NCBI GenBank assembly: GCA_903921455.1
Contig: CAIXPZ010000149.1
Coordinates: 7,660 to 71,659 of the forward strand
Origin: an uncultured Verrucomicrobia subdivision 3 bacterium
GTDB taxonomy: Bacteria > Verrucomicrobiota > Verrucomicrobiae > Limisphaerales > UBA11358
DNA length: 64,000 nucleotides
Reading direction: 5' to 3'
Under the pieces are notes generated by a model. The model was not told where the DNA came from, searched no databases, and was given only the letters and a program-made list of their open reading frames with translations. This document shows positions 1-64,000 of the stretch, in pieces. The first letter of the stretch is position 1; every line of letters starts with the position of its first letter. A program made the position numbers and the translations under genes.

Positions 1-474
1 ATCTGCGAATTGTCCGCTTTCAAGTTGATGGCGGCGCGGGCGCAGCCGGAGTTGCAGCAGCGGATTCTCGACAATCCCTACACGCACGGCGAAATCAAAA
101 CCCTGGTCGCGTTAGAACAGGAAAACGGCATCGCCTACATCCTGAACTGGGTGAAAAACGGGACGACCCCGAAGCTGGAATCCGCCGCTGCCCGCGGCGC
201 ACCTGTGAAGCCGCCGGTGATGATGTTCACGAACATCCCCGCCGCGCTGCCGTCGGCGTTGAAGCTGGGCGGGCTGATGCTCGAAGGCGAGAACCGCCGC
301 GCTATCCTCAGCGGCGTATCGTTCGCGCCGGGCGAGACGAAGGCGGTGAAATTGCAAAGCCGCACCGTGCGGGTCCGGTGCCGGGAAATTCTCGCGGACC
401 GCGCGGTGCTGGAGGTGGACGGTCGAACCGCGCCGCTCACACTGAAAATCGGCGAGGAAGCATTTGTGCCGTGA
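1..474 (+). CDS. C-terminal part of an unrecognised protein (5' end outside window)
   Basis: The reading frame is open from the first base, so the true start lies upstream and only about 157 residues are visible. The N-terminal part of the fragment looks helical. The C-terminal 80 residues are rich in beta-prone stretches, with a repeated 'AILSG..F..GE.K.V' pattern followed by a short VRVRC...VEVDG segment, as in small beta-barrel domains of secretion or pilus assembly proteins (GspC/PilP-like). That resemblance is only impressionistic. It ends 27 bases before the convergent FmdB gene. Function not assigned. Confidence 0.6.
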   Translation: MCELSAFKLMAARAQPELQQRILDNPYTHGEIKTLVALEQENGIAYILNWVKNGTTPKLESAAARGAPVKPPVMMFTNIPAALPSALKLGGLMLEGENRRAILSGVSFAPGETKAVKLQSRTVRVRCREILADRAVLEVDGRTAPLTLKIGEEAFVP

Positions 475-501
475 CCGGGGCGTCCGTCCGCTGCATTCGT
501 T

Positions 502-735
502 TCAATGGCCTCCGTGGCAATGCCCGCCACAGCAGCCGCCACTGCGGCGGCCCCCGCCGGTTTTCTTGCTCGCGGAAGTATTGTTGCCGGCGCCGGCGGA
601 GGCGAAATTGGATAATTGCTTGTCCAACCGGGTGGAACCGCAGTGCGGGCATTTCGTGCCGTGCCATTCGGCGGAGCGGACGAGCACTTCGGAATCACGA
701 TCACACTGGGCGCAATGGAATTCGTAGATCGGCAT
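502..735 (-). CDS. FmdB-family zinc ribbon protein
   Basis: A 77-residue protein beginning MPIYEFHCAQC, the classic start of the FmdB/CxxC_CXXC_SSSS zinc ribbon family. The two CxxC pairs (C8/C11 and CPHC near residue 29) would bind one zinc ion. The middle region is low-complexity Ser/Ala/Gly, and the tail is Gly/Cys/His-rich, ending CCGGHCHGGH, an additional potential metal site. The frame extends upstream, but the ATG at 733-735 is chosen because the family motif starts there. Family members are often annotated as putative regulatory proteins. The exact role is unknown. Confidence 0.85.
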   Translation of the reverse strand: MPIYEFHCAQCDRDSEVLVRSAEWHGTKCPHCGSTRLDKQLSNFASAGAGNNTSASKKTGGGRRSGGCCGGHCHGGH

Positions 736-823
736 GGCGTCAAAGTAGTCCGCCGGGCGGGAATGTTCAAGCGTGGGGCGTAACCGGGCCAGCGATGCCG
801 ACCATACCGCGAACGCGGTAACC

Positions 824-1405
824 TCAAAGATTGAGCGTCCGATAGAAACGCTGGTGGTAGCTGGCAGCGTTGACGTCCACAAATACAAAGGGCAGGGTGT
901 TGGTCTGAATCGAAACCCAATCGCGCAGGTTGGTGGAGGCTTGAACGACACAGGACTGGCCCGGCACCCCGGAAACTGCAAAATTGAATTGCCCGCCGGC
1001 AAGGCTGGGTGCCGCAAGCATTATCGGGGCGGGCGGGGTCACCGCCGGAGTGGTCAGCGCAATCACGGCCGCGGCAGTGGTAATGCTGGTTTCGTTGGAC
1101 AAGGCGCTTTCGTTGCCGGTCGCGTCAACCGCCGACGCGGCAAAATAACAAGTCGTCCCATCCGGCAGGTTGTCAATCGTCGCCACATTGGTATTGGCCA
1201 CTGTCACCACGGCGGAATAGTCGTGACTCGCCGTGCCATAGTGAATCCGGTAACCTGCGACAGCGGAGCCGACACTGGCATCCCAAGTCAGCGTGAGGCT
1301 TTGACTTGCCAGAACGGGAAGTTGAAGAAACAACACCAGCGCGCTGCAAAAAATCAAATTCGAGACAAACCACTTCGTCCGAACACTTGCGGAACTACAG
1401 GACAT
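824..1405 (-). CDS. Secreted fibronectin type III domain protein
   Basis: A 193-residue exported protein. Residues 1-33 form a signal peptide (hydrophobic core LIFCSALVLFLQLPVLA, then the mature start at SQSL). Residues about 35-110 are a fibronectin type III fold: LTLTWDAS at the start, AGYRIHYGT in the middle, and a CYFAASAVD..GNESALSNE strand typical of the last half of FN3. Residues about 130-193 are a second beta module with 'VVQASTNLRDW' and a terminal 'RFYRTLNL', which recurs in other secreted proteins of this window. No catalytic residues are visible. A role in surface or glycan binding is plausible but inferred. Confidence 0.8.
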   Translation of the reverse strand: MSCSSASVRTKWFVSNLIFCSALVLFLQLPVLASQSLTLTWDASVGSAVAGYRIHYGTASHDYSAVVTVANTNVATIDNLPDGTTCYFAASAVDATGNESALSNETSITTAAAVIALTTPAVTPPAPIMLAAPSLAGGQFNFAVSGVPGQSCVVQASTNLRDWVSIQTNTLPFVFVDVNAASYHQRFYRTLNL

Positions 1406-1585
1406 ACCATCCCTAATGCAGCCGGCATGCCAGTATGTTTTAGGACCGGTTTATTTCGGAAAATCTGATCCGCGAAATACGACGGCCGCTGGATGGGAAG
1501 CCGGAAACATTTTGTAACCGCTTAAAATTCAGTGGGCGTAATTAGCGGGCCGGAGAAAATATTTTTAAAAGAAAAAAGCCGAATG

Positions 1586-1624
1586 TTTTACCGGGGAAAT
1601 TTGCCGGGTTTTATTCCGGTAAAA
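1586..1624. repeat. Inverted repeat in the 288-bp gap between two minus-strand genes
   Basis: Perfect 9-bp arms TTTTACCGG (1586-1594) and CCGGTAAAA (1616-1624) with a 21-bp spacer lie in the AT-rich gap 1406-1693. The gap holds no open frame I would call a gene. The repeat lies downstream of nothing on the plus strand and upstream of the FN3 gene on the minus strand, so it could be an operator or a structured leader. There is no clear T-run, so I do not call it a terminator. Confidence 0.35.
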
Positions 1625-1693
1625 TTGTCCTGATAAAAGGCAGCGCCTCACAAGAACGCTACACGCCGGCCGGTCAATCACCGCGCCGCTGGT

Positions 1694-2779
1694 TCACCAC
1701 GCCCGGGCGTATTGATTGGGCGGAGTCAACTGGTAACCGAGCGCCTTCGCGGCGTGCGCCGGCCAATACGGATCGCGCAAATATTCCCGCGCCAGCAACA
1801 CGATGTCCGCCTGGCCATTGCGGATTATGTCGTCCGCCTGCCGGGGTTCGGTGATGAAACCGACGGCGGCCGTCGCGAGGGCTGCGCCGAGCCGAACTTT
1901 TTCGGCGAAAGGCACTTGGTAGCCGGGCTTAACAGCGATTTTTGCGTCCGGCACGAGGCCACCGGAACTGCAATCCACCAAATCCACGCCCGCGGCCTTC
2001 AGCAACTTCGCCAAGGCGATGCTGTCCTCGATCTGCCAACCGCCTTCCATCCAGTCAATTGCCGAAATCCGCACCGTCAGCGGCAGGTGATCCGGCCAAA
2101 CCTGGCGCACCGCGCGCGTGGTATCGAGCAGCAGGCGGATGCGATTCTCAAAACTGCCACCGTACTGATCCGTGCGGTGATTGGTCAGCGGCGACAGGAA
2201 TGAATTAAACAGATACCCATGCGCCGCATGGAGTTCCAGCCAATCAAAACCCGCCGTCAAGGCTCGTTTCGCCGTGGCGACAAACTCATGCTGCACGCGG
2301 GCAATGTCGGCCAGCGTCATCGCGCGCGGCACCCTGGTCAATTCGCCACCAAACGCCAGGGCGCTCGGGGCAATGGTTGGCCAGCCGCCCTGCGCCTCGG
2401 ATAAATGCGCGCCGCCGTTCCACGGCAAAGCCGCCGACGCCTTGCGCCCGGCATGGGCAATCTGAATGCCGGCCACCGCGCCGTGTTCCTTCATAAACTT
2501 CGCGAGACGAGCCAGCGGCTCGATATGCCGGTCGCTCCACAAACCGAGACAGCCCGGCGTGATGCGGCCCTCCGGCGCAACTGCCGTAGCCTCAACGATG
2601 ACCAATCCCGCGCCGCCAACCGCGCGCGACCCCAGATGGACATAATGCCAGTCGTTGGCAAAGCCGTCCGCCGCCGAGTATTGGCACATCGGCGAAACGC
2701 CGATGCGATTGCGCAGCGTGATTGAGCGGAGGGTGAGCGGAGAAAACAGGTGCGGAGGGGAAGTTGAATCATTAGCCAT
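1694..2779 (-). CDS. namA: Old Yellow Enzyme family NADH:flavin oxidoreductase (YqjM/NamA-like)
   Basis: A 361-residue FMN-dependent TIM-barrel ene-reductase that would reduce activated C=C bonds using NAD(P)H. Diagnostic residues of the YqjM class are present: the redox-sensing Cys in SPMCQYS near residue 30, HAGRK, the substrate-binding pair HAAH in 'LELHAAHGYL', and the signature FLSPLTNxRTDxYGG. Length matches the family (about 340-370). The frame begins 18 codons earlier, but the ATG at 2777-2779 gives the family N-terminus. It follows the spherulin-like gene by 54 bases and is probably cotranscribed with it. Substrate unknown. Confidence 0.88.
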   Translation of the reverse strand: MANDSTSPPHLFSPLTLRSITLRNRIGVSPMCQYSAADGFANDWHYVHLGSRAVGGAGLVIVEATAVAPEGRITPGCLGLWSDRHIEPLARLAKFMKEHGAVAGIQIAHAGRKASAALPWNGGAHLSEAQGGWPTIAPSALAFGGELTRVPRAMTLADIARVQHEFVATAKRALTAGFDWLELHAAHGYLFNSFLSPLTNHRTDQYGGSFENRIRLLLDTTRAVRQVWPDHLPLTVRISAIDWMEGGWQIEDSIALAKLLKAAGVDLVDCSSGGLVPDAKIAVKPGYQVPFAEKVRLGAALATAAVGFITEPRQADDIIRNGQADIVLLAREYLRDPYWPAHAAKALGYQLTPPNQYARAW

Positions 2780-2833
2780 AGCGCGGACAAAGTAGGCTGG
2801 AACGGACAAAGTGCAAGCCGATGACCGAGCCAA

Positions 2834-3799
2834 TCACTGGCGCGTCCGATAAAACCGCCTAACCACATTGGTCGCAGTCGTATCGGTCACGGTGATTCGG
2901 TTCGTGGCCGTGCTGACCGTTGAAATCACCGACCAGCTCACCAGATTCGAGGTCGCCTCCAGCTCATACGCGCCGGGCGCGCCGTCGATTTGCAAGGCGG
3001 GCACGCCATTGGTGGGCGTAACTAATTTCAACCGCGTCGCGGGCTGGGAGAGGTTCAGCGAGCGGACGTAGTCAACCTCGTTGGTCCAATAAGCCGGCAG
3101 CCGGTCGTAAGGGTTTCCCGCACTGTTGTTTCCATCCGTCACAAAAATCCAGCCGGCGTTCCGGCTCGCGGCAAGGTTAACTAGGTTGGTCATCGCGGCG
3201 GCGTTGGTCACGGCGTAGGCCACATGGCAAAACTGGCGGGCCAGATGATTCGTCACCCAGCCGTCCGGCACATAGGCCGGATAATTCGTGGCGTCGTTCT
3301 CAAACGTCATCAACCCATCCACCGTGCTGAGATACGGCTCCGGCGCGGTCGTGCCGGGATTGCCGAAGACCAGCAGGTTGGTCCCCTTTGTCTGGATGAA
3401 GGCAGACAGCCCGGCGTAATAATTGTAATGGTTCGTGCCCGGATCGTTCGCCATCTCGTCCACGAAAATGCCGTCGAGCGGATACCAATTGAAGAAAGTC
3501 GTGATATCCGCCTGGATGGCGTTGGGGTCACGCGTGGCAGAGGCGGAAGAGACGTAGCCCAGCACCTTGCCGCCGGCCGCGCGTAGGCTGTTCACCACGG
3601 ATACGTAATTCGGATCCTGAACCAAGCCGGGGCCGCTGCCGGGGTTCATGATGACCACCAGCGGCACGCGCGACGCGGCAAAATTCAGGCCGTCCCAAAA
3701 CGTCGGCGGATAAAAATAAGCCGGCACGAGCAGTCCCATCGGCGCCGCTTTCAGGCTGAAGGCCAGCGCGCAGCCAACGATCCAAGCCAGGGGTCTCAT
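2834..3799 (-). CDS. Secreted spherulation-specific family 4 protein
   Basis: A 321-residue exported protein. The start at 3797-3799 gives a signal peptide (MRPLAWIVGCALAFSLKA). Residues about 20-240 match the Spherulin4 family, a TIM-barrel fold of unknown activity related to glycosidases: LLVPAYFYPP, VVIMNPGSGPG, GKVLGYVSSA and a YPLDGIFVDEM strand whose acidic residues are candidates for catalysis. Residues about 260-321 are the same 'ATSNLVSW...RRFYRT' beta module seen at the C-terminus of the FN3 protein. Possibly an extracellular polysaccharide-active enzyme. This is inferred from fold only. Confidence 0.8.
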   Translation of the reverse strand: MRPLAWIVGCALAFSLKAAPMGLLVPAYFYPPTFWDGLNFAASRVPLVVIMNPGSGPGLVQDPNYVSVVNSLRAAGGKVLGYVSSASATRDPNAIQADITTFFNWYPLDGIFVDEMANDPGTNHYNYYAGLSAFIQTKGTNLLVFGNPGTTAPEPYLSTVDGLMTFENDATNYPAYVPDGWVTNHLARQFCHVAYAVTNAAAMTNLVNLAASRNAGWIFVTDGNNSAGNPYDRLPAYWTNEVDYVRSLNLSQPATRLKLVTPTNGVPALQIDGAPGAYELEATSNLVSWSVISTVSTATNRITVTDTTATNVVRRFYRTRQ

Positions 3800-3858
3800 A
3801 TCGGAAAGGTTAACCAAAACGCAACGTGGGCGGGAAAAAATGACCATTCGCAGGCAGC

Positions 3859-4599
3859 TCACCAGGGGCGTGCGCCTTTGAGCTGTTTTTTCTCGCGCGG
3901 ATCTTTTTCCCGCGCCTGGCCGGCGCGGATTTGCATGCGAAAGGGCGGCTCAGCTTCCGGCGGCAACGGCACGGGCGAAGGCGCCGCGGCCGGTTCCACC
4001 GCCGGGCCGGCGTCCACAATCCTGCTGATGACGGACAGAAGTTCCGTGCGGCCGTGACCCGTCTCAGACGAACATTGAAAAATATCCGGCAACTGCTCGA
4101 ACCAGCCCGCAATGCGTTCCTGGAAAGCCGTAATGTTCGCCTGGACCTGCTCAGACGTGCCGCGATCCGTCTTGGTGAACACGATCACGAACGGCAGGGC
4201 GTGGCTCGCGAGCCATTGCACGAATTCCAGATCGATGGGCTGCGGTTCCAGTCCGGAATCAATCAGCAGAAACACGCAGCAGAGATTCGGCCGGTGCTTC
4301 AGGTAATTCGCCACCGCCCGGTTGAACTGTGAGACATGCTTCCGCGAGCCTTCGGCGTAGCCGTAGCCGGGCAAGTCCACCAGCCGCCACGTCTTGCCCA
4401 TCTTGAAAAAATTGATGAGCTTCGTAAACCCCGGGGTCGGCGAAACGCGCGCCAGCCGCTCGACGCCCGCAAGGGTGTTCAGCAGCGACGACTTGCCGAC
4501 ATTCGAGCGGCCGATGAAGGCGAATTCCGGCAGGGACTCGTCCGGGCACGAAGCCAGGTCGGGCGCGCTGCGATCAAAGATGGCGGATGAAATATTCAC
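3859..4599 (-). CDS. engB: Ribosome biogenesis GTP-binding protein EngB/YsxC
   Basis: TrmE-Era-EngA-EngB-Septin GTPase required for large ribosomal subunit assembly. G1 is GRSNVGKSS, G3 is DLPGYG and G4 is TKTD, all in the expected order within about 200 residues. The C-terminal 50 residues are a Pro/Ala-rich and then basic tail not found in the E. coli protein. I use the GTG at 4597-4599 (NISSAIFDRSAPDL follows), since the alternative TTG 17 codons upstream gives an N-terminus longer than usual. It lies 60 bases upstream of the spherulin-like gene on the same strand. Confidence 0.92.
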   Translation of the reverse strand: MNISSAIFDRSAPDLASCPDESLPEFAFIGRSNVGKSSLLNTLAGVERLARVSPTPGFTKLINFFKMGKTWRLVDLPGYGYAEGSRKHVSQFNRAVANYLKHRPNLCCVFLLIDSGLEPQPIDLEFVQWLASHALPFVIVFTKTDRGTSEQVQANITAFQERIAGWFEQLPDIFQCSSETGHGRTELLSVISRIVDAGPAVEPAAAPSPVPLPPEAEPPFRMQIRAGQAREKDPREKKQLKGARPW

Positions 4600-4671
4600 G
4601 ATGGCAAACCGATTACCTATTGTGGCAGCAATCAACCTTAACTGATACAACGAAATTCAAAAGCCGGATAA

Positions 4672-5193
4672 CTACAACACGCCCGGCTGGTTCCCCTGAC
4701 TTTTCAAAAGCTCCTGCCGCGCGCGGATGGTCGCGGCTTCTTCGCGGATATTGACCAGTGAAAGTTGCGTCGCATGAAACAGGTTCACACAGCCACCGAC
4801 CAAACCGGCCACACCCACAATTCCGAGCAGCAAACCCACACCGACAACCACGCGCAGCGCAAATTCGCTGCCCAGCTGTCCCGCCACCGCACCGAGCAGC
4901 GTCACCAGCGTCGCCGTCACAAAAGCGCCCAGCGCCACGTAAATGAAATGCAGGGCGCGCAACAGCATGGACGCCTGGCGCTCCACGCGGTTCACGTGCT
5001 CCAGAAATTTCGCCCCGCGCGGGTGCGTCTCGCGTTCGGACTCCTTCCACAGCTCGCGCATCGACTCGCGCGTGCGCAGGAGGCGGTTGATGGTGCTCAG
5101 CGCCAGCAGGCACGAGGCGTTCGTGAGCAACGCCGGCGCCGCGATGAACGTCAGCACCGCGAACGGATTATTGGTCAGGAGATTGGGTCCCAT
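4672..5193 (-). CDS. DUF2721 family membrane protein
   Basis: A 173-residue inner-membrane protein. There is a hydrophobic segment near the N-terminus (AVLTFIAAPALLTNASCLLAL), a charged cytoplasmic loop with LRTRE and a coiled region (residues 40-75), then two further hydrophobic segments (residues about 80-105 and 112-138). The layout and the 'NASCLLALS..NR' start match the DUF2721 family. The ATG at 5191-5193 is the only sensible start. The gap to the divergent esterase gene is 145 bases. Function unknown in the family. Confidence 0.8.
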   Translation of the reverse strand: MGPNLLTNNPFAVLTFIAAPALLTNASCLLALSTINRLLRTRESMRELWKESERETHPRGAKFLEHVNRVERQASMLLRALHFIYVALGAFVTATLVTLLGAVAGQLGSEFALRVVVGVGLLLGIVGVAGLVGGCVNLFHATQLSLVNIREEAATIRARQELLKSQGNQPGVL

Positions 5194-5338
5194 AATTCTT
5201 GGTCAAGCCAGCCACGACGGATAATTACGTCCAATCCCGCGCGCCCGTCAACCCTCGATCTGGTATATCGGCGGTAATTTCGTAATCTTGACCGCCGGCC
5301 CAACGTCTGGTGAACGCGATGCCACCGGCCAACGAAAT

Positions 5339-6442
5339 ATGAAACCAACCAGACTGATCCAGGCGGCCGCAGTCCTCGGCGCGGTGCTAAATCTGGCCGC
5401 CGCGCCCGCGCGCCCGACGCCACCCACGCGCGATCCGCACACACCGGGCTTGGTCGCGGCCACGGAATTGCCGGATGGCGCGGTGCCAGCGGCGGATGCG
5501 GAGGGTAATTTCATCATCGGCCCGACCCACCCGCCCGCACCAGAGATGGCCACCAACGCGCTGGAAGGAAAAGTGTATGCTTTCACCCTGCATTCGGCGG
5601 ACAGCAAGATTTACCCCGGCATCGCGCGCGCCACCAACACGTTCGGCACACCGGATCCCGCCGACCCGGCCAAACTCATCGTCACCACCAGCCAGCCCGC
5701 GCCTTACACGCGCAAGGTGGCGGTTTATGTGCCCAAAGATTACGTCGCCGGCACCGCCGCCCCGTTCATTGTGGGGGCGGATGGGCCGGACAAACTTTTG
5801 TTCACGGCGCTGGATCATTTGATCGCGGAGAAAAAAGTTCCCGCGATGATCGCCATTGCCATTGGCAACGGCGGCGGCGACGCGCAGGGCAGCGAGCGCG
5901 GTCGGGAATACGACACATTGTCCGGCCGCTACGCCGAGTTCGTGGAAACCGAGGTTTTGCCGCTCGTGGAGAAACAATGCGGCATCACGCTGACCAAGAA
6001 TCCCGACGCCCGCGCGACGATGGGCACCAGTTCCGGCGGGGCCTGCGCCTGGAGCATGGCGTGGTATCATCCCGACTGGTATCACCGCGTGCTGACGTAT
6101 TCCGGCACATTCGTGAACCAGCAGTGGCCACCGGATCCGGCGACACCGCACGGCGCGTGGGGTTATCACGAGCAGCTCATTCCGCAGAATTCCACCAAAC
6201 CCATCCGGATCTGGCTGGAAGTCGGCGACCGCGATCTGCTCAATCCAAATGTCATGCGCGACGGAATGCACGACTGGGTGCTGGCCAACGAGAACATGGC
6301 GCAAGCGCTCGCCGCCAAGGGCTATCATTATCAATTCGTCTTCGCCCGCAACGCCGGCCATGGCGACCGCGGCGTAAAGCAGCAAACCCTGCCCGAAGCC
6401 CTCGAATGGCTCTGGCACGACTACCCGCGAGTGACAAAGTAA
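5339..6442 (+). CDS. Secreted alpha/beta-hydrolase esterase (esterase D/IroE-like)
   Basis: A 367-residue exported hydrolase. Residues 1-22 are a signal peptide (MKPTRLIQAAAVLGAVLNLAAA). The catalytic domain starts at about residue 60 with 'YTRKVAVYVPKDY'. The nucleophile elbow is GTSSGG (Ser of MGTSSGGACAW), followed by VGDRDL (acid) and AGHGDRG (His), the usual Ser-Asp-His order of the putative esterase family that includes Fes/IroE and feruloyl/acetyl esterases. The ATG at 5339 is preferred over an upstream in-frame start because it opens the signal peptide. A role in removing acyl groups from polysaccharide is a fair inference. The substrate cannot be read from the sequence. Confidence 0.85.
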   Translation: MKPTRLIQAAAVLGAVLNLAAAPARPTPPTRDPHTPGLVAATELPDGAVPAADAEGNFIIGPTHPPAPEMATNALEGKVYAFTLHSADSKIYPGIARATNTFGTPDPADPAKLIVTTSQPAPYTRKVAVYVPKDYVAGTAAPFIVGADGPDKLLFTALDHLIAEKKVPAMIAIAIGNGGGDAQGSERGREYDTLSGRYAEFVETEVLPLVEKQCGITLTKNPDARATMGTSSGGACAWSMAWYHPDWYHRVLTYSGTFVNQQWPPDPATPHGAWGYHEQLIPQNSTKPIRIWLEVGDRDLLNPNVMRDGMHDWVLANENMAQALAAKGYHYQFVFARNAGHGDRGVKQQTLPEALEWLWHDYPRVTK

Positions 6443-6478
6443 TGCGGATACGCCGGAATAGTCCGCGCCGGATCCGAT

Positions 6479-7852
6479 CTAATTCCCGTAGTTGAACGGA
6501 TCAGACAACTTTGCATCGGTCGCCATATTCGTGTCGGTAAGCGTCTTGAGGAAGGCCACCAGCGCATCCTTCTGCGGCGGCGTCAGGTTCAGGCGGCGCA
6601 CCGAGCCGTCCGGGTTGCGCAACGGCGGCGAAAGATTCGGATTGTCCACCACGCCGGAATTATAGAACTCCACGACCTGGTTCAGGTTCGTGAAGCGGCC
6701 GTCGTGCATGTAGGGCGCGGTCAACACGATGTTGCGCAGCGACGGCACCTTGAACTTGCCCAGATCGCCCGCGTTGCCGGTGATGCCGCCCACGCCGGTG
6801 TCCCCGTAGGGAAATTCCAGACCGTTGTTGTTGACGGCCGGCCCGGGAACAAAATTATCCGTGCCATGACACCCCGCGCAGGTGGCATTGCCGATTTGCC
6901 CGAGGAAAAGCTGCCGGCCCAGGTTTTCCTGCGCCGTGAAGTTCGCAAAATTATTCGACACCCCCAGGTCGTATTTGGATTGCACGGAAATGATGGAGCG
7001 GACGAATTGGGCCAGCGCGCGGGAGATGCGGTTGGTGTTGATGTCGGTGGTGCCGAACGCCTGCGCAAAGAGATTCGTGTAGAACGGCTCGGCGGCGAGG
7101 CGGTTCGTCAGCGCGGCGAGGGTCATGCCCATCTCGATCGGATTCTGGATCGGGCCGAGCACCTGATCTTCCAGCGTGTTGGCGCGCTCGTCCCAGAAGA
7201 AGTGCCGGCGCTGATACCAGCGGGCGTTGCTCAAGCCCATCGCGTTGCGCGTGCCCGGGCTGCCGTCATAGCCCACGCTGAACTGGCGCGGATCGGAGAA
7301 ACCGTGCGCCTGCTGATGGCACGATGAACAGGAAATCGTCTGGTTCGTCGACAGCCGCTTGTCATAAAACAACACGCGGCCCAGCGTCGCGCCCGCGTCC
7401 GTCACCAGATTATTCGGCGGCGTGTTGTCCTGCGCGAGGATGGGGTTGACCGCGAAGCTCGCGGGCAGAACCGGCGCGGCATAATTGAACGCCGTTGCCG
7501 GCAAGCCGAGCGCATTCGTCGTCGTGCTCGCGATGGTCTGGAGTGTCGCGTCGTAAAAAGCGCGGTAATAAACATTTGCCCCCGGGTCATTCGTATAGGT
7601 GCGTTGGTAAAAACCGTTGAAGACTTTCAGCATTTCCAGCTCCGTCCAGCCCGTGAGGTTGCTGGAGCTTTGGATGATCCAGACTTGATTGCCCGAGTTG
7701 CTGATGCTCAACGTCGCCATCCCGGCGTTGGTCTGGGTGAGGCTCAAGAGCGCGCCCGGGGCAACGGTTGGCAGGGTGTCGGCTTGAAGCGTCAACGCCA
7801 GAGCGAAGACGATGGCAAGGCCGGCGAAGGTTTGGGTGATATTCGCTTTCAT
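6479..7852 (-). CDS. Secreted di-haem cytochrome c peroxidase with N-terminal beta module
   Basis: A 457-residue periplasmic or secreted protein. Signal peptide at residues 1-24. Residues 30-105 carry the 'IQSSSNLTGW...YYRAFYD' module shared with two neighbouring secreted proteins. The remainder is a cytochrome c peroxidase (CcpA/MauG) domain pair with haem sites SCSSCH (near residue 175) and CAGCH (near residue 325), plus LGRVLFYDKRLS, WDERANTLEDQ and APYMHDGRF family motifs. It would reduce H2O2 or perform MauG-like oxidation using c-type haems. ATG at 7850-7852. The 36-base gap to the convergent esterase gene leaves little room for regulation. Confidence 0.88.
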   Translation of the reverse strand: MKANITQTFAGLAIVFALALTLQADTLPTVAPGALLSLTQTNAGMATLSISNSGNQVWIIQSSSNLTGWTELEMLKVFNGFYQRTYTNDPGANVYYRAFYDATLQTIASTTTNALGLPATAFNYAAPVLPASFAVNPILAQDNTPPNNLVTDAGATLGRVLFYDKRLSTNQTISCSSCHQQAHGFSDPRQFSVGYDGSPGTRNAMGLSNARWYQRRHFFWDERANTLEDQVLGPIQNPIEMGMTLAALTNRLAAEPFYTNLFAQAFGTTDINTNRISRALAQFVRSIISVQSKYDLGVSNNFANFTAQENLGRQLFLGQIGNATCAGCHGTDNFVPGPAVNNNGLEFPYGDTGVGGITGNAGDLGKFKVPSLRNIVLTAPYMHDGRFTNLNQVVEFYNSGVVDNPNLSPPLRNPDGSVRRLNLTPPQKDALVAFLKTLTDTNMATDAKLSDPFNYGN

Positions 7853-7893
7853 GCGCCTACCCTGCATGGATTCACCTTAAGTTAAGATTAAGA

Positions 7894-9003
7894 TTACCTC
7901 GAGACAGCTGCTGCGGAGGCGCGGGAGGGGTCCGCCCGTAGTTGCCCGCAACCGGCGGCCACGTCGATGCCCCGGCGTTGACGGACCGTGCTGGGAATCC
8001 CCGCCGCTTGCAGCACCTGCTTGAACTGTTTCACCGTGTCCGCCGGCGTCGCCGTCCCGGCAAAGCCGCCGGTGGGATTGAGCGGAATCAAATTCACATG
8101 CGCATCCAGGCCTTTCAGCAGCGCGACGAGCCGTTCGGCTTGCGCGGGCGAATCGTTGGTGCCGGCGATCAACGTCCACTCAAAAAAGATGCGCCGTCCC
8201 GTGCGGGCAAAGTAAGTACGACAGGCCGACATCAGTTCGGCGAGCGGCCAGCGGCGGCTTACGGGCACCAGCGCCGAACGTTCCGCCTCCGTCGCGCCGT
8301 GCAGGCTGATGGCGAGATTATACGGCCGCTGTTCGGCGGCGAGCCGCAGGATGCCCGGCACCACGCCAACAGTGCTGATGGTGATCCGGGCCGGGCCGAG
8401 GTTCAGGCCCCGGCGGTCGGAGATGATTTCCAGCGCCGCCATCACGGCCGCGTAATTGTGCAACGGCTCGCCCATGCCCATCAGCACCAGATTGCGCAAC
8501 CGGCCGCGCCCGGCGGCGCGCAAGGCCGACTGGACATGGCGCACTTGCGCCACGATTTCGCCCGGCTGCAGATGCCGCACGAAACCCATCTGGCCCGTGG
8601 CGCAAAAGAGGCAGCCCATCGCGCACCCGGCCTGCGTGCTCAGACACGCGGTTTGGCGACCAGCGTAGCCCATCAACACGGCCTCAATCGTCTGGCCATC
8701 GGCCAGGCGGAGCAGAAATTTACGGGTCAGGCCATCCGCGCTCGCCATGTCCGCAGTTGCCACCAGGGCATCGATGAAGAACCGGCGGCCGGCGCCGACA
8801 TTATCGGTCAACCACCGCCGCAACGGCGGAACGAAATCCGGTTCCGCTGCCAAATCGGTTTTCAAATCGCGCTGCAGCGCGCGCCACAGCGACCGGACGT
8901 GAACCGGCGGCAGCCCGGACGCTACGAATTCCCGTTCCAGCTCCGTGAACGTGAGGTCGAGGAGCGAACGGGGCGCGGCGGGTTTTGCGGGAACGATCGT
9001 CAT
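7894..9003 (-). CDS. rlmN: 23S rRNA (adenine2503-C2)-methyltransferase RlmN
   Basis: Radical SAM methyltransferase that methylates A2503 of 23S rRNA (and A37 of some tRNAs). The cluster-binding motif is CAMGCLFC (C-x3-C-x2-C) near residue 125, preceded by 'ACLSTQAG'. The GMGEPLHN motif, the ISLHGATE segment and the resolving cysteine in the C-terminal 'RGIDVAAGCGQL' are all present. The N-terminal HhH-like segment (LLDLTFTELEREF...) is complete. The start at 9001-9003 (MTIVPAKP) is preferred over an upstream in-frame codon. Length 369 is normal. Confidence 0.95.
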   Translation of the reverse strand: MTIVPAKPAAPRSLLDLTFTELEREFVASGLPPVHVRSLWRALQRDLKTDLAAEPDFVPPLRRWLTDNVGAGRRFFIDALVATADMASADGLTRKFLLRLADGQTIEAVLMGYAGRQTACLSTQAGCAMGCLFCATGQMGFVRHLQPGEIVAQVRHVQSALRAAGRGRLRNLVLMGMGEPLHNYAAVMAALEIISDRRGLNLGPARITISTVGVVPGILRLAAEQRPYNLAISLHGATEAERSALVPVSRRWPLAELMSACRTYFARTGRRIFFEWTLIAGTNDSPAQAERLVALLKGLDAHVNLIPLNPTGGFAGTATPADTVKQFKQVLQAAGIPSTVRQRRGIDVAAGCGQLRADPSRASAAAVSR

Positions 9004-9149
9004 GTCACCGCAAAGTGTGGCGGGTGCGCCCCGCGCTTTCAACTCCAACACAGCGCAGTCAGAGAGCAACAGAGGATATATATTTTCCGAAGGTCACCAT
9101 CGAATTTTTCAACTCACCCCCGGACCGGCTTCGGCGTTATAACAACCCT

Positions 9150-9587
9150 ATGAAAAATCCCTCCCTCGCCGAGCCTCGGCAAACCTTCATGCCGCGCCTC
9201 ATCGCCCTGAGCCTGCTCGCCCTGCTTTTGGCGCTGGCTGGGGCGGGTTGCAAAACCAAGGCCACCGCCGAATTGAACCCCACCGGTATTTATACCCTGA
9301 TCAGCGTGGCTGGCCAAAACGTGCCCGGCAGCCTGACGCACGAGGGCGTGGCGATGCTGGTCAAATCGGGAAGCTTAACCCTGAACGCCGATGGCAGTGG
9401 CCGAAGTATGATGGTATTTGCCGTGCCACCGCAGCCTGATGACCGCCGTGAAGTCATGGCCACCTACACGCAAACCGGCACAGAACTCACCCTGCGCTGG
9501 CAAGGCGCCGGAACGACGAAAGGCCAGCTCCACGGCAGGGAATTCACCATGAACAATGAGGGAATAGTCTTCGTCTACCGGAAATAA
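9150..9587 (+). CDS. Small lipoprotein of unknown function
   Basis: A 145-residue protein with a lipoprotein signal: positively charged start, hydrophobic stretch LIALSLLALLLALAGAG and then the lipidated Cys (GAGC). The mature part has 'NPTGIYTLISVAG..VPGSLTHEG' and short beta strands ending in 'GIVFVYRK', reminiscent of small lipocalin-like or META-like beta proteins that report on a compound bound in a barrel. No firm family. It is divergent from rlmN with a 146-base gap, and its coding start at 9150 is set by the signal peptide. Confidence 0.72.
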   Translation: MKNPSLAEPRQTFMPRLIALSLLALLLALAGAGCKTKATAELNPTGIYTLISVAGQNVPGSLTHEGVAMLVKSGSLTLNADGSGRSMMVFAVPPQPDDRREVMATYTQTGTELTLRWQGAGTTKGQLHGREFTMNNEGIVFVYRK

Positions 9588-9601
9588 TTCGGGGCAACGA
9601 A

Positions 9602-9643
9602 AAACGGGAGGGAAGCGCCTCACGGCCACTCCGCCTCCCGTTC
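9602..9643 (-). terminator. Rho-independent terminator for the PPi-PFK gene
   Basis: Arms AACGGGAGG (9604-9612) and CCTCCCGTT (9635-9643) form a 9-bp stem. Read on the minus strand the hairpin is followed by a T5 run, 17 bases after the stop of the phosphofructokinase gene. It sits between convergent genes. Confidence 0.7.
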
Positions 9644-9659
9644 AAATCGGCAAACGACC

Positions 9660-10892
9660 TCAGTGCTTCACGGCGACCGCCTTGCCCATGGGCTGGCCGA
9701 TGGCCTTGAGCAATTGCACGAACCACCTGGCCTTGATGTTGAACGGCTTGCCGCCCTTGATGCGCTCAAACTCAATCGCGCGGAGCTGTTTGCCGTGGTC
9801 TTCATCTTCGCCCACCACGCCGCCCTTGCCGGCGAAGGCGCATTGCACGGCCTTCACGGCGCAACGCTTGATGAGCTTGCGGTCGGCGGCATTCGCGGCG
9901 GCGGCGCGGCTGAAGTAACCGCTCTTTTGCACGAGCGTTTTTTCCGCGCCGAGCAGTTCGGCAAATTGTTTCGAAAACCACGCACCGACGTTCACCTTAT
10001 CCAGACGCACGTGACCGAACGCATCGCGCGGCACTTCTTCGCCCTTGGCTTCGATCTGCTTGACGATGTCCGCCACGCACGCGCCCTCGGAGATGAAGAG
10101 GTTCACGCAATCGTGCTTGTCCATGATCTTGCGCAGCCGCGCGGCCTCGGCCTTGATGTCGAGCGCCATCTCGGGAATGTAGATGCCGTGGACATCGCGG
10201 CGTTCCTCGCTCAGGCCGAGGTCGGGCAGAAAATTCATCGTGCCCATCAGCTTCCGGTATTCCTCGGCCGTGGCCGCTGTGAGCCAGCCGCAGTTGCGGC
10301 CCATGACTTCGTGAATGATGAGCATGCGCGGATTCGCGTTGTGCTCGGAGACGACGTTCGCAAAATAATGCGCGCCCTCTTCCGCGGCCGTCCAGGCGCC
10401 GAGGCTCTGGTGAATCGGGATGACGTCGTTATCGATTGTCTTGGGCATGCCGACGACGGTGAGGCTGTAATTGTTCGTCTTGAGAAATTTTGCGAGATCG
10501 GCCGCGGCGGTGTTCGTGTCGTCGCCGCCGATGGTGTGCAACACATCCACCCCGTCCTTGATGAGCTGGTCGGCCGCGACCTTCTGCGGGTCCTGGCCTT
10601 CCTTGACGAGTCCCCGCTTCACGCAGTCTTTCACATTGGTGAGCTTCACGCGGCTGTTGCCGATGGGGCTACCGCCGTGTTCCACGAGCGCCTGCCAGTT
10701 CTTGCGGACGGCGGCGGTCACCCTCAGGCTCTTGCCCTGGAGCAGGCCCATGTAGCCGTTCACGTAGCAGATGATCTCCACCTTCGGCGCCTTGCGCGTG
10801 TAGGTTTCGATGAGATAGCCGATGGACGCGCTCAAGCACGGAGCCAAACCGCCCGCCGTCAGGATGCCAACTTTTTTAACTTGTTTGCTCAT
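9660..10892 (-). CDS. pfp: Pyrophosphate-dependent 6-phosphofructokinase
   Basis: A 410-residue enzyme of glycolysis that phosphorylates fructose 6-phosphate. The first-domain motif is GGDDTNTAA (near residue 120) and the substrate loop PKTIDND (near 148). The second Asp of GGDD and the Lys of PKTIDND are the residues that distinguish pyrophosphate-using enzymes from ATP-using ones (GGDG / PGTIDND), so PPi is the likely phosphoryl donor and the reaction is reversible. The ATG at 10890-10892 (MSKQVKKVGILTAGG) starts the nucleotide fold, and the 109-codon upstream extension in frame is not coding-like. A strong terminator follows it. Confidence 0.92.
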   Translation of the reverse strand: MSKQVKKVGILTAGGLAPCLSASIGYLIETYTRKAPKVEIICYVNGYMGLLQGKSLRVTAAVRKNWQALVEHGGSPIGNSRVKLTNVKDCVKRGLVKEGQDPQKVAADQLIKDGVDVLHTIGGDDTNTAAADLAKFLKTNNYSLTVVGMPKTIDNDVIPIHQSLGAWTAAEEGAHYFANVVSEHNANPRMLIIHEVMGRNCGWLTAATAEEYRKLMGTMNFLPDLGLSEERRDVHGIYIPEMALDIKAEAARLRKIMDKHDCVNLFISEGACVADIVKQIEAKGEEVPRDAFGHVRLDKVNVGAWFSKQFAELLGAEKTLVQKSGYFSRAAAANAADRKLIKRCAVKAVQCAFAGKGGVVGEDEDHGKQLRAIEFERIKGGKPFNIKARWFVQLLKAIGQPMGKAVAVKH

Positions 10893-11099
10893 AAAATGTT
10901 TGGGGGAGTTCCATTTTCCAAACGCGGAAAAACTCCTTGCCCTAATGATGGGGTAAACATGATTTAAGCTCAACTTCAAACCTCGGTTCCGCCAGCCGCG
11001 ACGCAGTTGAGAAAGAGAATGCGCTATCGCAGTTAATTTCATTAACAAGCCATTGCTTTTGCTTTTCAGGCCACGGACTTTCCAATTATCGTTCCGGGC

Positions 11100-11615
11100 A
11101 TGAATAAGCCGGTCAACGATGCTCTGGTCGCAGAATATGGCAAAAGACTTCGCGCCGGCGGTCCGTTGGGCGAAGTGTTTCCCTGGCCGATTTCGGAATG
11201 TGAATTCACTGAAACCCAAAAGCTAGTAATCAAGGAGGCGCAAAAAGTCCGGGCGACGTTGCTTAAGAAATTAAAACCCCAGCCACCGGGGCCACCCCCA
11301 TCACCAAAAAAGACCGTCATTCCCAAACCCGTTCCGTCCGTCCCTCCGCCCGACCTAAATACTCCAGCTCTTTCCAAACTGGAAAAGATGCTCTATCTCC
11401 AACAGGGCAAATGCTTCTTCTGCGGTGAAAAACTGTCGCTGACGGAGGCCAACATCGAACATTTGCACCCCCTGTCATTGGGCGGCACCCGCACCGAGGA
11501 CAATGAAGTGGTTTGTCACAAATCCTTGAACGAGACCTTCGGCAACCTTGCGCTCAAACGGAAATTTGAATTTGTCCTCAAAGCAGCCGGATCCTTCCAG
11601 TGCCCGAAAAAGTGA
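11100..11615 (+). CDS. HNH endonuclease-fold protein with proline-rich linker
   Basis: A 171-residue protein. Residues 1-57 are charged and helical. Residues 59-86 form a Pro-rich linker (PQPPGPPPSPKK and PSVPPP). Residues about 92-160 carry an HNH nuclease fold: a zinc pair CFFC, the catalytic-type 'IEHLHPLSLGG', and a second zinc pair region with 'VVCHKSLNETFGN'. HNH domains of this layout occur in McrA-like and other small nucleases, and in many uncharacterised proteins. No partner restriction or mobile gene is adjacent. The target is unknown. Confidence 0.75.
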   Translation: MNKPVNDALVAEYGKRLRAGGPLGEVFPWPISECEFTETQKLVIKEAQKVRATLLKKLKPQPPGPPPSPKKTVIPKPVPSVPPPDLNTPALSKLEKMLYLQQGKCFFCGEKLSLTEANIEHLHPLSLGGTRTEDNEVVCHKSLNETFGNLALKRKFEFVLKAAGSFQCPKK

Positions 11616-11743
11616 GCCAATCCCATCGCCGGATACGCGCGGGCGGCAAAGATTTTCCTCCGACCGGGCGTTGACCCACCGGTTCCGCCCTTCGTTCAGC
11701 CCGCAGTTGCCGGAATCGCAGAGTAGGCTAGAGTGTCAGCGCT

Positions 11744-13180
11744 TTGAAAATTCTCATTACCGGTGCCAACGGTTACATCGGACGGCGGCTGATTCCCGTT
11801 CTGCTGGAGCAGGGCTACGAACTGTTCTGCTGCATCCGCGACAAGGCGCGCTTTGACTGGCACCAACGGCATGAACGCTTGCACACGCTCGAACTTGATT
11901 TTCTTAAAGCAGATTCGGCGGTGGAATTTCCCCAAGACCTCGACGTCGCGTTCTATCTCATCCACTCGATGAACAGTGTCATCGGCGATTTTGCCGCGCC
12001 GGAGCGCCAATCCGCCCACCGTTTCTGCGAATTGCTGGAATCAACCGGTTGCCGCCAGATTATCTATCTCAGCGGCATCGTGAATAAGAAAAATCTTTCC
12101 ACACATCTCTCCTCGCGGCTCGCCGTGGAAAAGATTTTACGGTCTAGCCGGATTCCTTGCACCGTGTTGCGCGCTGGTATCGTGGTGGGTTCCGGCAGCG
12201 CTTCGTTTGAAATCATCCGCGATTTGGTGGAAAAACTGCCGGTGATGATCGCGCCGAAATGGCTGCAAACGCGCGGCCAGCCCATCGCCGTCCGCAACGT
12301 CATCCAGTTCCTCACCGGCGTGATGCTGCGGGAAGAAACGTTCAATCGCGACTTTGACATCGGCGGCCCCGAGGTTCTGAACTACCGGCAGATGCTCACG
12401 CAATTCGCCGACGTGCGCGGCTTGCGGCGGCTCATCATCACCGTGCCGGTCATGACGCCGCGCCTTTCCTCCTACTGGCTTTACTTCATCACTTCCACGT
12501 CCTTCGCGCTGGCGGCGAACCTAGTGGACAGCATGAAGATCGACACCATCCCGCGCAAAAATGATCTCGCCGAAAAACTCGGCATCACGCTCATCACTTA
12601 CAAGCAGGCCGTGGCGCTCGCGCTGGAACGCATCGAATCCGGCAACGTCGTCAGCGGCTGGAAAGATTCCTTCGCCTCGTCCGGCGCGAGTCTGGCGCTG
12701 ATGCACTCGGCCAATGTGCCGGAGCACGGCTATTTTAAAGATATACGGACGCGCCTGGTCGCCGGTCGCGTGGAACCCGTCTGGCAGCGCGTCTGGAGCA
12801 TCGGCGGCGACACCGGCTGGTATTACGGCAACTGGCTATGGGCGCTGCGCGGCCTGCTCGACAAAATGGTCGGCGGCGTGGGCCTGAACCGCGGCCGCAC
12901 ACACGTCAACGACATCGAGGTGGGCGACGCGTTGGATTTCTGGCGCGTGCTCGTCGCGGACAAACAAACCAAACGCCTCCTGCTCTTTGCCGAAATGCGG
13001 CTGCCCGGCGAAGCGTGGCTGGAATTTCAGATCGTCCCGACGAAGGATGGCGACCTGCTCAGCCAGACCGCCACGTTCCGTCCGCGCGGCGTTTTGGGCC
13101 GGCTTTACTGGTATGCGGTGCTTCCGCTGCACCATTTCATCTTCAACGGCATGATTAACGCGCTGACGAAAGTAAATTGA
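11744..13180 (+). CDS. NAD(P)-binding SDR with DUF2867 domain
   Basis: A 478-residue protein. Residues 1-230 are an atypical short-chain dehydrogenase/NmrA-like fold (ILITGANGYIGRRL at the N-terminus, 'IIYLSGIV', 'TVLRAGIVVGSGS'). Residues about 320-470 form a DUF2867 domain (GLNRGRTH..D..VGDALDFWRV and a final hydrophobic 'WYAVLPLHHFIFNGM' segment). This architecture is common and is often annotated as complex I NDUFA9 subunit-like or SDR oxidoreductase. The start is a TTG at 11744, since no ATG or GTG in frame precedes the ILITGANG motif. Biological substrate unknown. Confidence 0.85.
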   Translation: MKILITGANGYIGRRLIPVLLEQGYELFCCIRDKARFDWHQRHERLHTLELDFLKADSAVEFPQDLDVAFYLIHSMNSVIGDFAAPERQSAHRFCELLESTGCRQIIYLSGIVNKKNLSTHLSSRLAVEKILRSSRIPCTVLRAGIVVGSGSASFEIIRDLVEKLPVMIAPKWLQTRGQPIAVRNVIQFLTGVMLREETFNRDFDIGGPEVLNYRQMLTQFADVRGLRRLIITVPVMTPRLSSYWLYFITSTSFALAANLVDSMKIDTIPRKNDLAEKLGITLITYKQAVALALERIESGNVVSGWKDSFASSGASLALMHSANVPEHGYFKDIRTRLVAGRVEPVWQRVWSIGGDTGWYYGNWLWALRGLLDKMVGGVGLNRGRTHVNDIEVGDALDFWRVLVADKQTKRLLLFAEMRLPGEAWLEFQIVPTKDGDLLSQTATFRPRGVLGRLYWYAVLPLHHFIFNGMINALTKVN

Positions 13181-13183
13181 TTT

Positions 13184-13527
13184 ATGGCCAACGAAATTTC
13201 TCTTGTGATAATTATTGTCGGTGGTGCCGGCGGCATTGGTTCCGCCGAGACCCGCAAACTGGCTGCGCGCGCTTAATGCTGTAGCAACCCGACGGTGGCA
13301 GCATCATGCTCTGCTCCTTGGTGTCATGAGGCGCGGACTCGTGAATCACGAAGCCATGGTCGGCGTGGAAATTTCGGAGCTGGCGGCCGCGGCGAGTCAT
13401 GCGCGGTTCACCGTGAGCGTGAATGGCGTCGCCCTCGGTCTGACGCGCAGGGATATTGCCCGTGCGCTCACTCAAAATGAAGCCACGCCAAGATGTCCCG
13501 GCGGTGCATCCGCTGGGCCGATGGATT
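13184..13527 (+). pseudogene. Decayed SDR oxidoreductase remnant
   Basis: Directly after the previous gene, the plus strand retains pieces of a classical short-chain dehydrogenase in different frames. An ATG at 13184 opens 30 codons ending in IVGGAGGIGSAETRKLAARA and then a stop, which is the glycine-rich NAD-binding motif. A shifted frame then holds 'DGGSIMLCSLVS', a third holds 'GLVNHEAMVGVEI...' through 'GVALGLTRRDIARALTQNEA', and another holds 'VHPLGRWI', all in the order of a family member. Roughly half of the coding length is missing. I read this as a pseudogene broken by deletions and frameshifts. Confidence 0.65.
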
Positions 13528-13578
13528 TGAGGCCCTTTGGGATATTCAACGCCGCTTTTTCTTCCGTCGCTCTGCGCG

Positions 13579-14013
13579 TTACTTGCAGAAGATGTCGAGG
13601 CCTTTGCCGGTTTCCAGATAGGTCTTCAGGCTGGAGAGCACTTTCGGCCAGCCGCCGGAAACTTTTTTCACCATCGTCGAACCGGTTTTGAAACTGCCGT
13701 GGGTGACGACGAGGCATGTCATGTCTGCCACCGCCGCGATCTCAAACGTGACGCGGGATTTGTCCGCGAGATCGTCCGGGTCGGCCCAGCTCAGCACAAG
13801 CCGCTTGGGCGGCGTGGATTCCAGCACTTTGCCGGTGATCCAGACTTCGTGGTCGGGATTGTGGTGTTCCCATTTCGAGCCGCGTTTCCAATCGGAGACG
13901 TTGGTCATCTTGCCCCAGTATTTGGCGGTGAATGCGGGTTTGGTTATGGCGGCCCAGACGGCTTTCGGCGTCGAGCGGATGTAGGTGGTGTAAACGAGCT
14001 TTGGTTTTTGCAT
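13579..14013 (-). CDS. SRPBCC/AHSA1-family protein
   Basis: A 144-residue START-like (AHA1, activator of Hsp90 ATPase homologue 1) domain: 'VYTTYIRSTPKAVWAAIT', 'YWG', 'PPKRLVLSWADPDD' and 'GGWPKVLSSLKTYLETG' follow the family pattern. Such proteins have a hydrophobic pocket and unknown ligands. It is the downstream partner of an ArsR-type regulator, 21 bases away on the same strand, a very common gene pair in bacteria. The pair probably forms one operon controlled by the regulator. Confidence 0.87.
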   Translation of the reverse strand: MQKPKLVYTTYIRSTPKAVWAAITKPAFTAKYWGKMTNVSDWKRGSKWEHHNPDHEVWITGKVLESTPPKRLVLSWADPDDLADKSRVTFEIAAVADMTCLVVTHGSFKTGSTMVKKVSGGWPKVLSSLKTYLETGKGLDIFCK

Positions 14014-14034
14014 ACCGGCATTCTTTCTAATTTT

Positions 14035-14367
14035 TTATTTGGTTGGTTGCTTGTTTGGTTGGTTTTGTTCGAGACCTTGCTTCAGATCGCCCAACGCCTG
14101 GAGGCGCTGGCGTTCATATTTGCCGATCCAGCGCGCGGAGATCTCGTGGATCGGCACCGGATTGAGGTAATGCAGCTTCTCGCGCCCGCGCCAGACGACG
14201 ACGACCAGATTCGCCGCTTCGAGCTGCCGCAAATGTTTCGTGACCGCCTGCCGCGTCATGTCCAGATGCGCGCCCAATTCGCCGAGCGTCTGGCCGTTGC
14301 TCGCATGCAACTGGTCCAGCAACTTCCGGCGGCTCTCGTCGGCCAAGGCTTTGAAGACTGCATCCAT
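14035..14367 (-). CDS. ArsR-family winged-helix regulator
   Basis: A 110-residue DNA-binding repressor. 'MDAVFKALADESRRKLLDQLH' and 'GELGAHLDMTRQAVTKHLRQLEAANLVV' are the winged-helix recognition region of the ArsR/SmtB group. 'REKLHYLNPVPIHEI' is the conserved extension of regulators paired with SRPBCC proteins. No metal-binding CxC motif is seen. The ATG at 14365-14367 is used in preference to a TTG at 14383-14385, which falls inside the palindrome. It is the first gene of a two-gene operon and likely represses itself through the palindrome just upstream. Confidence 0.88.
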   Translation of the reverse strand: MDAVFKALADESRRKLLDQLHASNGQTLGELGAHLDMTRQAVTKHLRQLEAANLVVVVWRGREKLHYLNPVPIHEISARWIGKYERQRLQALGDLKQGLEQNQPNKQPTK

Positions 14368-14381
14368 CACGGGGATAATAT

Positions 14382-14397
14382 GCAACCAAAAGGTTGC
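14382..14397. promoter_or_regulatory. Operator-like palindrome upstream of the ArsR/SRPBCC pair
   Basis: GCAACC-AAAA-GGTTGC is a perfect 6-bp inverted repeat with a 4-bp centre, 15-30 bases upstream of the regulator's ATG. ArsR-family regulators bind short palindromes of this type over their own promoters, so it is the probable binding site for autorepression. Confidence 0.6.
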
Positions 14398-14532
14398 TGG
14401 TCAAGCGGGGAGCTGCGCTTTATTTTTTGGAATCACCCCGCCGCCATAAATCCTTGCGTTTGCGGGCCAGTCGGCTTTCCTGATGCGGACGTGAATACCG
14501 TTGAAAACCAAACTAGCGCGAAGCTGCGGCCG

Positions 14533-15195
14533 ATGGATTACTGGTGGCTCTGGGTATTCGATATGGTGTTGATGACCGCGGGCATGTGGTTTTATCTCGC
14601 CACAAACTACGGCACCTATGAGTTCTTCGCCAAGGCGTGCGCCATGGCGCTGTTGCCGCTCATCCCGGCGTTGGTGCTGGTCGGTGGCGCGGGCAGCACG
14701 GTGTTCGCCCTGACGAAAGTGCTGATCGATCGGCGCGGCGTGAAACCGCCGGCGGCGCGGGCGCTGCTAGTCGGGCCCGCGCTGGTTTTGACGCTGGCGC
14801 TCGGGCTGCTGGGCGTATTTAAGTCGCCCACCCACCGGCTGGGTTACATTTGCATCGGCCAGGCACCGGCATCGGCCAGTCAGGTGGAGCTCGCGGGTTA
14901 CTCCACCTTTCTGCGCGCGGAATGGCTGGCGGAGTTCCGGGCCGGGCAAAAGGATTTTGAGACGCTGGTCGCCCGGGCGAAGCTGGTGCCGGCGGACGCC
15001 TTCGAACTCCAAACGTTCTTCGCGACCTCCGCCCTGCGCACCACCCGGTTGGGCCAACGCCTGCCGGCGTTGGGAAGCGTGGCCTGTTTTAAACGGGTAT
15101 TCCGGGAAAGCGAAGAGCACCAGCGGGGCCGCGTGTATGCGCTGTTCGATGCGGCCACGGGCACGGCGGCTGTGATCCGGGCTTACCACGATTGA
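14533..15195 (+). CDS. Small membrane protein of unknown function
   Basis: A 220-residue protein. The N-terminal third has three hydrophobic segments (residues about 4-22, 30-60 and 72-95: 'LWVFDMVLMTAGMWFYLA', 'ACAMALLPLIPALVLVGGAGSTVFALTKVLI', 'ARALLVGPALVLTLALGLLGVF'), followed by a soluble, helical C-terminal domain of about 120 residues. The in-frame extension upstream to 13537 overlays two minus-strand genes and is rejected. The ATG at 14533 starts just before the first membrane segment. No recognised family. Transcribed in the same direction as the following BASS transporter gene, 12 bases downstream. Confidence 0.65.
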   Translation: MDYWWLWVFDMVLMTAGMWFYLATNYGTYEFFAKACAMALLPLIPALVLVGGAGSTVFALTKVLIDRRGVKPPAARALLVGPALVLTLALGLLGVFKSPTHRLGYICIGQAPASASQVELAGYSTFLRAEWLAEFRAGQKDFETLVARAKLVPADAFELQTFFATSALRTTRLGQRLPALGSVACFKRVFRESEEHQRGRVYALFDAATGTAAVIRAYHD

Positions 15196-15207
15196 ACCGC
15201 TGTCCGC

Positions 15208-16146
15208 ATGCACCGCATCCTTGGCCTCGCCACCAACCTGTTCCCCGTCTGGGTTCTGGTCGGCGGTGCGCTGGCGCTGGCTCAGCCCGGTTGGTTCACG
15301 TGGTTCCGCGGCGAGCTGATCACCTACGGCCTGGCGGTCATCATGCTCGGCATGGGCATCACGCTGACGGTGGACGATTTCAAGTGCGTCCTGAAGATGC
15401 CGCGCGCGGTCGGCATCGGAGTCGTGGCGCACTACGTTATTATGCCGTTTCTCGGGTGGAGCATCGCGCATCTGCTGAAGCTGGAAACGCAATTCGCGGT
15501 CGGCTTGATCTTGGTTTCCTGCTGTCCCTGCGGCACGGCGTCGAACGTGGTGAACTATCTCGCCCGCTCGAACGTCGCGCTCTCGGTGCTAATGACCATG
15601 TGCTCGACCCTCATCGCCATTGTGATGACGCCGCTGTTGACGAAATGGCTCGCGGGCAAATATGTGCCGGTGGATGCGCTGGGACTATTCCTGAGCACGG
15701 TAAAAATCGTGTTGGCCCCTGTCATCGGTGGCGTGCTGCTGAACCGCTATGCCCCGCGGCTGGTGAAATGCGTCCTGCCGGTGTCGCCGCTGATATCGGT
15801 GCTGGTCATCACGCTGATCTGCGCGAGCATCATCGGCAGCAGCGCGAAGGACTTTGCGCGGTCCGGCGCGGAACTGATCCTGGCCGTGTTTCTCCTGCAC
15901 ACGGGCGGATTTTTCCTCGGCTATTTCGCGAGCCGCCTGCTGCGCTGCGACGAAGTGACGAGCCGGACGATTTCCGTGGAGGTCGGGATGCAGAACTCCG
16001 GCCTCGGCGCGGCGCTGGCGCGGGAACATTTCGCCGCGCTGCCGCTCGCGGCCTTGCCCTGCGCCATTTCGGCGACGTTCCATTCGGTCATCGGTAGCGT
16101 GCTGGCGGGGCTTTGGCGGTTGCGTCCGGTCAAAACGATAAGATAA
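15208..16146 (+). CDS. Bile acid:sodium symporter (BASS) family transporter
   Basis: A 312-residue inner-membrane transporter with about ten hydrophobic segments. The conserved 'AVGLILVSCCPCGTASNVVNYLARSNVAL' crossover region and 'VEVGMQNSGLGAALA' are diagnostic of the SBF/BASS family, which moves organic anions (bile acid-like compounds, keto acids, pantothenate and so on) with sodium. Members of the YocS/PanS type are this size. Substrate not predictable from sequence. It forms a tight gene run with the flanking genes (12 and 9 bases), suggesting cotranscription. Confidence 0.87.
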   Translation: MHRILGLATNLFPVWVLVGGALALAQPGWFTWFRGELITYGLAVIMLGMGITLTVDDFKCVLKMPRAVGIGVVAHYVIMPFLGWSIAHLLKLETQFAVGLILVSCCPCGTASNVVNYLARSNVALSVLMTMCSTLIAIVMTPLLTKWLAGKYVPVDALGLFLSTVKIVLAPVIGGVLLNRYAPRLVKCVLPVSPLISVLVITLICASIIGSSAKDFARSGAELILAVFLLHTGGFFLGYFASRLLRCDEVTSRTISVEVGMQNSGLGAALAREHFAALPLAALPCAISATFHSVIGSVLAGLWRLRPVKTIR

Positions 16147-16155
16147 AATCCCACC

Positions 16156-16698
16156 ATGCCAGCGGTCATCGAGAACAAAATCCAGACGGCGCGCTCATTG
16201 TGTGAACAATGTGCGTGGCCGGAGGTGTTGACGTTCGCCCAGCAATGGCGCACCACTCATCCGGCGGAGGCCAAGGCTTTTTATTATCAAGCTATCGCGC
16301 TGGCGGCGCTGGGCCGTTTCGTGGAAGCGGAGACCAGTTACCGCCGCGCGCTGAAATTGGACGCGGCGGATTTTAAGACGTGGAACAATCTCGCCGCCCT
16401 GCTGTTTCAGGCGTTGAACCGGCCCGCCGAGGGCGCGCAGTGTCTGGCGCAGGCGTTGCAGATCGATCCGGGCAACCAGCTCGGCTGGGCGAACCTCGCC
16501 AGCATGAACGGCCAGCTTGGCCGCCACGCCCAGGCGCTGGATTGCGCGGAACGCGCGCTGGCGCTCGACCCGCACATGGTGGAGGCGCAGTTGCATCGCG
16601 CCCGGGCAGCGCAGGCCTTGGGCAAACCGGAAGTCGTTCGCGCGGCCAGCGAGGCGCTCGCCCAGCTGCCGTCGGAGAAGTTCCGTCGCGCCCGGTAA
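16156..16698 (+). CDS. Tetratricopeptide repeat protein
   Basis: A 180-residue soluble protein with at least three TPR units in residues about 35-165 ('AKAFYYQAIALAALGRFVEAETSYRRALKLDAAD', 'WNNLAALLFQALNRPAEGAQCLAQALQIDPGN', 'WANLASMNGQLGRHAQALDCAERALALDPHM'). Each has the canonical W/L-G-Y-A-F-A-P spacing. It would act as a protein-protein scaffold. It lacks a signal peptide. It precedes mqnC by 41 bases. Confidence 0.85.
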   Translation: MPAVIENKIQTARSLCEQCAWPEVLTFAQQWRTTHPAEAKAFYYQAIALAALGRFVEAETSYRRALKLDAADFKTWNNLAALLFQALNRPAEGAQCLAQALQIDPGNQLGWANLASMNGQLGRHAQALDCAERALALDPHMVEAQLHRARAAQALGKPEVVRAASEALAQLPSEKFRRAR

Positions 16699-16739
16699 GG
16701 CGCGCTTGTCGACCCGAATATTTGTGCTAATTTTCCCCC

Positions 16740-17873
16740 GTGATTTACGACGCGTCACTCGACGGATTGCTGCAAAAAGTTTGGGACGGCCACCGTATTG
16801 ACCGGACCGAAGCGAAGCGCCTGTATGCCCTGCCGCTGGAGGAGCTCGGCGCGCTGGCCGACCGCCGCCGCCAACTCGCGAAGGCCAAGGCTTACAACGG
16901 CCGCGGCAACGAAATCGTCTCGTTCAACGTGGACCGCAACGTGAATTACACAAATGTCTGCAATGTCTATTGCAAGTTCTGCGCATTTTACCGGACGGAG
17001 AAAGACGGTGATGCTTACGTCATCTCGCTGGCCGAGATGGATCAGAAGATCGCGGAAACCCTTGCGCTCGGCGGCACGCAGATCCTCATGCAGGGCGGCC
17101 ATCATCCCAAGCTGACAAAGCAGTGGTATCTCGATCTCCTCTCGCACATCCAAAACAAGTGGCCGCAGATCAATATCCACGGCTTCAGCCCGAGCGAGTT
17201 CGTCCACTTTCGCGACGTGTTCAACGAACCGCTGGAAAAAATCATCGGCGACTTCAAAGCGGCGGGCCTTGGCTCGATTCCCGGCGGCGGCGGCGAAATC
17301 CTCGTGGATAGCGTCCGTCAGCGCGTCGCGCCGCTCAAGGCGATGAGCAACGACTGGCTCAAGGTCATGGATATCGCGCACAAATTCGGTTTGTATTCGA
17401 GCGCGACGATGATGTTCGGCCACGTCGAGACGATTGATGACCGCATCGAGCATCTTGACCGGCTGCGCGCGCAGCAGGACATTTCCCTGAAACGCGTGGC
17501 GGAATACGATGGCAATGGCGTGAAGCCTGCACATTTCACGGCATTCATCTGCTGGACGTTTCAGGCGGAGCATACCAAGCTCCGCGCCCCGACGGTGGGC
17601 GCGCACGAATATTTACGGACGCAGGCGCTGGGCCGTATCTATCTGGATAACTTCGAGAACATCCAAAGCTCGTGGGTGACGCAGGGTTTGGAGATCGGTC
17701 AGGTCGCTCTGAAATACGGGGCAAATGATCTCGGCAGCATCATGATCGAGGAAAATGTCGTCTCGCAGGCGGGCACGACGTTCCACATGACGGTGCCGGA
17801 CATGCACCGTCTTATCAAAGATCTCGGCTATGAGCCGCATCAGCGCGACAACTGGTATCGGCTGGTGAATTGA
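16740..17873 (+). CDS. mqnC: Cyclic dehypoxanthine futalosine synthase MqnC
   Basis: Radical SAM enzyme of the futalosine route of menaquinone synthesis, converting dehypoxanthine futalosine to its cyclic form. The SAM cluster motif is C74-x3-C78-x2-C81 (CNVYCKFC), preceded by SFNVDRNVNYTN. The C-terminal half shows 'GLGSIPGGGGEILVD', 'MMFGHVET' and 'SSWVTQGLEIGQVALKYGANDLGS', characteristic of MqnC and distinct from MqnE. Start is GTG at 16740. Other mqn genes are not in this window. Confidence 0.93.
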   Translation: MIYDASLDGLLQKVWDGHRIDRTEAKRLYALPLEELGALADRRRQLAKAKAYNGRGNEIVSFNVDRNVNYTNVCNVYCKFCAFYRTEKDGDAYVISLAEMDQKIAETLALGGTQILMQGGHHPKLTKQWYLDLLSHIQNKWPQINIHGFSPSEFVHFRDVFNEPLEKIIGDFKAAGLGSIPGGGGEILVDSVRQRVAPLKAMSNDWLKVMDIAHKFGLYSSATMMFGHVETIDDRIEHLDRLRAQQDISLKRVAEYDGNGVKPAHFTAFICWTFQAEHTKLRAPTVGAHEYLRTQALGRIYLDNFENIQSSWVTQGLEIGQVALKYGANDLGSIMIEENVVSQAGTTFHMTVPDMHRLIKDLGYEPHQRDNWYRLVN

Positions 17874-17917
17874 GAATTTGATTGCCCGCCACCGTCAGCC
17901 GCGACCATCCTTTCACC

Positions 17918-19006
17918 ATGGCAACTCCGTCCATTGCCCGGCAAATCACCAATCCCAAGACGCGCTTCAACTGGCGTGTCAGCGATGCCCTACGCTGGAC
18001 GGTCGGTCGCTGGCGGGAATTGCAGGCCAAAATTTCCGGGCGCGGCTATTACTGCACCGTGCTGGCCGGGGAAGATGATTATAACCTCACCATCAATTCC
18101 GACCTGACGGTTTCGTGCAATTGTCAGGATACCGATGGCAGCGGCCACATCGGGGATCTGCGGAAGAACACGTTTGAGGAAATTTTCTTCGGCCCCACGG
18201 CGCAGCATTTTCGCGACGAGCTGGCGAAGGGCAAGCTGCCGATTGCCACCTGCGCGCGTTGCGCCATGAAGCGATTGCCCGCCAGCGGCGTCGCGCCGAA
18301 GCCGCATCTGCCCAATCGCGGCATCATGCTGGAGAACACCGTCCGCTGCAACGTGGACTGCATCGGCTGCGCCCGCGAAGGCGCGGCGAACATCCGAACC
18401 AGCAAACAGATGACGCTCGCGGAACTCACCCAGATGGGCGAACTCGTTGCTCGGCTGGGGATGAAGCAGTTGTTTTACCTGAATCTCGGCGAGCCATTTT
18501 TGTCGCCGAACATCTGCCAGGAACTGCCGATCTTGCGCCGGCAGAATCCCGACTGCCGCATCGTCGTTTCCACCAACGGCGTCCTGCTGAACACGGACGC
18601 GAAGCGGGAGGCGGCGTTAAGCTTGAGTCATATCTTGTTCTCGGTGCACGGCAACAGTAACGAGATGCTCGCCCGCTACATGCGCCGCAGCAATTTCGAC
18701 AAGGCTTTCGAGGCGATGAAGCAAATGGTCGCCTACCGCGACGCGCGTGGAAAAAAACTGCCGGTGCTGGAGTGGAAATATGTCATTTTCAATTGGAACG
18801 ATCGGCCCCAAACCATTGCGCGCACGATTGAAATGGCCAAGGAAATCGGTGTGGACATTGTCTCTTTCTGGCCAACGCACAATCCGTTTTACGGCTCATC
18901 GTGGCGCTGGCATCTCGGTGGCTTCAAAAACGTTGGCGTGTCTTGCTGGAAAGGGCGCGAGGTGATTCTTCGGCCTGAAAATATTCCAGCCAACCAGATT
19001 CACTGA
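17918..19006 (+). CDS. Radical SAM protein with cysteine domain placed N-terminally
   Basis: A 362-residue enzyme. The radical SAM barrel begins at about residue 135 ('GIMLENTVRCNVDCIGC': C144-x3-C148-x2-C151), followed by 'FYLNLGEPFLSPN' (GGE-like), 'VVSTNGVLLNTDAK' and 'SHILFSVHG'. Before it, residues about 58-118 hold 'INSDLTVSCNCQDTDGSGHIGDLRKNTFEEIFFG' and 'CARC', closely resembling a SPASM auxiliary-cluster domain, which normally sits after the barrel. The ATG at 17918 is chosen over a TTG 12 codons earlier. It lies 44 bases after mqnC. Function unknown. A peptide or other maturation role is possible. Confidence 0.72.
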   Translation: MATPSIARQITNPKTRFNWRVSDALRWTVGRWRELQAKISGRGYYCTVLAGEDDYNLTINSDLTVSCNCQDTDGSGHIGDLRKNTFEEIFFGPTAQHFRDELAKGKLPIATCARCAMKRLPASGVAPKPHLPNRGIMLENTVRCNVDCIGCAREGAANIRTSKQMTLAELTQMGELVARLGMKQLFYLNLGEPFLSPNICQELPILRRQNPDCRIVVSTNGVLLNTDAKREAALSLSHILFSVHGNSNEMLARYMRRSNFDKAFEAMKQMVAYRDARGKKLPVLEWKYVIFNWNDRPQTIARTIEMAKEIGVDIVSFWPTHNPFYGSSWRWHLGGFKNVGVSCWKGREVILRPENIPANQIH

Positions 19007-19087
19007 CGGGCGATTTTTGTAGTCGCACCGTTGCGGGTGATTCCGGTTTAGTAAAAGTCGCAGAGCATTTATATTCTCACAAACATC

Positions 19088-21466
19088 ATGAAAAACAAAT
19101 TCACCGCGGTCTTACTCTGCGCCAATCTTGCCGGCCTGATCTTTTCCCGCACCTCACGCGCCGCCGATAAGCTGGAGCTTTGGTATGACTGGCCCGCAAC
19201 TAAATGGACCGAGGCGCTGCCGGTGGGCAATGGCCGCGTCGGCGCTATGATTTATGGCGGAGTGGCGGAGGAGCATATTCAGTTCAACGAAAGCACCGTC
19301 TGGACCGGACGACCGCACGAGTATCAGCACGATGGCGCGGTGAAGTTTCTGCCGCAGATGCGTGCCTTACTTAACGAGGGCCGAGCACTGGACCGCGAGG
19401 CGGCGGCGCTGGAAAAGCAGGGCCAAAAAGCCGAAGCCGCCGAGAAGGCCAAAGCCGCGCATGCCAAGCAGAAGGAGGCCGAGGATATTAGCGGCAGAGA
19501 ATTCATGAGCGTGCCGCTGCATCAGAAGACGTATCAGCCGTTTGGTGATTTGCGAATCTCATTTCCCGCGCAAACGAACTTCTCTAATTATCGGCGTGAT
19601 CTCGATCTCGACACGGCGGTTGCCCAGGTGAACTACCGCGTCGGCGACGTAAGCTTCACGCGGGAATGCTTTGCTACGTTTCCCGATCAGGTTCTGGTCT
19701 GGCGTGTGACCGCCGACAAAAAAGGCGGCGTCAGCTTCACGGCAAAACTCGACAGTCCGCACCCGTCGGCAAAATCCGCCCTGCGTCAGGGTGACCAGCT
19801 TGCGCTGTTCGGCCAGGTCGAAGAAGACGGCGTGAAATTTGAGTCGCGTCTGAAAGTCATCGCCCCCGGCGGCAAAGTGACGTTCAGCGAAAATGCCATC
19901 ACGGTGGAAAATGCCGACAGCGCGACGCTCATTCTCGCTGCCGCGAGCAGCTTCAAAGATTACACCGACATCAGCGCCGATCCGTCGGCGCGGTGCGAGA
20001 CCACCTTTGCCGCTGTGGCGGGAAAGGATTTTGCCGCGCTGCGTCAGGCGCACGTCGCGGATCATCGGGCGTTGTTCCAGCGCGTTTCGCTGGACCTCGG
20101 CAAAACCGCCGCCGCGAAATTACCGACGAACGAACGGCTCAAGAAATTCTCAACCGGCAACGACCCCGATCTGGCGGCGCTGACATTTCAATATGGACGT
20201 TATCTGCTTATCGCCAGCAGCCGCGCCGGCGGACAACCGGCGAATTTACAGGGCATCTGGAACGATTCGCTCAAGCCGGCATGGGACAGCAAATGGACGG
20301 TGAACATCAACACCGAGATGAATTACTGGCCGGCGGAAATCGGCAACCTGTCTGAATGCACGGCGCCGCTGTTCGATATGATTGCGGATTGCGCGGTCAC
20401 GGGGCAAAAGACGGCGCAGGCGCATTACGGGGCGCATGGCTGGGTGCTGCATCATAATACCGATCTCTGGCGTGGCACGGCACCGATCAACGCCAGCAAC
20501 CACGGCATCTGGGTCAGCGGTGGCTCGTGGTTGTGCCAGCATTTGTGGGAGCATTATCTCTTTACCGGCGATAAACCATTTCTCGCTTTGCGCGCGTATC
20601 CGCTGATGAAAGCGGCGGCGATTTTCTTCACGGAATATCTGTCACGCGATCCGATCACCGGCAAATTGATCAGCGGACCCTCCAATTCACCTGAGCAGGG
20701 CGGGCTCGTGATGGGGCCGACCATGGATCATGAAATCATCCGCGCACTGTTTGCCAACACCGCCGCCGCCGCCCGTATTCTGGGCCGCGATGAGGCGCTG
20801 GCGGCGCAACTGGATTCGTTGCGGCAGGAAATCGTGCCGCAACAAATCGGTCAATACGGACAATTGCAGGAATGGGTTGAGGACAAGGATGAACCGAAAA
20901 ATCATCATCGCCACGTTTCGCATTTATGGGCCGTCTACCCCGGCAACGAAATCACGCCGGCGCAGACCAACCTGTTTGCCGCCGCCCGGCAATCGCTGAT
21001 TTACCGCGGCGACGAAGCGACGGGCTGGAGCATGGGCTGGAAAATCAATCTCTGGGCACGCTTTCTCGACGGCGACCATGCCAACCAAATGTTGAAGCTC
21101 CTGCTCAAGCCGATTGCGGATCGCGGCACGATGGGCGGTGGTGGCATGTATCCGAATTTGTTCGACGCGCATCCGCCGTTCCAGATTGACGGAAATTTTG
21201 GCGCGACTTCCGGCATCGCCGAAATGCTGGTGCAAAGCCAGAACGGCGAAATCGTCCTGCTACCGGCGCTGCCGCAGGACTGGCCCAATGGAAAAGTTTC
21301 TGGCCTCCGTGCCCGGGGGGGCTTTGAAATAAGCCTTGAATGGAAAAATTGCCAACTCCTTTCCGCCACCCTGCGCTCGTTGCTCGGCAATCCGGCGAAT
21401 GTACGATACGGCATGGTCACACGCCCCATTGCCGCCAAGGCGGGTGAAGTGTTTAAATGGAATTGA
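19088..21466 (+). CDS. Secreted GH95 alpha-L-fucosidase
   Basis: A 792-residue exported glycoside hydrolase with signal peptide 1-25. The start '[30 protein letters not shown]' and the '[12 protein letters not shown]' region (near residue 410) are GH95 hallmarks. The C-terminal '[15 protein letters not shown]' and '[23 protein letters not shown]' complete the family. GH95 enzymes release terminal L-fucose (mostly alpha-1,2) or L-galactose by inversion. An Ala/Glu/Lys-rich helical insertion (residues about 98-135) is uncommon. It is the first gene of the deoxysugar locus and converges with an AraC regulator 10 bases away. Confidence 0.92.
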
Positions 21467-21475
21467 AACTGCGCT

Positions 21476-22489
21476 TCATCGTCCCGCGCGATAAGCCCGC
21501 GGTGTGAGCTTAAACCGCTGGCGAAAGGCCGTGGCAAAATACTGGCTGGAATTGAAGCCGTTTTGGAACGCGATTTCAGTCACCGGCAGCGCGCGATTTT
21601 CCATAAGCTGCCGTGCGGCGCGGTTCAGGCGGCATTGGTTCAGGTATTCCACCGGTCCGTTGTTGACCAGTTCGCGACAGTATTTTGAAAAGGCGGTGAT
21701 GCCCATGCCGCAATGTTCCGCCATGGTGTCGAGGGTCCACGGCTCGCGGCTGCTTGCCGCGTTTTCCGCGAGGTCACGCAGGAAAAGCTCGACCGTGCGC
21801 CGGCGCGACGTCAGTTCCGGGTTCTGATGCTTCTGTTGCGCGGTGAGTGCCGTCAGGATGCCGAGCAAGAGCTGGTTCAAGAGCGTCAGCATTCTTGATT
21901 CCACGTGTGGATTATCCCACTTCATCACGCCATCCGACAAACCGCGAAACGCGGCGCCAAGTTCCGGGGAGGATTGCCAGACGGCGTTTTCATTGTGCCG
22001 TAGTTTCCGGGTCAGTTCAGTTTTGTCAGCCTCGGTCAAGGTCACCCAGCGCGGCCAGCGCCAATCCTGGCTTGGTCGCCGCACGCCAACATCGAAGATG
22101 AGCCAGTGGAGCTTTCCCGGCCCGATGTTGGGCGCACCAAGTTTGTGGAGCTGCCACGGGCGGGTGATGGTAAAATGGCCGGAGCGAAGTTCAAAATGCT
22201 TCATCTCGACAGAAAAGGCCATGGCGCCGGTTTCTAGAAAACAGATTTCCAAGCCCTCATTCCGGTGCGCCTCCAGCCCCCAATCCTGGGCTCCGGCGCC
22301 ATTCCAGAACCCGATGCTGGTGATGCCCGGCAACTGTTCAGGCTTCAATAAAATGCCTGGATAATGGCCCTTTGAAAGCGCATGCATCTGAATCTTGCCG
22401 CCGCGAACGGCGGCGGACTGTGGCGCGCAGGTGTCAATTTTGAAGCGGGCTTTATGCCCCTGGTAAATTGGCGCGTTCAACGGCTGCAC
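21476..22489 (-). CDS. AraC-family transcriptional regulator
   Basis: A 337-residue activator. The N-terminal 190 residues are a cupin-like sensor ('GLEICFLETGAMAFSVEM', 'FELRSGHFTITRPWQLHKLG'). The last 100 residues have two helix-turn-helix units ('LDTMAEHCGMGITAFSKYCRELV' and 'VTEIAFQNGFNSSQYFATAFRQRF') ending with the family signature 'LTPRAYRAG'. The start is GTG at 22487-22489. An internal ATG at codon 35 would remove part of the sensor domain. It is divergent from the pseudopilin gene (95-base gap) and convergent with the GH95 gene. It probably senses a fucose-containing sugar and controls the neighbouring genes, inferred from position. Confidence 0.88.
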   Translation of the reverse strand: MQPLNAPIYQGHKARFKIDTCAPQSAAVRGGKIQMHALSKGHYPGILLKPEQLPGITSIGFWNGAGAQDWGLEAHRNEGLEICFLETGAMAFSVEMKHFELRSGHFTITRPWQLHKLGAPNIGPGKLHWLIFDVGVRRPSQDWRWPRWVTLTEADKTELTRKLRHNENAVWQSSPELGAAFRGLSDGVMKWDNPHVESRMLTLLNQLLLGILTALTAQQKHQNPELTSRRRTVELFLRDLAENAASSREPWTLDTMAEHCGMGITAFSKYCRELVNNGPVEYLNQCRLNRAARQLMENRALPVTEIAFQNGFNSSQYFATAFRQRFKLTPRAYRAGR

Positions 22490-22584
22490 AAATGTTCAAT
22501 ATTATTCGCTGAATGAAAATGCAATCTTTTTGAGAAGCTGTCTGTCATCATTTTTTTAAATCCCGTAATTCAACCAATAGAATC

Positions 22585-23427
22585 ATGTTGAAAACCAACA
22601 AAACACATTTGCGTGGCCGGCGTCATTCGTCTCGGGCGTTTACGTTAATTGAACTACTGGTAGTCATCGCCATCATCGCCATCCTGGCGGCGATGCTGCT
22701 TCCGGCATTGAGCAAGGCCAAGCAGAAGGCCACGATGACCATTGATCGCAACAACCAGAAACAAATGGTGCTGGCCTGGACGATGTATGCCGCCGATTTT
22801 CAGGATGTGATGCTCCCTTACGTGAATGGCGCGGCCAGTTATAATGGGGCGGGATACTATGTTGCCACCACCATTGCGGCGGGAACCAGTGCCGATGTGG
22901 CTGAAGCCCAAACCATTAATCAGTTCAACGCCACTTCGCCGCTTTATACCTATCTGAAAAATGCAAAGATGCTGCATTGTCCAGGCGATATGCGTTATCA
23001 GCGGCTCGCCGTGGGGTCGGGTTGGGCATATTTCAGCTATTCCCGCGTCGATGCGATTTCCGGGATGGGCTGGAACGGACAGGTGCCATTCCAAAAACTG
23101 GGCTCGGTGACCCCGCCCACCATGGCCACCATTTTTCTGGAAGAGTCCGACCCGCGGGGTTACAACAATGGCACTTGGGTGATCCAAGCTTCCGGGTGGG
23201 TGGATCCCTTTTCAATTTTTCACGGCCACAGCAGCACCCTGTCCTTTGCTGATGGCCATGTGGAATCACACAACTGGATGGATTCCAGAACCATTCAGGC
23301 CGCTACAGCGGCGGCCAATGGCAACACGGCCGCCACGTTTTACTGGCCGGGTGGTGATAAAACTAATCCTGATTTTGTCTGGATGTGGGATCATTATCGC
23401 TTTCAAAGTTGGGCACCGTTGCCGTGA
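22585..23427 (+). CDS. Type II secretion/pseudopilin-like protein with N-terminal methylation domain
   Basis: A 280-residue protein with a prepilin leader, cleavage site near residue 18 ([12 protein letters not shown]...), then a 20-residue hydrophobic helix and the '[18 protein letters not shown]' continuation. The C-terminal region contains '[11 protein letters not shown]', the H-X9-DG-type end common in the many pseudopilin proteins of Verrucomicrobia and Lentisphaerae. These often sit beside glycosidase genes and may form secretion-associated surface fibres. Divergent from the AraC gene and 144 bases before the first GH29 gene. Confidence 0.87.
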
Positions 23428-23540
23428 TGCCAACGCCCTCACTTAAGGTATTGGCTGCGCGCAAAGTTGGTGGTATCCCAATTTGCAAACGCCACCGAAA
23501 TACTTCCGACCTCGCAATATTTCAGGGTAGCCGTTATCTG

Positions 23541-23557
23541 GTTAAAACCGTTTTAAC
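23541..23557. promoter_or_regulatory. Perfect palindrome just before the first GH29 gene
   Basis: GTTAAAAC-C-GTTTTAAC has 8-bp perfect arms around a single centre base and ends 14 bases before the ATG. It is AT-rich and GC-centred, a form typical of regulator binding sites. It may be the operator for the fucosidase run. I see no second copy in the window. The regulator cannot be assigned. Confidence 0.4.
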
Positions 23558-23571
23558 AAAAAAATCAAACT

Positions 23572-25257
23572 ATGAAAATAGCACGTGTCCAATATCTGCT
23601 GATGCTAGTAGGCGTTTTATCGGCAATTTCTAGCCTAAACGCAGAATCTACAAAACCCGCCGCCCACGACTGGCCGGCCGCCAGTCCCGCTGCCGTCTCA
23701 CACTGGCAATCGCTGCGTTTTGGTATGTTCATTCACTGGGGACCCGTGAGTTTGACTGGGCATGAAATCGGCTGGTCACGGGGCGCACAGACGCCGGTGG
23801 AGGTTTATGACAATCTCTACAAGCAGTTTAACCCGACAAACTTCAACGCCGACGAATGGGTGAGCATCGCCAAGGCCGCCGGCATGAAATACATCATCTT
23901 GACCACGAAACACCACGACGGATTTTGCCTCTGGGACACGAAGCTGACTGATTACAATATCATGCACACTCCGTTTCACCGCGACGTAGTGAAGGAACTC
24001 GCCGCCGCGTGCAAAAAGCAGGGCATCGAATTCGGCGCGTATTATTCCGTGACGGACTGGTATGACCAGAACTGGCCAGTGACCAGTCCCGCCGGCAGGG
24101 TGAAGCGCGAAAAATCTGATCTCGATGCCTACGAAAAATATCTGCAAGGCCAGATCACCGAGCTCATCAATAATTACGGACCGCTCATCACCATCTGGAA
24201 TGATGTGTCAGCCATGTATGGCAAGCGCGGCGCGGCCACCATCAAAATGGTTCGCGAACTGCAGCCGGATATCCTCATCAACAACCGCACCGGCGACGGC
24301 GGCGATTACGATACGCCCGAGCAGAAGATCGGTAAGTTTCAGCTCGACCGTCCGTGGGAGTCCTGCATGACCGTTTCGGCGCACAACGCCTGGGCGTGGG
24401 GCGGCGCGAACGACGGCGTGAAATCCACTGCGGCGTGCTTGGACATGCTCATCCGCGGCTCGGGCGGTGACGGGAATATACTGCTCAATGTCGGGCCGCG
24501 CCCGGACGGCATGATTGATCCGGCGCAGGCGAATTTGCTGAAAGCCGTTGGCGCCTGGCTTGCCAAAAACGGCGAGAGTATTTACGGCACCCGCGGCGGT
24601 CCCTGGAAACCAACCAAATCTCTCACCAGCACGCGCAAGGGGAACACCATTTATCTCCACGTCATGAAATCGGAAACCGGCCGGATCGAATTGCCCGCCT
24701 TGCCGGCGAAAATCAATTCCGCTGAGCTGCTCAACGGCGGCAAAGTGGAGTTCAGCCAGAAAGACGGCAAATTGTCCATCCTCATTCCGCAGTCCGCGCT
24801 GGAACCGGTCGACACGATTGTGAAGCTGGAAGTGGATCGTCCGGCGGCGGAAATTCCGGTGATCACACCCGCTGCCGACATCAAAGCTCACGCTTCGAAT
24901 GTTTTTCAGAAAGAAGAAGCGGAATACGGCGCACAGCAGGCCTTTGACAACGACTCGCAGACGCGCTGGGCCACGGACAGTGGCACGAAGCAGGCGTGGA
25001 TTGCTGCCAATTTGGGCAAACCCGCGACGATTCAAAGCGTCCGCATCCAGGAAGCCCCGAGCTACGCCGACCGCATCACGAAGTTTGAGTTTCAATACCG
25101 CGATGGCGGCGATTGGAAGACGATATTCAGCGGCACGAAAATCGGCGACCGTTTTCAGAAGAAATTTGCGCCGGTGAAGGCGCAGGAATTCCGCCTAAAT
25201 ATTCTCGATGCCACCGAAGGCCCGACCATAGCGGAAATTGAACTGGTGGAAAAATGA
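23572..25257 (+). CDS. Secreted GH29 alpha-L-fucosidase with C-terminal F5/8-type (CBM32) domain
   Basis: A 561-residue exported enzyme. Signal peptide 1-24. The catalytic barrel has 'HWQSLRFGMFIHWGPVSL', HHDGF (114-118) and the nucleophile Asp211 in 'ITIWND', as in characterised GH29 enzymes with a WND motif. Residues about 440-561 form a discoidin-type galactose-binding domain ('AFDNDSQTRWATDSG...WIAANLGK'). The enzyme removes terminal alpha-fucose with retention of configuration. The next GH29 gene starts one base after its stop. Confidence 0.93.
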   Translation: MKIARVQYLLMLVGVLSAISSLNAESTKPAAHDWPAASPAAVSHWQSLRFGMFIHWGPVSLTGHEIGWSRGAQTPVEVYDNLYKQFNPTNFNADEWVSIAKAAGMKYIILTTKHHDGFCLWDTKLTDYNIMHTPFHRDVVKELAAACKKQGIEFGAYYSVTDWYDQNWPVTSPAGRVKREKSDLDAYEKYLQGQITELINNYGPLITIWNDVSAMYGKRGAATIKMVRELQPDILINNRTGDGGDYDTPEQKIGKFQLDRPWESCMTVSAHNAWAWGGANDGVKSTAACLDMLIRGSGGDGNILLNVGPRPDGMIDPAQANLLKAVGAWLAKNGESIYGTRGGPWKPTKSLTSTRKGNTIYLHVMKSETGRIELPALPAKINSAELLNGGKVEFSQKDGKLSILIPQSALEPVDTIVKLEVDRPAAEIPVITPAADIKAHASNVFQKEEAEYGAQQAFDNDSQTRWATDSGTKQAWIAANLGKPATIQSVRIQEAPSYADRITKFEFQYRDGGDWKTIFSGTKIGDRFQKKFAPVKAQEFRLNILDATEGPTIAEIELVEK

Positions 25258-25258
25258 G

Positions 25259-26626
25259 ATGAAACGGGGACTCCTCGCCAGCCTGGCTTTGCTCGGAGCC
25301 GTCGCTTTTGCGGCGGAAACGAATGCGCCGCCGCGGGCGCCCGATCCGGCTTCGCTCGTATCATCCGGCTTCGCGCGGGCCGACCGTTTGGCTTGGTGGC
25401 GCGAGGCGCGGTTCGGGATGTTCATCCACTACGGCCCGGTGACACTTACCGGCCAGGAAATCAGTTGGTCGCGCGCCAATTCCAATCCAAACTGCCCGAA
25501 CAAGGGCAAGACGCCCGTTGAGGTTTACGATAATCTTTACAAGGAATTCAACCCCACCAATTTCAATGCCGCAGAATGGGCCGGTGTGGCCAAGATGGCG
25601 GGCATGAAATACGTCGTGCTCACCGCGAAGCACTGCGACGGTTTTTTGTTGTGGGATTCCAAAGTGGACGGTTACAACATCACCGCCACACCGTTTAAGC
25701 GCGATCTCTGTGCGGAACTGGCGAGAGCCGTGCGCGCCGATGGACTCAAGATTGGTTGGTATTTTTCACCGATGGACTGGCGCGATTCCGATTGTCGCTC
25801 GACAAACAACGCTCGCTTTGTTTCCAAGATGCAGGGTGAATTGCGCGAGCTGCTTTCCAACTACGGCAAGGTAGATGTGCTGTGGTTTGATAGCGATGGC
25901 CGCCCCGCCATGTGGGACGCACCGACCACCTATCCGTTGGTGCGCGGTTTGCAGCCGCAGATCATCATAGACAACCGGTTGGAGATGGGCACGCAAGCGG
26001 AATGGCTCAAACAAGGCTATCTGCGCGAGAATGAGGATTATTACACACCGGAGCAACGTATTGGCGGCTACGACGACCAGCGGCCGTGGGAAACTTGTAT
26101 GACGATTTGCCGCCAATGGTCCTGGAAGCCGGACGACAAAATGAAGTCACCTGTAGAAGTCGTCAGTATTCTTTGCCGCGTGATCGGCGGCGATGGCAAC
26201 TTGCTTTTAAACGTCGGCCCGATGCCGGATGGCCGCATCGAACCGCGCCAAGTGGAAGTGCTGAAGCAAGTCGGCGCGTGGATGAAAGTGAACGGCGAAA
26301 GCGTTTACGGCACACGCGGTGGCCCGTGGAAGCCGGCGGCCGGCGTCACCAGCACGCGCAAAGATAATGTGATCTATGTTCAGATCCTGAACGCGGTTGA
26401 CGATACGGTTGAGCTTCCGCTGATTCCGCGCCGGATCAAATCGGCCGCGGTTCTGGGCGGCGGTAAAGTTAAAATCGAAACGTGCGATGGGAAAATTATT
26501 CTCCATTTTCCGAACCACCGTGATGATCTTGCCATAGTCATCAAATTGAAACTGGACGGTTCCGCGATGGACATCCCCGCGTTGGATTTACCCGTAGAAG
26601 TTTCCCCAAAAAATTCCACCAAATAA
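25259..26626 (+). CDS. Secreted GH29 alpha-L-fucosidase
   Basis: A 455-residue paralogue of the preceding enzyme, without the C-terminal carbohydrate-binding domain. Signal peptide 1-19. It shares the barrel start 'FGMFIHYGPVTLTGQEI', then KHCDGF (124-129, where the first GH29 has HHDGF) and the nucleophile Asp211 in 'VLWFD'. ATG at 25259 is 1 base after the upstream stop, so the two are translationally linked. The His-to-Cys change next to the conserved DGF may alter substrate fit. Active-site details beyond this cannot be judged. Confidence 0.9.
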   Translation: MKRGLLASLALLGAVAFAAETNAPPRAPDPASLVSSGFARADRLAWWREARFGMFIHYGPVTLTGQEISWSRANSNPNCPNKGKTPVEVYDNLYKEFNPTNFNAAEWAGVAKMAGMKYVVLTAKHCDGFLLWDSKVDGYNITATPFKRDLCAELARAVRADGLKIGWYFSPMDWRDSDCRSTNNARFVSKMQGELRELLSNYGKVDVLWFDSDGRPAMWDAPTTYPLVRGLQPQIIIDNRLEMGTQAEWLKQGYLRENEDYYTPEQRIGGYDDQRPWETCMTICRQWSWKPDDKMKSPVEVVSILCRVIGGDGNLLLNVGPMPDGRIEPRQVEVLKQVGAWMKVNGESVYGTRGGPWKPAAGVTSTRKDNVIYVQILNAVDDTVELPLIPRRIKSAAVLGGGKVKIETCDGKIILHFPNHRDDLAIVIKLKLDGSAMDIPALDLPVEVSPKNSTK

Positions 26627-26647
26627 GGTGAGCCTAAAATCGTTCGC

Positions 26648-28513
26648 ATGAAAAACATCAGTGCCATCGACCTCATCATCATCGTGCTTTACCTCGCCGG
26701 CATCGTCGGTGCGGGGGTGTGGGTGGGATTGCGCAAGCGCCAGGGCAGCGAGGCGGGCAGTTATTTTCTCGCCGGCAACACCTTGAGTTGGTCGTCCATC
26801 GGACTGGCGCTGTTTGCGACGAACATCTCCTGTCTGCACCTGGTCAGCCTGGCGCAGGCGGGCTACGACTCCGGTTTGCTCATGGGTAATTTCGAGTGGC
26901 TCGCTGCTTACACGCTGATTGTATTAAGCCTGTTCTTCGTGCCTTTTTATATGCGAGCGAAAGTGGCGACACTGCCGGACTTTCTCGAAAAAAGATATTG
27001 CACCGAATGTCGTGACTGGCTCGCGGGACTCTCGATGTTGACGGCAATCATCTTCAACATCGCCTTTCCGCTTTCGACCGGTTGGCTCGTGCTGCATGGT
27101 GTTTTCGGCATTGATAAATGGGTTTGTATCATCACGTTGACGACGCTCACGGCGATCTACACCATTCTTGGCGGACTCTCGGCGGTGGTGCTCACGGAGA
27201 CGATTCAAGCCGTTATTTTGCTAACCGGTTCCATCATCATCACCGCGCTGGCCTACACCAAAGTCGGCGGCTGGCATGGCATGACCGATCAGCTTAACGC
27301 CAGCGGCGAAACCATCAAGTTGACCATGCTGCGGTCGCCAGCCGACGAACCCGGTCTCCCATGGTATGCGGTGTTGCTGGGCTATCCGGCGTTGAGCATC
27401 TGGTATTGGTGCGCCGACCAGACGATTGTTCAACGCGTGCTCGGCGCGAAGGATGAAAACCACGCGCGCACCGGCCCACTGTTTTGCGGACTCATCAAGG
27501 TGTTTCCGGTGTTCGTATTTATCCTGCCCGGCCTGATGTTTCTGACCATGATTCAAGGTGGCAAACTCGATGGCCTCGCGCAACTGCGCGTTCGCAGCGA
27601 ACAAACCGTCGCCGCTTCCGGCAAACAGTATCAACTCGAACTCACCGGCAAGGTGCTTGGTGGGCAAACGCAAAAAATCAGTTTCACCGATGGCCAGGCT
27701 CCGCTCGACTTGACCAAGGAACTTTCCAACGACGGTCAGCCGCTCACGCTGATGACCGGCCTTGATGCAAAAAAACTCGTCCTGCCCGCGAACGTCACCG
27801 TGATGACGTCGAAGGAAACCTACGGCCTGATGATCAAGAACTTGATGCCCGTCGGTTTGTTTGGCGTCATGGCGGCGGCGTTGATGGCGGCGCTCATGGG
27901 CAACCTAGCCAGCGCGTCGAACTCCATCGCCACACTGTTCAGCTATGATTTGTGGCGACGCTTTCGCCCGGCCACACCGGAGCACCGGCTCGTTTTGATC
28001 GGTCGGCTGGCCTCACTCGCGGCGTTCTTGCTCGGCATCGGACTGGTGCCGTTGCTCGACAATTACAAGAGCATTTTCGCCGGTATCAACGACATCATCG
28101 CACACATCGCGCCGCCGGTTTCGTGCGTGTTCGCACTGGGAGTATTCTGGCCGCGCGCGTCGGCATTCAGCGCCAAGTGGACGATGTGGGTCGGCTCGCT
28201 GACCGGCGCGCTCGTGTTCACCGGCAAGACGCTGCACGTCTGGAAGCCGGAAACCTTTGGCTGGATTCCAGGATTTATCTATCTAACGCCGTTCATGCTC
28301 ATGGCGTTTTACCTGCTGTGCTTTTGTATCGTGTTGCAAGTGTCGCTGACGCTGCTGCGGCCGAAACTCGCGGCCGAAGATCCGCAGAAGCTTTACTGGC
28401 CGCATCCGTTCGACGCGCTGAAATCGCCCGGCTGGCCAGGGCTGGCGAATTACAAATTTCTCGCCGCGATGGTCTTCATCGCCATGTGCGTGCTCTATTA
28501 CATTTTCCGTTAA
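26648..28513 (+). CDS. Sodium:solute symporter (SSS family) for sugar uptake
   Basis: A 621-residue inner-membrane protein of the SGLT-like SSS family, with about 13-14 hydrophobic segments. The start 'LDIIIVLYLAGIVGAGVWVGLRKR' type and 'YPALSIWYWCADQTIVQRVLGAKD' are diagnostic, as is 'GVMAAALMAALMGNLASASNSIATLF'. It would import the released deoxyhexose with Na+. Residues about 303-386 form a hydrophilic insertion between two membrane segments, which most members lack. It is placed among the GH29 genes (22 and 18 base gaps) and is very probably cotranscribed with them. Confidence 0.9.
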   Translation: MKNISAIDLIIIVLYLAGIVGAGVWVGLRKRQGSEAGSYFLAGNTLSWSSIGLALFATNISCLHLVSLAQAGYDSGLLMGNFEWLAAYTLIVLSLFFVPFYMRAKVATLPDFLEKRYCTECRDWLAGLSMLTAIIFNIAFPLSTGWLVLHGVFGIDKWVCIITLTTLTAIYTILGGLSAVVLTETIQAVILLTGSIIITALAYTKVGGWHGMTDQLNASGETIKLTMLRSPADEPGLPWYAVLLGYPALSIWYWCADQTIVQRVLGAKDENHARTGPLFCGLIKVFPVFVFILPGLMFLTMIQGGKLDGLAQLRVRSEQTVAASGKQYQLELTGKVLGGQTQKISFTDGQAPLDLTKELSNDGQPLTLMTGLDAKKLVLPANVTVMTSKETYGLMIKNLMPVGLFGVMAAALMAALMGNLASASNSIATLFSYDLWRRFRPATPEHRLVLIGRLASLAAFLLGIGLVPLLDNYKSIFAGINDIIAHIAPPVSCVFALGVFWPRASAFSAKWTMWVGSLTGALVFTGKTLHVWKPETFGWIPGFIYLTPFMLMAFYLLCFCIVLQVSLTLLRPKLAAEDPQKLYWPHPFDALKSPGWPGLANYKFLAAMVFIAMCVLYYIFR

Positions 28514-28531
28514 ACCAAACCACTCAAAGAA

Positions 28532-30043
28532 ATGTCATTCAACTACAAAACCAAAACTGTTTTTGCCGCACTAGCCGCCGTTGCGGTTATTGCTCTCCCC
28601 AGCCGGGCGAGTGACGCCGCGCTGGCCGAACAGTTGAAGTCCATTGACCAGACGATGGCCAAAGGCCCGTTCCAACCCGAATGGGACTCGTTGAAAGCGC
28701 ACCAGGATCCCGAGTGGTTTCGCGACGCGAAGTTCGGCATCTACACGCACTGGGGGCCGGTGACCGTCGGTGCGGAAGACGGGCCGTCCGGCGGGCAATG
28801 GTATGGCCACAGCATGTATGACACGAACAGTCCGACGTTCCGCTATCACCAGAAAAAATTCGGCGACCAACACACGGTTGGCTACAAAGACATGGTGCCG
28901 AAGTTCACAGCGGAGAAATTCAACGCCGAAGCCTGGGCGGAATTGTTCCTGAAGGCCGGCGCGAAATTCGCCGGCCCGGTGGCCGCGCATCACGATAATT
29001 TCGCCATGTGGGATTCACGGCTCACGCGCTGGAACAGTCAAAACATGGGGCCGCACCGCGATATCACTGGTGAACTCGAAAAGGCCATTCGTGCTCTCGG
29101 GATGAAATTCATTATGACGTTTCATCACGGCTATGCGTGGCGCTACTTTGAACCCGCATTCAAGTTTGATGCGGCCGACGGGCAAAACGCCGATCTTTAC
29201 ACCGAAGTTCACGCGCCCAAAGCACCGCCCAGCCAGCACTTTCAGGATATGTGGCTGGCGATGGTAGACGAAGTATTAAGTAAATATCAGCCCGATCTCA
29301 TCTGGTTTGATTTTGAATTTTTTGCGGTCATTCAACCGGAATATCAGCAGAAACTTTTCGCCACGGCCTACGATTGGGCGGCCCAAAACAACCGCACCCT
29401 CGGGGTCTGCCAGAAATCGCGCGACATCCACAAATACACCAGCATTCTGGATTTTGAACGCGGACGCGAAGACAAGTTGGTGCCGTATCCGTGGCTGACG
29501 GATTCGATGGTCGGCGACTGGTTTCACCGGAAATCCACAACTTACAAATCCGTCAGCACGCTGGTTGGTATGCTCGTGGACATCGTGTCCAAAAACGGCT
29601 GTCTGCTCCTGGATGTCGGGCCGGCGGCGGACGGCACGATTCCGCCAACGGCGCGTGAACGCCTGCTCGGCATGGGTGACTGGCTGCGCGTCAACGGCGA
29701 GGCGATTTACAGCACACGTCCTTGGAAAATTTATGGCGAAGGGCCGACGAAACAGGCCAAGACCGGAGGCTTTAGCGAAAACGCCGACCAGCCGTTCACC
29801 GCACAGGACATCCGTTTCACGACGAAGGTCGATGCGCTTTACGCGATTGCGCTAGCGGTGCCACAAGGCGAAGTAAAAATCTATTCACTCAGCCTCGCAG
29901 CCGGGAAAATTGATGCCATCACACTGCTCGGCAGCGATGCAAAGCTGGATTGGAAACAGGATGCCGACTCGCTCACTATTCAGCCTGTCGAGAAATGGCC
30001 TTGCCCGCACGCCGTCGCTTTCAAGATCACGTTCAAGAAATAA
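28532..30043 (+). CDS. Secreted GH29 alpha-L-fucosidase, third copy
   Basis: A 503-residue exported enzyme, more distant from the other two. Signal peptide 1-26 (cleavage after SRA). The catalytic domain has 'PEWFRDAKFGIYTHWGPVTV', HHDNF (153-157) and the nucleophile Asp260 in 'LIWFDFEF'. The C-terminal beta-sandwich (residues 405-503, 'DIRFTTKVDALYAIAL') is typical of the longer eukaryote-like GH29 A group, which accepts a broader range of fucosides. It follows the symporter by 18 bases and precedes the mutarotase by 15. Confidence 0.92.
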   Translation: MSFNYKTKTVFAALAAVAVIALPSRASDAALAEQLKSIDQTMAKGPFQPEWDSLKAHQDPEWFRDAKFGIYTHWGPVTVGAEDGPSGGQWYGHSMYDTNSPTFRYHQKKFGDQHTVGYKDMVPKFTAEKFNAEAWAELFLKAGAKFAGPVAAHHDNFAMWDSRLTRWNSQNMGPHRDITGELEKAIRALGMKFIMTFHHGYAWRYFEPAFKFDAADGQNADLYTEVHAPKAPPSQHFQDMWLAMVDEVLSKYQPDLIWFDFEFFAVIQPEYQQKLFATAYDWAAQNNRTLGVCQKSRDIHKYTSILDFERGREDKLVPYPWLTDSMVGDWFHRKSTTYKSVSTLVGMLVDIVSKNGCLLLDVGPAADGTIPPTARERLLGMGDWLRVNGEAIYSTRPWKIYGEGPTKQAKTGGFSENADQPFTAQDIRFTTKVDALYAIALAVPQGEVKIYSLSLAAGKIDAITLLGSDAKLDWKQDADSLTIQPVEKWPCPHAVAFKITFKK

Positions 30044-30058
30044 CCAACTAAACATTGC

Positions 30059-30475
30059 ATGAAAAAAATTATCCAAAACATATTGCCACTACTGGGGCTG
30101 TTCGTTTTGATCGGGTGCGCCACCCCGCAGCCGCAAGTCACGCGCTATGCTTGGGTCACCGGCCTGAAGCCGGATAAGGCCGAGCGCTACGAGGATTTGC
30201 ACGCACATCCGTGGCCGGCCGTGAATCAAATGATCAAAGCCTGCCACATTCAGAACTTTTCCATCCACGAACGCGAGATCAACGGCCAGCTTTATCTGTT
30301 CGCATATCTGGAATATGCCGGCACAAATTTCGATGCCGATATGAAACACATGGCGGCCGATCCGGAGACCGTGCGCTGGTGGAAAGAAACCGACCCGTGC
30401 CAATCGCCGCTACCGGATGCCGCCGCCAAAGGGAAAATCTGGAGCGACACCAAGGAGGTCTATTTTCTGCCGTGA
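30059..30475 (+). CDS. Exported L-rhamnose/L-fucose mutarotase-like lipoprotein
   Basis: A 138-residue protein that starts with a lipoprotein signal (LLGLFVLIGC, lipidated Cys near residue 20) and then a RhaM domain: 'VTRYAWVTGLKPDKAERYEDLHAHPWPAVNQMIK', 'NFSIHEREING.LYLFAYLEY' and 'WWKETDPCQSPLP' follow the family. The enzyme interconverts alpha and beta anomers of the deoxy sugar. RhaM is normally cytoplasmic, so the export signal is unusual and would put it next to the secreted fucosidases. Its stop overlaps the GTG of the next gene (GTGA). Confidence 0.85.
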   Translation: MKKIIQNILPLLGLFVLIGCATPQPQVTRYAWVTGLKPDKAERYEDLHAHPWPAVNQMIKACHIQNFSIHEREINGQLYLFAYLEYAGTNFDADMKHMAADPETVRWWKETDPCQSPLPDAAAKGKIWSDTKEVYFLP

Positions 30476-31488
30476 AGTCGCTTGTGTTACAACAACCCGG
30501 CGCGTTCGCCTGGACCGATGTCGCCGAGCCGAGGCCCGCCAGCGGCGAAGCCCTCGTGCGCGTGCGCCGATGCGGTGTCTGCGGCACGGATATCCACGCG
30601 TTTGCGGGCAAGCAGCCGTTCTTCAGCTACCCGCGCCGACTCGGACATGAGCTGTGCGTCGAAATTATTTCGGCGCCGGCCAACAGCGGTCTGTCGGCCG
30701 GGGATCTCTGCGCGGTCGAGGCGTATTACTTTTGCGGCACATGTCCGGCCTGTCATGCGGGTAAGACCAATTGCTGCAAAAAACTCAGAGTCCTTGGCGT
30801 GCATATTGACGGCGGTCACGCGCCGTTGATGACTGTGCCGGTGGATCAGTTGCATCGTGCCAACACACTTTCGCCGGAGCAAATTGCGCTGGTCGAACCA
30901 CTGGTCATTGGCGCACATGGGGTGGAACGCGCCGCGCCAAAACCTGGCGAGCCGACGGTCATCATCGGTATGGGGCCGATTGGATTGTCCGCGGCAATTT
31001 TTGCCAAGGCCGCCGGCGCGAATCTGGTGTGCGTGGATGTGCAGGCCAACCGTTTGAATTTTGCCTGCGAGAAAATGCAACTTGGCAAAGCCATTTCGGC
31101 CGACGCCAATCTCGGGGCAAATCTTCAGAAACATTTCGGCCAGTTGCCGTCGGTGCTGATCGATGCCACCGGCAATTCAGCTGCGATGCGCGGAACATTT
31201 CAACTCGCCGAGCACGGTGGTCGGATTGTGTTTCTCGGCTTGTTCATCGGCGAGCTGGCGTTTGACGACCCGAATTTTCATCGTCGCGAGCTGACCTTGA
31301 TGGCCAGTCGCGCCGGCTTGAGCGGCACCTTCCGTGAAGTCATCCGGCTCATGGAAACTAAGAAAATTAATGTGCTGCCGCTCATCACGCACCGGTTTGG
31401 TTTCTTTGATACAGCGGAGCGGCTGCCGCAAATTCACCGCGAAGCCGGACTCGTCAAAGCCATGATTGATTTCGACAACATAATTTAA
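30472..31488 (+). CDS. Zinc-containing alcohol dehydrogenase (candidate deoxysugar dehydrogenase)
   Basis: A 338-residue MDR-family enzyme. Catalytic zinc residues are C37, H59 and E60 (GVCGTD, LGHE), and structural zinc cysteines are C88, C91, C94 and C102. 'VIIGMGPIGLSAAIFAKAAGA' is the NAD(P) fold. The GTG start at 30472 overlaps the stop of the mutarotase gene (GTGA). It may oxidise L-fucose or L-rhamnose to the lactone, or act on lactaldehyde. I cannot choose between these from sequence. The position between the mutarotase and dehydratase genes fits a first-step dehydrogenase. Confidence 0.85.
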   Translation: MKSLVLQQPGAFAWTDVAEPRPASGEALVRVRRCGVCGTDIHAFAGKQPFFSYPRRLGHELCVEIISAPANSGLSAGDLCAVEAYYFCGTCPACHAGKTNCCKKLRVLGVHIDGGHAPLMTVPVDQLHRANTLSPEQIALVEPLVIGAHGVERAAPKPGEPTVIIGMGPIGLSAAIFAKAAGANLVCVDVQANRLNFACEKMQLGKAISADANLGANLQKHFGQLPSVLIDATGNSAAMRGTFQLAEHGGRIVFLGLFIGELAFDDPNFHRRELTLMASRAGLSGTFREVIRLMETKKINVLPLITHRFGFFDTAERLPQIHREAGLVKAMIDFDNII

Positions 31489-31489
31489 A

Positions 31490-32602
31490 ATGAAAATTAC
31501 CAAACTTGAACCCATTATTCTCCACGCTCCCGTCACGCGCGGCGGCATTGCCGACAGCACGCACAAACTTTCCCACTGGGGCGCGCCTGGCGTGGCGATC
31601 CACACCGACACTGACCACATCGGCTACGGATTTTCCGGCACGCATGCCCATCTGCCGACCGACCGGCTGATCGTGGATTGCATCATCCACAGTTTCGGCC
31701 CGCTGCTGCTGGGCGAAGACCCGCGCGAAGTTTTGTCACTTTGGGAAAAACTGCACAAGCAGGCGGAAATTTACTGGGTCGGCCGTGCCGGCATCACGCA
31801 TCTGGCGCTCGGTGCGATTGATATTGCGCTGTGGGATTTGAAATCCAAGGAAGCCGGCGTGCCGCTGTGGAAACTGCTCGGCGGTTCGGCAAAGAAAAAA
31901 GTCGAGGCCTACAACACCGACGGCGGCTGGCTGAACTGGCCCTTGAAAACGGTCGTGTCCGACTGCAAACGGCTCGTGGAAAAAGAAGGCTACCGCGCGG
32001 TGAAATTGAAAGTCGGTGGGCCGAATCCGCGCGAGGATTTGCGCCGCGTCGAAGCCGTACGCAAGGCGCTCGGGCCGGAGATCCGGATCATGACGGACGC
32101 GAATGGCCGCTGGACTTTGCCACAGGCAATGCAGACCGCCGGACGTTTGAAAGATTTCGACATTGTGTGGATTGAGGAGCCGATTTATTTCGACGATGTG
32201 GAAGGTCACCGCCGTTTGGCCGAGGCCATTGAAACGCCAATTGCGCTGGGCGAACAGCTTTACACCGCATCCGCGTTTCGCGATTTCATCCATGCCGGCG
32301 CGGTGCATTACGTCCAGCCGGACGTGGTGCGGTTGGCGGGCATCACCGAATTCTGGCAGGTCGCAGACATGGCGCGCTGCTACAGCCTGCCGGTGGTTCC
32401 GCATGTCGGTGATATGTGCCAGGTGCATCAGCACCTTTGTTTCGCGCATGCGGCGTGTTCGCTGCTCGAATACATACCATGGCTGCGTGACTGGATGGAA
32501 ACCCCGGCAAAGATTGTGGACGGCTTTTACATCGCGCCCGAATCGCCCGGTGCCGGCATGACGCCGAGCAAGAAGGCGCTCAAGACGATCAATAAAATTT
32601 AA
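31490..32602 (+). CDS. Enolase-superfamily dehydratase (mandelate racemase-like), candidate aldonate dehydratase
   Basis: A 370-residue enzyme with the KxK base motif (K172, K174 in 'KLKVG'), metal ligands D203, E229 and E255, and His305 in 'VVPHVGD' as the second base. All three acidic ligands are present, so it should be active. It likely abstracts the alpha proton of a six-carbon acid sugar and eliminates water to a 2-keto-3-deoxy acid. By context the substrate would be L-fuconate or a related 6-deoxy acid. One-base gap after the alcohol dehydrogenase stop, so the genes are cotranscribed. Confidence 0.87.
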   Translation: MKITKLEPIILHAPVTRGGIADSTHKLSHWGAPGVAIHTDTDHIGYGFSGTHAHLPTDRLIVDCIIHSFGPLLLGEDPREVLSLWEKLHKQAEIYWVGRAGITHLALGAIDIALWDLKSKEAGVPLWKLLGGSAKKKVEAYNTDGGWLNWPLKTVVSDCKRLVEKEGYRAVKLKVGGPNPREDLRRVEAVRKALGPEIRIMTDANGRWTLPQAMQTAGRLKDFDIVWIEEPIYFDDVEGHRRLAEAIETPIALGEQLYTASAFRDFIHAGAVHYVQPDVVRLAGITEFWQVADMARCYSLPVVPHVGDMCQVHQHLCFAHAACSLLEYIPWLRDWMETPAKIVDGFYIAPESPGAGMTPSKKALKTINKI

Positions 32603-32610
32603 ATTTTCCG

Positions 32611-33378
32611 ATGAACTCAGAAACGCCATTTCGACTCGAAGGTGAAACCGCGCTCATCACCGGCGGCGGCACGGGCATCGGCTTGGGCATTGCGCGGTGC
32701 TTGGTCAAGGCTGGCGCGCGCGTGGTGCTGGTTGGCCGGCGCGAAAGTGAATTGGCCAAAGCCGGCGCGGAGTTGGGCACGAACGCGTCGTTCGTCGCGC
32801 AGGATGTGACGCGCTTTGACGAAATACCGGCTTTGGTGCAGCGCGCCGAACAAGCCGCAGGCACCCCGATTTCCATTCTCGTGAACAATGCCGGCGTGCA
32901 TCTGAAAAAATTCGCCGTGGACACCACGCCAGAAGAATTTCAAACCATATTCACCACGCACGTTCTCGCCGCGCACGCGCTGACGCGGGCGCTGATTCCC
33001 GGCCTGGTCGCGCGCGGGCGCGGCTCGATTCTGTTCACCTCCTCGATGGCCGCGTTCATGGGCGTGCCGCAGGTCATGGCTTACGCCGCGGCGAAGAGCG
33101 CGTATTTCGGCATGGTTTCCACGCTCTCGGCGGAACTCGCGGCGAAAGGTGTGCGCGTGAATGCCATCGCGCCCGGCTGGATTTTCAGCGAGATGTCGCG
33201 CAAGGCCCTCGACAACGATCCGGCGCGCAAATCCAAAGTGATGTCCCGCATTCAAATAGGGCGGATGGGACAGCCGGAGGACATCGGTTGGGCGGCAGTT
33301 TATCTCTGCTCCTCCGAAGCGAATTATGTCACCGGTGTCATGCTGCCGGTGGATGGCGGCGCGGCTGTGGGATTTTAA
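32611..33378 (+). CDS. Short-chain dehydrogenase/reductase (SDR)
   Basis: A 255-residue classical SDR: TGGGTGIG (nucleotide binding), 'LVNNAG' and the catalytic 'SSMAAFM...YAAAK' (Ser-Tyr-Lys) followed by 'RVNAIAPGWI'. It would oxidise a sugar or sugar acid with NAD(P). In non-phosphorylative fucose routes an SDR oxidises L-fucose, and another oxidises 2-keto-3-deoxy-L-fuconate. It lies 8 bases after the dehydratase gene in the same operon. Substrate is inferred from position. Confidence 0.88.
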   Translation: MNSETPFRLEGETALITGGGTGIGLGIARCLVKAGARVVLVGRRESELAKAGAELGTNASFVAQDVTRFDEIPALVQRAEQAAGTPISILVNNAGVHLKKFAVDTTPEEFQTIFTTHVLAAHALTRALIPGLVARGRGSILFTSSMAAFMGVPQVMAYAAAKSAYFGMVSTLSAELAAKGVRVNAIAPGWIFSEMSRKALDNDPARKSKVMSRIQIGRMGQPEDIGWAAVYLCSSEANYVTGVMLPVDGGAAVGF

Positions 33379-33392
33379 AAAAGGAATGTTTT

Positions 33393-34160
33393 ATGTTACT
33401 GAAGGATAAAGTAATTTTTCTCACCGGTGGCTCGACCGGGATCGGCTGGGATTGTGCCAAGGCCTATGCAGTGGAGGGCGCAAAAGTAGTGCTCGTAGCG
33501 CGCGGCAAAGAAGCCGTTGAAAAAGCCGCCGCCGAACTTGGCCCACAGCATCTGGGCATGGCGTGTGATGTCTCGCGTGGCGAGGAAGTGAAAGCCGCCT
33601 TGGCCGCGACGCTCTCCCGCTACGGCAAGCTGGACGCCGTTCACAACAACGCCGGAATCGGCGCGCCATCAAAAGCATTGCATGAAACCAACGAGGCGGA
33701 ATGGGACGCGTTGTTCGACATCAATCTGAAAAGTGTGTTTCACACTACCCGCCACGCTTTCGGCGCGCTCAAGGCCAGCAAGGGTTGCATCCTGAACACC
33801 AGCAGCCTGGTCGGCGTGATGGGACAGGAAATTCACGCCGCTTACACCGCAACGAAAGGCGGCATGAATGCGCTCACCAAATCCATGGCGCTGGATTATG
33901 CCAAGCACGGGATCCGCGTGAACGCCGTTTGTCCCGCCGGCACGTGGACGCCGATGCTCCGCCAATGGTGTGCCGCGCAGCCGGATCCAGGTTCCATCGA
34001 GCGGTATCTCGACGAGATTCATCCACTGGGTTATTGCCCGGAAGGCGATGTCATTGCCGATCCGTGCGTATTTTTGCTTTCAGACAAGGCGCGGTTTATC
34101 ACTGGCCACATCATGCACGTCAGCGGCGGGGCGGAACTCGGCTATCGCCGACCGCTTTGA
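33393..34160 (+). CDS. Short-chain dehydrogenase/reductase (SDR), second copy
   Basis: A 255-residue SDR, 14 bases after the first. 'FLTGGSTGIG', 'HNNAGIG', 'NTSSLVGVMGQE...YTATKGG' and 'RVNAVCPAGTWTPML' give the motif set. It is only distantly similar to the neighbouring SDR, so it is not a recent duplicate. The ATG at 33393 is used, since the 35-codon upstream extension overlaps the first SDR's tail. Likely a second oxidation in the deoxysugar route. The exact substrate is unknown. Confidence 0.88.
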   Translation: MLLKDKVIFLTGGSTGIGWDCAKAYAVEGAKVVLVARGKEAVEKAAAELGPQHLGMACDVSRGEEVKAALAATLSRYGKLDAVHNNAGIGAPSKALHETNEAEWDALFDINLKSVFHTTRHAFGALKASKGCILNTSSLVGVMGQEIHAAYTATKGGMNALTKSMALDYAKHGIRVNAVCPAGTWTPMLRQWCAAQPDPGSIERYLDEIHPLGYCPEGDVIADPCVFLLSDKARFITGHIMHVSGGAELGYRRPL

Positions 34161-34182
34161 TTTATCAAAATAATCCGACGCA

Positions 34183-35037
34183 ATGAGCCGGCCAGTTTCC
34201 ATCGTAGATTCGCATGTGCATTTTTGGAATCCGCAGCGGTTGAATTATCCGTGGCTTGCGGGCTTGTCGGCGCTGAACCGTGACTATTTGCCGGACGAGT
34301 ATTCGGTGGCGACACAGAATTGCGGCCTCAATAAATTGATATTCGTCGAGTGTGGCTGCGAGCCAACTCAAAGCCATGCCGAAGTGAAATGGATTTCCGA
34401 ACTCGCGGCGCGCGAAGTCCGCATCAAAGGAATTGTCGCTCATGTTTCATTGGAACGCGGCATCGCCGCGCGTGGTGAACTGGCCGCGCTCGCGCGGATT
34501 CCGCTCGTGAAAGGTGTGCGCCGGAATTTGCAGGGAGAAGCGGATCTGTTTTTTTGTTTGCAGCCGGACTTCCTCGCCGGCGTGCGCGCATTGGCGGATT
34601 TCAATTTCAGTTTTGACTTGTGTGTTGTCCACCGACAGTTGCCAGCGGTGATTGAATTGGTGCGGTGTTGTCCTGAAATCAAATTCATTCTTGATCACTG
34701 TGGCAAGCCCGCCATTCATGAGCGCCAGCTTGATCCGTGGCGTCAGCAAATTTGTGAACTGGCCGCGCTGCCAAATATCGCGTGTAAAATTTCCGGCCTG
34801 CTTACCGAAGCCGATTGCGCCAACTGGAAGCCAGCCGATCTTAAACCATATATTCAGCACATCCTGGACAGTTTCAGTTTTGACCGCGTGCTGTTCGGCG
34901 GCGACTGGCCGGTGCTGAATCTTGCGGGAGATTATTCGCGCTGGCTGGGGGTGCTGGATTTTTGCCTGGCGGGCACTAGTGAAAGGGACTTAAAAAAACT
35001 ATTTCAAACCAACGCGGAAAAGTTCTATCGTATCTGA
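34183..35037 (+). CDS. Amidohydrolase-family lactonase (L-fuconolactonase-like)
   Basis: A 284-residue TIM-barrel hydrolase of the amidohydrolase_2 group. 'IVDSHVHFWNP' holds the HxH metal site, 'LDHCGKP' the conserved His, and 'LFGGDWPV' the catalytic Asp. This is the same layout as L-fucono-1,5-lactonase and L-rhamnono-lactonase, which open the lactone made by the dehydrogenase. It follows the SDR genes and precedes the aldolase by 5 bases, as expected for the pathway order dehydrogenase, lactonase, dehydratase, aldolase. Confidence 0.88.
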   Translation: MSRPVSIVDSHVHFWNPQRLNYPWLAGLSALNRDYLPDEYSVATQNCGLNKLIFVECGCEPTQSHAEVKWISELAAREVRIKGIVAHVSLERGIAARGELAALARIPLVKGVRRNLQGEADLFFCLQPDFLAGVRALADFNFSFDLCVVHRQLPAVIELVRCCPEIKFILDHCGKPAIHERQLDPWRQQICELAALPNIACKISGLLTEADCANWKPADLKPYIQHILDSFSFDRVLFGGDWPVLNLAGDYSRWLGVLDFCLAGTSERDLKKLFQTNAEKFYRI

Positions 35038-35042
35038 AACCT

Positions 35043-36062
35043 ATGGCGGCCATTGAAGGAATTTTTGTCCCGAACATCGTGCCTTACGATGCGCAGGGCC
35101 GCATCAATGAGGACGAATTGCGCCGCATCATCCGCTGGCTCGTCGGCAAGGGCGTCACGGGTTTTTATCCGAACGGCAGCATGGGCGAGTTCATCCGCCT
35201 GACTTACGAGGAACGCAAGCTCGTGCTAAAAATCGTCGTCGAAGCGGCGGCGGGCAAACCCATCCTCGCCGGCGCGGCGGAGCCGAACGTGGATTTGGTT
35301 TTGGAGATGTGCCGCTACTGCGCGGATCTCGGCTGTCGCGCGGTCTCCATCACCGGACCGTATTATTACAAGCTCACGCAGGAAAGCATTGAGCAATACT
35401 TCCGGGAAATCGCCGCCAAGTCGCCGATAGACATCGTGGTCTATAACATTCCCGTCTTTGCGAATGAAATTTCGATTCCCGTTTTAAAGCGGCTCGCGCT
35501 GGACTGTCCGCGCATCGTTGGCACGAAGGACACCAGCAAGGATATGTGTCGCTTCCAGCAAGCTTTGCAGGAGATTAAGCCGCAGCGGCCGGACTTCTCG
35601 GTGCTCATCGGCTGGGAGGAGTTGCTCTGCACCGCGATGTTCATGGGTGCGGACGGCGGCACGCTATCCAGCGGCGGGGTCGCACCCGAAGTGGTGATGA
35701 AACTTTACAACGAAGCCCGCGCCGGCAAATGGATGGACGCCAAGCAGACGCAATTCAAACTACTGGAACTGTTTTCGCTGATGGTTGGGGCGCCGAATTT
35801 TCCCGAAGGGTTTCGCCAAGGCTACGAACTGCGCGGCTTCAAGGCCGGTCACGCGCGGTTTCCGCTTTCCGTGCACGAGGAAAAACTTGTCGTAGAGATG
35901 CGCGGCAAACTGGCGTGCGTGCTGGCGGACTGCGGTTTTGCGGAAGCGGCGGGCGAATGCCGGCGCGCCGATTGCACGGCCACCGGAATTACACCCAGCC
36001 GGTTGGAAATTGAAAACCTTGTCCGCAAAGTCATGGGCCAAATGTTAACTCGCCAAAATTAA
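35043..36062 (+). CDS. DapA/DHDPS-family aldolase with C-terminal encapsulation-peptide-like tail
   Basis: A 339-residue class I lyase. The Schiff-base Lys is K162 in 'IVGTKDTSKD', the catalytic Tyr is Y134 in 'VVYNIP', and 'GFYPNGSMGE' is the keto-acid binding loop. The barrel ends near residue 300. The remainder is a linker, then residues about 317-335 'TPSRLEIENLVRKVMGQM', an amphipathic helix with the hydrophobic pattern of BMC-targeting peptides such as those of PduP. It should cleave a 2-keto-3-deoxy acid to pyruvate and lactaldehyde, inferred from its neighbours. A close paralogue lies at 41,375. Confidence 0.85.
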   Translation: MAAIEGIFVPNIVPYDAQGRINEDELRRIIRWLVGKGVTGFYPNGSMGEFIRLTYEERKLVLKIVVEAAAGKPILAGAAEPNVDLVLEMCRYCADLGCRAVSITGPYYYKLTQESIEQYFREIAAKSPIDIVVYNIPVFANEISIPVLKRLALDCPRIVGTKDTSKDMCRFQQALQEIKPQRPDFSVLIGWEELLCTAMFMGADGGTLSSGGVAPEVVMKLYNEARAGKWMDAKQTQFKLLELFSLMVGAPNFPEGFRQGYELRGFKAGHARFPLSVHEEKLVVEMRGKLACVLADCGFAEAAGECRRADCTATGITPSRLEIENLVRKVMGQMLTRQN

Positions 36063-36102
36063 AAGGCGCATCGCTCTAGTGGCAGGGGAAGATTGTTTCT
36101 GA

Positions 36103-36990
36103 ATGAAAACCGCGGCCTCATTCTTTCGCTATTTCCCCGTGAGCGGGCGTGACCGGAAATGGGGTCTTTTTACCACGACGGTCGGCGAATCGCGTATAGC
36201 GCCGCATTCGGCCTATCCGCCCGGCGGACATCCCAAAAAGTTCGCTTTCGACTGGCGGCACGGGCGCATTCTCGACAGCTTTGCTCTGGTTTATATCTCA
36301 AGCGGGCGTGGAAAATTTGAATCGAAGCCAAAGTTCTCGGCCGTCATCGAACCCGGCGACGTGTTTCTTTTATTCCCTGGTGCTTGGCATCGATACACCC
36401 CCGATCGGGAAACCGGCTGGCACGAACACTGGATTGGCTTTGACGGCGACCTTGCCCGGCGCTGGCAGAAACACAAATTTATTTCCGCCCAAAACCCGGT
36501 CCTCAAGATCAATGCCGAGGACACCATGCTCGCGACGTTCAGCCACGTAATGCAATCGGTCCGCGCCAACCGTCCGGCGCTCCAGCAGGTGCTCGCCGGC
36601 GCGACGGCGAGCCTGCTCGGACTTTATTATTCCGCGCAACAGTCGCCGCCCGCTTGCGGAACGCAAGATTCCAACGCCGTTGAGCTGGCCATCGCCCGCA
36701 TCCAAAACGATTTCGCCCGGGCGCTGGACATGAAATTGTTAGCCCAAGAACTCGGCGTCGGCTACAGCTGGTTCCGCAGCAACTTCACCACACACACCGG
36801 CTTGAGTCCGCACCAATACTTGCTGGAATTGCGCCTCGTTCGCGCCCGAAACCTGTTGACGGAAACGGAACTTTCGATCAAGGAAATTGCCGTGCAAACC
36901 GGATTTGAGGATGAGCACTATTTCTCGCGCTTGTTCCGGCAGAAATTAAATCTCACACCGAGCCAGTGGCGCCGCCACCGGCGCGAATAG
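36103..36990 (+). CDS. AraC-family transcriptional regulator, second copy
   Basis: A 295-residue regulator. Residues about 60-130 form a cupin-like sensor ('FESKPKFSAVIEPGDVFLLFPGAWHRY'). The C-terminal 100 residues have two HTH units ('MKLLAQELGVGYSWFRSNFTTHTGLS' and 'IKEIAVQTGFEDEHYFSRLFRQKLNLTPSQWR'). It lies inside the catabolic gene run (41 bases after the aldolase and 103 before the second dehydratase), so it probably controls the following genes. The 103-base gap downstream is the most likely site for a promoter it acts on. Confidence 0.88.
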   Translation: MKTAASFFRYFPVSGRDRKWGLFTTTVGESRIAPHSAYPPGGHPKKFAFDWRHGRILDSFALVYISSGRGKFESKPKFSAVIEPGDVFLLFPGAWHRYTPDRETGWHEHWIGFDGDLARRWQKHKFISAQNPVLKINAEDTMLATFSHVMQSVRANRPALQQVLAGATASLLGLYYSAQQSPPACGTQDSNAVELAIARIQNDFARALDMKLLAQELGVGYSWFRSNFTTHTGLSPHQYLLELRLVRARNLLTETELSIKEIAVQTGFEDEHYFSRLFRQKLNLTPSQWRRHRRE

Positions 36991-37093
36991 GCTTGGCTCC
37001 GCGGTTTTAGCTTGGCAAAAAATCCACGAGATTTGTCATTCTGTCCCTTGTTGGAAAACCTGAAGCTTGGGAAACTACCGCCACATATTTCCG

Positions 37094-38287
37094 ATGAAAA
37101 TCACCGACATCAAACTCTACACCATTAAATCCGGCGACACCGGCGCCCGCGGTGCCGCCATGGGCGAATCGCAATACTGGGGTGGCGGCTGGCAGGCCCA
37201 GACGCTCATCTCCAACCCCATGTCAGTTCACCCGAAATACGCGCGCGTCCGTTCGCTGTGGATGGGCGGCGGGCAGGACCCGTTCGTCATTGAAATTTTC
37301 ACAGACGAAGGCGTGAGCGGCTTTTGCGCAAACTATGGCGGGGGCGCATTCGCGTGCAGCGTCATCGAGCAACATCTGAAACGCTTTCTCATCGGCCAGG
37401 ACCCGTTCAACATCGAACTCATCTGGGATCAGATGAATCGCTCTACGTTGCCCTACGGCCTCGGCGGTGTCACCAGCATGGCGATGGCCGGCGTGGACAT
37501 CGCGCTTTACGATTTGGTCGCCAAGGCGCAAAAGCTTCCTGTCTATAAAATTCTCGGCGGTCAGACCAAGGAATCTATTTCGTGCTACGTCACGATTCAT
37601 CCGGATTACGTTGATCACTGGCGCGACCGAGGTTTTCTCGGCGTAAAAATCGCCGCGCCGTGGGGCGTCGAAAGCGGACGTGACGGCATCAAGAAAATGG
37701 AAAAACTCATCGGCAAACTCCGCAAGGATCTCGGCGACGAAATGGAAATCATGATAGATTGCTATCTCTCGTGGGACATCGAATTTGCCACGCGCGTTGC
37801 CGAACGCGTCCGCGATTATGACGTGAAATGGTTTGAAGACCCGCTGCAAAACGGTTGGGCGACCGAGAACAATCGCATTTTGCGCGACCGCATTTCGCCG
37901 ATTCTCCTCGCAACCGGCAATTTGGAATACCACCCGAAAGCGTTCCACGACATCATCCACAACCACGCCACGGACATCATCCAGCCGGAGTTGCAATGGA
38001 TGGGCGGCATCACGCCCGGCCGCTGGGTCGCCGCGATGGCCAAGCCTTACGACATGCCGGTCATCCCGCACGGCGCGAGCGTTTATAATTACCACTTCGT
38101 GATGGCCAACACGAACTCGCCGTACGCCGAATATTTATCCGTTGGCAAAGGCGAGGACATCCAGCCGATTTTCAGCGTGCTCGAGGGCGAACCGTTACCG
38201 GTGAATGGCAAAGTTACGCTCGACCCGAACAAACCCGGTTTCGGTGTGGAGCTGAAACGCGAATTGCTCGCAACGTTCAAGGGCTGA
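37094..38287 (+). CDS. Enolase-superfamily dehydratase related to L-rhamnonate dehydratase
   Basis: A 397-residue protein. Its C-terminal half follows the RhmD pattern: 'GVKIAAPWGVESGRDGIKKM', D222 and E248 as metal ligands, then 'IIQPELQWMGGIT', the conserved His326 in 'IPHGASVYNYH' and 'PGFGVELKRELL'. At the third metal-ligand position, where RhmD has Glu in 'SGEHHG', this protein reads 'TGNLEY' (Asn276). The substitution could weaken or alter activity. ATG at 37094 is chosen. Substrate is probably L-rhamnonate or a stereoisomer. Confidence 0.82.
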   Translation: MKITDIKLYTIKSGDTGARGAAMGESQYWGGGWQAQTLISNPMSVHPKYARVRSLWMGGGQDPFVIEIFTDEGVSGFCANYGGGAFACSVIEQHLKRFLIGQDPFNIELIWDQMNRSTLPYGLGGVTSMAMAGVDIALYDLVAKAQKLPVYKILGGQTKESISCYVTIHPDYVDHWRDRGFLGVKIAAPWGVESGRDGIKKMEKLIGKLRKDLGDEMEIMIDCYLSWDIEFATRVAERVRDYDVKWFEDPLQNGWATENNRILRDRISPILLATGNLEYHPKAFHDIIHNHATDIIQPELQWMGGITPGRWVAAMAKPYDMPVIPHGASVYNYHFVMANTNSPYAEYLSVGKGEDIQPIFSVLEGEPLPVNGKVTLDPNKPGFGVELKRELLATFKG

Positions 38288-38289
38288 AT

Positions 38290-39351
38290 ATGAAACCGGT
38301 TCGCGTCGGCGTGATTGGTGCGGGATGGTGGGCCACGTTCGCTCACATTCCCGCCGTCCGGTCACACCCCGAGGCGGAACTGGTTGCCGTGCAAAGCCGC
38401 GCGCGCGCCAAAGCAGAAAAAATCGCCCGCGACTTTGGCGCGAAACACGCCTGCACCGACGTTGAGGAATTGCTGGCGATTCTGGAAATTAATGCCGTCA
38501 TCGTCGCCTCGACCCCCAACGTCCATTTCACGCAGGCCAAGGCGGCGCTGGAAAGTGGTCGGCACGTTTTGATCGAAAAACCGATGACGTTCGCCGCCGC
38601 CGAGGCGCGCGAACTGGTGGAATTGGCGGCGCAAAAAAATCTCCAACTCGCCATCAGTTGCCCGTGGCATTTCACGCGGCACGGCATTGAGGCGCGGCGG
38701 TTGATTCAGTCCGGCTCGCTCGGCGAAATCAAAATGATTTCCGTGCTGATGACCAACCCGATTGATAAATTGTTGCGCGGCGTAAACACCTCGCCCACGC
38801 ATGGCATGACGAACGTGTATGTCGAGCCGCGGCACGGTTCTTACAACGATCCAGCCATCGCCGGCGGCGGCCAGATCTATTGCCAAGTTGCGCACCCGGC
38901 GGCGTATCTGACATTTCTAACCGGCCTGCGTCCGGCGGAAGTGTTTGCCCGCTTCGACCGGGATGGTTCGCCGAACGACATTTACGACGCGCTCACCATC
39001 ACGCTGGAAAACGGCGCGCTAGTCTCGATCGCCAGCACCTGCGCCACGCCGTTGTGTGAGCGCAATTACGAAGTGCGAATATTCGGCAGCCAAGCCATCC
39101 TGCAACTGGAACTCTGGCGCGGCACGATGACGCAGATTGATTTCGCTAACAAGCGAGCCGAATTTCCCCCGCTTGCCGAAAACGAAATTTACCCCGCACA
39201 ATCGCCCACGTTGAATTTCATTGATGCGATTTCCGGCAAAGCCCCGAACGGTTCGCCCGGCGACCTGGGGCTCGCATCCATGGAAATCATCGAAGCCGCC
39301 TGCGCCTCGGCCGCGCATGGAAAAAATGTCCCCGTCCGCAATTGGAAATGA
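38290..39351 (+). CDS. Gfo/Idh/MocA-family oxidoreductase
   Basis: A 353-residue NAD(P)-dependent dehydrogenase: 'VGVIGAGWWATFAHIPAVRSH' is the Rossmann start, 'HVLIEKPM' carries the conserved Lys of the EKP motif, and the C-terminal half is a beta-sheet substrate domain. Such enzymes oxidise or reduce sugars and inositols. It starts 2 bases after the dehydratase stop, and its stop overlaps the ATG of the next gene (ATGA). Together with the next two genes it forms a tight module of the deoxysugar locus whose exact reaction is unclear. Confidence 0.87.
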   Translation: MKPVRVGVIGAGWWATFAHIPAVRSHPEAELVAVQSRARAKAEKIARDFGAKHACTDVEELLAILEINAVIVASTPNVHFTQAKAALESGRHVLIEKPMTFAAAEARELVELAAQKNLQLAISCPWHFTRHGIEARRLIQSGSLGEIKMISVLMTNPIDKLLRGVNTSPTHGMTNVYVEPRHGSYNDPAIAGGGQIYCQVAHPAAYLTFLTGLRPAEVFARFDRDGSPNDIYDALTITLENGALVSIASTCATPLCERNYEVRIFGSQAILQLELWRGTMTQIDFANKRAEFPPLAENEIYPAQSPTLNFIDAISGKAPNGSPGDLGLASMEIIEAACASAAHGKNVPVRNWK

Positions 39352-40526
39352 GCCCGCCCGCTCCACTTACCGGCATCGCTTGGGACCACAGCCGCGCATT
39401 ACCACCACTCGTCGCCACCGCGCAGCGCTACGAGGAAACGCACCGCGGCCTCCGCATCCATTGGCAAAAACGCACACTGGACGAATTCGGCCATGCGCCG
39501 ATTGACGTGCTGGCGCAGAAATTTGACCTCATCGTCATTGACCATCCGTGGGCGGGATTTTGCTTCGAGAAAAATCTCGTGCTCGATCTCGCGCAAATCG
39601 CGCTGCCGGAAAAGCTCGCCGAGCTGAAACAGAATTCCATCGGCCCGACGTTTGCGAGCTACGTCTGGCAAAATAAAATCCTCGCCCTGCCGATTGACGC
39701 CGCCACGCCGGCACCGAGTTGGCGGCCGGATTTGCTCGAACGTGCCGGCGTCCAGCCGCCGCAGACGTGGGCCGAAGCCGTGGCGCTCGCGCGCCGCAAG
39801 CTGGCGGTGATGCCTGGCTTCAACGCGGATTTATTTCTGCATTTTGTCATGCTCGTAAAAGCGCTCGGCGCTGAACCCTGCGCCGACCACACAAAAATTG
39901 CGCCGCGCGAAATCATGCAGCGCGCCGCCGAGCGGCTGCGCGAATTGACCGAGCCGATGCCGCGCGCGATTTTCGAGCTGAATCCCATTCTCGTCGCCGA
40001 ACGCATGACGACGACGGATGATTTCGTGTGGAACGCCTTTGCCTACACTTATAACAATTACGCGCGTCCGCATTTCGCGGCGAAGCAATTGCGGTTTGGA
40101 AATTTAATTTCACTCGAACCCGGAGGCCCGCGTTTGCGCAGCGTGCTGGGCGGAACTGGCATTGCCATTTCTGCGCACTGCAAAAACGTCGCCGCCGCGC
40201 TCGACTACGCGCTGTTCGTCGCGAGCGGCAGCACGCAAAAAGGAATTTATGTTCACGCCGGTGGCCAGTCGTCGCATCGCGCCGCGTGGAACGACCCGCT
40301 GGCGGATGAATTGTGCGGCGGGTTTTTCCGCGACACGCGGCTAACGCAAGCCGAAGCCATCGTCCGGCCGCGCTACAGCGGCTACGTCGCGCTGCAAACG
40401 GATGGCGGCAAAGCCTTGCAGGAATTTTTGCGCGACGGCCGCAGTCTTCCGGCGGTGCTCGACAAGCTCGATACGCTTTACCGCGAGTCGCGGATGCGCG
40501 GCGGCAAGGATTTTCAAACCAACTGA
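39348..40526 (+). CDS. Sugar-binding-protein-like protein without a signal peptide
   Basis: A 392-residue protein resembling ABC-type carbohydrate-binding proteins (SBP_bac_1): 'GIAWDHSRALPPLVATAQRYEETHRGLRIHWQKR', 'FDLIVIDHPWAGF' and 'LLERAGVQPPQTWAEAVAL' are the usual first-domain motifs. It has no hydrophobic export signal at residues 1-25 and no permease gene is nearby, so it would be cytoplasmic unless an unusual start is used. Its ATG overlaps the previous stop (ATGA). It may be a sugar sensor or a transport remnant. I cannot decide. Confidence 0.75.
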   Translation: MSPPAPLTGIAWDHSRALPPLVATAQRYEETHRGLRIHWQKRTLDEFGHAPIDVLAQKFDLIVIDHPWAGFCFEKNLVLDLAQIALPEKLAELKQNSIGPTFASYVWQNKILALPIDAATPAPSWRPDLLERAGVQPPQTWAEAVALARRKLAVMPGFNADLFLHFVMLVKALGAEPCADHTKIAPREIMQRAAERLRELTEPMPRAIFELNPILVAERMTTTDDFVWNAFAYTYNNYARPHFAAKQLRFGNLISLEPGGPRLRSVLGGTGIAISAHCKNVAAALDYALFVASGSTQKGIYVHAGGQSSHRAAWNDPLADELCGGFFRDTRLTQAEAIVRPRYSGYVALQTDGGKALQEFLRDGRSLPAVLDKLDTLYRESRMRGGKDFQTN

Positions 40527-40529
40527 CGC

Positions 40530-41378
40530 ATGAAACTGAAATTAAGTTGCACCGATTTTTCGTTTCCGCTGCTGGCGCACGAACAGGCGCTGGCCGCCAT
40601 CGCCCTGCTTGGCTTGCGCGGCGCGGACATCGGTTTGTTTGAAGGCCACGGCCATCTCAAGCCGAGTGCCGAACTGAAAAAGCCCGCTGCCAGTGGCGCA
40701 AAACTGAAACGCCGTTTGTCGGCGCACGGATTGGTGGCGGCGGATATATTTTTGCAAATCCACGCGGGCTTCGTCGAGTTTGCCATCAACCATCCCGACG
40801 CCAAACGGCGCAAGTTTGCGTGCGAACAATTTTTGTGCGCGCTGGATTACGCCAATGCCGCCGGCGCGGAACACGTCACGATTTTGCCGGGCGTCACTTT
40901 TGCGAACGAGTCGCGCGAAAAATCCCTGGCCCGCAGCGCCGAGGAATTGAACTGGCGCGTGGCGCAGGCCAAAGCGGCCAAGCTCCCGCTCGCCGTCGAG
41001 CCGCACGTCGGCTCGCTCACGGACACGCCGGAGCAAGCGCTGGATTTGGTGAAGCGTGTGCCCGGCCTTGGTTTCACGTTGGATTATGCGCATTTTACCC
41101 GCGCCGGAATTTCCGACGCGCGCATCGAGCCGCTGACCCAATTTGCCACGCATCTGCACGCACGCACCGCGCGTCGCGGACGCCTGCAAGCCCCGCTGAA
41201 AGAAAACACGATTAATTTTCCGCGCGTCGTGAAGGCGCTCGCGCAGCAGAAATTCAGCGGCTGGATCGCCCTGGAATATGTGTGGATTGACTGGGAATAT
41301 TGCAACGAAGTGGATATTATTTCTGAAACCGTGCAGTTGAAAAATCTGCTGGCCGCAGCGGCGGCGAAAAATAAATGA
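40530..41378 (+). CDS. TIM-barrel sugar isomerase/epimerase (xylose isomerase-like)
   Basis: A 282-residue protein of the AP endonuclease family 2 barrel. The series 'HVTILPGVTFANESREKS', 'LPLAVEPHVGSLTDTPEQALDLV', 'LGFTLDYAHFTRAGI' and 'HARTARRGRLQAP' supplies the metal-binding Glu, Asp, His residues in the usual order. Related enzymes isomerise or epimerise keto-sugars. It is 3 bases after the binding-protein gene, and its stop overlaps the ATG of the second aldolase (ATGA). Substrate unknown. Confidence 0.85.
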   Translation: MKLKLSCTDFSFPLLAHEQALAAIALLGLRGADIGLFEGHGHLKPSAELKKPAASGAKLKRRLSAHGLVAADIFLQIHAGFVEFAINHPDAKRRKFACEQFLCALDYANAAGAEHVTILPGVTFANESREKSLARSAEELNWRVAQAKAAKLPLAVEPHVGSLTDTPEQALDLVKRVPGLGFTLDYAHFTRAGISDARIEPLTQFATHLHARTARRGRLQAPLKENTINFPRVVKALAQQKFSGWIALEYVWIDWEYCNEVDIISETVQLKNLLAAAAAKNK

Positions 41379-42388
41379 GCAAAATTTCCGGCATCTATAC
41401 TCCGAACATCGTTCCGTTCAACGACGACCACTCGCTCAACGAGGGCGAGTTGCGACGGCTGACGGCGTGGCTCATTGAGAAGGGCGTCCACGGACTTTAT
41501 CCCAATGGCAGCACCGGCGAATTTATCCGTTTGAGTTTTGAAGACCGGCTGCGCGTGGTGAAAATCATGGCGGAGGAAAATCGCGGCCGGCTGCCGATTC
41601 TTGCGGGCGCAGCGGAGCCGAACTCCGATCAGGTGTTGCAGGCGTGCCAGTTTTATGCCGATCTTGGCTGTCGCGCGGTGAGTCTGACCGGACCGTATTA
41701 CTACAAAGTTTCGCAGGAAAGCATCGAAAAATATTTCCGCGAGCTCGCAGCGAAATCACCGATTGATATTTTACTCTACAACATTCCGCAGTTCTCGAAT
41801 GAAATCAGTCTGCCGGTGGTGCAGCGGCTGGCGCTGGATTGCCCGCGCATCATCGGCATCAAGGATTCGAGCCGCGACTTTCCTCGCTTCTGCACGATGC
41901 TGGCGCAGATTAAGCCGCAGCGGCCGGACTTTGTGTGCTTCAGTGGCACGGAGGAAATTTTGTATCCTAGCCTGGTCATGGGCGGCGACGGCGGGACGAT
42001 TGCCAGCTCGGGCGTAATGCCGGAAGTGATCGTGAAATTATACAACGACTTTCTCGCAGGTAACCACGCCGAATGCCGGCGGGTGCAGTTGAAAATTCAG
42101 GACATCATCGGAGCAATGTTTGCGGCGGGAAATTTTCCGGAAGGCTTTCGCGCGGCGGTTTCGTTGCGCGGGTTTAATCCCGGCCCGCCGCGTTTCCCCA
42201 TGAGCATGGCTGAACTGGCTAATCTGGAAGAGGCGAAAGGCAAGCTGGCTTGTCTGCTCGGCGAATGTGGTTATGCTGAAGCCGCCCGTGAATGTGAGTT
42301 GCGGCGGGCAAGTTCAACCAATGTTCGGCCCCCGGTATGGGATGTGAATTCCATCGTGGCGGCCGTGGTGAAGGATTTAAAACCATGA
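41375..42388 (+). CDS. DapA/DHDPS-family aldolase, second copy, with encapsulation-peptide-like tail
   Basis: A 337-residue paralogue of the enzyme at 35,043, similar along the whole barrel. Lys163 in '[10 protein letters not shown]' and Tyr135 in 'LLYNIPQ' are the active-site pair. After the barrel (about residue 300) a linker '[11 protein letters not shown]' leads to '[15 protein letters not shown]' (residues 321-335), a short hydrophobic helix similar to encapsulation peptides. Its stop overlaps the ATG of the BMC shell gene (ATGA), so the aldolase and the shell protein are translationally coupled. It probably yields pyruvate plus lactaldehyde. Inferred. Confidence 0.85.
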
Positions 42389-43008
42389 CCGCACTTGGCT
42401 TCATCGAGATTCCGTTCCTCAGCGTCGCGGCGGTCATTGCCGACGCGGCGGCCAAGGCGGCGCGCGTTTCCATCCTCGGCTTCGAAGCGACGGGGAACGA
42501 AAACATATTGATCCGGCTCAGTGGCGGCGGCGTTTCGGATGTTGAAGCGGCCCTGGCCGCAGCGGATGAAGCGGCGACGCGTCTCGGCTCGGTCGCCATC
42601 GTGCAAGCCATCGCGCGTCCCGCTGGGGGGATGAATGCCATGATTAATTTTCCGAACGCCAACAACCCGCTTTACGGCGGGCGCGACCAGTTTTTACCAA
42701 CCGATTTTCAAAACCCAAAAAACCAAACTATGAGCAACAAACAAGAAGCCTTGGGCATCCTCGAAACGCAGGGACTGACCGCCATTCTCGAAGCCACAGA
42801 CGCCATGCTGAAATCGGCCAATGTCACGCTGGTCGGCAAGGAAAAGATCGGTGCGGCCTACGTCACGGTCATCGTGAAAGGCGACGTCGCCGCTGTGACG
42901 GCGGCCGTGGATGCTGGCGCAAAAGCCGTCGGCCAACTCGGCAAATTGATCGCCGCCCATGTCATCGCGCGGCCGCATGACGACTTGACGGCGCTGTTGC
43001 CGAAGTAA
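42385..43008 (+). CDS. Bacterial microcompartment shell protein with two tandem BMC domains
   Basis: A 207-residue shell protein. Domain 1 (residues 1-85, '[21 protein letters not shown]') is a divergent BMC fold. Domain 2 (118-204, '[20 protein letters not shown]', pore loop 'EKIGAAYV', '[12 protein letters not shown]') is close to PduA-type hexamer subunits. The linker (86-117) is about 32 residues. Two fused domains make it a trimer-forming BMC-T-type protein with unlike pores (KIGAA against ATGNEN). An ATG at codon 116 could give a second product, but its ribosome-binding site is poor. It starts overlapping the second aldolase stop. It is the only shell gene in the window. Confidence 0.9.
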
Positions 43009-43027
43009 TTTTTAGGTTGTTCCGCTG

Positions 43028-43408
43028 ATGCCGCCGAAACCCAGATATTCCGCCCGCTCCCGCGTCTTGTCGCAGTGGCGTGGCGTGGATTATGCGCCGC
43101 TGGAAGTCGCCCGCACCTTGCCCGCGCGCCTGCCGGGCGAAGTGTTGCCTGCGTTGCTGAAAGATTTAAAACTGGATCTGCGCCAGGCCGAGGCGGAAGT
43201 CGTCAAAGTTTGGAACGCGTTGATTGATCCGGTCGTTACCGCGCACGCGCAGCCGGCCAACTTGCACAAGGGCACGCTGTTCGTGAACGTGGACAGCAGC
43301 GTGTGGCTCACGGAAATCGTCCGCTACCGGCGCAAGGAAATCATCGAACGACTCCAGCACAGCTTCGGCAAATCGGTCATCCAGAAAATTTCCTTTCGCA
43401 TCGGGTGA
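43028..43408 (+). CDS. DUF721 (DciA-like) family protein
   Basis: A 126-residue protein. 'EVVKVWNALIDPVVTAHAQPANLHKGTLFVNVDSSVWLTEI...KKEI...L' type sequence, with a basic, disordered N-terminus, matches the DUF721 family. Its members include DciA, a loader or recruiter of the replicative helicase DnaB in bacteria lacking DnaC. It is 19 bases after the shell gene in the same direction but looks like a core gene, not part of the sugar pathway. Confidence 0.82.
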   Translation: MPPKPRYSARSRVLSQWRGVDYAPLEVARTLPARLPGEVLPALLKDLKLDLRQAEAEVVKVWNALIDPVVTAHAQPANLHKGTLFVNVDSSVWLTEIVRYRRKEIIERLQHSFGKSVIQKISFRIG

Positions 43409-43433
43409 TCGGTCGGTGCGGCGGCCGGCCACG

Positions 43434-43937
43434 TTATCGCATCAGCTTCATTTGCGCAGGGGTGAGCAGCCACGCGAACAGCGCGCATTTCCCCGACCGG
43501 ATTTTTTCAATTTTCAATTTTGCCAAACCACCCTTTTTCAACGCGAATCCGCCGCCGGCCTGGCCGGTGACGAGGAGCGAAATCAATTCGTTGAGATCGG
43601 GCTCATGGCCGACGAGCAACACATTTTCCGGTGCCGGTTTTAGTCCGCCGATCTTTTGAATCAACTTTTTGGCGCCCCCGCCAGGCTTGAGTTCGTTAGC
43701 AAGGGCGAGGCGTTGCTCCAATTTAAATTCCGCTGTGATGATTTCGGCCGTCTGGCGGGCGCGCACAAGCTGGCTGGAGAGAATGGTGTCGAATCGCAAT
43801 TCCATCGCCCGCATGGCCTTGGCGACGGCGCGCAACTGTCTTCTCCCTTTGCGCGTGATGGGCCTGGCCTCGTCATTGGCAGCATCAAATTCATCGCGTT
43901 CCACCGCAATACCGTGGCGCAGAAGAAACAGGTTCAT
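43434..43937 (-). CDS. sixA: Phosphohistidine phosphatase SixA
   Basis: A 167-residue histidine phosphatase superfamily member: 'MNLFLLRHG' carries the catalytic RHG triad, followed by 'TILSSQLVRARQTAEII' and 'LLVGHEPDL' with the second catalytic His. It removes phosphate from phosphohistidine in signalling proteins. The start at 43935-43937 opens the RHG domain, and an upstream in-frame start 17 codons earlier is not used. It is convergent with the DUF721 gene and divergent from the Ppx/GppA gene (96-base gap). Confidence 0.9.
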   Translation of the reverse strand: MNLFLLRHGIAVERDEFDAANDEARPITRKGRRQLRAVAKAMRAMELRFDTILSSQLVRARQTAEIITAEFKLEQRLALANELKPGGGAKKLIQKIGGLKPAPENVLLVGHEPDLNELISLLVTGQAGGGFALKKGGLAKLKIEKIRSGKCALFAWLLTPAQMKLMR

Positions 43938-44033
43938 GCCGAAACCATACACCGTGCCATGCCGTTTGCAATGTCCGCGAAATGTCACAATTTAGCTTTT
44001 GGTTTAACTGTGAGAATTTTTTAATCTTCTGCA

Positions 44034-44972
44034 ATGCAAACCGCGCGCCGCGCCGTCATTGACGTTGGCACCAATTCGGTCAAGCTGCTCATCGCCGATG
44101 TGGTGGGGGCGGATGTGCGTCCGGTGCATGAGGAAAGCCGACAGACGCGGCTGGGCAAGGGCTTCTACGAAACGCACCAGCTCCAGCCCGAACCCATCGC
44201 TCGCACCGCCGAGGCCGTCTGGGAATTTTCCGAGACCGCCCGTGGCCGCAGCGCGGAATCCATCCGCGTCATCGCCACCAGCGCCGCCCGGGACGCGATT
44301 AACCCACGCGATTTGACGAACGCTATCGAGCGCACCTCTGGTTTGAAGACGGAGATCATCACCGGTGCCCGCGAGGCGGAGTGGGCGTTTCAAGGCGTGG
44401 CGACGGACGCAGAGCTGGCCCGGCATCCATTACTACTGCTCGATGTTGGCGGGGGCAGCACCGAATTCATTCTCGGTCACGGCAAGGAAAAAAGCTTTGC
44501 ACACAGCTTTCCGCTCGGCACGGTGCGATTGCTGGAAAAATTTCCGCACAGTGATCCGCCGACAATCGTGGAATTCACAATCTGCCGCGATTGGGTAAGA
44601 AACCTGTTTCAGGCGGAGGTCTGGCCGTTGCTGGAACCGGCCTTGCTCCACGAAAAAAAAGCCGGTGAAGTCAAACTAGTTGGCACCGGCGGCACGACGA
44701 GCATTCTGGCACGCGTCGAGAAAAAGCTCGACCGTTTCGACCGCGATAAAATCGAGCAGACGGTTTTGACTTTGGAACAAGTTATCGCGCACCGCAAAAA
44801 ACTATGGAGTCTCCCGCTGGCCGAACGTAAGGAAGTCCCCGGCCTGCCGAAACTCCGCGCGGATGTCATTCTCACCGGCGTATTAATTTACGAGGCCGTG
44901 ATGGAGGAATTCGGCTTTCAACAACTGCGGATCAGCACGCGCGGCCTGCGCTTCGCCGCCGTCATGGATTAA
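44034..44972 (+). CDS. Exopolyphosphatase/guanosine pentaphosphate phosphatase (Ppx/GppA family)
   Basis: A 312-residue member of the ASKHA fold phosphatases: 'VIDVGTNSVKLLIADV' (phosphate-binding loop 1), 'IRVIATSAARDAIN', 'LLLDVGGGSTEFILG' (second loop) and 'LPLAERKEVPGLPKLRADVILTG' are all present. It hydrolyses polyphosphate or pppGpp. The short length is that of the Ppx2/GppA type without a C-terminal extension. It is probably part of the same run as the following epimerase and peptidase genes. Confidence 0.9.
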   Translation: MQTARRAVIDVGTNSVKLLIADVVGADVRPVHEESRQTRLGKGFYETHQLQPEPIARTAEAVWEFSETARGRSAESIRVIATSAARDAINPRDLTNAIERTSGLKTEIITGAREAEWAFQGVATDAELARHPLLLLDVGGGSTEFILGHGKEKSFAHSFPLGTVRLLEKFPHSDPPTIVEFTICRDWVRNLFQAEVWPLLEPALLHEKKAGEVKLVGTGGTTSILARVEKKLDRFDRDKIEQTVLTLEQVIAHRKKLWSLPLAERKEVPGLPKLRADVILTGVLIYEAVMEEFGFQQLRISTRGLRFAAVMD

Positions 44973-45016
44973 TTTTTTGCCGACCGGGGCGTTCTCTGTG
45001 ACTCTATGGCGAAACT

Positions 45017-45910
45017 ATGCGCGTCTTGATTGTGGGTTGCGGTTACGTTGGCCTGCCGCTCGGAAAAGAGCTGGCGCGGCTGGGTCATGAAGTTTCCGGC
45101 CTGCGCCGCAGCGCGCTGGCAGAAGCGGAAATGAAAGCGGCCGGCATCATGCCGCTCCACGCGGACATTACGCAGCCGGAGACGCTCACCAAACTTCCGC
45201 GTGATTTTGACTGGGTGGTGAACTGCACCGCTTCTGGAGGCGGCGGCGGGGATGATTACCGGAGAATTTACTATGAGGGCAATCGCAACCTCGTTGCCTG
45301 GCTGGTGGATTCACCGCCAAAGAAATTTGTCTATACCAGCAGCACCAGTGTCTATGGGCAAAACGATGGCGCTCTCGTGACCGAAAAAGAGGCGACCGAG
45401 CCGGATGCACCGACTTCAAAAGTTCTGGTAGAGACGGAAAAATTTCTTTTGGCGGCGGTGGCGGAACACAAGTTCCCCGCCGTCATCTTGCGCGTAGCGG
45501 GAATTTACGGGCCAGGACGCGGGCATTCGTTCAAGGCGTTCTTGCGCGGTGAAGCGCGCATCGAAGGTGACGGCGCCCGGTGGCTAAACATGATTCACCG
45601 CGATGATTTAATCGGTGTCATCATTGCTTTGTTGCACGATGCCCAGCCAGGAGAAATATTCAACGTGGCGGACAACGCGCCGGTGAGCCAGTTGAAGTTT
45701 TTTGAGTGGCTAGCGGCGGAACTGAAACGGCCCATACCCCCAACAGTTCCCGCCGACGCGGAGGTTTGGCGCAAGCGTGGGATGACGAACAAGCGCGTGA
45801 GCAATGCGAAGTTGTGCGCAACCTTGAAATACCAATTTCAATTTCCCGACTTCCGCGCCGGTTACGCGGCGGAGCTGGCAAGGCTGGCGGCGGAAGATTT
45901 TCCAGTTTGA
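45017..45910 (+). CDS. NAD-dependent epimerase/dehydratase-type SDR
   Basis: A 297-residue extended SDR: 'VLIVGCGYVGLPLGKELA' (NAD fold), 'FVYTSSTSVYGQNDGA', a 'SKVLVETEK' segment in place of the classical YxxxK, and 'RVAGIYGPGRGHS' near the substrate site. It resembles YeeZ-like epimerases, some of which are catalytically impaired. The lack of an obvious YxxxK triad should be noted. No pathway partner is adjacent. Substrate unknown. Confidence 0.85.
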   Translation: MRVLIVGCGYVGLPLGKELARLGHEVSGLRRSALAEAEMKAAGIMPLHADITQPETLTKLPRDFDWVVNCTASGGGGGDDYRRIYYEGNRNLVAWLVDSPPKKFVYTSSTSVYGQNDGALVTEKEATEPDAPTSKVLVETEKFLLAAVAEHKFPAVILRVAGIYGPGRGHSFKAFLRGEARIEGDGARWLNMIHRDDLIGVIIALLHDAQPGEIFNVADNAPVSQLKFFEWLAAELKRPIPPTVPADAEVWRKRGMTNKRVSNAKLCATLKYQFQFPDFRAGYAAELARLAAEDFPV

Positions 45911-45940
45911 ATTTTCCCCGCCGTCTGGTTTGTTAGAGAC

Positions 45941-46741
45941 ATGAAGGCATACAAGTCATTTATCTTTGGTGGCGCGCTGGCAATCCTCCTGACGCTGACC
46001 AGCGGCTGCGATACGGTGCCGGTCACCGGGCGGCATCAGTTGAACCTCGTTTCCTCAGGGCAGGAAATGCAACTGGGACTTACGAGTTTCAATGAATTGA
46101 AAAAGACAACGCCCATCAGCCACGACCCGGCGGCCAACGCGCTGGTGCAAAAAGTCGGCAAACGCATCGCGGCGGTCACGAGCAAGGATATGCCGAACGC
46201 ACAGTGGGAGTTTGTGGTCTTTGAAAGCCCGGAGGCGAACGCGTTTTGTTTGCCGGGTGGCAAGGTCGGTGTTTACACCGGTATTTTACCAATCACAAAT
46301 GATGAAGCGGGGCTTGCCACGGTCATCGGTCACGAAGTGTCGCACGCGGTGGCGCGGCACGGTGCGGAGCGGATGAGCGAGGCGATGGTGGAGCAGATGG
46401 GCGGTCAGGTTTTGGGCATGTCTCTTTCCAGTGCCGATCCGCGGATGCAGGCGGCGGCCCAAGTCGCCTACGGTTTGACGACGCAGCTTGGCCGCGAATT
46501 GCCGCACAGCCGCGCGCAGGAGTCGGAGGCGGACCACATCGGTTTGATTTACATGGCGCGTGCCGGCTACGACCCGCAGTCGGCGGTGCTGTTCTGGCAG
46601 CGGTTCATGCAATACAACAATCAGCATGGCGGGAATAGCACGCCGGTCTTTCTACGCACGCATCCGCTGGATGAAACCCGCATCCGGCAATTGCAGACGT
46701 GGATGCCGGAGGCCAAGGCGCAATACACACCTCCGAATTAA
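45941..46741 (+). CDS. M48-family metallopeptidase lipoprotein
   Basis: A 266-residue protein with a lipoprotein signal (ILLTLTSGC, Cys23). The zinc motif is HEVSHAVARHG (HExxH) and the third ligand lies in 'ESEADHIGL'. This is the HtpX/BepA-like group of outer-membrane-facing proteases involved in envelope protein quality control. 'VPVTGRHQLNLVS' after the lipid Cys is a family feature. Its 3' end converges with the glnB gene across a strong hairpin. Confidence 0.92.
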   Translation: MKAYKSFIFGGALAILLTLTSGCDTVPVTGRHQLNLVSSGQEMQLGLTSFNELKKTTPISHDPAANALVQKVGKRIAAVTSKDMPNAQWEFVVFESPEANAFCLPGGKVGVYTGILPITNDEAGLATVIGHEVSHAVARHGAERMSEAMVEQMGGQVLGMSLSSADPRMQAAAQVAYGLTTQLGRELPHSRAQESEADHIGLIYMARAGYDPQSAVLFWQRFMQYNNQHGGNSTPVFLRTHPLDETRIRQLQTWMPEAKAQYTPPN

Positions 46742-46757
46742 GCGGGATAAATATAAA

Positions 46758-46790
46758 AGCGTTGAGGCGGCTATAAACCGCTTCAACGCT
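46758..46790 (-). terminator. Hairpin terminator for the glnB-amt operon
   Basis: AGCGTTGAGGCGG (46758-46770) pairs with CCGCTTCAACGCT (46778-46790) in a 13-bp stem with one G-T pair and a 7-base loop. Read on the minus strand it is followed by TTTTATATTTAT, 22 bases after the glnB stop. It may also end transcription of the M48 gene on the plus strand, though without a T-run there. Confidence 0.75.
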
Positions 46791-46811
46791 GGAAATTTCT
46801 CCGGCGGAAAA

Positions 46812-48568
<1,757 letters not shown>

Positions 48569-48666
48569 GGACGCGAAGTTCAACAAAACAGGGTCGGAGT
48601 GTCAACGCACGTCTTGTGCAAAAGTTGTTCGATTTTGTTCTGGTTCGGGTTTAGCCTTGCCGCCGC

Positions 48667-51282
48667 ATGTCCGCCGAAGCCCAACTCACACCCATGATGG
48701 CGCAGTATCGCCGCATCAAAGGCGAATTGCCAAAGGATGCGCTGCTGCTCTTCCGGCTTGGGGATTTCTACGAGATGTTCTTTGAAGATGCGCAAACCGG
48801 CGCGCAGGTGCTCAACCTCTCGCTCACCGCGCGCAACGGCGTGCCAATGTGCGGCCTGCCGCATCACGCCGCCAATGGTTACATCGCGCGCATTTTGAAG
48901 AGCGGACGCAAAGTGGCCATCTGCGATCAAACCGAGGAGGCGCGCCCGGGGAAATTGGTCAATCGGGAAGTCACGCAAATACTCTCGCCCGGCACGCATT
49001 TCGACGAACGCATGCTGATCGCCGAGCGGAATAATTTTCTCGCGGCGGTTTATCCGAGCGGAAAAATTTTTGGTTTGGCGCTGGTGGATTTGACCACGGG
49101 TGATTTTCTCACAACCGAACTGGAGGACCAAAATGCGCTACTCGCCGAGCTGGAAAGGTTGCGCCCCGCAGAAATCATTTTTCCCACCGAGGCGGTTTTG
49201 CTCCGCGATGTGCTCCGCAGCGCGTTCCAGATATTGAGCGGCTACGACGACTGGACGTTCGCACCGGAAACCGCGTTTTATACGGTCAAGGAGCAGTTCA
49301 AGGTCGCGTCGCTTGACGGCTTCGGCCTGAAGGACAAGACCGCCGCCATCGGTGCGGCTGGCGGCGCGCTGCATTATCTCACGCAAAGCCTGCGGCGCGA
49401 CGTGAAGCACCTCACGCGCATCTCATTTTATCAGCGCAGCGATTTTCTCACGCTGGACTACACGACGCTGCGGCACCTTGAAATTCTCGAACCGCAGCAT
49501 CACGACGCCCCGCGCAACGCCTCGCTTTACGGCGCGCTCAACAAGACCGTCACGCCGATGGGCGCGCGGCTCCTGCGCAACTGGCTCTCGCAACCGCTCG
49601 CCAAGGTGAAAGCGATTCACCAACGGCAGGACGCGGTGGAAACCTTCATCAACAATGCTTTCGGCCTCGACGCCTTCCGCCAGCAGCTGGCGCAGGTGCG
49701 CGACCTCGAACGCACGCTGGGCCGCCTGAGTTCCGGTTCCGGCAATGCCCGCGACCTCGCTGCACTGCGGGCGGCGCTTGAACAAATCCCGGCGCTGAAA
49801 CAAACGCTTTCGTCGGTAGGGCAGAGCTGCCGCTCTGCCTTGTTGAGTGAAGAAGTCGAGGCGGCACAGCAGCACCGCCCTACCTTGATAGAGACATTGA
49901 ATAAACAAGTTTCCGAGTCGCCTGACCTCGTTGAATTGATTTCCCGCGCCATTGTGGACGAGCCGCCGCTGCCCATCAAGGAAGGCGGCATGATCCGCGA
50001 TGGTTTTGACGCCGCGCTCGATGCACTTCGCACCGCGCAGCGCAGCGGCAAAGATTGGATCGCCAAGCTTCAAGCGGATGAAATCACGGCCACCGGCATT
50101 TCCTCGCTCAAAGTCCGGTTCAATTCCGTCTTCGGTTATTACATTGAAGTCACCAGGTCGAATCTCGACAAGGTGCCGCCGCATTATCACCGCAAGCAGA
50201 CCGTGGCGAATGGCGAGCGCTTCATCACGCCGGAGCTGAAGGACATGGAGGGTAAGATTCTCGGCGCGGAAGAGCGCAGCGTGAAGCTGGAATACGAAAT
50301 CTTCCAGCGCGTGCGTGAGGAAGTCTTGGGCCAGTTGCCGAAAATACAGCAGAGCGCTTCCGCACTGGCACAATTGGATGTCCTCGTTTCTTTTGCGGAG
50401 ATCGCGCGGCTGCATAATTATTGCCGCCCGCACGTGGTCGATGAAGGCATGCTGCAAATTCGCGATGGACGCCATCCGGTGCTGGAACAGCAGCTTGTCG
50501 AGGAGCGCTTCGTGCCGAATGACACGGCACTCGCTTCGATTGGTAGGGCTGACCTGCCGGTCAGCCAGGCCGCACAGCCGCACGTCCCTATTACATTTGC
50601 GCAAATCGCTTTGATCACCGGGCCGAATATGGCCGGCAAATCCACCTACATCCGGCAGGTGGCGCTGCTCGTGCTGCTGGCGCACACCGGCAGTTTCGTG
50701 CCGGCGACAGAAGCGAGGATTGATTTGGTCGACCGCATTTTCACGCGCATCGGCGCAAGCGACGATCTGTCGCGCGGACAATCCACGTTCATGGTGGAGA
50801 TGACCGAGACGGCGAACATCCTGAATAACGCCACGGCGCGCAGCCTCATCGTCCTAGACGAAATCGGGCGCGGCACCAGCACCTTCGACGGCCTCTCGCT
50901 CGCGTGGAGCATTGTCGAGCACCTGCATAATCAGGTCGGTGCGAAAACGCTGTTCGCCACGCATTACCACGAGCTGACCGAACTTGCCGTGCGTCTGCCG
51001 CGTATCAAGAATTTCAACGTCGCCGTTCGCGAATGGCATGATCAAATCGTATTCCTCCGTAAAATTGTCGAGGGTGGCACGGACAAGAGCTATGGTATTC
51101 AGGTGGCGCGGCTCGCGGGCGTGCCGAAGGAAGTTTTGGAACGCGCGAAGCAAATTCTCGGCAACCTCGAAGAATCTGAACTGACGCCGGAAGGCAACGT
51201 GCGCCAGCCGCGCAAGCAGCAGGACCGCGAGAAATTAAAATCCCTCGCCCCCGCGCCGCAGATGGATTTGTTCTCGCGCTGA
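48667..51282 (+). CDS. mutS: DNA mismatch repair protein MutS
   Basis: An 871-residue ATPase. The N-terminal mismatch-binding domain holds 'LLFRLGDFYEMFFEDA', with the conserved Phe-x-Glu shortly after. The ATPase has Walker A 'GPNMAGKST', 'DDLSRGQSTFMVEM' and Walker B 'LDEIGRGTSTFDG'. Two palindromic repeat sequences are inserted in frame: at residues about 383-406 (in the lever region) and at about 626-642 (before Walker A). They are translated but absent from typical MutS proteins. The protein is otherwise complete. Confidence 0.95.
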   Translation: MSAEAQLTPMMAQYRRIKGELPKDALLLFRLGDFYEMFFEDAQTGAQVLNLSLTARNGVPMCGLPHHAANGYIARILKSGRKVAICDQTEEARPGKLVNREVTQILSPGTHFDERMLIAERNNFLAAVYPSGKIFGLALVDLTTGDFLTTELEDQNALLAELERLRPAEIIFPTEAVLLRDVLRSAFQILSGYDDWTFAPETAFYTVKEQFKVASLDGFGLKDKTAAIGAAGGALHYLTQSLRRDVKHLTRISFYQRSDFLTLDYTTLRHLEILEPQHHDAPRNASLYGALNKTVTPMGARLLRNWLSQPLAKVKAIHQRQDAVETFINNAFGLDAFRQQLAQVRDLERTLGRLSSGSGNARDLAALRAALEQIPALKQTLSSVGQSCRSALLSEEVEAAQQHRPTLIETLNKQVSESPDLVELISRAIVDEPPLPIKEGGMIRDGFDAALDALRTAQRSGKDWIAKLQADEITATGISSLKVRFNSVFGYYIEVTRSNLDKVPPHYHRKQTVANGERFITPELKDMEGKILGAEERSVKLEYEIFQRVREEVLGQLPKIQQSASALAQLDVLVSFAEIARLHNYCRPHVVDEGMLQIRDGRHPVLEQQLVEERFVPNDTALASIGRADLPVSQAAQPHVPITFAQIALITGPNMAGKSTYIRQVALLVLLAHTGSFVPATEARIDLVDRIFTRIGASDDLSRGQSTFMVEMTETANILNNATARSLIVLDEIGRGTSTFDGLSLAWSIVEHLHNQVGAKTLFATHYHELTELAVRLPRIKNFNVAVREWHDQIVFLRKIVEGGTDKSYGIQVARLAGVPKEVLERAKQILGNLEESELTPEGNVRQPRKQQDREKLKSLAPAPQMDLFSR
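49815..49884 (+). repeat. Palindromic repeat inserted in mutS, copy 1
   Basis: A 70-bp stretch bounded by GGTAGGGC and the inverted CGCCCTACC. Inside is a hairpin GGCAGAG-CTGCCG-CTCTGCC (7-bp stem, 6-base loop). The frame stays open through it. Copy 2 has the same loop but a covarying stem, which marks the two as members of one repeat family. Confidence 0.7.
50542..50592 (+). repeat. Palindromic repeat inserted in mutS, copy 2
   Basis: Begins GGTAGGGC as in copy 1. The hairpin is GGCTGAC-CTGCCG-GTCAGCC, with all four changed stem bases compensated by their partners. Then comes a shared tail resembling GGC.GCACAGC.GCAC.. and CCCTA. It is shorter than copy 1 by about 20 bases and lies just before the Walker A codons. 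Confidence 0.7.
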
Positions 51283-51291
51283 AAGTCTTTG

Positions 51292-52776
51292 ATGAACCTT
51301 TCGCCCACCAAGTTCAGCCGGTTTCTGCAGAAGTTTACCGTGTTGCGTGGCGCTCCGCGGGAGTTGTGGATCATTTACGCCGCCTACATCCTAGAAAATC
51401 TGGCTTATAAGGTCGGCGCGGCGGGGGTGCTGCCGTTGTGGCTGTCGTCGGATCTGGGTTACAATGATGTGCAGGCCGGGGCGATGATTGCAGCATGGTC
51501 GGCGATCATGACGCTGGTCACGGTGATGATCGGTTCACTAACGGATGCGCTGGGGATTCGGCGGACTTTTCTTCTGGGTTTTGTCATCTGTTTGGTGTCA
51601 CGCACTACGATGGCGTTGACCGTGGAGAAATGGATTGTGCTGCCGTTCGGACTTTATTTACAGGCGCTGGGTTTGGCGTTGATGGTGCCGGTGATGATTG
51701 CCGGCGTAAAAAAATATTCCAATGCGGCGCAGCGTTCGGTGGCGTTTTCGCTATATTACGCGCTGATGAATTTCGGCTTTGCCATGGGCGACGGGCTGTT
51801 CGATCGTGTGCGGGGCGCGAACGGGTTGGGCGAACACGGGCATTGGGTGGTGCCGGTGCTGGGAACGGAATTGAGCACCTATCGCGTGCTGATTTTGTTA
51901 AGCGTGATTTTCACCGTGCCGGGTCTCCTGCTGGTGTGGGGCTGGTTGCGCGATGGTGTGGAGATGACGGAGAGCGGCGTGATGATCGCCCCCAAAGCGG
52001 TGGTGGATCAAAGCCGTCCCATGGTGGTCGCGCTGGTGATGAACAGCCGGGAGACGGCGGCGAAAACAATTCACCTTTTCACCGGCCTGTGGCGGCAACC
52101 AGCGTTTTATCGATTTCTCGGGTTCATGACGCTGGTCGTCGGCGTGCGAATGATTTTTTACCAACTGGCCTACACATTTCCAAAATACGGCATTCGCCAG
52201 CTCGGCGACGGCGCCCCCATTGCGCAGATTAGTAGTATGTTGAACTCCATCCTGATCGTCGTGCTGGTGCCGATTTGCGGGGTGCTGACGCAAAGGGTCA
52301 CCGCCTACCGGATGGTTTCGGTCGGCAGTCTGGTGTCGGCGCTGTCCGTGTTTTTCCTAGCGGTGCCCGCGGAATGGTTCCGGCCGCTGGCGAATGGCTG
52401 GCTGGGCCACTTCATCGGTCACCGATGGTTGGGCGTGGATGGCGCGGTGAACCCGCTCTACATTTCCATTTTCCTTTTCATCATCCTGCTCTCGGTGGGC
52501 GAGGCGCTGTGGTCGCCGCGCCTTTACGAATACGCCGCCGCGATTGCGCCGAGAGGGCAGGAGGCGTCCTACATGGCACTGTCGCTGCTGCCGTATTTTC
52601 TGGCAAAGTTTTTTGTGGGCATCCTTTCCGGGAAGCTGCTGGCGGAATTTTGTCCAGCGGATGGTCCGCGGCATCCGGAAACCATGTGGTTTCTCATCGG
52701 GTGCATGGCCCTGGTGACGCCGCTGGGGACGTTTATTTTTCGCAAATATATTCAAGTCCACGAAGAAGGACGCTAG
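51292..52776 (+). CDS. Major facilitator superfamily transporter (POT/peptide-transporter-like)
   Basis: A 494-residue membrane protein with 12 or more hydrophobic segments. 'GSLTDALGIRRTFLLGFVICLVSR' matches the loop 2-3 motif of MFS proteins, and 'AFSLYYALMNFGFAMGDGLFDRVRG' resembles proton-dependent oligopeptide transporters. The ATG at 51292 is used, one codon after a TTG. It is 9 bases after mutS, so the two may share a transcript. Substrate unknown. Confidence 0.82.
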   Translation: MNLSPTKFSRFLQKFTVLRGAPRELWIIYAAYILENLAYKVGAAGVLPLWLSSDLGYNDVQAGAMIAAWSAIMTLVTVMIGSLTDALGIRRTFLLGFVICLVSRTTMALTVEKWIVLPFGLYLQALGLALMVPVMIAGVKKYSNAAQRSVAFSLYYALMNFGFAMGDGLFDRVRGANGLGEHGHWVVPVLGTELSTYRVLILLSVIFTVPGLLLVWGWLRDGVEMTESGVMIAPKAVVDQSRPMVVALVMNSRETAAKTIHLFTGLWRQPAFYRFLGFMTLVVGVRMIFYQLAYTFPKYGIRQLGDGAPIAQISSMLNSILIVVLVPICGVLTQRVTAYRMVSVGSLVSALSVFFLAVPAEWFRPLANGWLGHFIGHRWLGVDGAVNPLYISIFLFIILLSVGEALWSPRLYEYAAAIAPRGQEASYMALSLLPYFLAKFFVGILSGKLLAEFCPADGPRHPETMWFLIGCMALVTPLGTFIFRKYIQVHEEGR

Positions 52777-52794
52777 ACTGGCGGCAAATCATTT

Positions 52795-53703
52795 ATGGAA
52801 ATCAACCTCATTCCCGAAAGACTCCGGCGGCTGGAAATTCCCAGCCGCGTCGAAATCGTAAATGGCCAAGGCGGTCTGCCGCTCGTGAAAATCACCACGC
52901 CGTGGAGCATGGCGGAAATCTACCTGCTGGGCGCGCATGTCGCTGGCTTCCAGAAAAACGGCGAGCCGCCGCTGTTGTTCATGAGTGCCAAAAGTTGGTT
53001 TGCGGACGGCAAACCGATTCGGGGCGGCGTGCCGATCTGTTTCCCGTGGTTTGGTCCGCGCGAAGGTGAACCGGCGCACGGGTTGGCGCGGATTCGGACT
53101 TGGGAGCTTGGGGAAACCTCCGCCGCCTCCGATGGTCGCGTGACCGTGCGGCTGCGGTTGCCCGGCGAATCGCTGAAACCAGAATGGTCGGCGTTGCGCA
53201 CGGTATTTGTCCTCACCGTTGGGGAAACTTTGACGATGGAACTCGTTGCCACCAATGAGTCAGCGGAGAAAACTTTGGTGATCGAGAACTGCCTGCATAC
53301 TTATTTTCAAGTTGGCGATGTGAACGGGGTTATGCTCGCTGGTTTGCAAGGCGCGCCCTTTGATGATTTTGCATTTGGAGCCAATGGTGCGCGGCGGAAT
53401 GGTGACCCTGCCCTGCTTGGCATCACGCAGGAGACCAACCGCGTCTATCCGGATAACACCGCCGCTGTGGAAATTCGCGATGCCAGTCTTAAGCGCGTCA
53501 TCCGCGTTGAAAAATTTAATGCCCAATCCACGGTTGTCTGGAATCCATGGACGACACAAAAAATGCCAGAAGACTGGGGGCAAGCGGATTTTCAGCAGAT
53601 GGTCTGCGTGGAATCCGGCAACGTGAAGCAGAATAAGCTTTCACTCGCGCCGGGCAAAACGGCGGCGCTAAAAGTGGTTATAAGCAGCGCGCCGCTGAAA
53701 TGA
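52795..53703 (+). CDS. Aldose 1-epimerase-like protein (D-hexose-6-phosphate mutarotase type)
   Basis: A 302-residue beta-sandwich protein of the YeaD family: 'PIRGGVPICFPWFGPREGEPAHGLARIRTWELGE' (active-site region), 'ENCLHTYFQVGD' (catalytic His) and 'VVWNPWTTQKMPEDWG' with the conserved acid near the end. It interconverts anomers of hexose 6-phosphate. It is 18 bases after the MFS gene and its stop overlaps the helicase ATG (ATGA). Confidence 0.88.
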   Translation: MEINLIPERLRRLEIPSRVEIVNGQGGLPLVKITTPWSMAEIYLLGAHVAGFQKNGEPPLLFMSAKSWFADGKPIRGGVPICFPWFGPREGEPAHGLARIRTWELGETSAASDGRVTVRLRLPGESLKPEWSALRTVFVLTVGETLTMELVATNESAEKTLVIENCLHTYFQVGDVNGVMLAGLQGAPFDDFAFGANGARRNGDPALLGITQETNRVYPDNTAAVEIRDASLKRVIRVEKFNAQSTVVWNPWTTQKMPEDWGQADFQQMVCVESGNVKQNKLSLAPGKTAALKVVISSAPLK

Positions 53704-55826
53704 TTTCGCTGTCCGAAATCCAGCCGAGTGGCACGGATTTGGTTTCCCAGGTCGAAGAGATTTTTTCGCCGACGGGCATCCTGTCGCGCGCAAAGAATTT
53801 TGAGTTTCGCCCGCAGCAGCAGGAGATGGCGGTGGCGGTAGCGCGGGCATTGCAGAATCAGGAGCACCTCGCCGTGGAAGCCGGCACCGGGGTCGGCAAA
53901 TCGCTGGCCTATTTGATACCCTCCATCCTCTTCGCCGTCGCGCAGAAGAAAAAAGCCATCGTCTCCACGCACACCATCAATTTGCAGGAGCAGCTTACGG
54001 AAAAGGATCTGCCAATGCTTGCGGGCGTGCTTGGTTCATTGGCGGAACCGGTGAAATTCAGCTACGCGATGCTGAAGGGCCGCGCGAATTATCTCTGCAC
54101 GCGGCGGCTGCAAAAAGCGATGCAGCAGAGCGGTAATCTGTTCACGTCGAGCGAGGCGGAGGAATTAAAGCGCATCTACGAGTGGTCGAAGGAAACCAAG
54201 GACGGCAGCCTGTCGGATTTTGAGTTCGAGCCGGACCCGAAAGTCTGGGCGCAAGTTTGTTCCGAGCGCGGACTTTGCTCGCCGAAGACCTGCGGGCATC
54301 AGTCGGATTTTGCGCGTGATCATGACGTTTGTTTCTTCCAGCGCGTGCGCAACCGCATTTTGTCGGCGGATGTGGTGATCTTGAACCACACGCTTTTTTT
54401 CACGCTACTCGGCGGCGTGGATGAGGAGATGGAGGGCGGCATCTTGTTCAAAAATGATTTCGTGGTTTTCGACGAGGCACACACGATGGAAAGCATCGCC
54501 TCGCGGCACATCGGCCTTAGTGTGTCGAGTGGGCAGGTGCGCTATTCGCTGAACCGGCTGTGGAATCCTCGCACAGAAAAGGGTCTGCTCGCCACGTTGC
54601 GCCAGGGCAATGCCGTGAAGCTCGTCGCGGAAATCTTGAGCGAGGCAGACAAGTTTTTTGAGAACGTCGAGAGCGCGTGCGAGGAACTTCAGGCGACGGC
54701 AAAACCAAAATTTTCCGGCGGCGAAAGCAGTTCGCAACGGCGGCGCGAATGGAAGGAACTACGCATCCGCCGTGCGGAACTGGTGAAGGACAACGTGACT
54801 TTGCCCATCCAGCGCTTGCGCGAAGCGGTCAGCGAACTGGTCAAGACGAGCGACGACAAGGACATCGGGCAGGAACTCATCGAGTGCAACCGGCGGCTGG
54901 GTGAATTGAAGGTGGAGGTCGCAGAATTTTTGAGCCAGCAGGCGGACGGTCATGTTTATTGGGTCGAGCGCGGGGGTAAATCACAACGGAATCTTTCGCT
55001 CAACGCCGCGCCGGTGGACGTGGCTGAATTTTTGCGCCGACGTTTATTCGAGACTGATACGAGCGTGATTATGACCAGCGCGACGCTGGCGACTTCAGCC
55101 AATCTCAAATCCGAAATCCCGATTCCCAGAGCGAAAACCGCCAGCCCGCAAAGCGGATTAAATTATTTCACCCGCCGCGTCGGCGGTGAATCCGCCACGC
55201 AGTTGCAGGTCGGCACTCCCTTTGATTATGCGCGGCAGATGCAGTTGTTTGTCGCCCAGAAAATGCCGGACCCGCGCGAGCACGGTTACGCCGGGGCGCT
55301 GGAGCATTGGATCGAACACTTTGTGAAGCAGACCCACGGCAAAGCATTCGTGCTCTTCACCAGCTACAAACTGATGCAGGAAGTTGCGGACCGCATGCGG
55401 CCATTTTTTGACACTTTGAAGCTGGAACTGTTCGTGCAGGGCACCGGCACGCCGCGCTCGACGATGCTGGAGAAGTTCAAGGCAGACGTGGACTCGGTGC
55501 TATTCGGCACGGATAGTTTCTGGCAGGGCGTGGATGTGCCGGGCGAGGCGTTGAGCAATGTCATCATCACGCGGCTGCCATTCGCCGTGCCGGATCATCC
55601 TCTGATCGAGGCGCGTATCGAGGCGATCGAGGCGCGCGGCGGCAACTCCTTTGGCGAATTTTCTTTGCCGGAGGCGATCCTAAAATTCCGCCAGGGCGTG
55701 GGCCGGCTGATTCGCACGAAGACGGACACGGGAATTATTGTCGTGCTGGACAACCGGATTCTCACCAAGAAATACGGCCAGGCTTTTCTCGACGCGCTCC
55801 CGGAATGTCCGGTGGCGATTGTCTGA
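53700..55826 (+). CDS. dinG: ATP-dependent helicase of the DinG/XPD type with Fe-S cysteines
   Basis: A 708-residue superfamily 2 helicase. Walker A is 'EAGTGVGKSLAYL', the DEAH box is 'VVFDEAHTM', and the C-terminal helicase motifs include 'SFWQGVDVPGEALSNVIITRLPF' and 'QGVGRLIRT'. Cysteines in 'NYLC', 'CSERGLC', 'CGHQ' and 'DVCFF' (residues about 125-210) are placed like the 4Fe-4S cluster ligands of DinG/XPD. It would unwind R-loops or damaged DNA. It ends 66 bases before the tRNA-Gln gene. No exonuclease domain is fused at its N-terminus. Confidence 0.9.
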   Translation: MISLSEIQPSGTDLVSQVEEIFSPTGILSRAKNFEFRPQQQEMAVAVARALQNQEHLAVEAGTGVGKSLAYLIPSILFAVAQKKKAIVSTHTINLQEQLTEKDLPMLAGVLGSLAEPVKFSYAMLKGRANYLCTRRLQKAMQQSGNLFTSSEAEELKRIYEWSKETKDGSLSDFEFEPDPKVWAQVCSERGLCSPKTCGHQSDFARDHDVCFFQRVRNRILSADVVILNHTLFFTLLGGVDEEMEGGILFKNDFVVFDEAHTMESIASRHIGLSVSSGQVRYSLNRLWNPRTEKGLLATLRQGNAVKLVAEILSEADKFFENVESACEELQATAKPKFSGGESSSQRRREWKELRIRRAELVKDNVTLPIQRLREAVSELVKTSDDKDIGQELIECNRRLGELKVEVAEFLSQQADGHVYWVERGGKSQRNLSLNAAPVDVAEFLRRRLFETDTSVIMTSATLATSANLKSEIPIPRAKTASPQSGLNYFTRRVGGESATQLQVGTPFDYARQMQLFVAQKMPDPREHGYAGALEHWIEHFVKQTHGKAFVLFTSYKLMQEVADRMRPFFDTLKLELFVQGTGTPRSTMLEKFKADVDSVLFGTDSFWQGVDVPGEALSNVIITRLPFAVPDHPLIEARIEAIEARGGNSFGEFSLPEAILKFRQGVGRLIRTKTDTGIIVVLDNRILTKKYGQAFLDALPECPVAIV

Positions 55827-55892
55827 CGCGGTTTCTTCACTTGTGCGGGGCAATCGTGCTTGGTAAGGTAAGCCGTCAGTTTTTGCCATGCT

Positions 55893-55966
55893 TGTCCGAT
55901 GGTGTAATGGTAGCACAGAGCTCTTTGGAGGCTTTAGTCATGGTTCGAATCCATGTCGGACAACCA
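55893..55966 (+). tRNA. tRNA-Gln (anticodon UUG)
   Basis: The acceptor stem TGTCCGA/TCGGACA is a perfect 7 bp with discriminator A and an encoded CCA (55964-55966). The anticodon stem is GAGCT/GGCTT with loop CTTTGGA, giving anticodon TTG. The T-arm is CATGG-TTCGAAT-CCATG. The U1-A72 pair is a known identity feature of tRNA-Gln. Its 3' end is the probable integration site of the element that follows. Confidence 0.95.
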
Positions 55967-55980
55967 AGAAAACAAAGGAA

Positions 55981-57300
55981 TTGGGCCATCTCCCAGTTTT
56001 TTGCACAGATTTTGCACAACATCGCCCAAGTTCCCCGCCCGGTGCCAAATTCCCGCTTCTAGTTGAATTCAAAGGCCAGCGTGCCGCTATTTATCAACCC
56101 GCCAAGGGGTATGATTTTTACCGCGTTTGCTTTCGGGTCACGGGTAAACGCCGGATGCTCACTTATACCAATTTTGCCTCGGCGAAGAAGGCGGCGGAAG
56201 AAAAAGTGCGGGAGCTATACAAAGGGAATCATTCGGTGGGTCTTACGGCCAAGCAATCGCAGGATGTGGTGTTTGCCTTGGAGCGGTTGCGGGAGTTCAA
56301 CTTGACCACGAGCCGCAAGGTCTCCCTATACGAAGCGGTCGGAGATTATATCGGTGCCGCGACCCTCATCGGCAATGGGCGTTCATTGGTTGAGACGTCC
56401 AAGACTTTCATACAATTGACGGGGTCGGTGAAGCCATGCAGCGTTTACTTGGCCGTTGAAGAATTTGTTACTGGGCTTCAGGTGAAGGCGCACGCGCCAA
56501 TAGGACAACGCGCCCAACTTTCAGAAACCTACGTTTATAATAGCGGGCTTTGGCTCCGGAGGTTTGCCAAGCCACACCAATCGACGGCCATCAGCGACTT
56601 GCAGAAAAGTGATTTGGATTCTTTCATGGCAACCCTAAAGGCGCTATCGCCGAAGTCCAGAAACCACTACCGAGCCATAATAAAAACGTTCTTGGTTTGG
56701 TGTGTTCGCAAAGACTACTTGGCTGCCAGCCATCGGTTATCTCAAGCCGATAGCATGATTCGGGAAGGAGTTGAAGGTGGCGTAATCGACTTTTACCGGC
56801 CCGACGAACTACGACAATTGCTTCAACATGCCGATGCCGTCATGCGGCCAATCATCGCGCTGCAAGCGCTGGCGGGGGTGAGGGGCATGGAGGCGCTACG
56901 ATTAACATGGCAAGACGTATTTGCCACGGCAGGGCATGTGACTATCTCCGCAGCAAAATCCAAAACACGCAGCCGACGTTTGGTAGAAATTTGCCCATCA
57001 TTGCATGCTTGGCTCGAACCTTACCGAAATTCTCAAGGTAAGCTATGGTCACAGTGCCGTGATACATTTTATGCAAATTTTGTAAACCTACGCGATGCCA
57101 GCAAAATTCCGGCTCGCAAAAACGGTTTAAGAAGAGGATTCGGAACTTTTCATTTTGCTCTTTATTCAAATGAGAATTTAACCGCCGCGCAAATGGGGAA
57201 CACCCCACAAATGGTTCACGCGCATTATCGTGGCATGGCGACAAAATTGGAGGCTGAAAATTGGTTTTCAATTAAACCGACAGCCGTTCCGACCACTTAA
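55981..57300 (+). CDS. Tyrosine site-specific recombinase (integrase) with altered catalytic histidines
   Basis: About 439 residues if the TTG at 55981 is used. The frame is open upstream through the tRNA to an ATG at 55888, but a start inside the tRNA is unlikely. The C-terminal domain has Arg301 ('AGVRGMEALRLTW'), a Lys-rich strand 'SAAKSKTRSRRLVEI', Arg384 in 'NGLRRGFGT' and Tyr416 in 'HAHYRG'. The box II His is Asn381 and the following His/Trp is Asn407. The N-terminal SAM-like core-binding domain is about residues 150-250. Probably the element's integrase, but the two changes may reduce activity. Confidence 0.85.
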   Translation: MGHLPVFCTDFAQHRPSSPPGAKFPLLVEFKGQRAAIYQPAKGYDFYRVCFRVTGKRRMLTYTNFASAKKAAEEKVRELYKGNHSVGLTAKQSQDVVFALERLREFNLTTSRKVSLYEAVGDYIGAATLIGNGRSLVETSKTFIQLTGSVKPCSVYLAVEEFVTGLQVKAHAPIGQRAQLSETYVYNSGLWLRRFAKPHQSTAISDLQKSDLDSFMATLKALSPKSRNHYRAIIKTFLVWCVRKDYLAASHRLSQADSMIREGVEGGVIDFYRPDELRQLLQHADAVMRPIIALQALAGVRGMEALRLTWQDVFATAGHVTISAAKSKTRSRRLVEICPSLHAWLEPYRNSQGKLWSQCRDTFYANFVNLRDASKIPARKNGLRRGFGTFHFALYSNENLTAAQMGNTPQMVHAHYRGMATKLEAENWFSIKPTAVPTT

Positions 57301-57420
57301 AATACCACACGGGCTAGAACCTCATAAAAATTATACAAAAGGGCGTTCTCATAAAACCTAATGTTTAATGAGGGGAAACGTATCCGCGCGTATATCCATG
57401 CCACAACAGGCCATCGCCGT

Positions 57421-57450
57421 TTGATTTACCACCGGCAGGTCTGTTATAGT
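57421..57450 (+). promoter_or_regulatory. Candidate sigma-70-type promoter for the HTH gene
   Basis: TTGATT (57421-57426) and TATAGT (57445-57450) with an 18-base spacer, 38 bases before the ATG of the HTH protein. The 188-base gap after the integrase has no other gene. Confidence 0.4.
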
Positions 57451-57488
57451 TCCCATTGGCGACCCTATAAACCGAGCCGCCAGTAAAC

Positions 57489-57941
57489 ATGAGAACAATT
57501 CAAAATAAATCACCGATTCCGGGTTCCACATACAAACAACTTGTGAAGGACAAGCGCATTCCTCACGGAGCATTCCGGTTGTGGCATCTGTTGCGTGACT
57601 ACGCTGGGGTTAAAATGAATTGTTGGCCGGGGCAACGCCGCCTCAGCCATGATTTGGGGAGCAACTATGAATCCATCGCCAAGTGGCGTGACAGCTTAAT
57701 CGAAACAGGCTGGCTCCGGGTAGAAAAAACAAAATTTGGCAGCCACAAATATTATCTGCTAATCCCTTCGCCGTCCCAGACCACTACCGCGACCGAAAGC
57801 GGTAGCGCTACCGGATTAGTGACCACCCTGCACCCGGAAGTGGTAGCAGGCGCTGCTACCGGAAGCGGCAACGAAACTAACGGTATTAAACTAAACCCAA
57901 TAACCAAACCGACTGTGGTGTGTTCATATATTTTACCATGA
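57489..57941 (+). CDS. Helix-turn-helix protein of replication-initiator type
   Basis: A 150-residue protein. Residues about 22-80 ('IPHGAFRLWHLLRDYAGVKMNCWPGQRRLSHDLGSNYESIAKWRDSLIETGWLRVE') are a winged HTH of the kind in plasmid and phage replication or DnaD-like proteins. The C-terminal half is a Thr/Ser/Gly-rich, disordered tail. It overlaps the next gene by 4 bases (ATGA), which encodes a DnaC-like ATPase, so the two probably act together in replication of the element. Confidence 0.75.
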   Translation: MRTIQNKSPIPGSTYKQLVKDKRIPHGAFRLWHLLRDYAGVKMNCWPGQRRLSHDLGSNYESIAKWRDSLIETGWLRVEKTKFGSHKYYLLIPSPSQTTTATESGSATGLVTTLHPEVVAGAATGSGNETNGIKLNPITKPTVVCSYILP

Positions 57942-58738
57942 AAAGCGATACATTCATTGATGACTTTGCTAATAGGACGAAACAATTTGCCAAAGAGCTC
58001 AACGAGCGTGTTGCGCGGTTTATTCTAACACAACCGCAAATCATTTATTGCGAAAAGCATCGCGAGGTGGGTCGCCCGATTAGCGTGAAGCTTTCTGTTG
58101 AGGCATCGAGGAATCCTGACCACAAATCGACCGTCGTTTACGAACCGTGTGCGTCCTGCGCGGCGGAAAATGTGATGGCGGCGGCGCGTGCCAAGTTGCA
58201 TGCGCAAGGTGTTCCACCGATTTTACATCATGCTACAATTGATAACTGGGATGCCGCTGAGTCCGCAGTCGAGCAACGCAACAAAGTTTGCGAATTTTCT
58301 AAAATTAGAAAAGGGTTTCTTATTTTATTGGGAAATGTCGGCACTGGCAAAAGCCATCTCGCCGTCGGAGTTATGCGTTTTTTTGAAAATGCATACTTTG
58401 TGAAACAAAACGAACTGCTTCGGCAATTGCGCACTTCTTATCGCGACCACGATGTCGACAACCCGGTAGACCATTGTCAACAATGTGGGCTGTTGGTTTT
58501 GGATGACATGGGGTTAAGCGGTGGCGGACGTGACGAATTGCCCATGCTGCATGCAATTCTTGACCATCGTCACGGGATGCAAAAACCGACAATCATTACG
58601 AGCAACCTTACTTACGAGGCGCTTAGTGGATATCTTGGTGATAGATTGGCCGACCGCCTTAGAGAATCCTGTTTTCGAATCATCAATTTTGCGGGTGAAA
58701 CCCACCGACGCATTTCCCACGAAAAGTATTTTAGTTAA
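57938..58738 (+). CDS. DnaC/IstB-like AAA+ ATPase (helicase loader type)
   Basis: A 266-residue protein. Walker A is 'GNVGTGKSH' (near residue 135) and Walker B is 'LLVLDDMGL', followed by 'IITSNLTYEALSGYLGDRLADRLRE' (sensor and arginine finger regions). Residues 32-70 carry cysteines ('IIYCEKHREV', 'YEPCASC') that could bind zinc as in DnaC/DnaI-like loaders. It would load a helicase at an origin of the element. IstB of IS21 is a relative, but the pairing with an HTH protein argues for replication. Confidence 0.82.
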   Translation: MKSDTFIDDFANRTKQFAKELNERVARFILTQPQIIYCEKHREVGRPISVKLSVEASRNPDHKSTVVYEPCASCAAENVMAAARAKLHAQGVPPILHHATIDNWDAAESAVEQRNKVCEFSKIRKGFLILLGNVGTGKSHLAVGVMRFFENAYFVKQNELLRQLRTSYRDHDVDNPVDHCQQCGLLVLDDMGLSGGGRDELPMLHAILDHRHGMQKPTIITSNLTYEALSGYLGDRLADRLRESCFRIINFAGETHRRISHEKYFS

Positions 58739-58783
58739 TCCGTATTTGTTGCGGAGCAATCCGACTAAAAGTTTACCCGTCGG

Positions 58784-59254
58784 TTATTCCAGATAATCGG
58801 CCACCGGTTCGTTATCGGGATTCCAATAACCGATTTTCCGAATGTGACCCGTCGAGGTCAGGGTCAGCACCGTTACCCGGCCCGGTAAGGAAGGGAAATT
58901 CGTCAGCGTGACCGCCGAATCCACCAGCACAATCCGGTGCGGATATTTCCGTAGCTTGGGCAGGGCAAACATGCGGGCGATGGACGGCATGGTGTGAATA
59001 TCCATCAAGTAGGCCGCTTGATATTTTTCCAGAAACCCCGCCCCTTTCTCCGTCAGTTTGTGGTTCGCCGACTTGGCGCTCGCCATTTCCGTGGCCACCA
59101 GCAGAAACCGCGTGCCGTTGGTGAACACAAAATCCACGCCCCGCTGATCCGTGGCCGAGACCGGTGGCACCGCATCACCCACCGCTAGTGGCAAGCCGAG
59201 GACGGAAATTCCCAATAGGCAAATCCCAAGCACCATCAGCCAGCGAATATTCAT
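58784..59254 (-). CDS. Small exported protein of unknown function
   Basis: A 156-residue protein. Residues 1-25 are a signal peptide (NIRWLMVLGICLLGISVLGL). The mature part has 'GTRFLLVATEMASAKSANHKL' and 'RKYPHRIVLVDSAVTLTNFPSLPGRVTVLTLTSTGHI', a beta-alpha-beta pattern like a thioredoxin or YtfJ-like fold, but no active-site CxxC. It is the only minus-strand gene in the element, and ends 46 bases after the DnaC-like gene. Function not assigned. Confidence 0.6.
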   Translation of the reverse strand: MNIRWLMVLGICLLGISVLGLPLAVGDAVPPVSATDQRGVDFVFTNGTRFLLVATEMASAKSANHKLTEKGAGFLEKYQAAYLMDIHTMPSIARMFALPKLRKYPHRIVLVDSAVTLTNFPSLPGRVTVLTLTSTGHIRKIGYWNPDNEPVADYLE

Positions 59255-59443
59255 TCCACGCAAAATCTCATGCGGGCGGGCGGTGTGTCAATGGAAGCGA
59301 ACAGCGCCAACGGAGTTGCAGCGAGCAATTTGGAAATAATTCTTGTGCGGCATCGTCACGTCTGTTTCGCTCTTCACGGTTCGGGAATACACAAATGTAA
59401 AAACAATAAATCTTAAAAATATTGCGTAGCTTCGGCTGCGGGT

Positions 59444-59557
59444 CTCACCAGAAAACCGCGAATTTTCAAATGCAAAGAGACCGTGTCGAGCACGCGCCCA
59501 ATCGGGCGCGGCTTGATGCACTTCTTTGCATGGGCGCTTCGCGGTGCCTCTGGTGAG
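59444..59557. ncRNA. Nested, almost fully paired 114-nt hairpin (possible structured RNA)
   Basis: The gap 59255-59621 has no gene but holds an extended palindrome. Outer arms CTCACCAGA/TCTGGTGAG (59444-59452 and 59549-59557), then CCGCGAA/TTCGCGG, ATGCAAAG/CTTTGCAT, GTG/CAC with TCGAGC/GCTTGA, and the central CGCGCCC-AATC-GGGCGCG are ordered symmetrically about 59501. Every step is complementary with short internal loops. It may be a structured RNA, a transcription terminator or a recombination/replication site of the element. Strand cannot be chosen. Confidence 0.5.
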
Positions 59558-59621
59558 GGTGCGTTGGGTTCGCGCCCCTTCTCTTCCCGTGGTTCGGTCT
59601 GCGCTTCATCCGCACCGAATT

Positions 59622-60524
59622 ATGACTAAGCAAAAAACAGATGGTAAAATGCCCCTTACATACGAGGACGCATTGGCGGGTGTTTTTTTAAGAAAGCTTG
59701 CTTGGGAAATATATGTCGCAAAAGGAACTCCGAGTGTTGACGACATTGTCAAAAAATATGTCCAATCAGCTAGAGAGGACTTGGGGCTTAAGAAAACCAT
59801 TGGGGGTGCGCCTCACGCGTTTATTCATGCATTACGAAAGTTGAGTCCTCCACTATTGGGCAAAATTCATCCACACGAAAAAGGATGGAAAAACGAATGG
59901 CGGCTAAATTATTTACCAAGCCACCGCAATGTAAGAACTTTGTCGGCCAACCCGGTTTACCAAACCATAGTTTCAAACTATCCCACCAAGAAGAATCCCG
60001 TAGGGCGTGTTCAATTCTCGGTTTCGTTGCGTTCGCCCGCTATGCCCAAATTGCTAGTTACGATAGGCAATGGTCGCCCAGAATCCAACGCGTTGAAAGG
60101 CCTCTATTTCTTGCGCGAGAAGGAAAGTCTTTATGTCGGGCAAACGGAGGAATTTCAAGTGCGATGGGACGGTCATGTAAACAGTTCCGGCAGGGAAGTT
60201 ATTTGGTGGGTATTCATCGCGCCGGAAGAAAAGAACGATGACTTTGAAGCATTGGATGCCGCCGAGTCATTGCTCATCTCATTCTGGACTGAAATTTGCG
60301 TGACCACGAATAAGAAGCGCGGCAAAGACCGGCAACCTTCGGCGTTTCGACTCCAGCAGGCGATTTTATTTGTGGAGGCCGCTTCTGCGGCATTCCTATG
60401 GTTGCTCCGTGAAAAAAAGACGGAACTTGAATTTGAAAATTTCAAATTGCCATTCAAGCCATGTAAAGCAAATCACTGGCCTGATTGTTATTTGCTACCG
60501 TCCAACGATTCTTTAATGTCGTAA
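59622..60524 (+). CDS. Protein with GIY-YIG nuclease-like domain
   Basis: A 300-residue protein. Residues about 160-200 carry 'GLYFLREKESLYVGQTEEFQVRWDGHV', with the GLY...YVG pair and a following Arg as in GIY-YIG endonucleases. The rest ('VIWWVFIAPEEKNDDFEALDAAESLLIS') continues the fold. The N-terminal 150 residues are unrecognised. ATG at 59622 is 65 bases after the nested hairpin, and the same gap may contain its promoter. Could be a homing-type or restriction-like nuclease of the element. Confidence 0.68.
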   Translation: MTKQKTDGKMPLTYEDALAGVFLRKLAWEIYVAKGTPSVDDIVKKYVQSAREDLGLKKTIGGAPHAFIHALRKLSPPLLGKIHPHEKGWKNEWRLNYLPSHRNVRTLSANPVYQTIVSNYPTKKNPVGRVQFSVSLRSPAMPKLLVTIGNGRPESNALKGLYFLREKESLYVGQTEEFQVRWDGHVNSSGREVIWWVFIAPEEKNDDFEALDAAESLLISFWTEICVTTNKKRGKDRQPSAFRLQQAILFVEAASAAFLWLLREKKTELEFENFKLPFKPCKANHWPDCYLLPSNDSLMS

Positions 60525-60543
60525 TTGAATCGAAAGGCCATTT

Positions 60544-61032
60544 ATGCCCGCCCAAAAAAAGAATCAAACAGGCTCTGCTCGGATAGCGACGGCGTTGGCA
60601 CCGATCACTGGCGAGAATTATCTGGGCGACCCGCAGGTTGTGGATAGGTTGCTGCGCAATTTTGCAAATCATTGCATCCAACGGCGCACAACCATGCTGG
60701 ACAAGCGCGAGCAATCGGCGGCAATGGATATTGCCGATGCCACGGTGCTTGCAAACATTTTGCTCGGCCAAAACCCATCGTATCCGCCAAGGAAAGGCTG
60801 GGACAATCCCGACGTCATTAGCCACTGGGTCTTTGAAGAATTGAAGCCGCCGGTCGCGGGTTCACCCGAAACCATCATCCGAAACGCCATCGTCACCTAT
60901 CTCATGAAAATGTATGAAGTGATGGTGACTTACGAGGATGCCGCCGATGAAGACATGCAGATGGTGGTGGATGGTTTGGTGCAGGAATTCACCAAACTCT
61001 TGATGGGAGATTCCGAATGGAACAAAGAATAA
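60544..61032 (+). CDS. Hypothetical protein of the integrative element
   Basis: A 162-residue soluble protein with no signal or membrane segment. It is helical, with 'VVDRLLRNFANHCIQRRTTMLDKREQSAAMDIADATVLANILLG' and acidic C-terminal part 'YEDAADEDMQMVVDGLVQEF'. No family recognised. It starts 19 bases after the GIY-YIG gene and precedes the nuclease-fusion gene by 55 bases, so the three may be one transcript. Confidence 0.6.
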   Translation: MPAQKKNQTGSARIATALAPITGENYLGDPQVVDRLLRNFANHCIQRRTTMLDKREQSAAMDIADATVLANILLGQNPSYPPRKGWDNPDVISHWVFEELKPPVAGSPETIIRNAIVTYLMKMYEVMVTYEDAADEDMQMVVDGLVQEFTKLLMGDSEWNKE

Positions 61033-61087
61033 TGATTCGCGTCCGCCCAACGATTGCGTTCTAAAGCGGCCTAGCCCAAAATGCGTC

Positions 61088-62947
61088 ATGCCACATTATC
61101 TATCCAAGTCTGATTTCAAAGTGGCGCAAACTTGCCCCACCAAGTTGTTCTATAAGAAAAACGGCTACCCGTCGGCCAATCAAGAGAACGACTATTTACA
61201 GATGCTCGCGGACGGCGGTTACATGGTGGAAAAAATCGCCAAGCTACTTCACCCCGATGGTCGGGATATGCCGTTCGCCGGTTCACACGAACTCGCCGCC
61301 CAAGAAACCATGAAAACCTTGAGCGCCGAGCAGGTCACCTTGTTCGAGGCCACGCTGTTGAGCTGCGGCAAGCTGGCGCGCGTGGATATTCTTAAAAAGT
61401 CCGGCAACGTCTTTGACTTGATTGAAGTCAAAGCCAAGAGCTACGACACGGACGAGAACGATGACGCCGTGGACGCCGGTCGGCTAAATCTATTCCGCAA
61501 CAAAAGCGGCGGCATCATCACCAGCTGGCAGGAATATCTGGAGGATGTGACCTATCAAGTCATGGTGTTGCAGGAGTTGTTTCCCAAGGCCGTCATCCGC
61601 GCGTGGTTGGTGATGCCCGACAAATCCAAGAGCACCAAGATTGACCGGATTCATTCCTACTTTCGCCTGCATCGGATTCAACAACCGGGGCGAAAGTTCA
61701 CCAGCGTTGAAGTGGAATTCACCGGCGACGCCGACCTGCTGCGGAAAAACCATTTCCTATCCCAAGTGTCCGTGGATGCCGAAGTGAAGCTCCTCATGCC
61801 GGACGTCGAAACCGCAACGCACAAATATCTCGCCAGCCTCCAACCCCAGTTGCGCCGGATTCCGACACGGGTTGCGGTCGCGTGCCGAGGGTGCGAATAC
61901 CGGTTCTCGGCGGAAGACGATGCGCGGAACGGGTTCAATGAATGTTGGGGCAAACTGGCCGACGTCACACCCAGCCTACTCGACCTTTATTATGTCAGCA
62001 GCGTCGGCGGTCGGGGCGGGCCGGTGGTCAATGACTTGATTGACCACGGCAAGGTAGGCTTGTTTGATGTCGCGGAAGAAAGTCTGGTCAAGACCGATGG
62101 CTCGGTGGGCGAAATTAACAAGCGCCAACTCATTCAACTCGAATACACCCGCGCGAATGCCGAGTGGATGAGTAAAGATTTTCCGAAGATTTTGGATTCA
62201 TTCCAATTCCCGCTCCACTTCATCGATTTTGAAACCACTACCGTCGCCGTGCCCTACCACGCCGGGATGCACCCCTACGAGCAAGTCGCCTTCCAATGGA
62301 GTTGCCACCGGCTCGAAGCCGATGGTTCCATGAAGCATTTCGAGTGGATTAACACCGACGATGCGTTTCCGAATTTCCAATTCGCCGAATCCTTGATGGA
62401 ATGTTTGGGCGACGAGGGAACCATCTTCATGTGGGCACCGCATGAGAATACGATTCTCAATGCCGTCCTGACCCAAATGGACGAGCGCGACTACCAGAAT
62501 CCAGCTTTGAAAAAATGGTTGGGCAATGTGATTCGCGACGGGAGCGGAAACTCCGACCGGCTGGTCGATATGAATCGGCTCACAGTGAAAAATTATTTCC
62601 ATCCGTTGATGAAAGGCCGCACCTCCATCAAAATCGTTTGCGATGCGTTGTGGAAAATTAGCCCCAAACTTCGCGACCAATATCCCGAATACATCAAGCA
62701 GGTGGACGGCGAAATTTTAAGTCCCTACAAGACGCTACCGCCGTTGGAGATTGACAGAAAAATGGTGGAGGTGGCCGAAGGCACCGGCGCGATTCGGGCT
62801 TACGAGGCGATGGTTTATGGTTTGGAAAAGGAGGACGCCGAAGCCAAGGAAAAATGGAAACGCCTGCTCTTGCAGTATTGCAAGCTGGACACGCTATCGA
62901 TGATTTTTATTTGGCAACATTGGAAGCGGCTCGCGGCGGGGCGTTAG
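61088..62947 (+). CDS. PD-(D/E)XK nuclease fused to DUF2779 (DnaQ-like) domain
   Basis: A 619-residue protein. The N-terminal half has Cys16 ('AQTCPTKLFY'), D100 and the E113-x-K115 pair ('IEVKAK') of a RecB/Cas4-like PD-(D/E)XK nuclease, then Cys266, Cys269 and Cys286, which with Cys16 could hold a 4Fe-4S cluster. The C-terminal half (from about 375) begins 'FIDFETTT' with D380 and E382 as in DEDD exonucleases, and contains 'WAPHENTILNAVL'. This matches the DUF2779 family. It would degrade or process DNA or RNA. A defence role is possible. Confidence 0.8.
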   Translation: MPHYLSKSDFKVAQTCPTKLFYKKNGYPSANQENDYLQMLADGGYMVEKIAKLLHPDGRDMPFAGSHELAAQETMKTLSAEQVTLFEATLLSCGKLARVDILKKSGNVFDLIEVKAKSYDTDENDDAVDAGRLNLFRNKSGGIITSWQEYLEDVTYQVMVLQELFPKAVIRAWLVMPDKSKSTKIDRIHSYFRLHRIQQPGRKFTSVEVEFTGDADLLRKNHFLSQVSVDAEVKLLMPDVETATHKYLASLQPQLRRIPTRVAVACRGCEYRFSAEDDARNGFNECWGKLADVTPSLLDLYYVSSVGGRGGPVVNDLIDHGKVGLFDVAEESLVKTDGSVGEINKRQLIQLEYTRANAEWMSKDFPKILDSFQFPLHFIDFETTTVAVPYHAGMHPYEQVAFQWSCHRLEADGSMKHFEWINTDDAFPNFQFAESLMECLGDEGTIFMWAPHENTILNAVLTQMDERDYQNPALKKWLGNVIRDGSGNSDRLVDMNRLTVKNYFHPLMKGRTSIKIVCDALWKISPKLRDQYPEYIKQVDGEILSPYKTLPPLEIDRKMVEVAEGTGAIRAYEAMVYGLEKEDAEAKEKWKRLLLQYCKLDTLSMIFIWQHWKRLAAGR

Positions 62948-63020
62948 GTTTGGATGCGACGGGTAAATCGGCAGTGCATTCAAGATGACGCTTCAAAATG
63001 AGTGAAAATCCTTTTTAAGA

Positions 63021-63048
63021 TTGACCACTATTTTGCCGTAGATAATCT
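63021..63048 (+). promoter_or_regulatory. Candidate promoter for the coiled-coil gene
   Basis: TTGACC (63021-63026), 16-base spacer and TAATCT (63043-63048), 40 bases before the ATG. The gap 62948-63087 has no gene. A G-rich stretch GGGGG lies 7-12 bases before the start and may be the ribosome-binding site. Confidence 0.35.
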
Positions 63049-63087
63049 CAAACCGATAACACGAAATCATCTACTGGGGGTTAATAT

Positions 63088-63960
63088 ATGGCCAACGAAA
63101 CTTCACCGAATCAAAATCCAGATTTTCCACCGTCAGACAATCCGCCACCAGTTCTCACGGCAGAGGAAATATTGAAGAACGCTCAAGGGATTTTGGCAGT
63201 TGTTACGCCATTGGCCGAGGTTGCCAAGACGGCTATAGCAAATGCAAATGCGGCCTGCGACTCCATCAAAGAGACCCAAAAAGCCGCCACAGACGCGGCC
63301 ACAATTGTGCAGGCAAAGTTGGTTGAAGTCACAACCACGGCGACACAAGTCGTCGCGGCTAAAACCAAAATTTCAGATGACCAAGCGGTCATCGCAACAA
63401 AATCGGAACACATCCAAAAAGCCCAAGAGCATGCCGATACGGTTCGGGCAAATCTTGACCGCGCGCTTACATCCGCGACACAACAAGCCACTTCTGCTGA
63501 AGCCCAACAAGCCAAAGCTCAAACGGCAGCGGACACTGCCGCTAAAGTGTTAGCTGCAATTCAAGGGACGAAAGGGTCGGTCGAATCCGAGGCGAAAACA
63601 GTTGCTACGGCAAGAACGACCGCCGTTGAATCAGCCGCGTTAACAAAAAACTTGGCCGATAAAGCGGCTACCATTGAAACGCGTATTGCCGAATATGAAA
63701 AGAAGCACGCAGAATTCGAGAAGTTGTGTGAAGAACATTTAAAAACAATCGAGACACTACTTCGCGGGGCAACAAGCGCTGGACTAGCACACGCCTTTGA
63801 CGAACGTCGACAGTCTTTCCTCAAACCCGAAAAAGGCTGGCAAAAAGTGTTTGTTGGCTCTTGTAAACGGCGGTTGAAAAGTGCGGCGGGTGGCGCTCGA
63901 AAAGTGCCTCACCTTCCGAGCAAAGGGAACTGGATTTTCAGGTCTCCGTCAAGCTGTTGA
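63088..63960 (+). CDS. Coiled-coil protein, 3' end disrupted by an insertion sequence
   Basis: The frame gives 290 residues. Residues about 25-225 are an Ala/Thr/Lys/Gln-rich heptad-repeat coiled coil. 'TLLRGATSAGLAHAF' and 'FLKPEKGWQKVF' (residues about 228-255) match the start of the membrane-anchor region seen in several uncharacterised coiled-coil proteins. From about residue 259 the sequence is basic and unlike a membrane segment. That part coincides with the IS end at 63862, so the natural C-terminus is lost. Function unknown. Confidence 0.65.
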   Translation: MANETSPNQNPDFPPSDNPPPVLTAEEILKNAQGILAVVTPLAEVAKTAIANANAACDSIKETQKAATDAATIVQAKLVEVTTTATQVVAAKTKISDDQAVIATKSEHIQKAQEHADTVRANLDRALTSATQQATSAEAQQAKAQTAADTAAKVLAAIQGTKGSVESEAKTVATARTTAVESAALTKNLADKAATIETRIAEYEKKHAEFEKLCEEHLKTIETLLRGATSAGLAHAFDERRQSFLKPEKGWQKVFVGSCKRRLKSAAGGARKVPHLPSKGNWIFRSPSSC

Positions 63961-64000
63961 TTCCGCTTCGAGGTAGAAGCAGCAGGAGGGGGAGCTTCGA
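63862..64000. mobile_element. Probable left end of an IS21-type insertion sequence (partial)
   Basis: Starting TGTAAACGGCGG at 63862 come two copies of a GAAAAGTGC motif (GGTTGAAAAGTGC and GCTCGAAAAGTGC), spaced 21-23 bases apart, followed by CCTCACC. Multiple short direct repeats at the terminus and a TG start are typical of IS21-family ends. The sequence runs off the window before any transposase gene, so the identification is by end structure only. Confidence 0.5.

Follow-up and report, generated by a model that had tools for sequence, protein, structure and literature searches.

Gene content of the locus

The window, a 64,000-nucleotide stretch of Verrucomicrobia DNA, carries 16 genes in one direction with gaps of at most 100 nt (26648-43008), with three fucosidase genes upstream, one of family GH95 and two of GH29 (Table 1). 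An earlier note on this DNA, whose open reading frame positions are correct, had described two DapA-family aldolases, an enolase-type dehydratase and a BMC shell gene in one run; Pfam bears out this content (DHDPS twice, MR_MLE and PF00936), but the run is longer than was described. Pfam also places four alpha-L-fucosidases near the aldolases and the shell gene, and enzyme families for a non-phosphorylative L-fucose/L-rhamnose route are present, with the NCBIfam matches of the dehydratases, the lactonase and both aldolases all below cut-off (for dehydratase 2, the L-rhamnonate dehydratase model gives E 1.5e-87 and 294 bits, below its cut-off of 393). At family level the gene set suggests such a route, as had been proposed, with lactaldehyde the likely product and the candidate for an enclosed aldehyde. 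No near match to positions 34183-43100 was found among 72,556 plasmid records, and a plasmid origin of the locus was rejected on this ground.

Table 1. Features of the fucosidase, aldolase and shell gene region, in window coordinates.
Feature	Position	Strand	Evidence
GH95 alpha-L-fucosidase	19088..21466	+	Pfam PF22124 E 7e-175
GH29 alpha-L-fucosidase with F5/8 type C domain	23572..25257	+	Pfam PF01120 E 1e-80
GH29 alpha-L-fucosidase	25238..26626	+	Pfam PF01120 E 1e-79
Sodium:solute symporter, probable sugar importer	26648..28513	+	Pfam PF00474 E 2e-61
GH29 alpha-L-fucosidase	28532..30043	+	Pfam PF01120 E 1e-95
RhaM-family mutarotase	30059..30475	+	Pfam PF05336 E 1e-24
Zinc alcohol dehydrogenase family, start codon uncertain	30481..31488	+	Pfam PF08240/PF00107
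Enolase-superfamily sugar acid dehydratase 1	31490..32602	+	Pfam PF13378 E 1e-64; best NCBIfam TalGalacDh, below cut-off
SDR dehydrogenase 1	32611..33378	+	Pfam PF13561
SDR dehydrogenase 2	33390..34160	+	Pfam PF13561
Amidohydrolase, L-fuconolactonase-like	34183..35037	+	Pfam PF04909; NCBIfam FuconLaconase E 3e-47, below cut-off
DHDPS-family aldolase 1 (DapA1)	35043..36062	+	PF00701 E 4e-50
DapA1 C-terminal encapsulation-peptide-like stretch	36000..36059	+	Tail score 5.3, AldDH-peptide matrix
AraC-family regulator	36103..36990	+	PF12833
Enolase-superfamily dehydratase 2, L-rhamnonate-dehydratase-like, MR_MLE	37067..38287, start 37067 or 37091	+	Pfam, NCBIfam
GFO/IDH/MocA oxidoreductase	38290..39351	+	PF01408
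Extracellular solute-binding-protein-like	39342..40526	+	PF13416
Xylose-isomerase-like TIM barrel	40530..41378	+	PF01261
DHDPS-family aldolase 2 (DapA2)	41375..42388	+	PF00701 E 4e-54; model mean pLDDT 89
DapA2 C-terminal encapsulation-peptide-like helix	42338..42385	+	Tail score 3.4; model
Tandem BMC shell protein, BMC-Ts type	42385..43008	+	Two PF00936 stretches; model mean pLDDT 87

Aldolases, their tails and the tandem shell protein

The aldolases carry the features of DHDPS/NAL Schiff-base enzymes, the catalytic Lys and Tyr and the GxxG motif, and an alignment of 36 aldolase sequences shows no variation at Lys163, Tyr135 or GSxGE. The fold matches that of YagE (2v8z; TM 0.79 by query, 0.89 by target), and the loop YNIPQFSN resembles that of the KDG aldolase 4uxd (YNIPQFTN), unlike that of DHDPS 1o5k (YNVPGRTG). 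An Arg after the YNxP loop has a role in DHDPS; the lysine-biosynthesis pattern of this Arg together with placement in the DapA clade is not found in the aldolases here, which a tree separates from 14 control DapA-family rows. DapA1 is 97% identical over 299 columns to a copy at locus L002 that itself abuts the shell gene.

In most paired-type aldolases the C-terminus is a helix like the peptides at the N-terminus of the aldehyde dehydrogenase (AldDH) of the Planctomycetes/Verrucomicrobia (PVM) microcompartment; the control DapA proteins lack such a helix. Scored with a matrix built solely from 25 AldDH N-terminal peptides, the tails of 50 paired-type aldolases have a median of 7.1 vs -7.5 for 20 control tails (nominal p 1e-9), and when both ends of 17 window genes were scored, no terminus rose above zero except the C-terminal ones of DapA1 and DapA2. 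The arrangement is the one expected of encapsulated BMC cargo, a terminal peptide, amphipathic as judged by eye, after a variable linker; in the DapA2 model helix 324-335 lies behind a linker of lower confidence. Aldolase copies without a nearby shell gene also carry such tails. Five of the 50 score below zero: two (L015, L025) in which the motif is nevertheless visible by eye, two from one genome (L036 and L127, G010) with a different tail, and one (L151) with none. Untailed copies also occur in two genomes that have BMC-P (G599, G207), and a strict rule of a tail if and only if a BMC is present fails on these and on G010. G176, a genome with no BMC-P, has an untailed copy in keeping with the rule, a single case on a long branch; a search of four genomes for further untailed orthologues in its family matched G176 itself alone.

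It is unlikely, in our view, that the aldolases are encapsulated PVM cargo with a different activity, on another 2-keto-3-deoxy acid or as dehydratases, and a product other than L-lactaldehyde. DHDPS/NAL enzymes are functionally diverse and an Azospirillum family member is a dehydratase, but that enzyme is presumed to carry another residue in place of the Tyr (PMC9795676) which, like the Lys, is invariant here; and while neither aldolase reaches any NCBIfam cut-off and dehydratase 1 is most like talarate/galactarate dehydratase, 6-deoxy sugars are indicated by the four fucosidases, the RhaM-family mutarotase and the fuconolactonase- and rhamnonate-dehydratase-like enzymes, and the PVM compartment is described as lactaldehyde-processing (PMC8857213).

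The shell protein is of BMC-Ts type, with two tandem, non-permuted PF00936 domains (E 2e-37, the best stretch covering profile positions 1-75) and two BMC folds in its model. From the ATG at 42385 its gene overlaps the DapA2 stop by 4 nt (ATGA), an overlap already remarked upon, and the longest open reading frame there opens at 42337. The nearest PDB entry to the model is 6ner, a BMC-H tandem fusion; natural PduT gives a TM of only about 0.4 over the whole monomer, probably because of how the domains are oriented in the model. With ten main-locus proteins of one relative as queries (three BMC-P, three BMC-H, AldDH, PTAC, acetate kinase and class II aldolase), a six-frame search of the window (open reading frames of at least 40 aa) matched only the tandem shell gene, through BMC-H similarity, and at its sensitivity agrees with the earlier note that the window has neither BMC-P nor aldehyde dehydrogenase. 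The class II aldolase (PF00596), BMC-P, BMC-H and AldDH/PTAC set of a PVM main locus is not found in the window, and a tandem shell gene with tailed aldolases and no BMC-P corresponds in content to a satellite locus, which by definition holds shell proteins alone or together with enzymes (PMC8217296). The definition also sets such a locus apart from a main locus of the same genome, as is seen in relatives.

The pair and the PVM main locus in relatives

Of 48 Verrucomicrobia-type loci having this shell gene, 38 have an aldolase of this type next to it, which answers a check named in advance, whether homologous loci keep DapA beside BMC, and the pair is kept while the surrounding genes differ between loci. 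This conservation, and tails that among window genes are confined to the aldolases and recur on copies without a nearby shell gene, make it scarcely credible that the neighbourhood is incidental, with cytosolic aldolases just sharing a transcript with the shell gene, even though 10 of the 48 loci lack an adjacent aldolase (two of the genomes concerned, G036 and G045, giving no DapA2 match at E 1e-40) and seven sampled of 32 Planctomycetes tandem shell loci have no common neighbour. An aldolase is adjacent in two Planctomycetes tandem shell loci, L077 and L078.

BMC-P genes occur in 43 of the 46 genomes holding the shell gene (all but G001, G030 and G037), and the expectation that BMC-P and AldDH would be encoded elsewhere is thereby borne out in relatives. 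By hand count a class II aldolase and BMC-P are no more than about 3 kb apart in 41 of the 46, and PF00596 is present in 45, on which ground a replacement of the class II aldolase by DapA is rejected. The main locus of one relative (G004) comprises AldDH, PTAC, acetate kinase, class II aldolase, three BMC-P and three BMC-H and, unlike the window locus, has no tandem shell gene within the 18 kb examined; the flanks of 80 shell loci gave no match to the BMC-P, class II aldolase, AldDH, PTAC or acetate kinase proteins used as queries. BMC-P is found in 7 of 8 DapA-positive genomes vs 48 of 288 overall (nominal p 1.7e-5) and, within the order, in 13 of 14 vs 186 of 320 (nominal p 0.005), the latter being weak evidence because BMC-P is common there. 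Two genomes have a tailed aldolase beside PVM main-locus genes: at L233 it is divergent and about 1 kb from a run of PTAC, BMC-H, BMC-H, acetate kinase, BMC-H and BMC-P, and at L234, a 4-kb contig of G030, it lies beside PTAC.

That the aldolases and tandem shell protein form a small compartment, sheet or scaffold of their own, independent of the PVM shell, we regard as improbable. The tandem shell protein is the sole shell gene at the locus, none of the 80 sets of flanks matches the main-locus proteins searched for, and G030 and G037 have just two PF00936 matches and no BMC-P; yet it is G030 itself that has the tailed aldolase beside PTAC, the G037 locus may be misbinned since its aldolase tail is identical to that of G038, and the prevalence of BMC-P, the likeness of most tails to PVM AldDH peptides and the L233 arrangement all speak against independence. 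A PVM-type satellite by descent, its main locus lost in the window organism and its tandem shell gene a relic, is very improbable: the window has no main-locus gene and no BMC-P was seen in 134 of the order's 320 genomes, but both aldolases retain tails and catalytic residues, the shell gene is open, BMC-P accompanies DapA in nearly every DapA-positive genome of the order, and BMC-P is present both in G002, which has the nearest DapA1, and in G015, which has a near DapA2 of highest identity.

Proposed role and known systems

On gene content, linkage, tail similarity and co-occurrence, all read from sequence, the locus is probably (roughly 0.7) a satellite operon of the PVM microcompartment, providing a second, unphosphorylated and pyruvate-forming entry with its own tandem shell tile. 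The fucosidases would release L-fucose, with L-rhamnose possibly used too, the symporter would bring the sugar into the cell, and the mutarotase, dehydrogenases, lactonase and enolase-type dehydratases would convert it to a 2-keto-3-deoxy-6-deoxy sugar acid. The two aldolases, one per module, would be packed into the PVM shell by their C-terminal encapsulation peptides and split the acid into pyruvate and L-lactaldehyde, which the resident AldDH, PduL-type PTAC and acetate kinase would process as they do the phosphorylated-route product. The tandem shell protein would be a facet tile reserved for this route and would probably act as the acid's port. We deduce the substrate from the neighbouring genes; the packaging, the role as a port and the presence of a main locus in the window organism are inferences too. 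Since the class II aldolase of a PVM-type main locus is retained in relatives, DapA more likely joins the compartment as extra cargo from a satellite locus than forms the core of a compartment of its own; the tie of DapA to the shell gene drawn in the earlier note stands, its picture of a compartment built around these aldolases is corrected, and a DapA-only compartment was rejected as first choice on the BMC-P and class II aldolase of relatives and on L233 and L234.

If this satellite reading is true, a microcompartment can have its signature chemistry extended by operons that bring both cargo and shell tile, and Verrucomicrobiota would have a fucose/rhamnose organelle that does not depend on phosphorylated sugars alone. 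We lean, if narrowly, towards PVM compartments of this phylum being multi-route organelles, to which satellites add a tailed Schiff-base aldolase and an acid-admitting tandem tile, the phosphorylated and unphosphorylated fucose and rhamnose routes meeting at the enclosed lactaldehyde; DHDPS/NAL aldolases would then join the signature enzymes of microcompartments as a new class. The tail peptides and tandem tile may be usable for shell engineering.

The LRA1-4 route of yeast yields lactaldehyde. This L-rhamnose route likewise employs a dehydrogenase, lactonase, dehydratase and aldolase (PMC4891683), and the non-phosphorylative L-rhamnose route reconstructed in SAR202 bacteria ends in pyruvate and lactate or lactaldehyde (PMC10444878); unlike here, the available text of neither paper makes a link to a compartment. 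A class II aldolase acts on a sugar phosphate in the PVM compartment (PMC4207490, PMC8857213), with which the present locus shares its lineages, an inferred use of the same sugars and toxic L-lactaldehyde, and a PVM-type main locus in most relatives; its DHDPS/NAL aldolases, however, would use an unphosphorylated keto acid and yield pyruvate instead of DHAP. Whether compartment-based fucose use has any advantage over a cytosolic pathway lacking lactaldehyde has been asked (PMC8857213), and with the non-phosphorylative route apparently tied to a compartment both could be compared in one lineage. The literature searched, with Erbilgin 2014, Sichert 2020 and Sizikov 2020 outside reach, gave no description of a DHDPS-type aldolase in a compartment; according to PMC12263773, Sizikov reported a non-phosphorylated fucose pathway in sponge Verrucomicrobia, and an earlier link to the compartment may therefore exist.

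ACI and SPU compartments likewise have an aldolase in the locus, and ACI has AldDH on a satellite, but these aldolases are pfam00596 and DeoC-type pfam01791 vs pfam00701 here (PMC8217296). A likeness in organisation is seen with the EUT modules that HO, SPU3 and SPU6 compartments have on satellite loci (Sutter et al. 2021, PMC8217296), which combine ethanolamine ammonia lyase enzymes with a EutL-type BMC-Tsp where the present locus has aldolases and a non-permuted tandem shell protein; in both a signature enzyme comes with its own tandem shell protein, and for the EUT satellites the authors propose that the main compartment may thereby be extended in function.

The operon and its tandem shell protein

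ORF calling and Pfam place two DHDPS-family ORFs (DapA1 and DapA2), an enolase-type dehydratase and a two-domain BMC ORF where the earlier note had put them, and the BMC gene, starting at ATG 42385, does overlap the stop of DapA2 by 4 nt. A fucose module with DapA1 and a rhamnonate-dehydratase module with DapA2 both lie ahead of this single shell gene.

Features of the window and of two loci in relatives
Feature	Position	Content
Radical SAM gene pair	16740-19006	adjacent; first with CofH/MqnC C-terminal domain
Fucosidases		GH95 and two more GH29, upstream of the 16-gene run
16-gene run	26648-43008	one direction, gaps of at most 100 nt
Run genes 1-5		symporter, GH29 fucosidase, RhaM-type mutarotase, zinc dehydrogenase, dehydratase 1
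Run genes 6-10		two SDRs, lactonase-like amidohydrolase, DapA1, AraC regulator
Run genes 11-14		rhamnonate-dehydratase-like enzyme, GFO oxidoreductase, solute-binding-like protein, TIM barrel
Run genes 15-16		DapA2, tandem shell protein
DapA1	35043-36062	DHDPS-family aldolase
TIM barrel	40530-41378	PF01261
DapA2	41375-42388	DHDPS-family aldolase
Tandem shell gene	42385-43008	two-domain, BMC-Ts type
DciA		first gene downstream of the shell gene
PII-type protein and ammonium transporter	46812-48586	minus strand, downstream of the operon; by eye from translations
L005	10590-14096	behind tandem shell gene: SDR, CoA-transferase-type protein, thiolase
L111 (G004 main locus)	7897-8283	PD-(D/E)XK nuclease-family protein (PF13366) between AldDH and BMC-P gene

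The shell protein has two PF00936 domains in standard order, and its model (mean pLDDT 87) is closest among solved chains to 6ner, a BMC-H tandem fusion. In an alignment that takes in the Verrucomicrobia-type loci (defined below) except 10 of 48, KEKIGA and RPH of the second domain are kept in 47/47 rows, and the first-domain loop TGNE occurs in 22 of 39 Verrucomicrobia-type rows, the window's among them, versus none of eight from Planctomycetes. This loop may line a pore for the keto acid.

Aldolase-shell pairing in relatives

GTDB contigs were scanned with the window shell protein and the best 80 of 306 confirmed loci taken: 48 form a Verrucomicrobia-type group (L001-L046, L049, L059; titles name other phyla for L011, L027 and L038 and no phylum for L041) and 32 are Planctomycetes records. 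Most of the group keep DapA beside BMC, a DapA1/DapA2-type aldolase adjoining the shell gene (same strand and within 400 nt upstream of the match, or within 300 nt downstream) in 38/48, upstream in 37 and downstream in one (L043); these pairs are not all independent, since L010 and L036 are one genome and the L038 and L039 aldolase tails are identical. The ten others are varied: L041 has no sequence upstream of the shell gene, at L005 a tailed aldolase lies 6 kb downstream, L019, L029 and L030 have one elsewhere in their genomes, the sole aldolase in the L008 and L059 genomes is 46% identical (E 1e-40 search), the L037 and L049 genomes gave no aldolase match at E 1e-40, and L046 shares a bin name with L012, which has the pair.

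Gene surroundings of the pair differ between loci. At L002, L004 and L016 it is DapA1 of a fucose module that immediately precedes the shell gene, and L023 has the rhamnonate-dehydratase module with DapA2 split in two pieces. In three genomes (G002, G003, G004) the DapA2 orthologue keeps its tail and neighbours genes of the TIM-barrel and solute-binding-like kinds, the 1.5 kb to either side containing no shell gene.

The Planctomycetes tandem shell genes (L047, L048, L050-L058, L060-L080) are about 44-50% identical; seven of these 32 loci were sampled and had no neighbour gene in common, and at L077 and L078 a tailed aldolase adjoins the shell gene. More distant tandem shell proteins (38-40% identical; L159, L160, L161 in G064, G326, G106) are encoded directly after an SDR and a homologue of the window PF01261 TIM barrel; this arrangement is a second kind of shell-plus-enzyme module.

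Aldolase family and C-terminal tails

In a 70-row tree the paired-type aldolases form a single clade (52 rows, support 96/92) that excludes 14 DapA rows, ordinary or distant, and is divided into DapA1-like (24 rows, 100/98) and DapA2-like (28 rows, only 91/77) branches, although the deeper forks are unsure because branches are long. Lys163, Tyr135 and GSxGE are invariant in 36 aligned sequences; PMC9795676 describes aldolases of the family as retaining Lys and Tyr, and the L-aldopentonate dehydratase as having probably exchanged the Tyr. The loop YNIPQFSN resembles YNIPQFTN of the KDG aldolase 4uxd, unlike YNVPGRTG of the DHDPS 1o5k. Judged from neighbour genes and by analogy with the LRA pathway, in which Pichia requires the aldolase LRA4 to grow on rhamnose (PMC4891683), the substrate would be 2-keto-3-deoxy-L-fuconate or -rhamnonate, cleaved to pyruvate and L-lactaldehyde.

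Past the DHDPS domain the aldolases carry a variable linker and a conserved, encapsulation-peptide-like helix, missing in six of the 36 sequences (P0090 has a different tail); in the predicted DapA2 structure a separate helix (324-335) follows a lower-confidence linker. The last 35 residues were scored with a matrix built from 25 N-terminal peptides of main-locus aldehyde dehydrogenases (AldDH), chosen by eye among 50 rows, omitting rows without visible peptide, repeats and divergent rows such as L180 and L181. Paired-type tails (at least 350 bits to DapA1 or DapA2, n=50) had a median of 7.1, with 21/50 reaching 8 bits, as do 0.4% of shuffled tails, versus a median of -7.5, a maximum of 3.5 and 0/20 for controls (<250 bits; 19 DHDPS-family proteins from 15 of the same genomes and one L023-copy piece), a set that is a part of the candidates since 30 of 77 PF00701 matches were fetched. 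The rank-test p of 1e-9 is nominal, the rows being kin. Three intermediate proteins (250-350 bits), kept separate, scored -4.3, -0.4 and 14.8. Five paired-type tails fell below zero, L036, L127 and L151 with another tail or none, L015 and L025 despite a visible motif. When both ends of 17 window genes were scored, the C-termini of DapA1 (5.3) and DapA2 (3.4) were alone in exceeding zero. One aldolase subgroup (L036, L127; proteins such as P0082, P0090, P0111) has a different, basic tail of SSAKVDSMLERIRKRLP type.

A probable satellite of the PVM compartment

A six-frame search of the window, using ten Planctomycetes/Verrucomicrobia (PVM) main-locus proteins from a relative as queries, matched only the tandem shell gene; at this sensitivity BMC-P and AldDH are absent from it, as the earlier note had said. 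Among the best 80 of 306 shell loci, none matches the G004 BMC-P, class II aldolase, AldDH, PTAC or acetate kinase in the fetched flanks. The main locus lies elsewhere in most relatives: across the 46 genomes carrying Verrucomicrobia-type loci (L046 left out), BMC-P occurs in 43, mostly in three copies (two of 14 control genomes matched, E. coli and Synechococcus), PF00936 in all, with 2 to 9 matches apiece, and PF00596 in 45, a hand count placing it no more than about 3 kb from BMC-P in 41 (exceptions G001, G030, G037, G038, G039). The G004 region holds class II aldolase, AldDH, acetate kinase, PTAC, three BMC-P and three BMC-H.

Aldolase and BMC-P also co-occur more widely, at p values that are nominal because many genomes are MAGs of unstated completeness and kinship is uncorrected. 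In 288 Verrucomicrobiota genomes the aldolase family (E 1e-80 or better) is found in eight and BMC-P in 48, together in 7/8 (p 1.7e-5); the eighth, G176, has a copy without a tail (L151), and G207 has BMC-P with an untailed copy, 43% identical. The tandem shell protein (>50% identical) occurs in four genomes, all four with the aldolase. In the order of G002 (320 genomes; aldolase at E 1e-90 or better in 14, BMC-P in 186) 13/14 have BMC-P (p 0.005); the exception, G001, lacks BMC-P yet has BMC-H-type matches, and G599 has BMC-P with an untailed copy.

In L233 (G019) a tailed aldolase lies about 1 kb, in divergent orientation, from a run of PTAC, BMC-H, BMC-H, acetate kinase, BMC-H and BMC-P, and in L234 (G030), a contig of 4 kb in its entirety, PTAC is about 1 kb from one; both may represent the aldolase module in an integrated state with main-locus genes.

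We favour, with a probability of about 0.7, a window locus that is a satellite operon extending the PVM compartment. No paper describing DHDPS-type aldolases as compartment enzymes came up in the literature searched, which did not take in supplements and several key papers. Such a satellite operon would be comparable to the EUT modules of Sutter et al. (PMC8217296).
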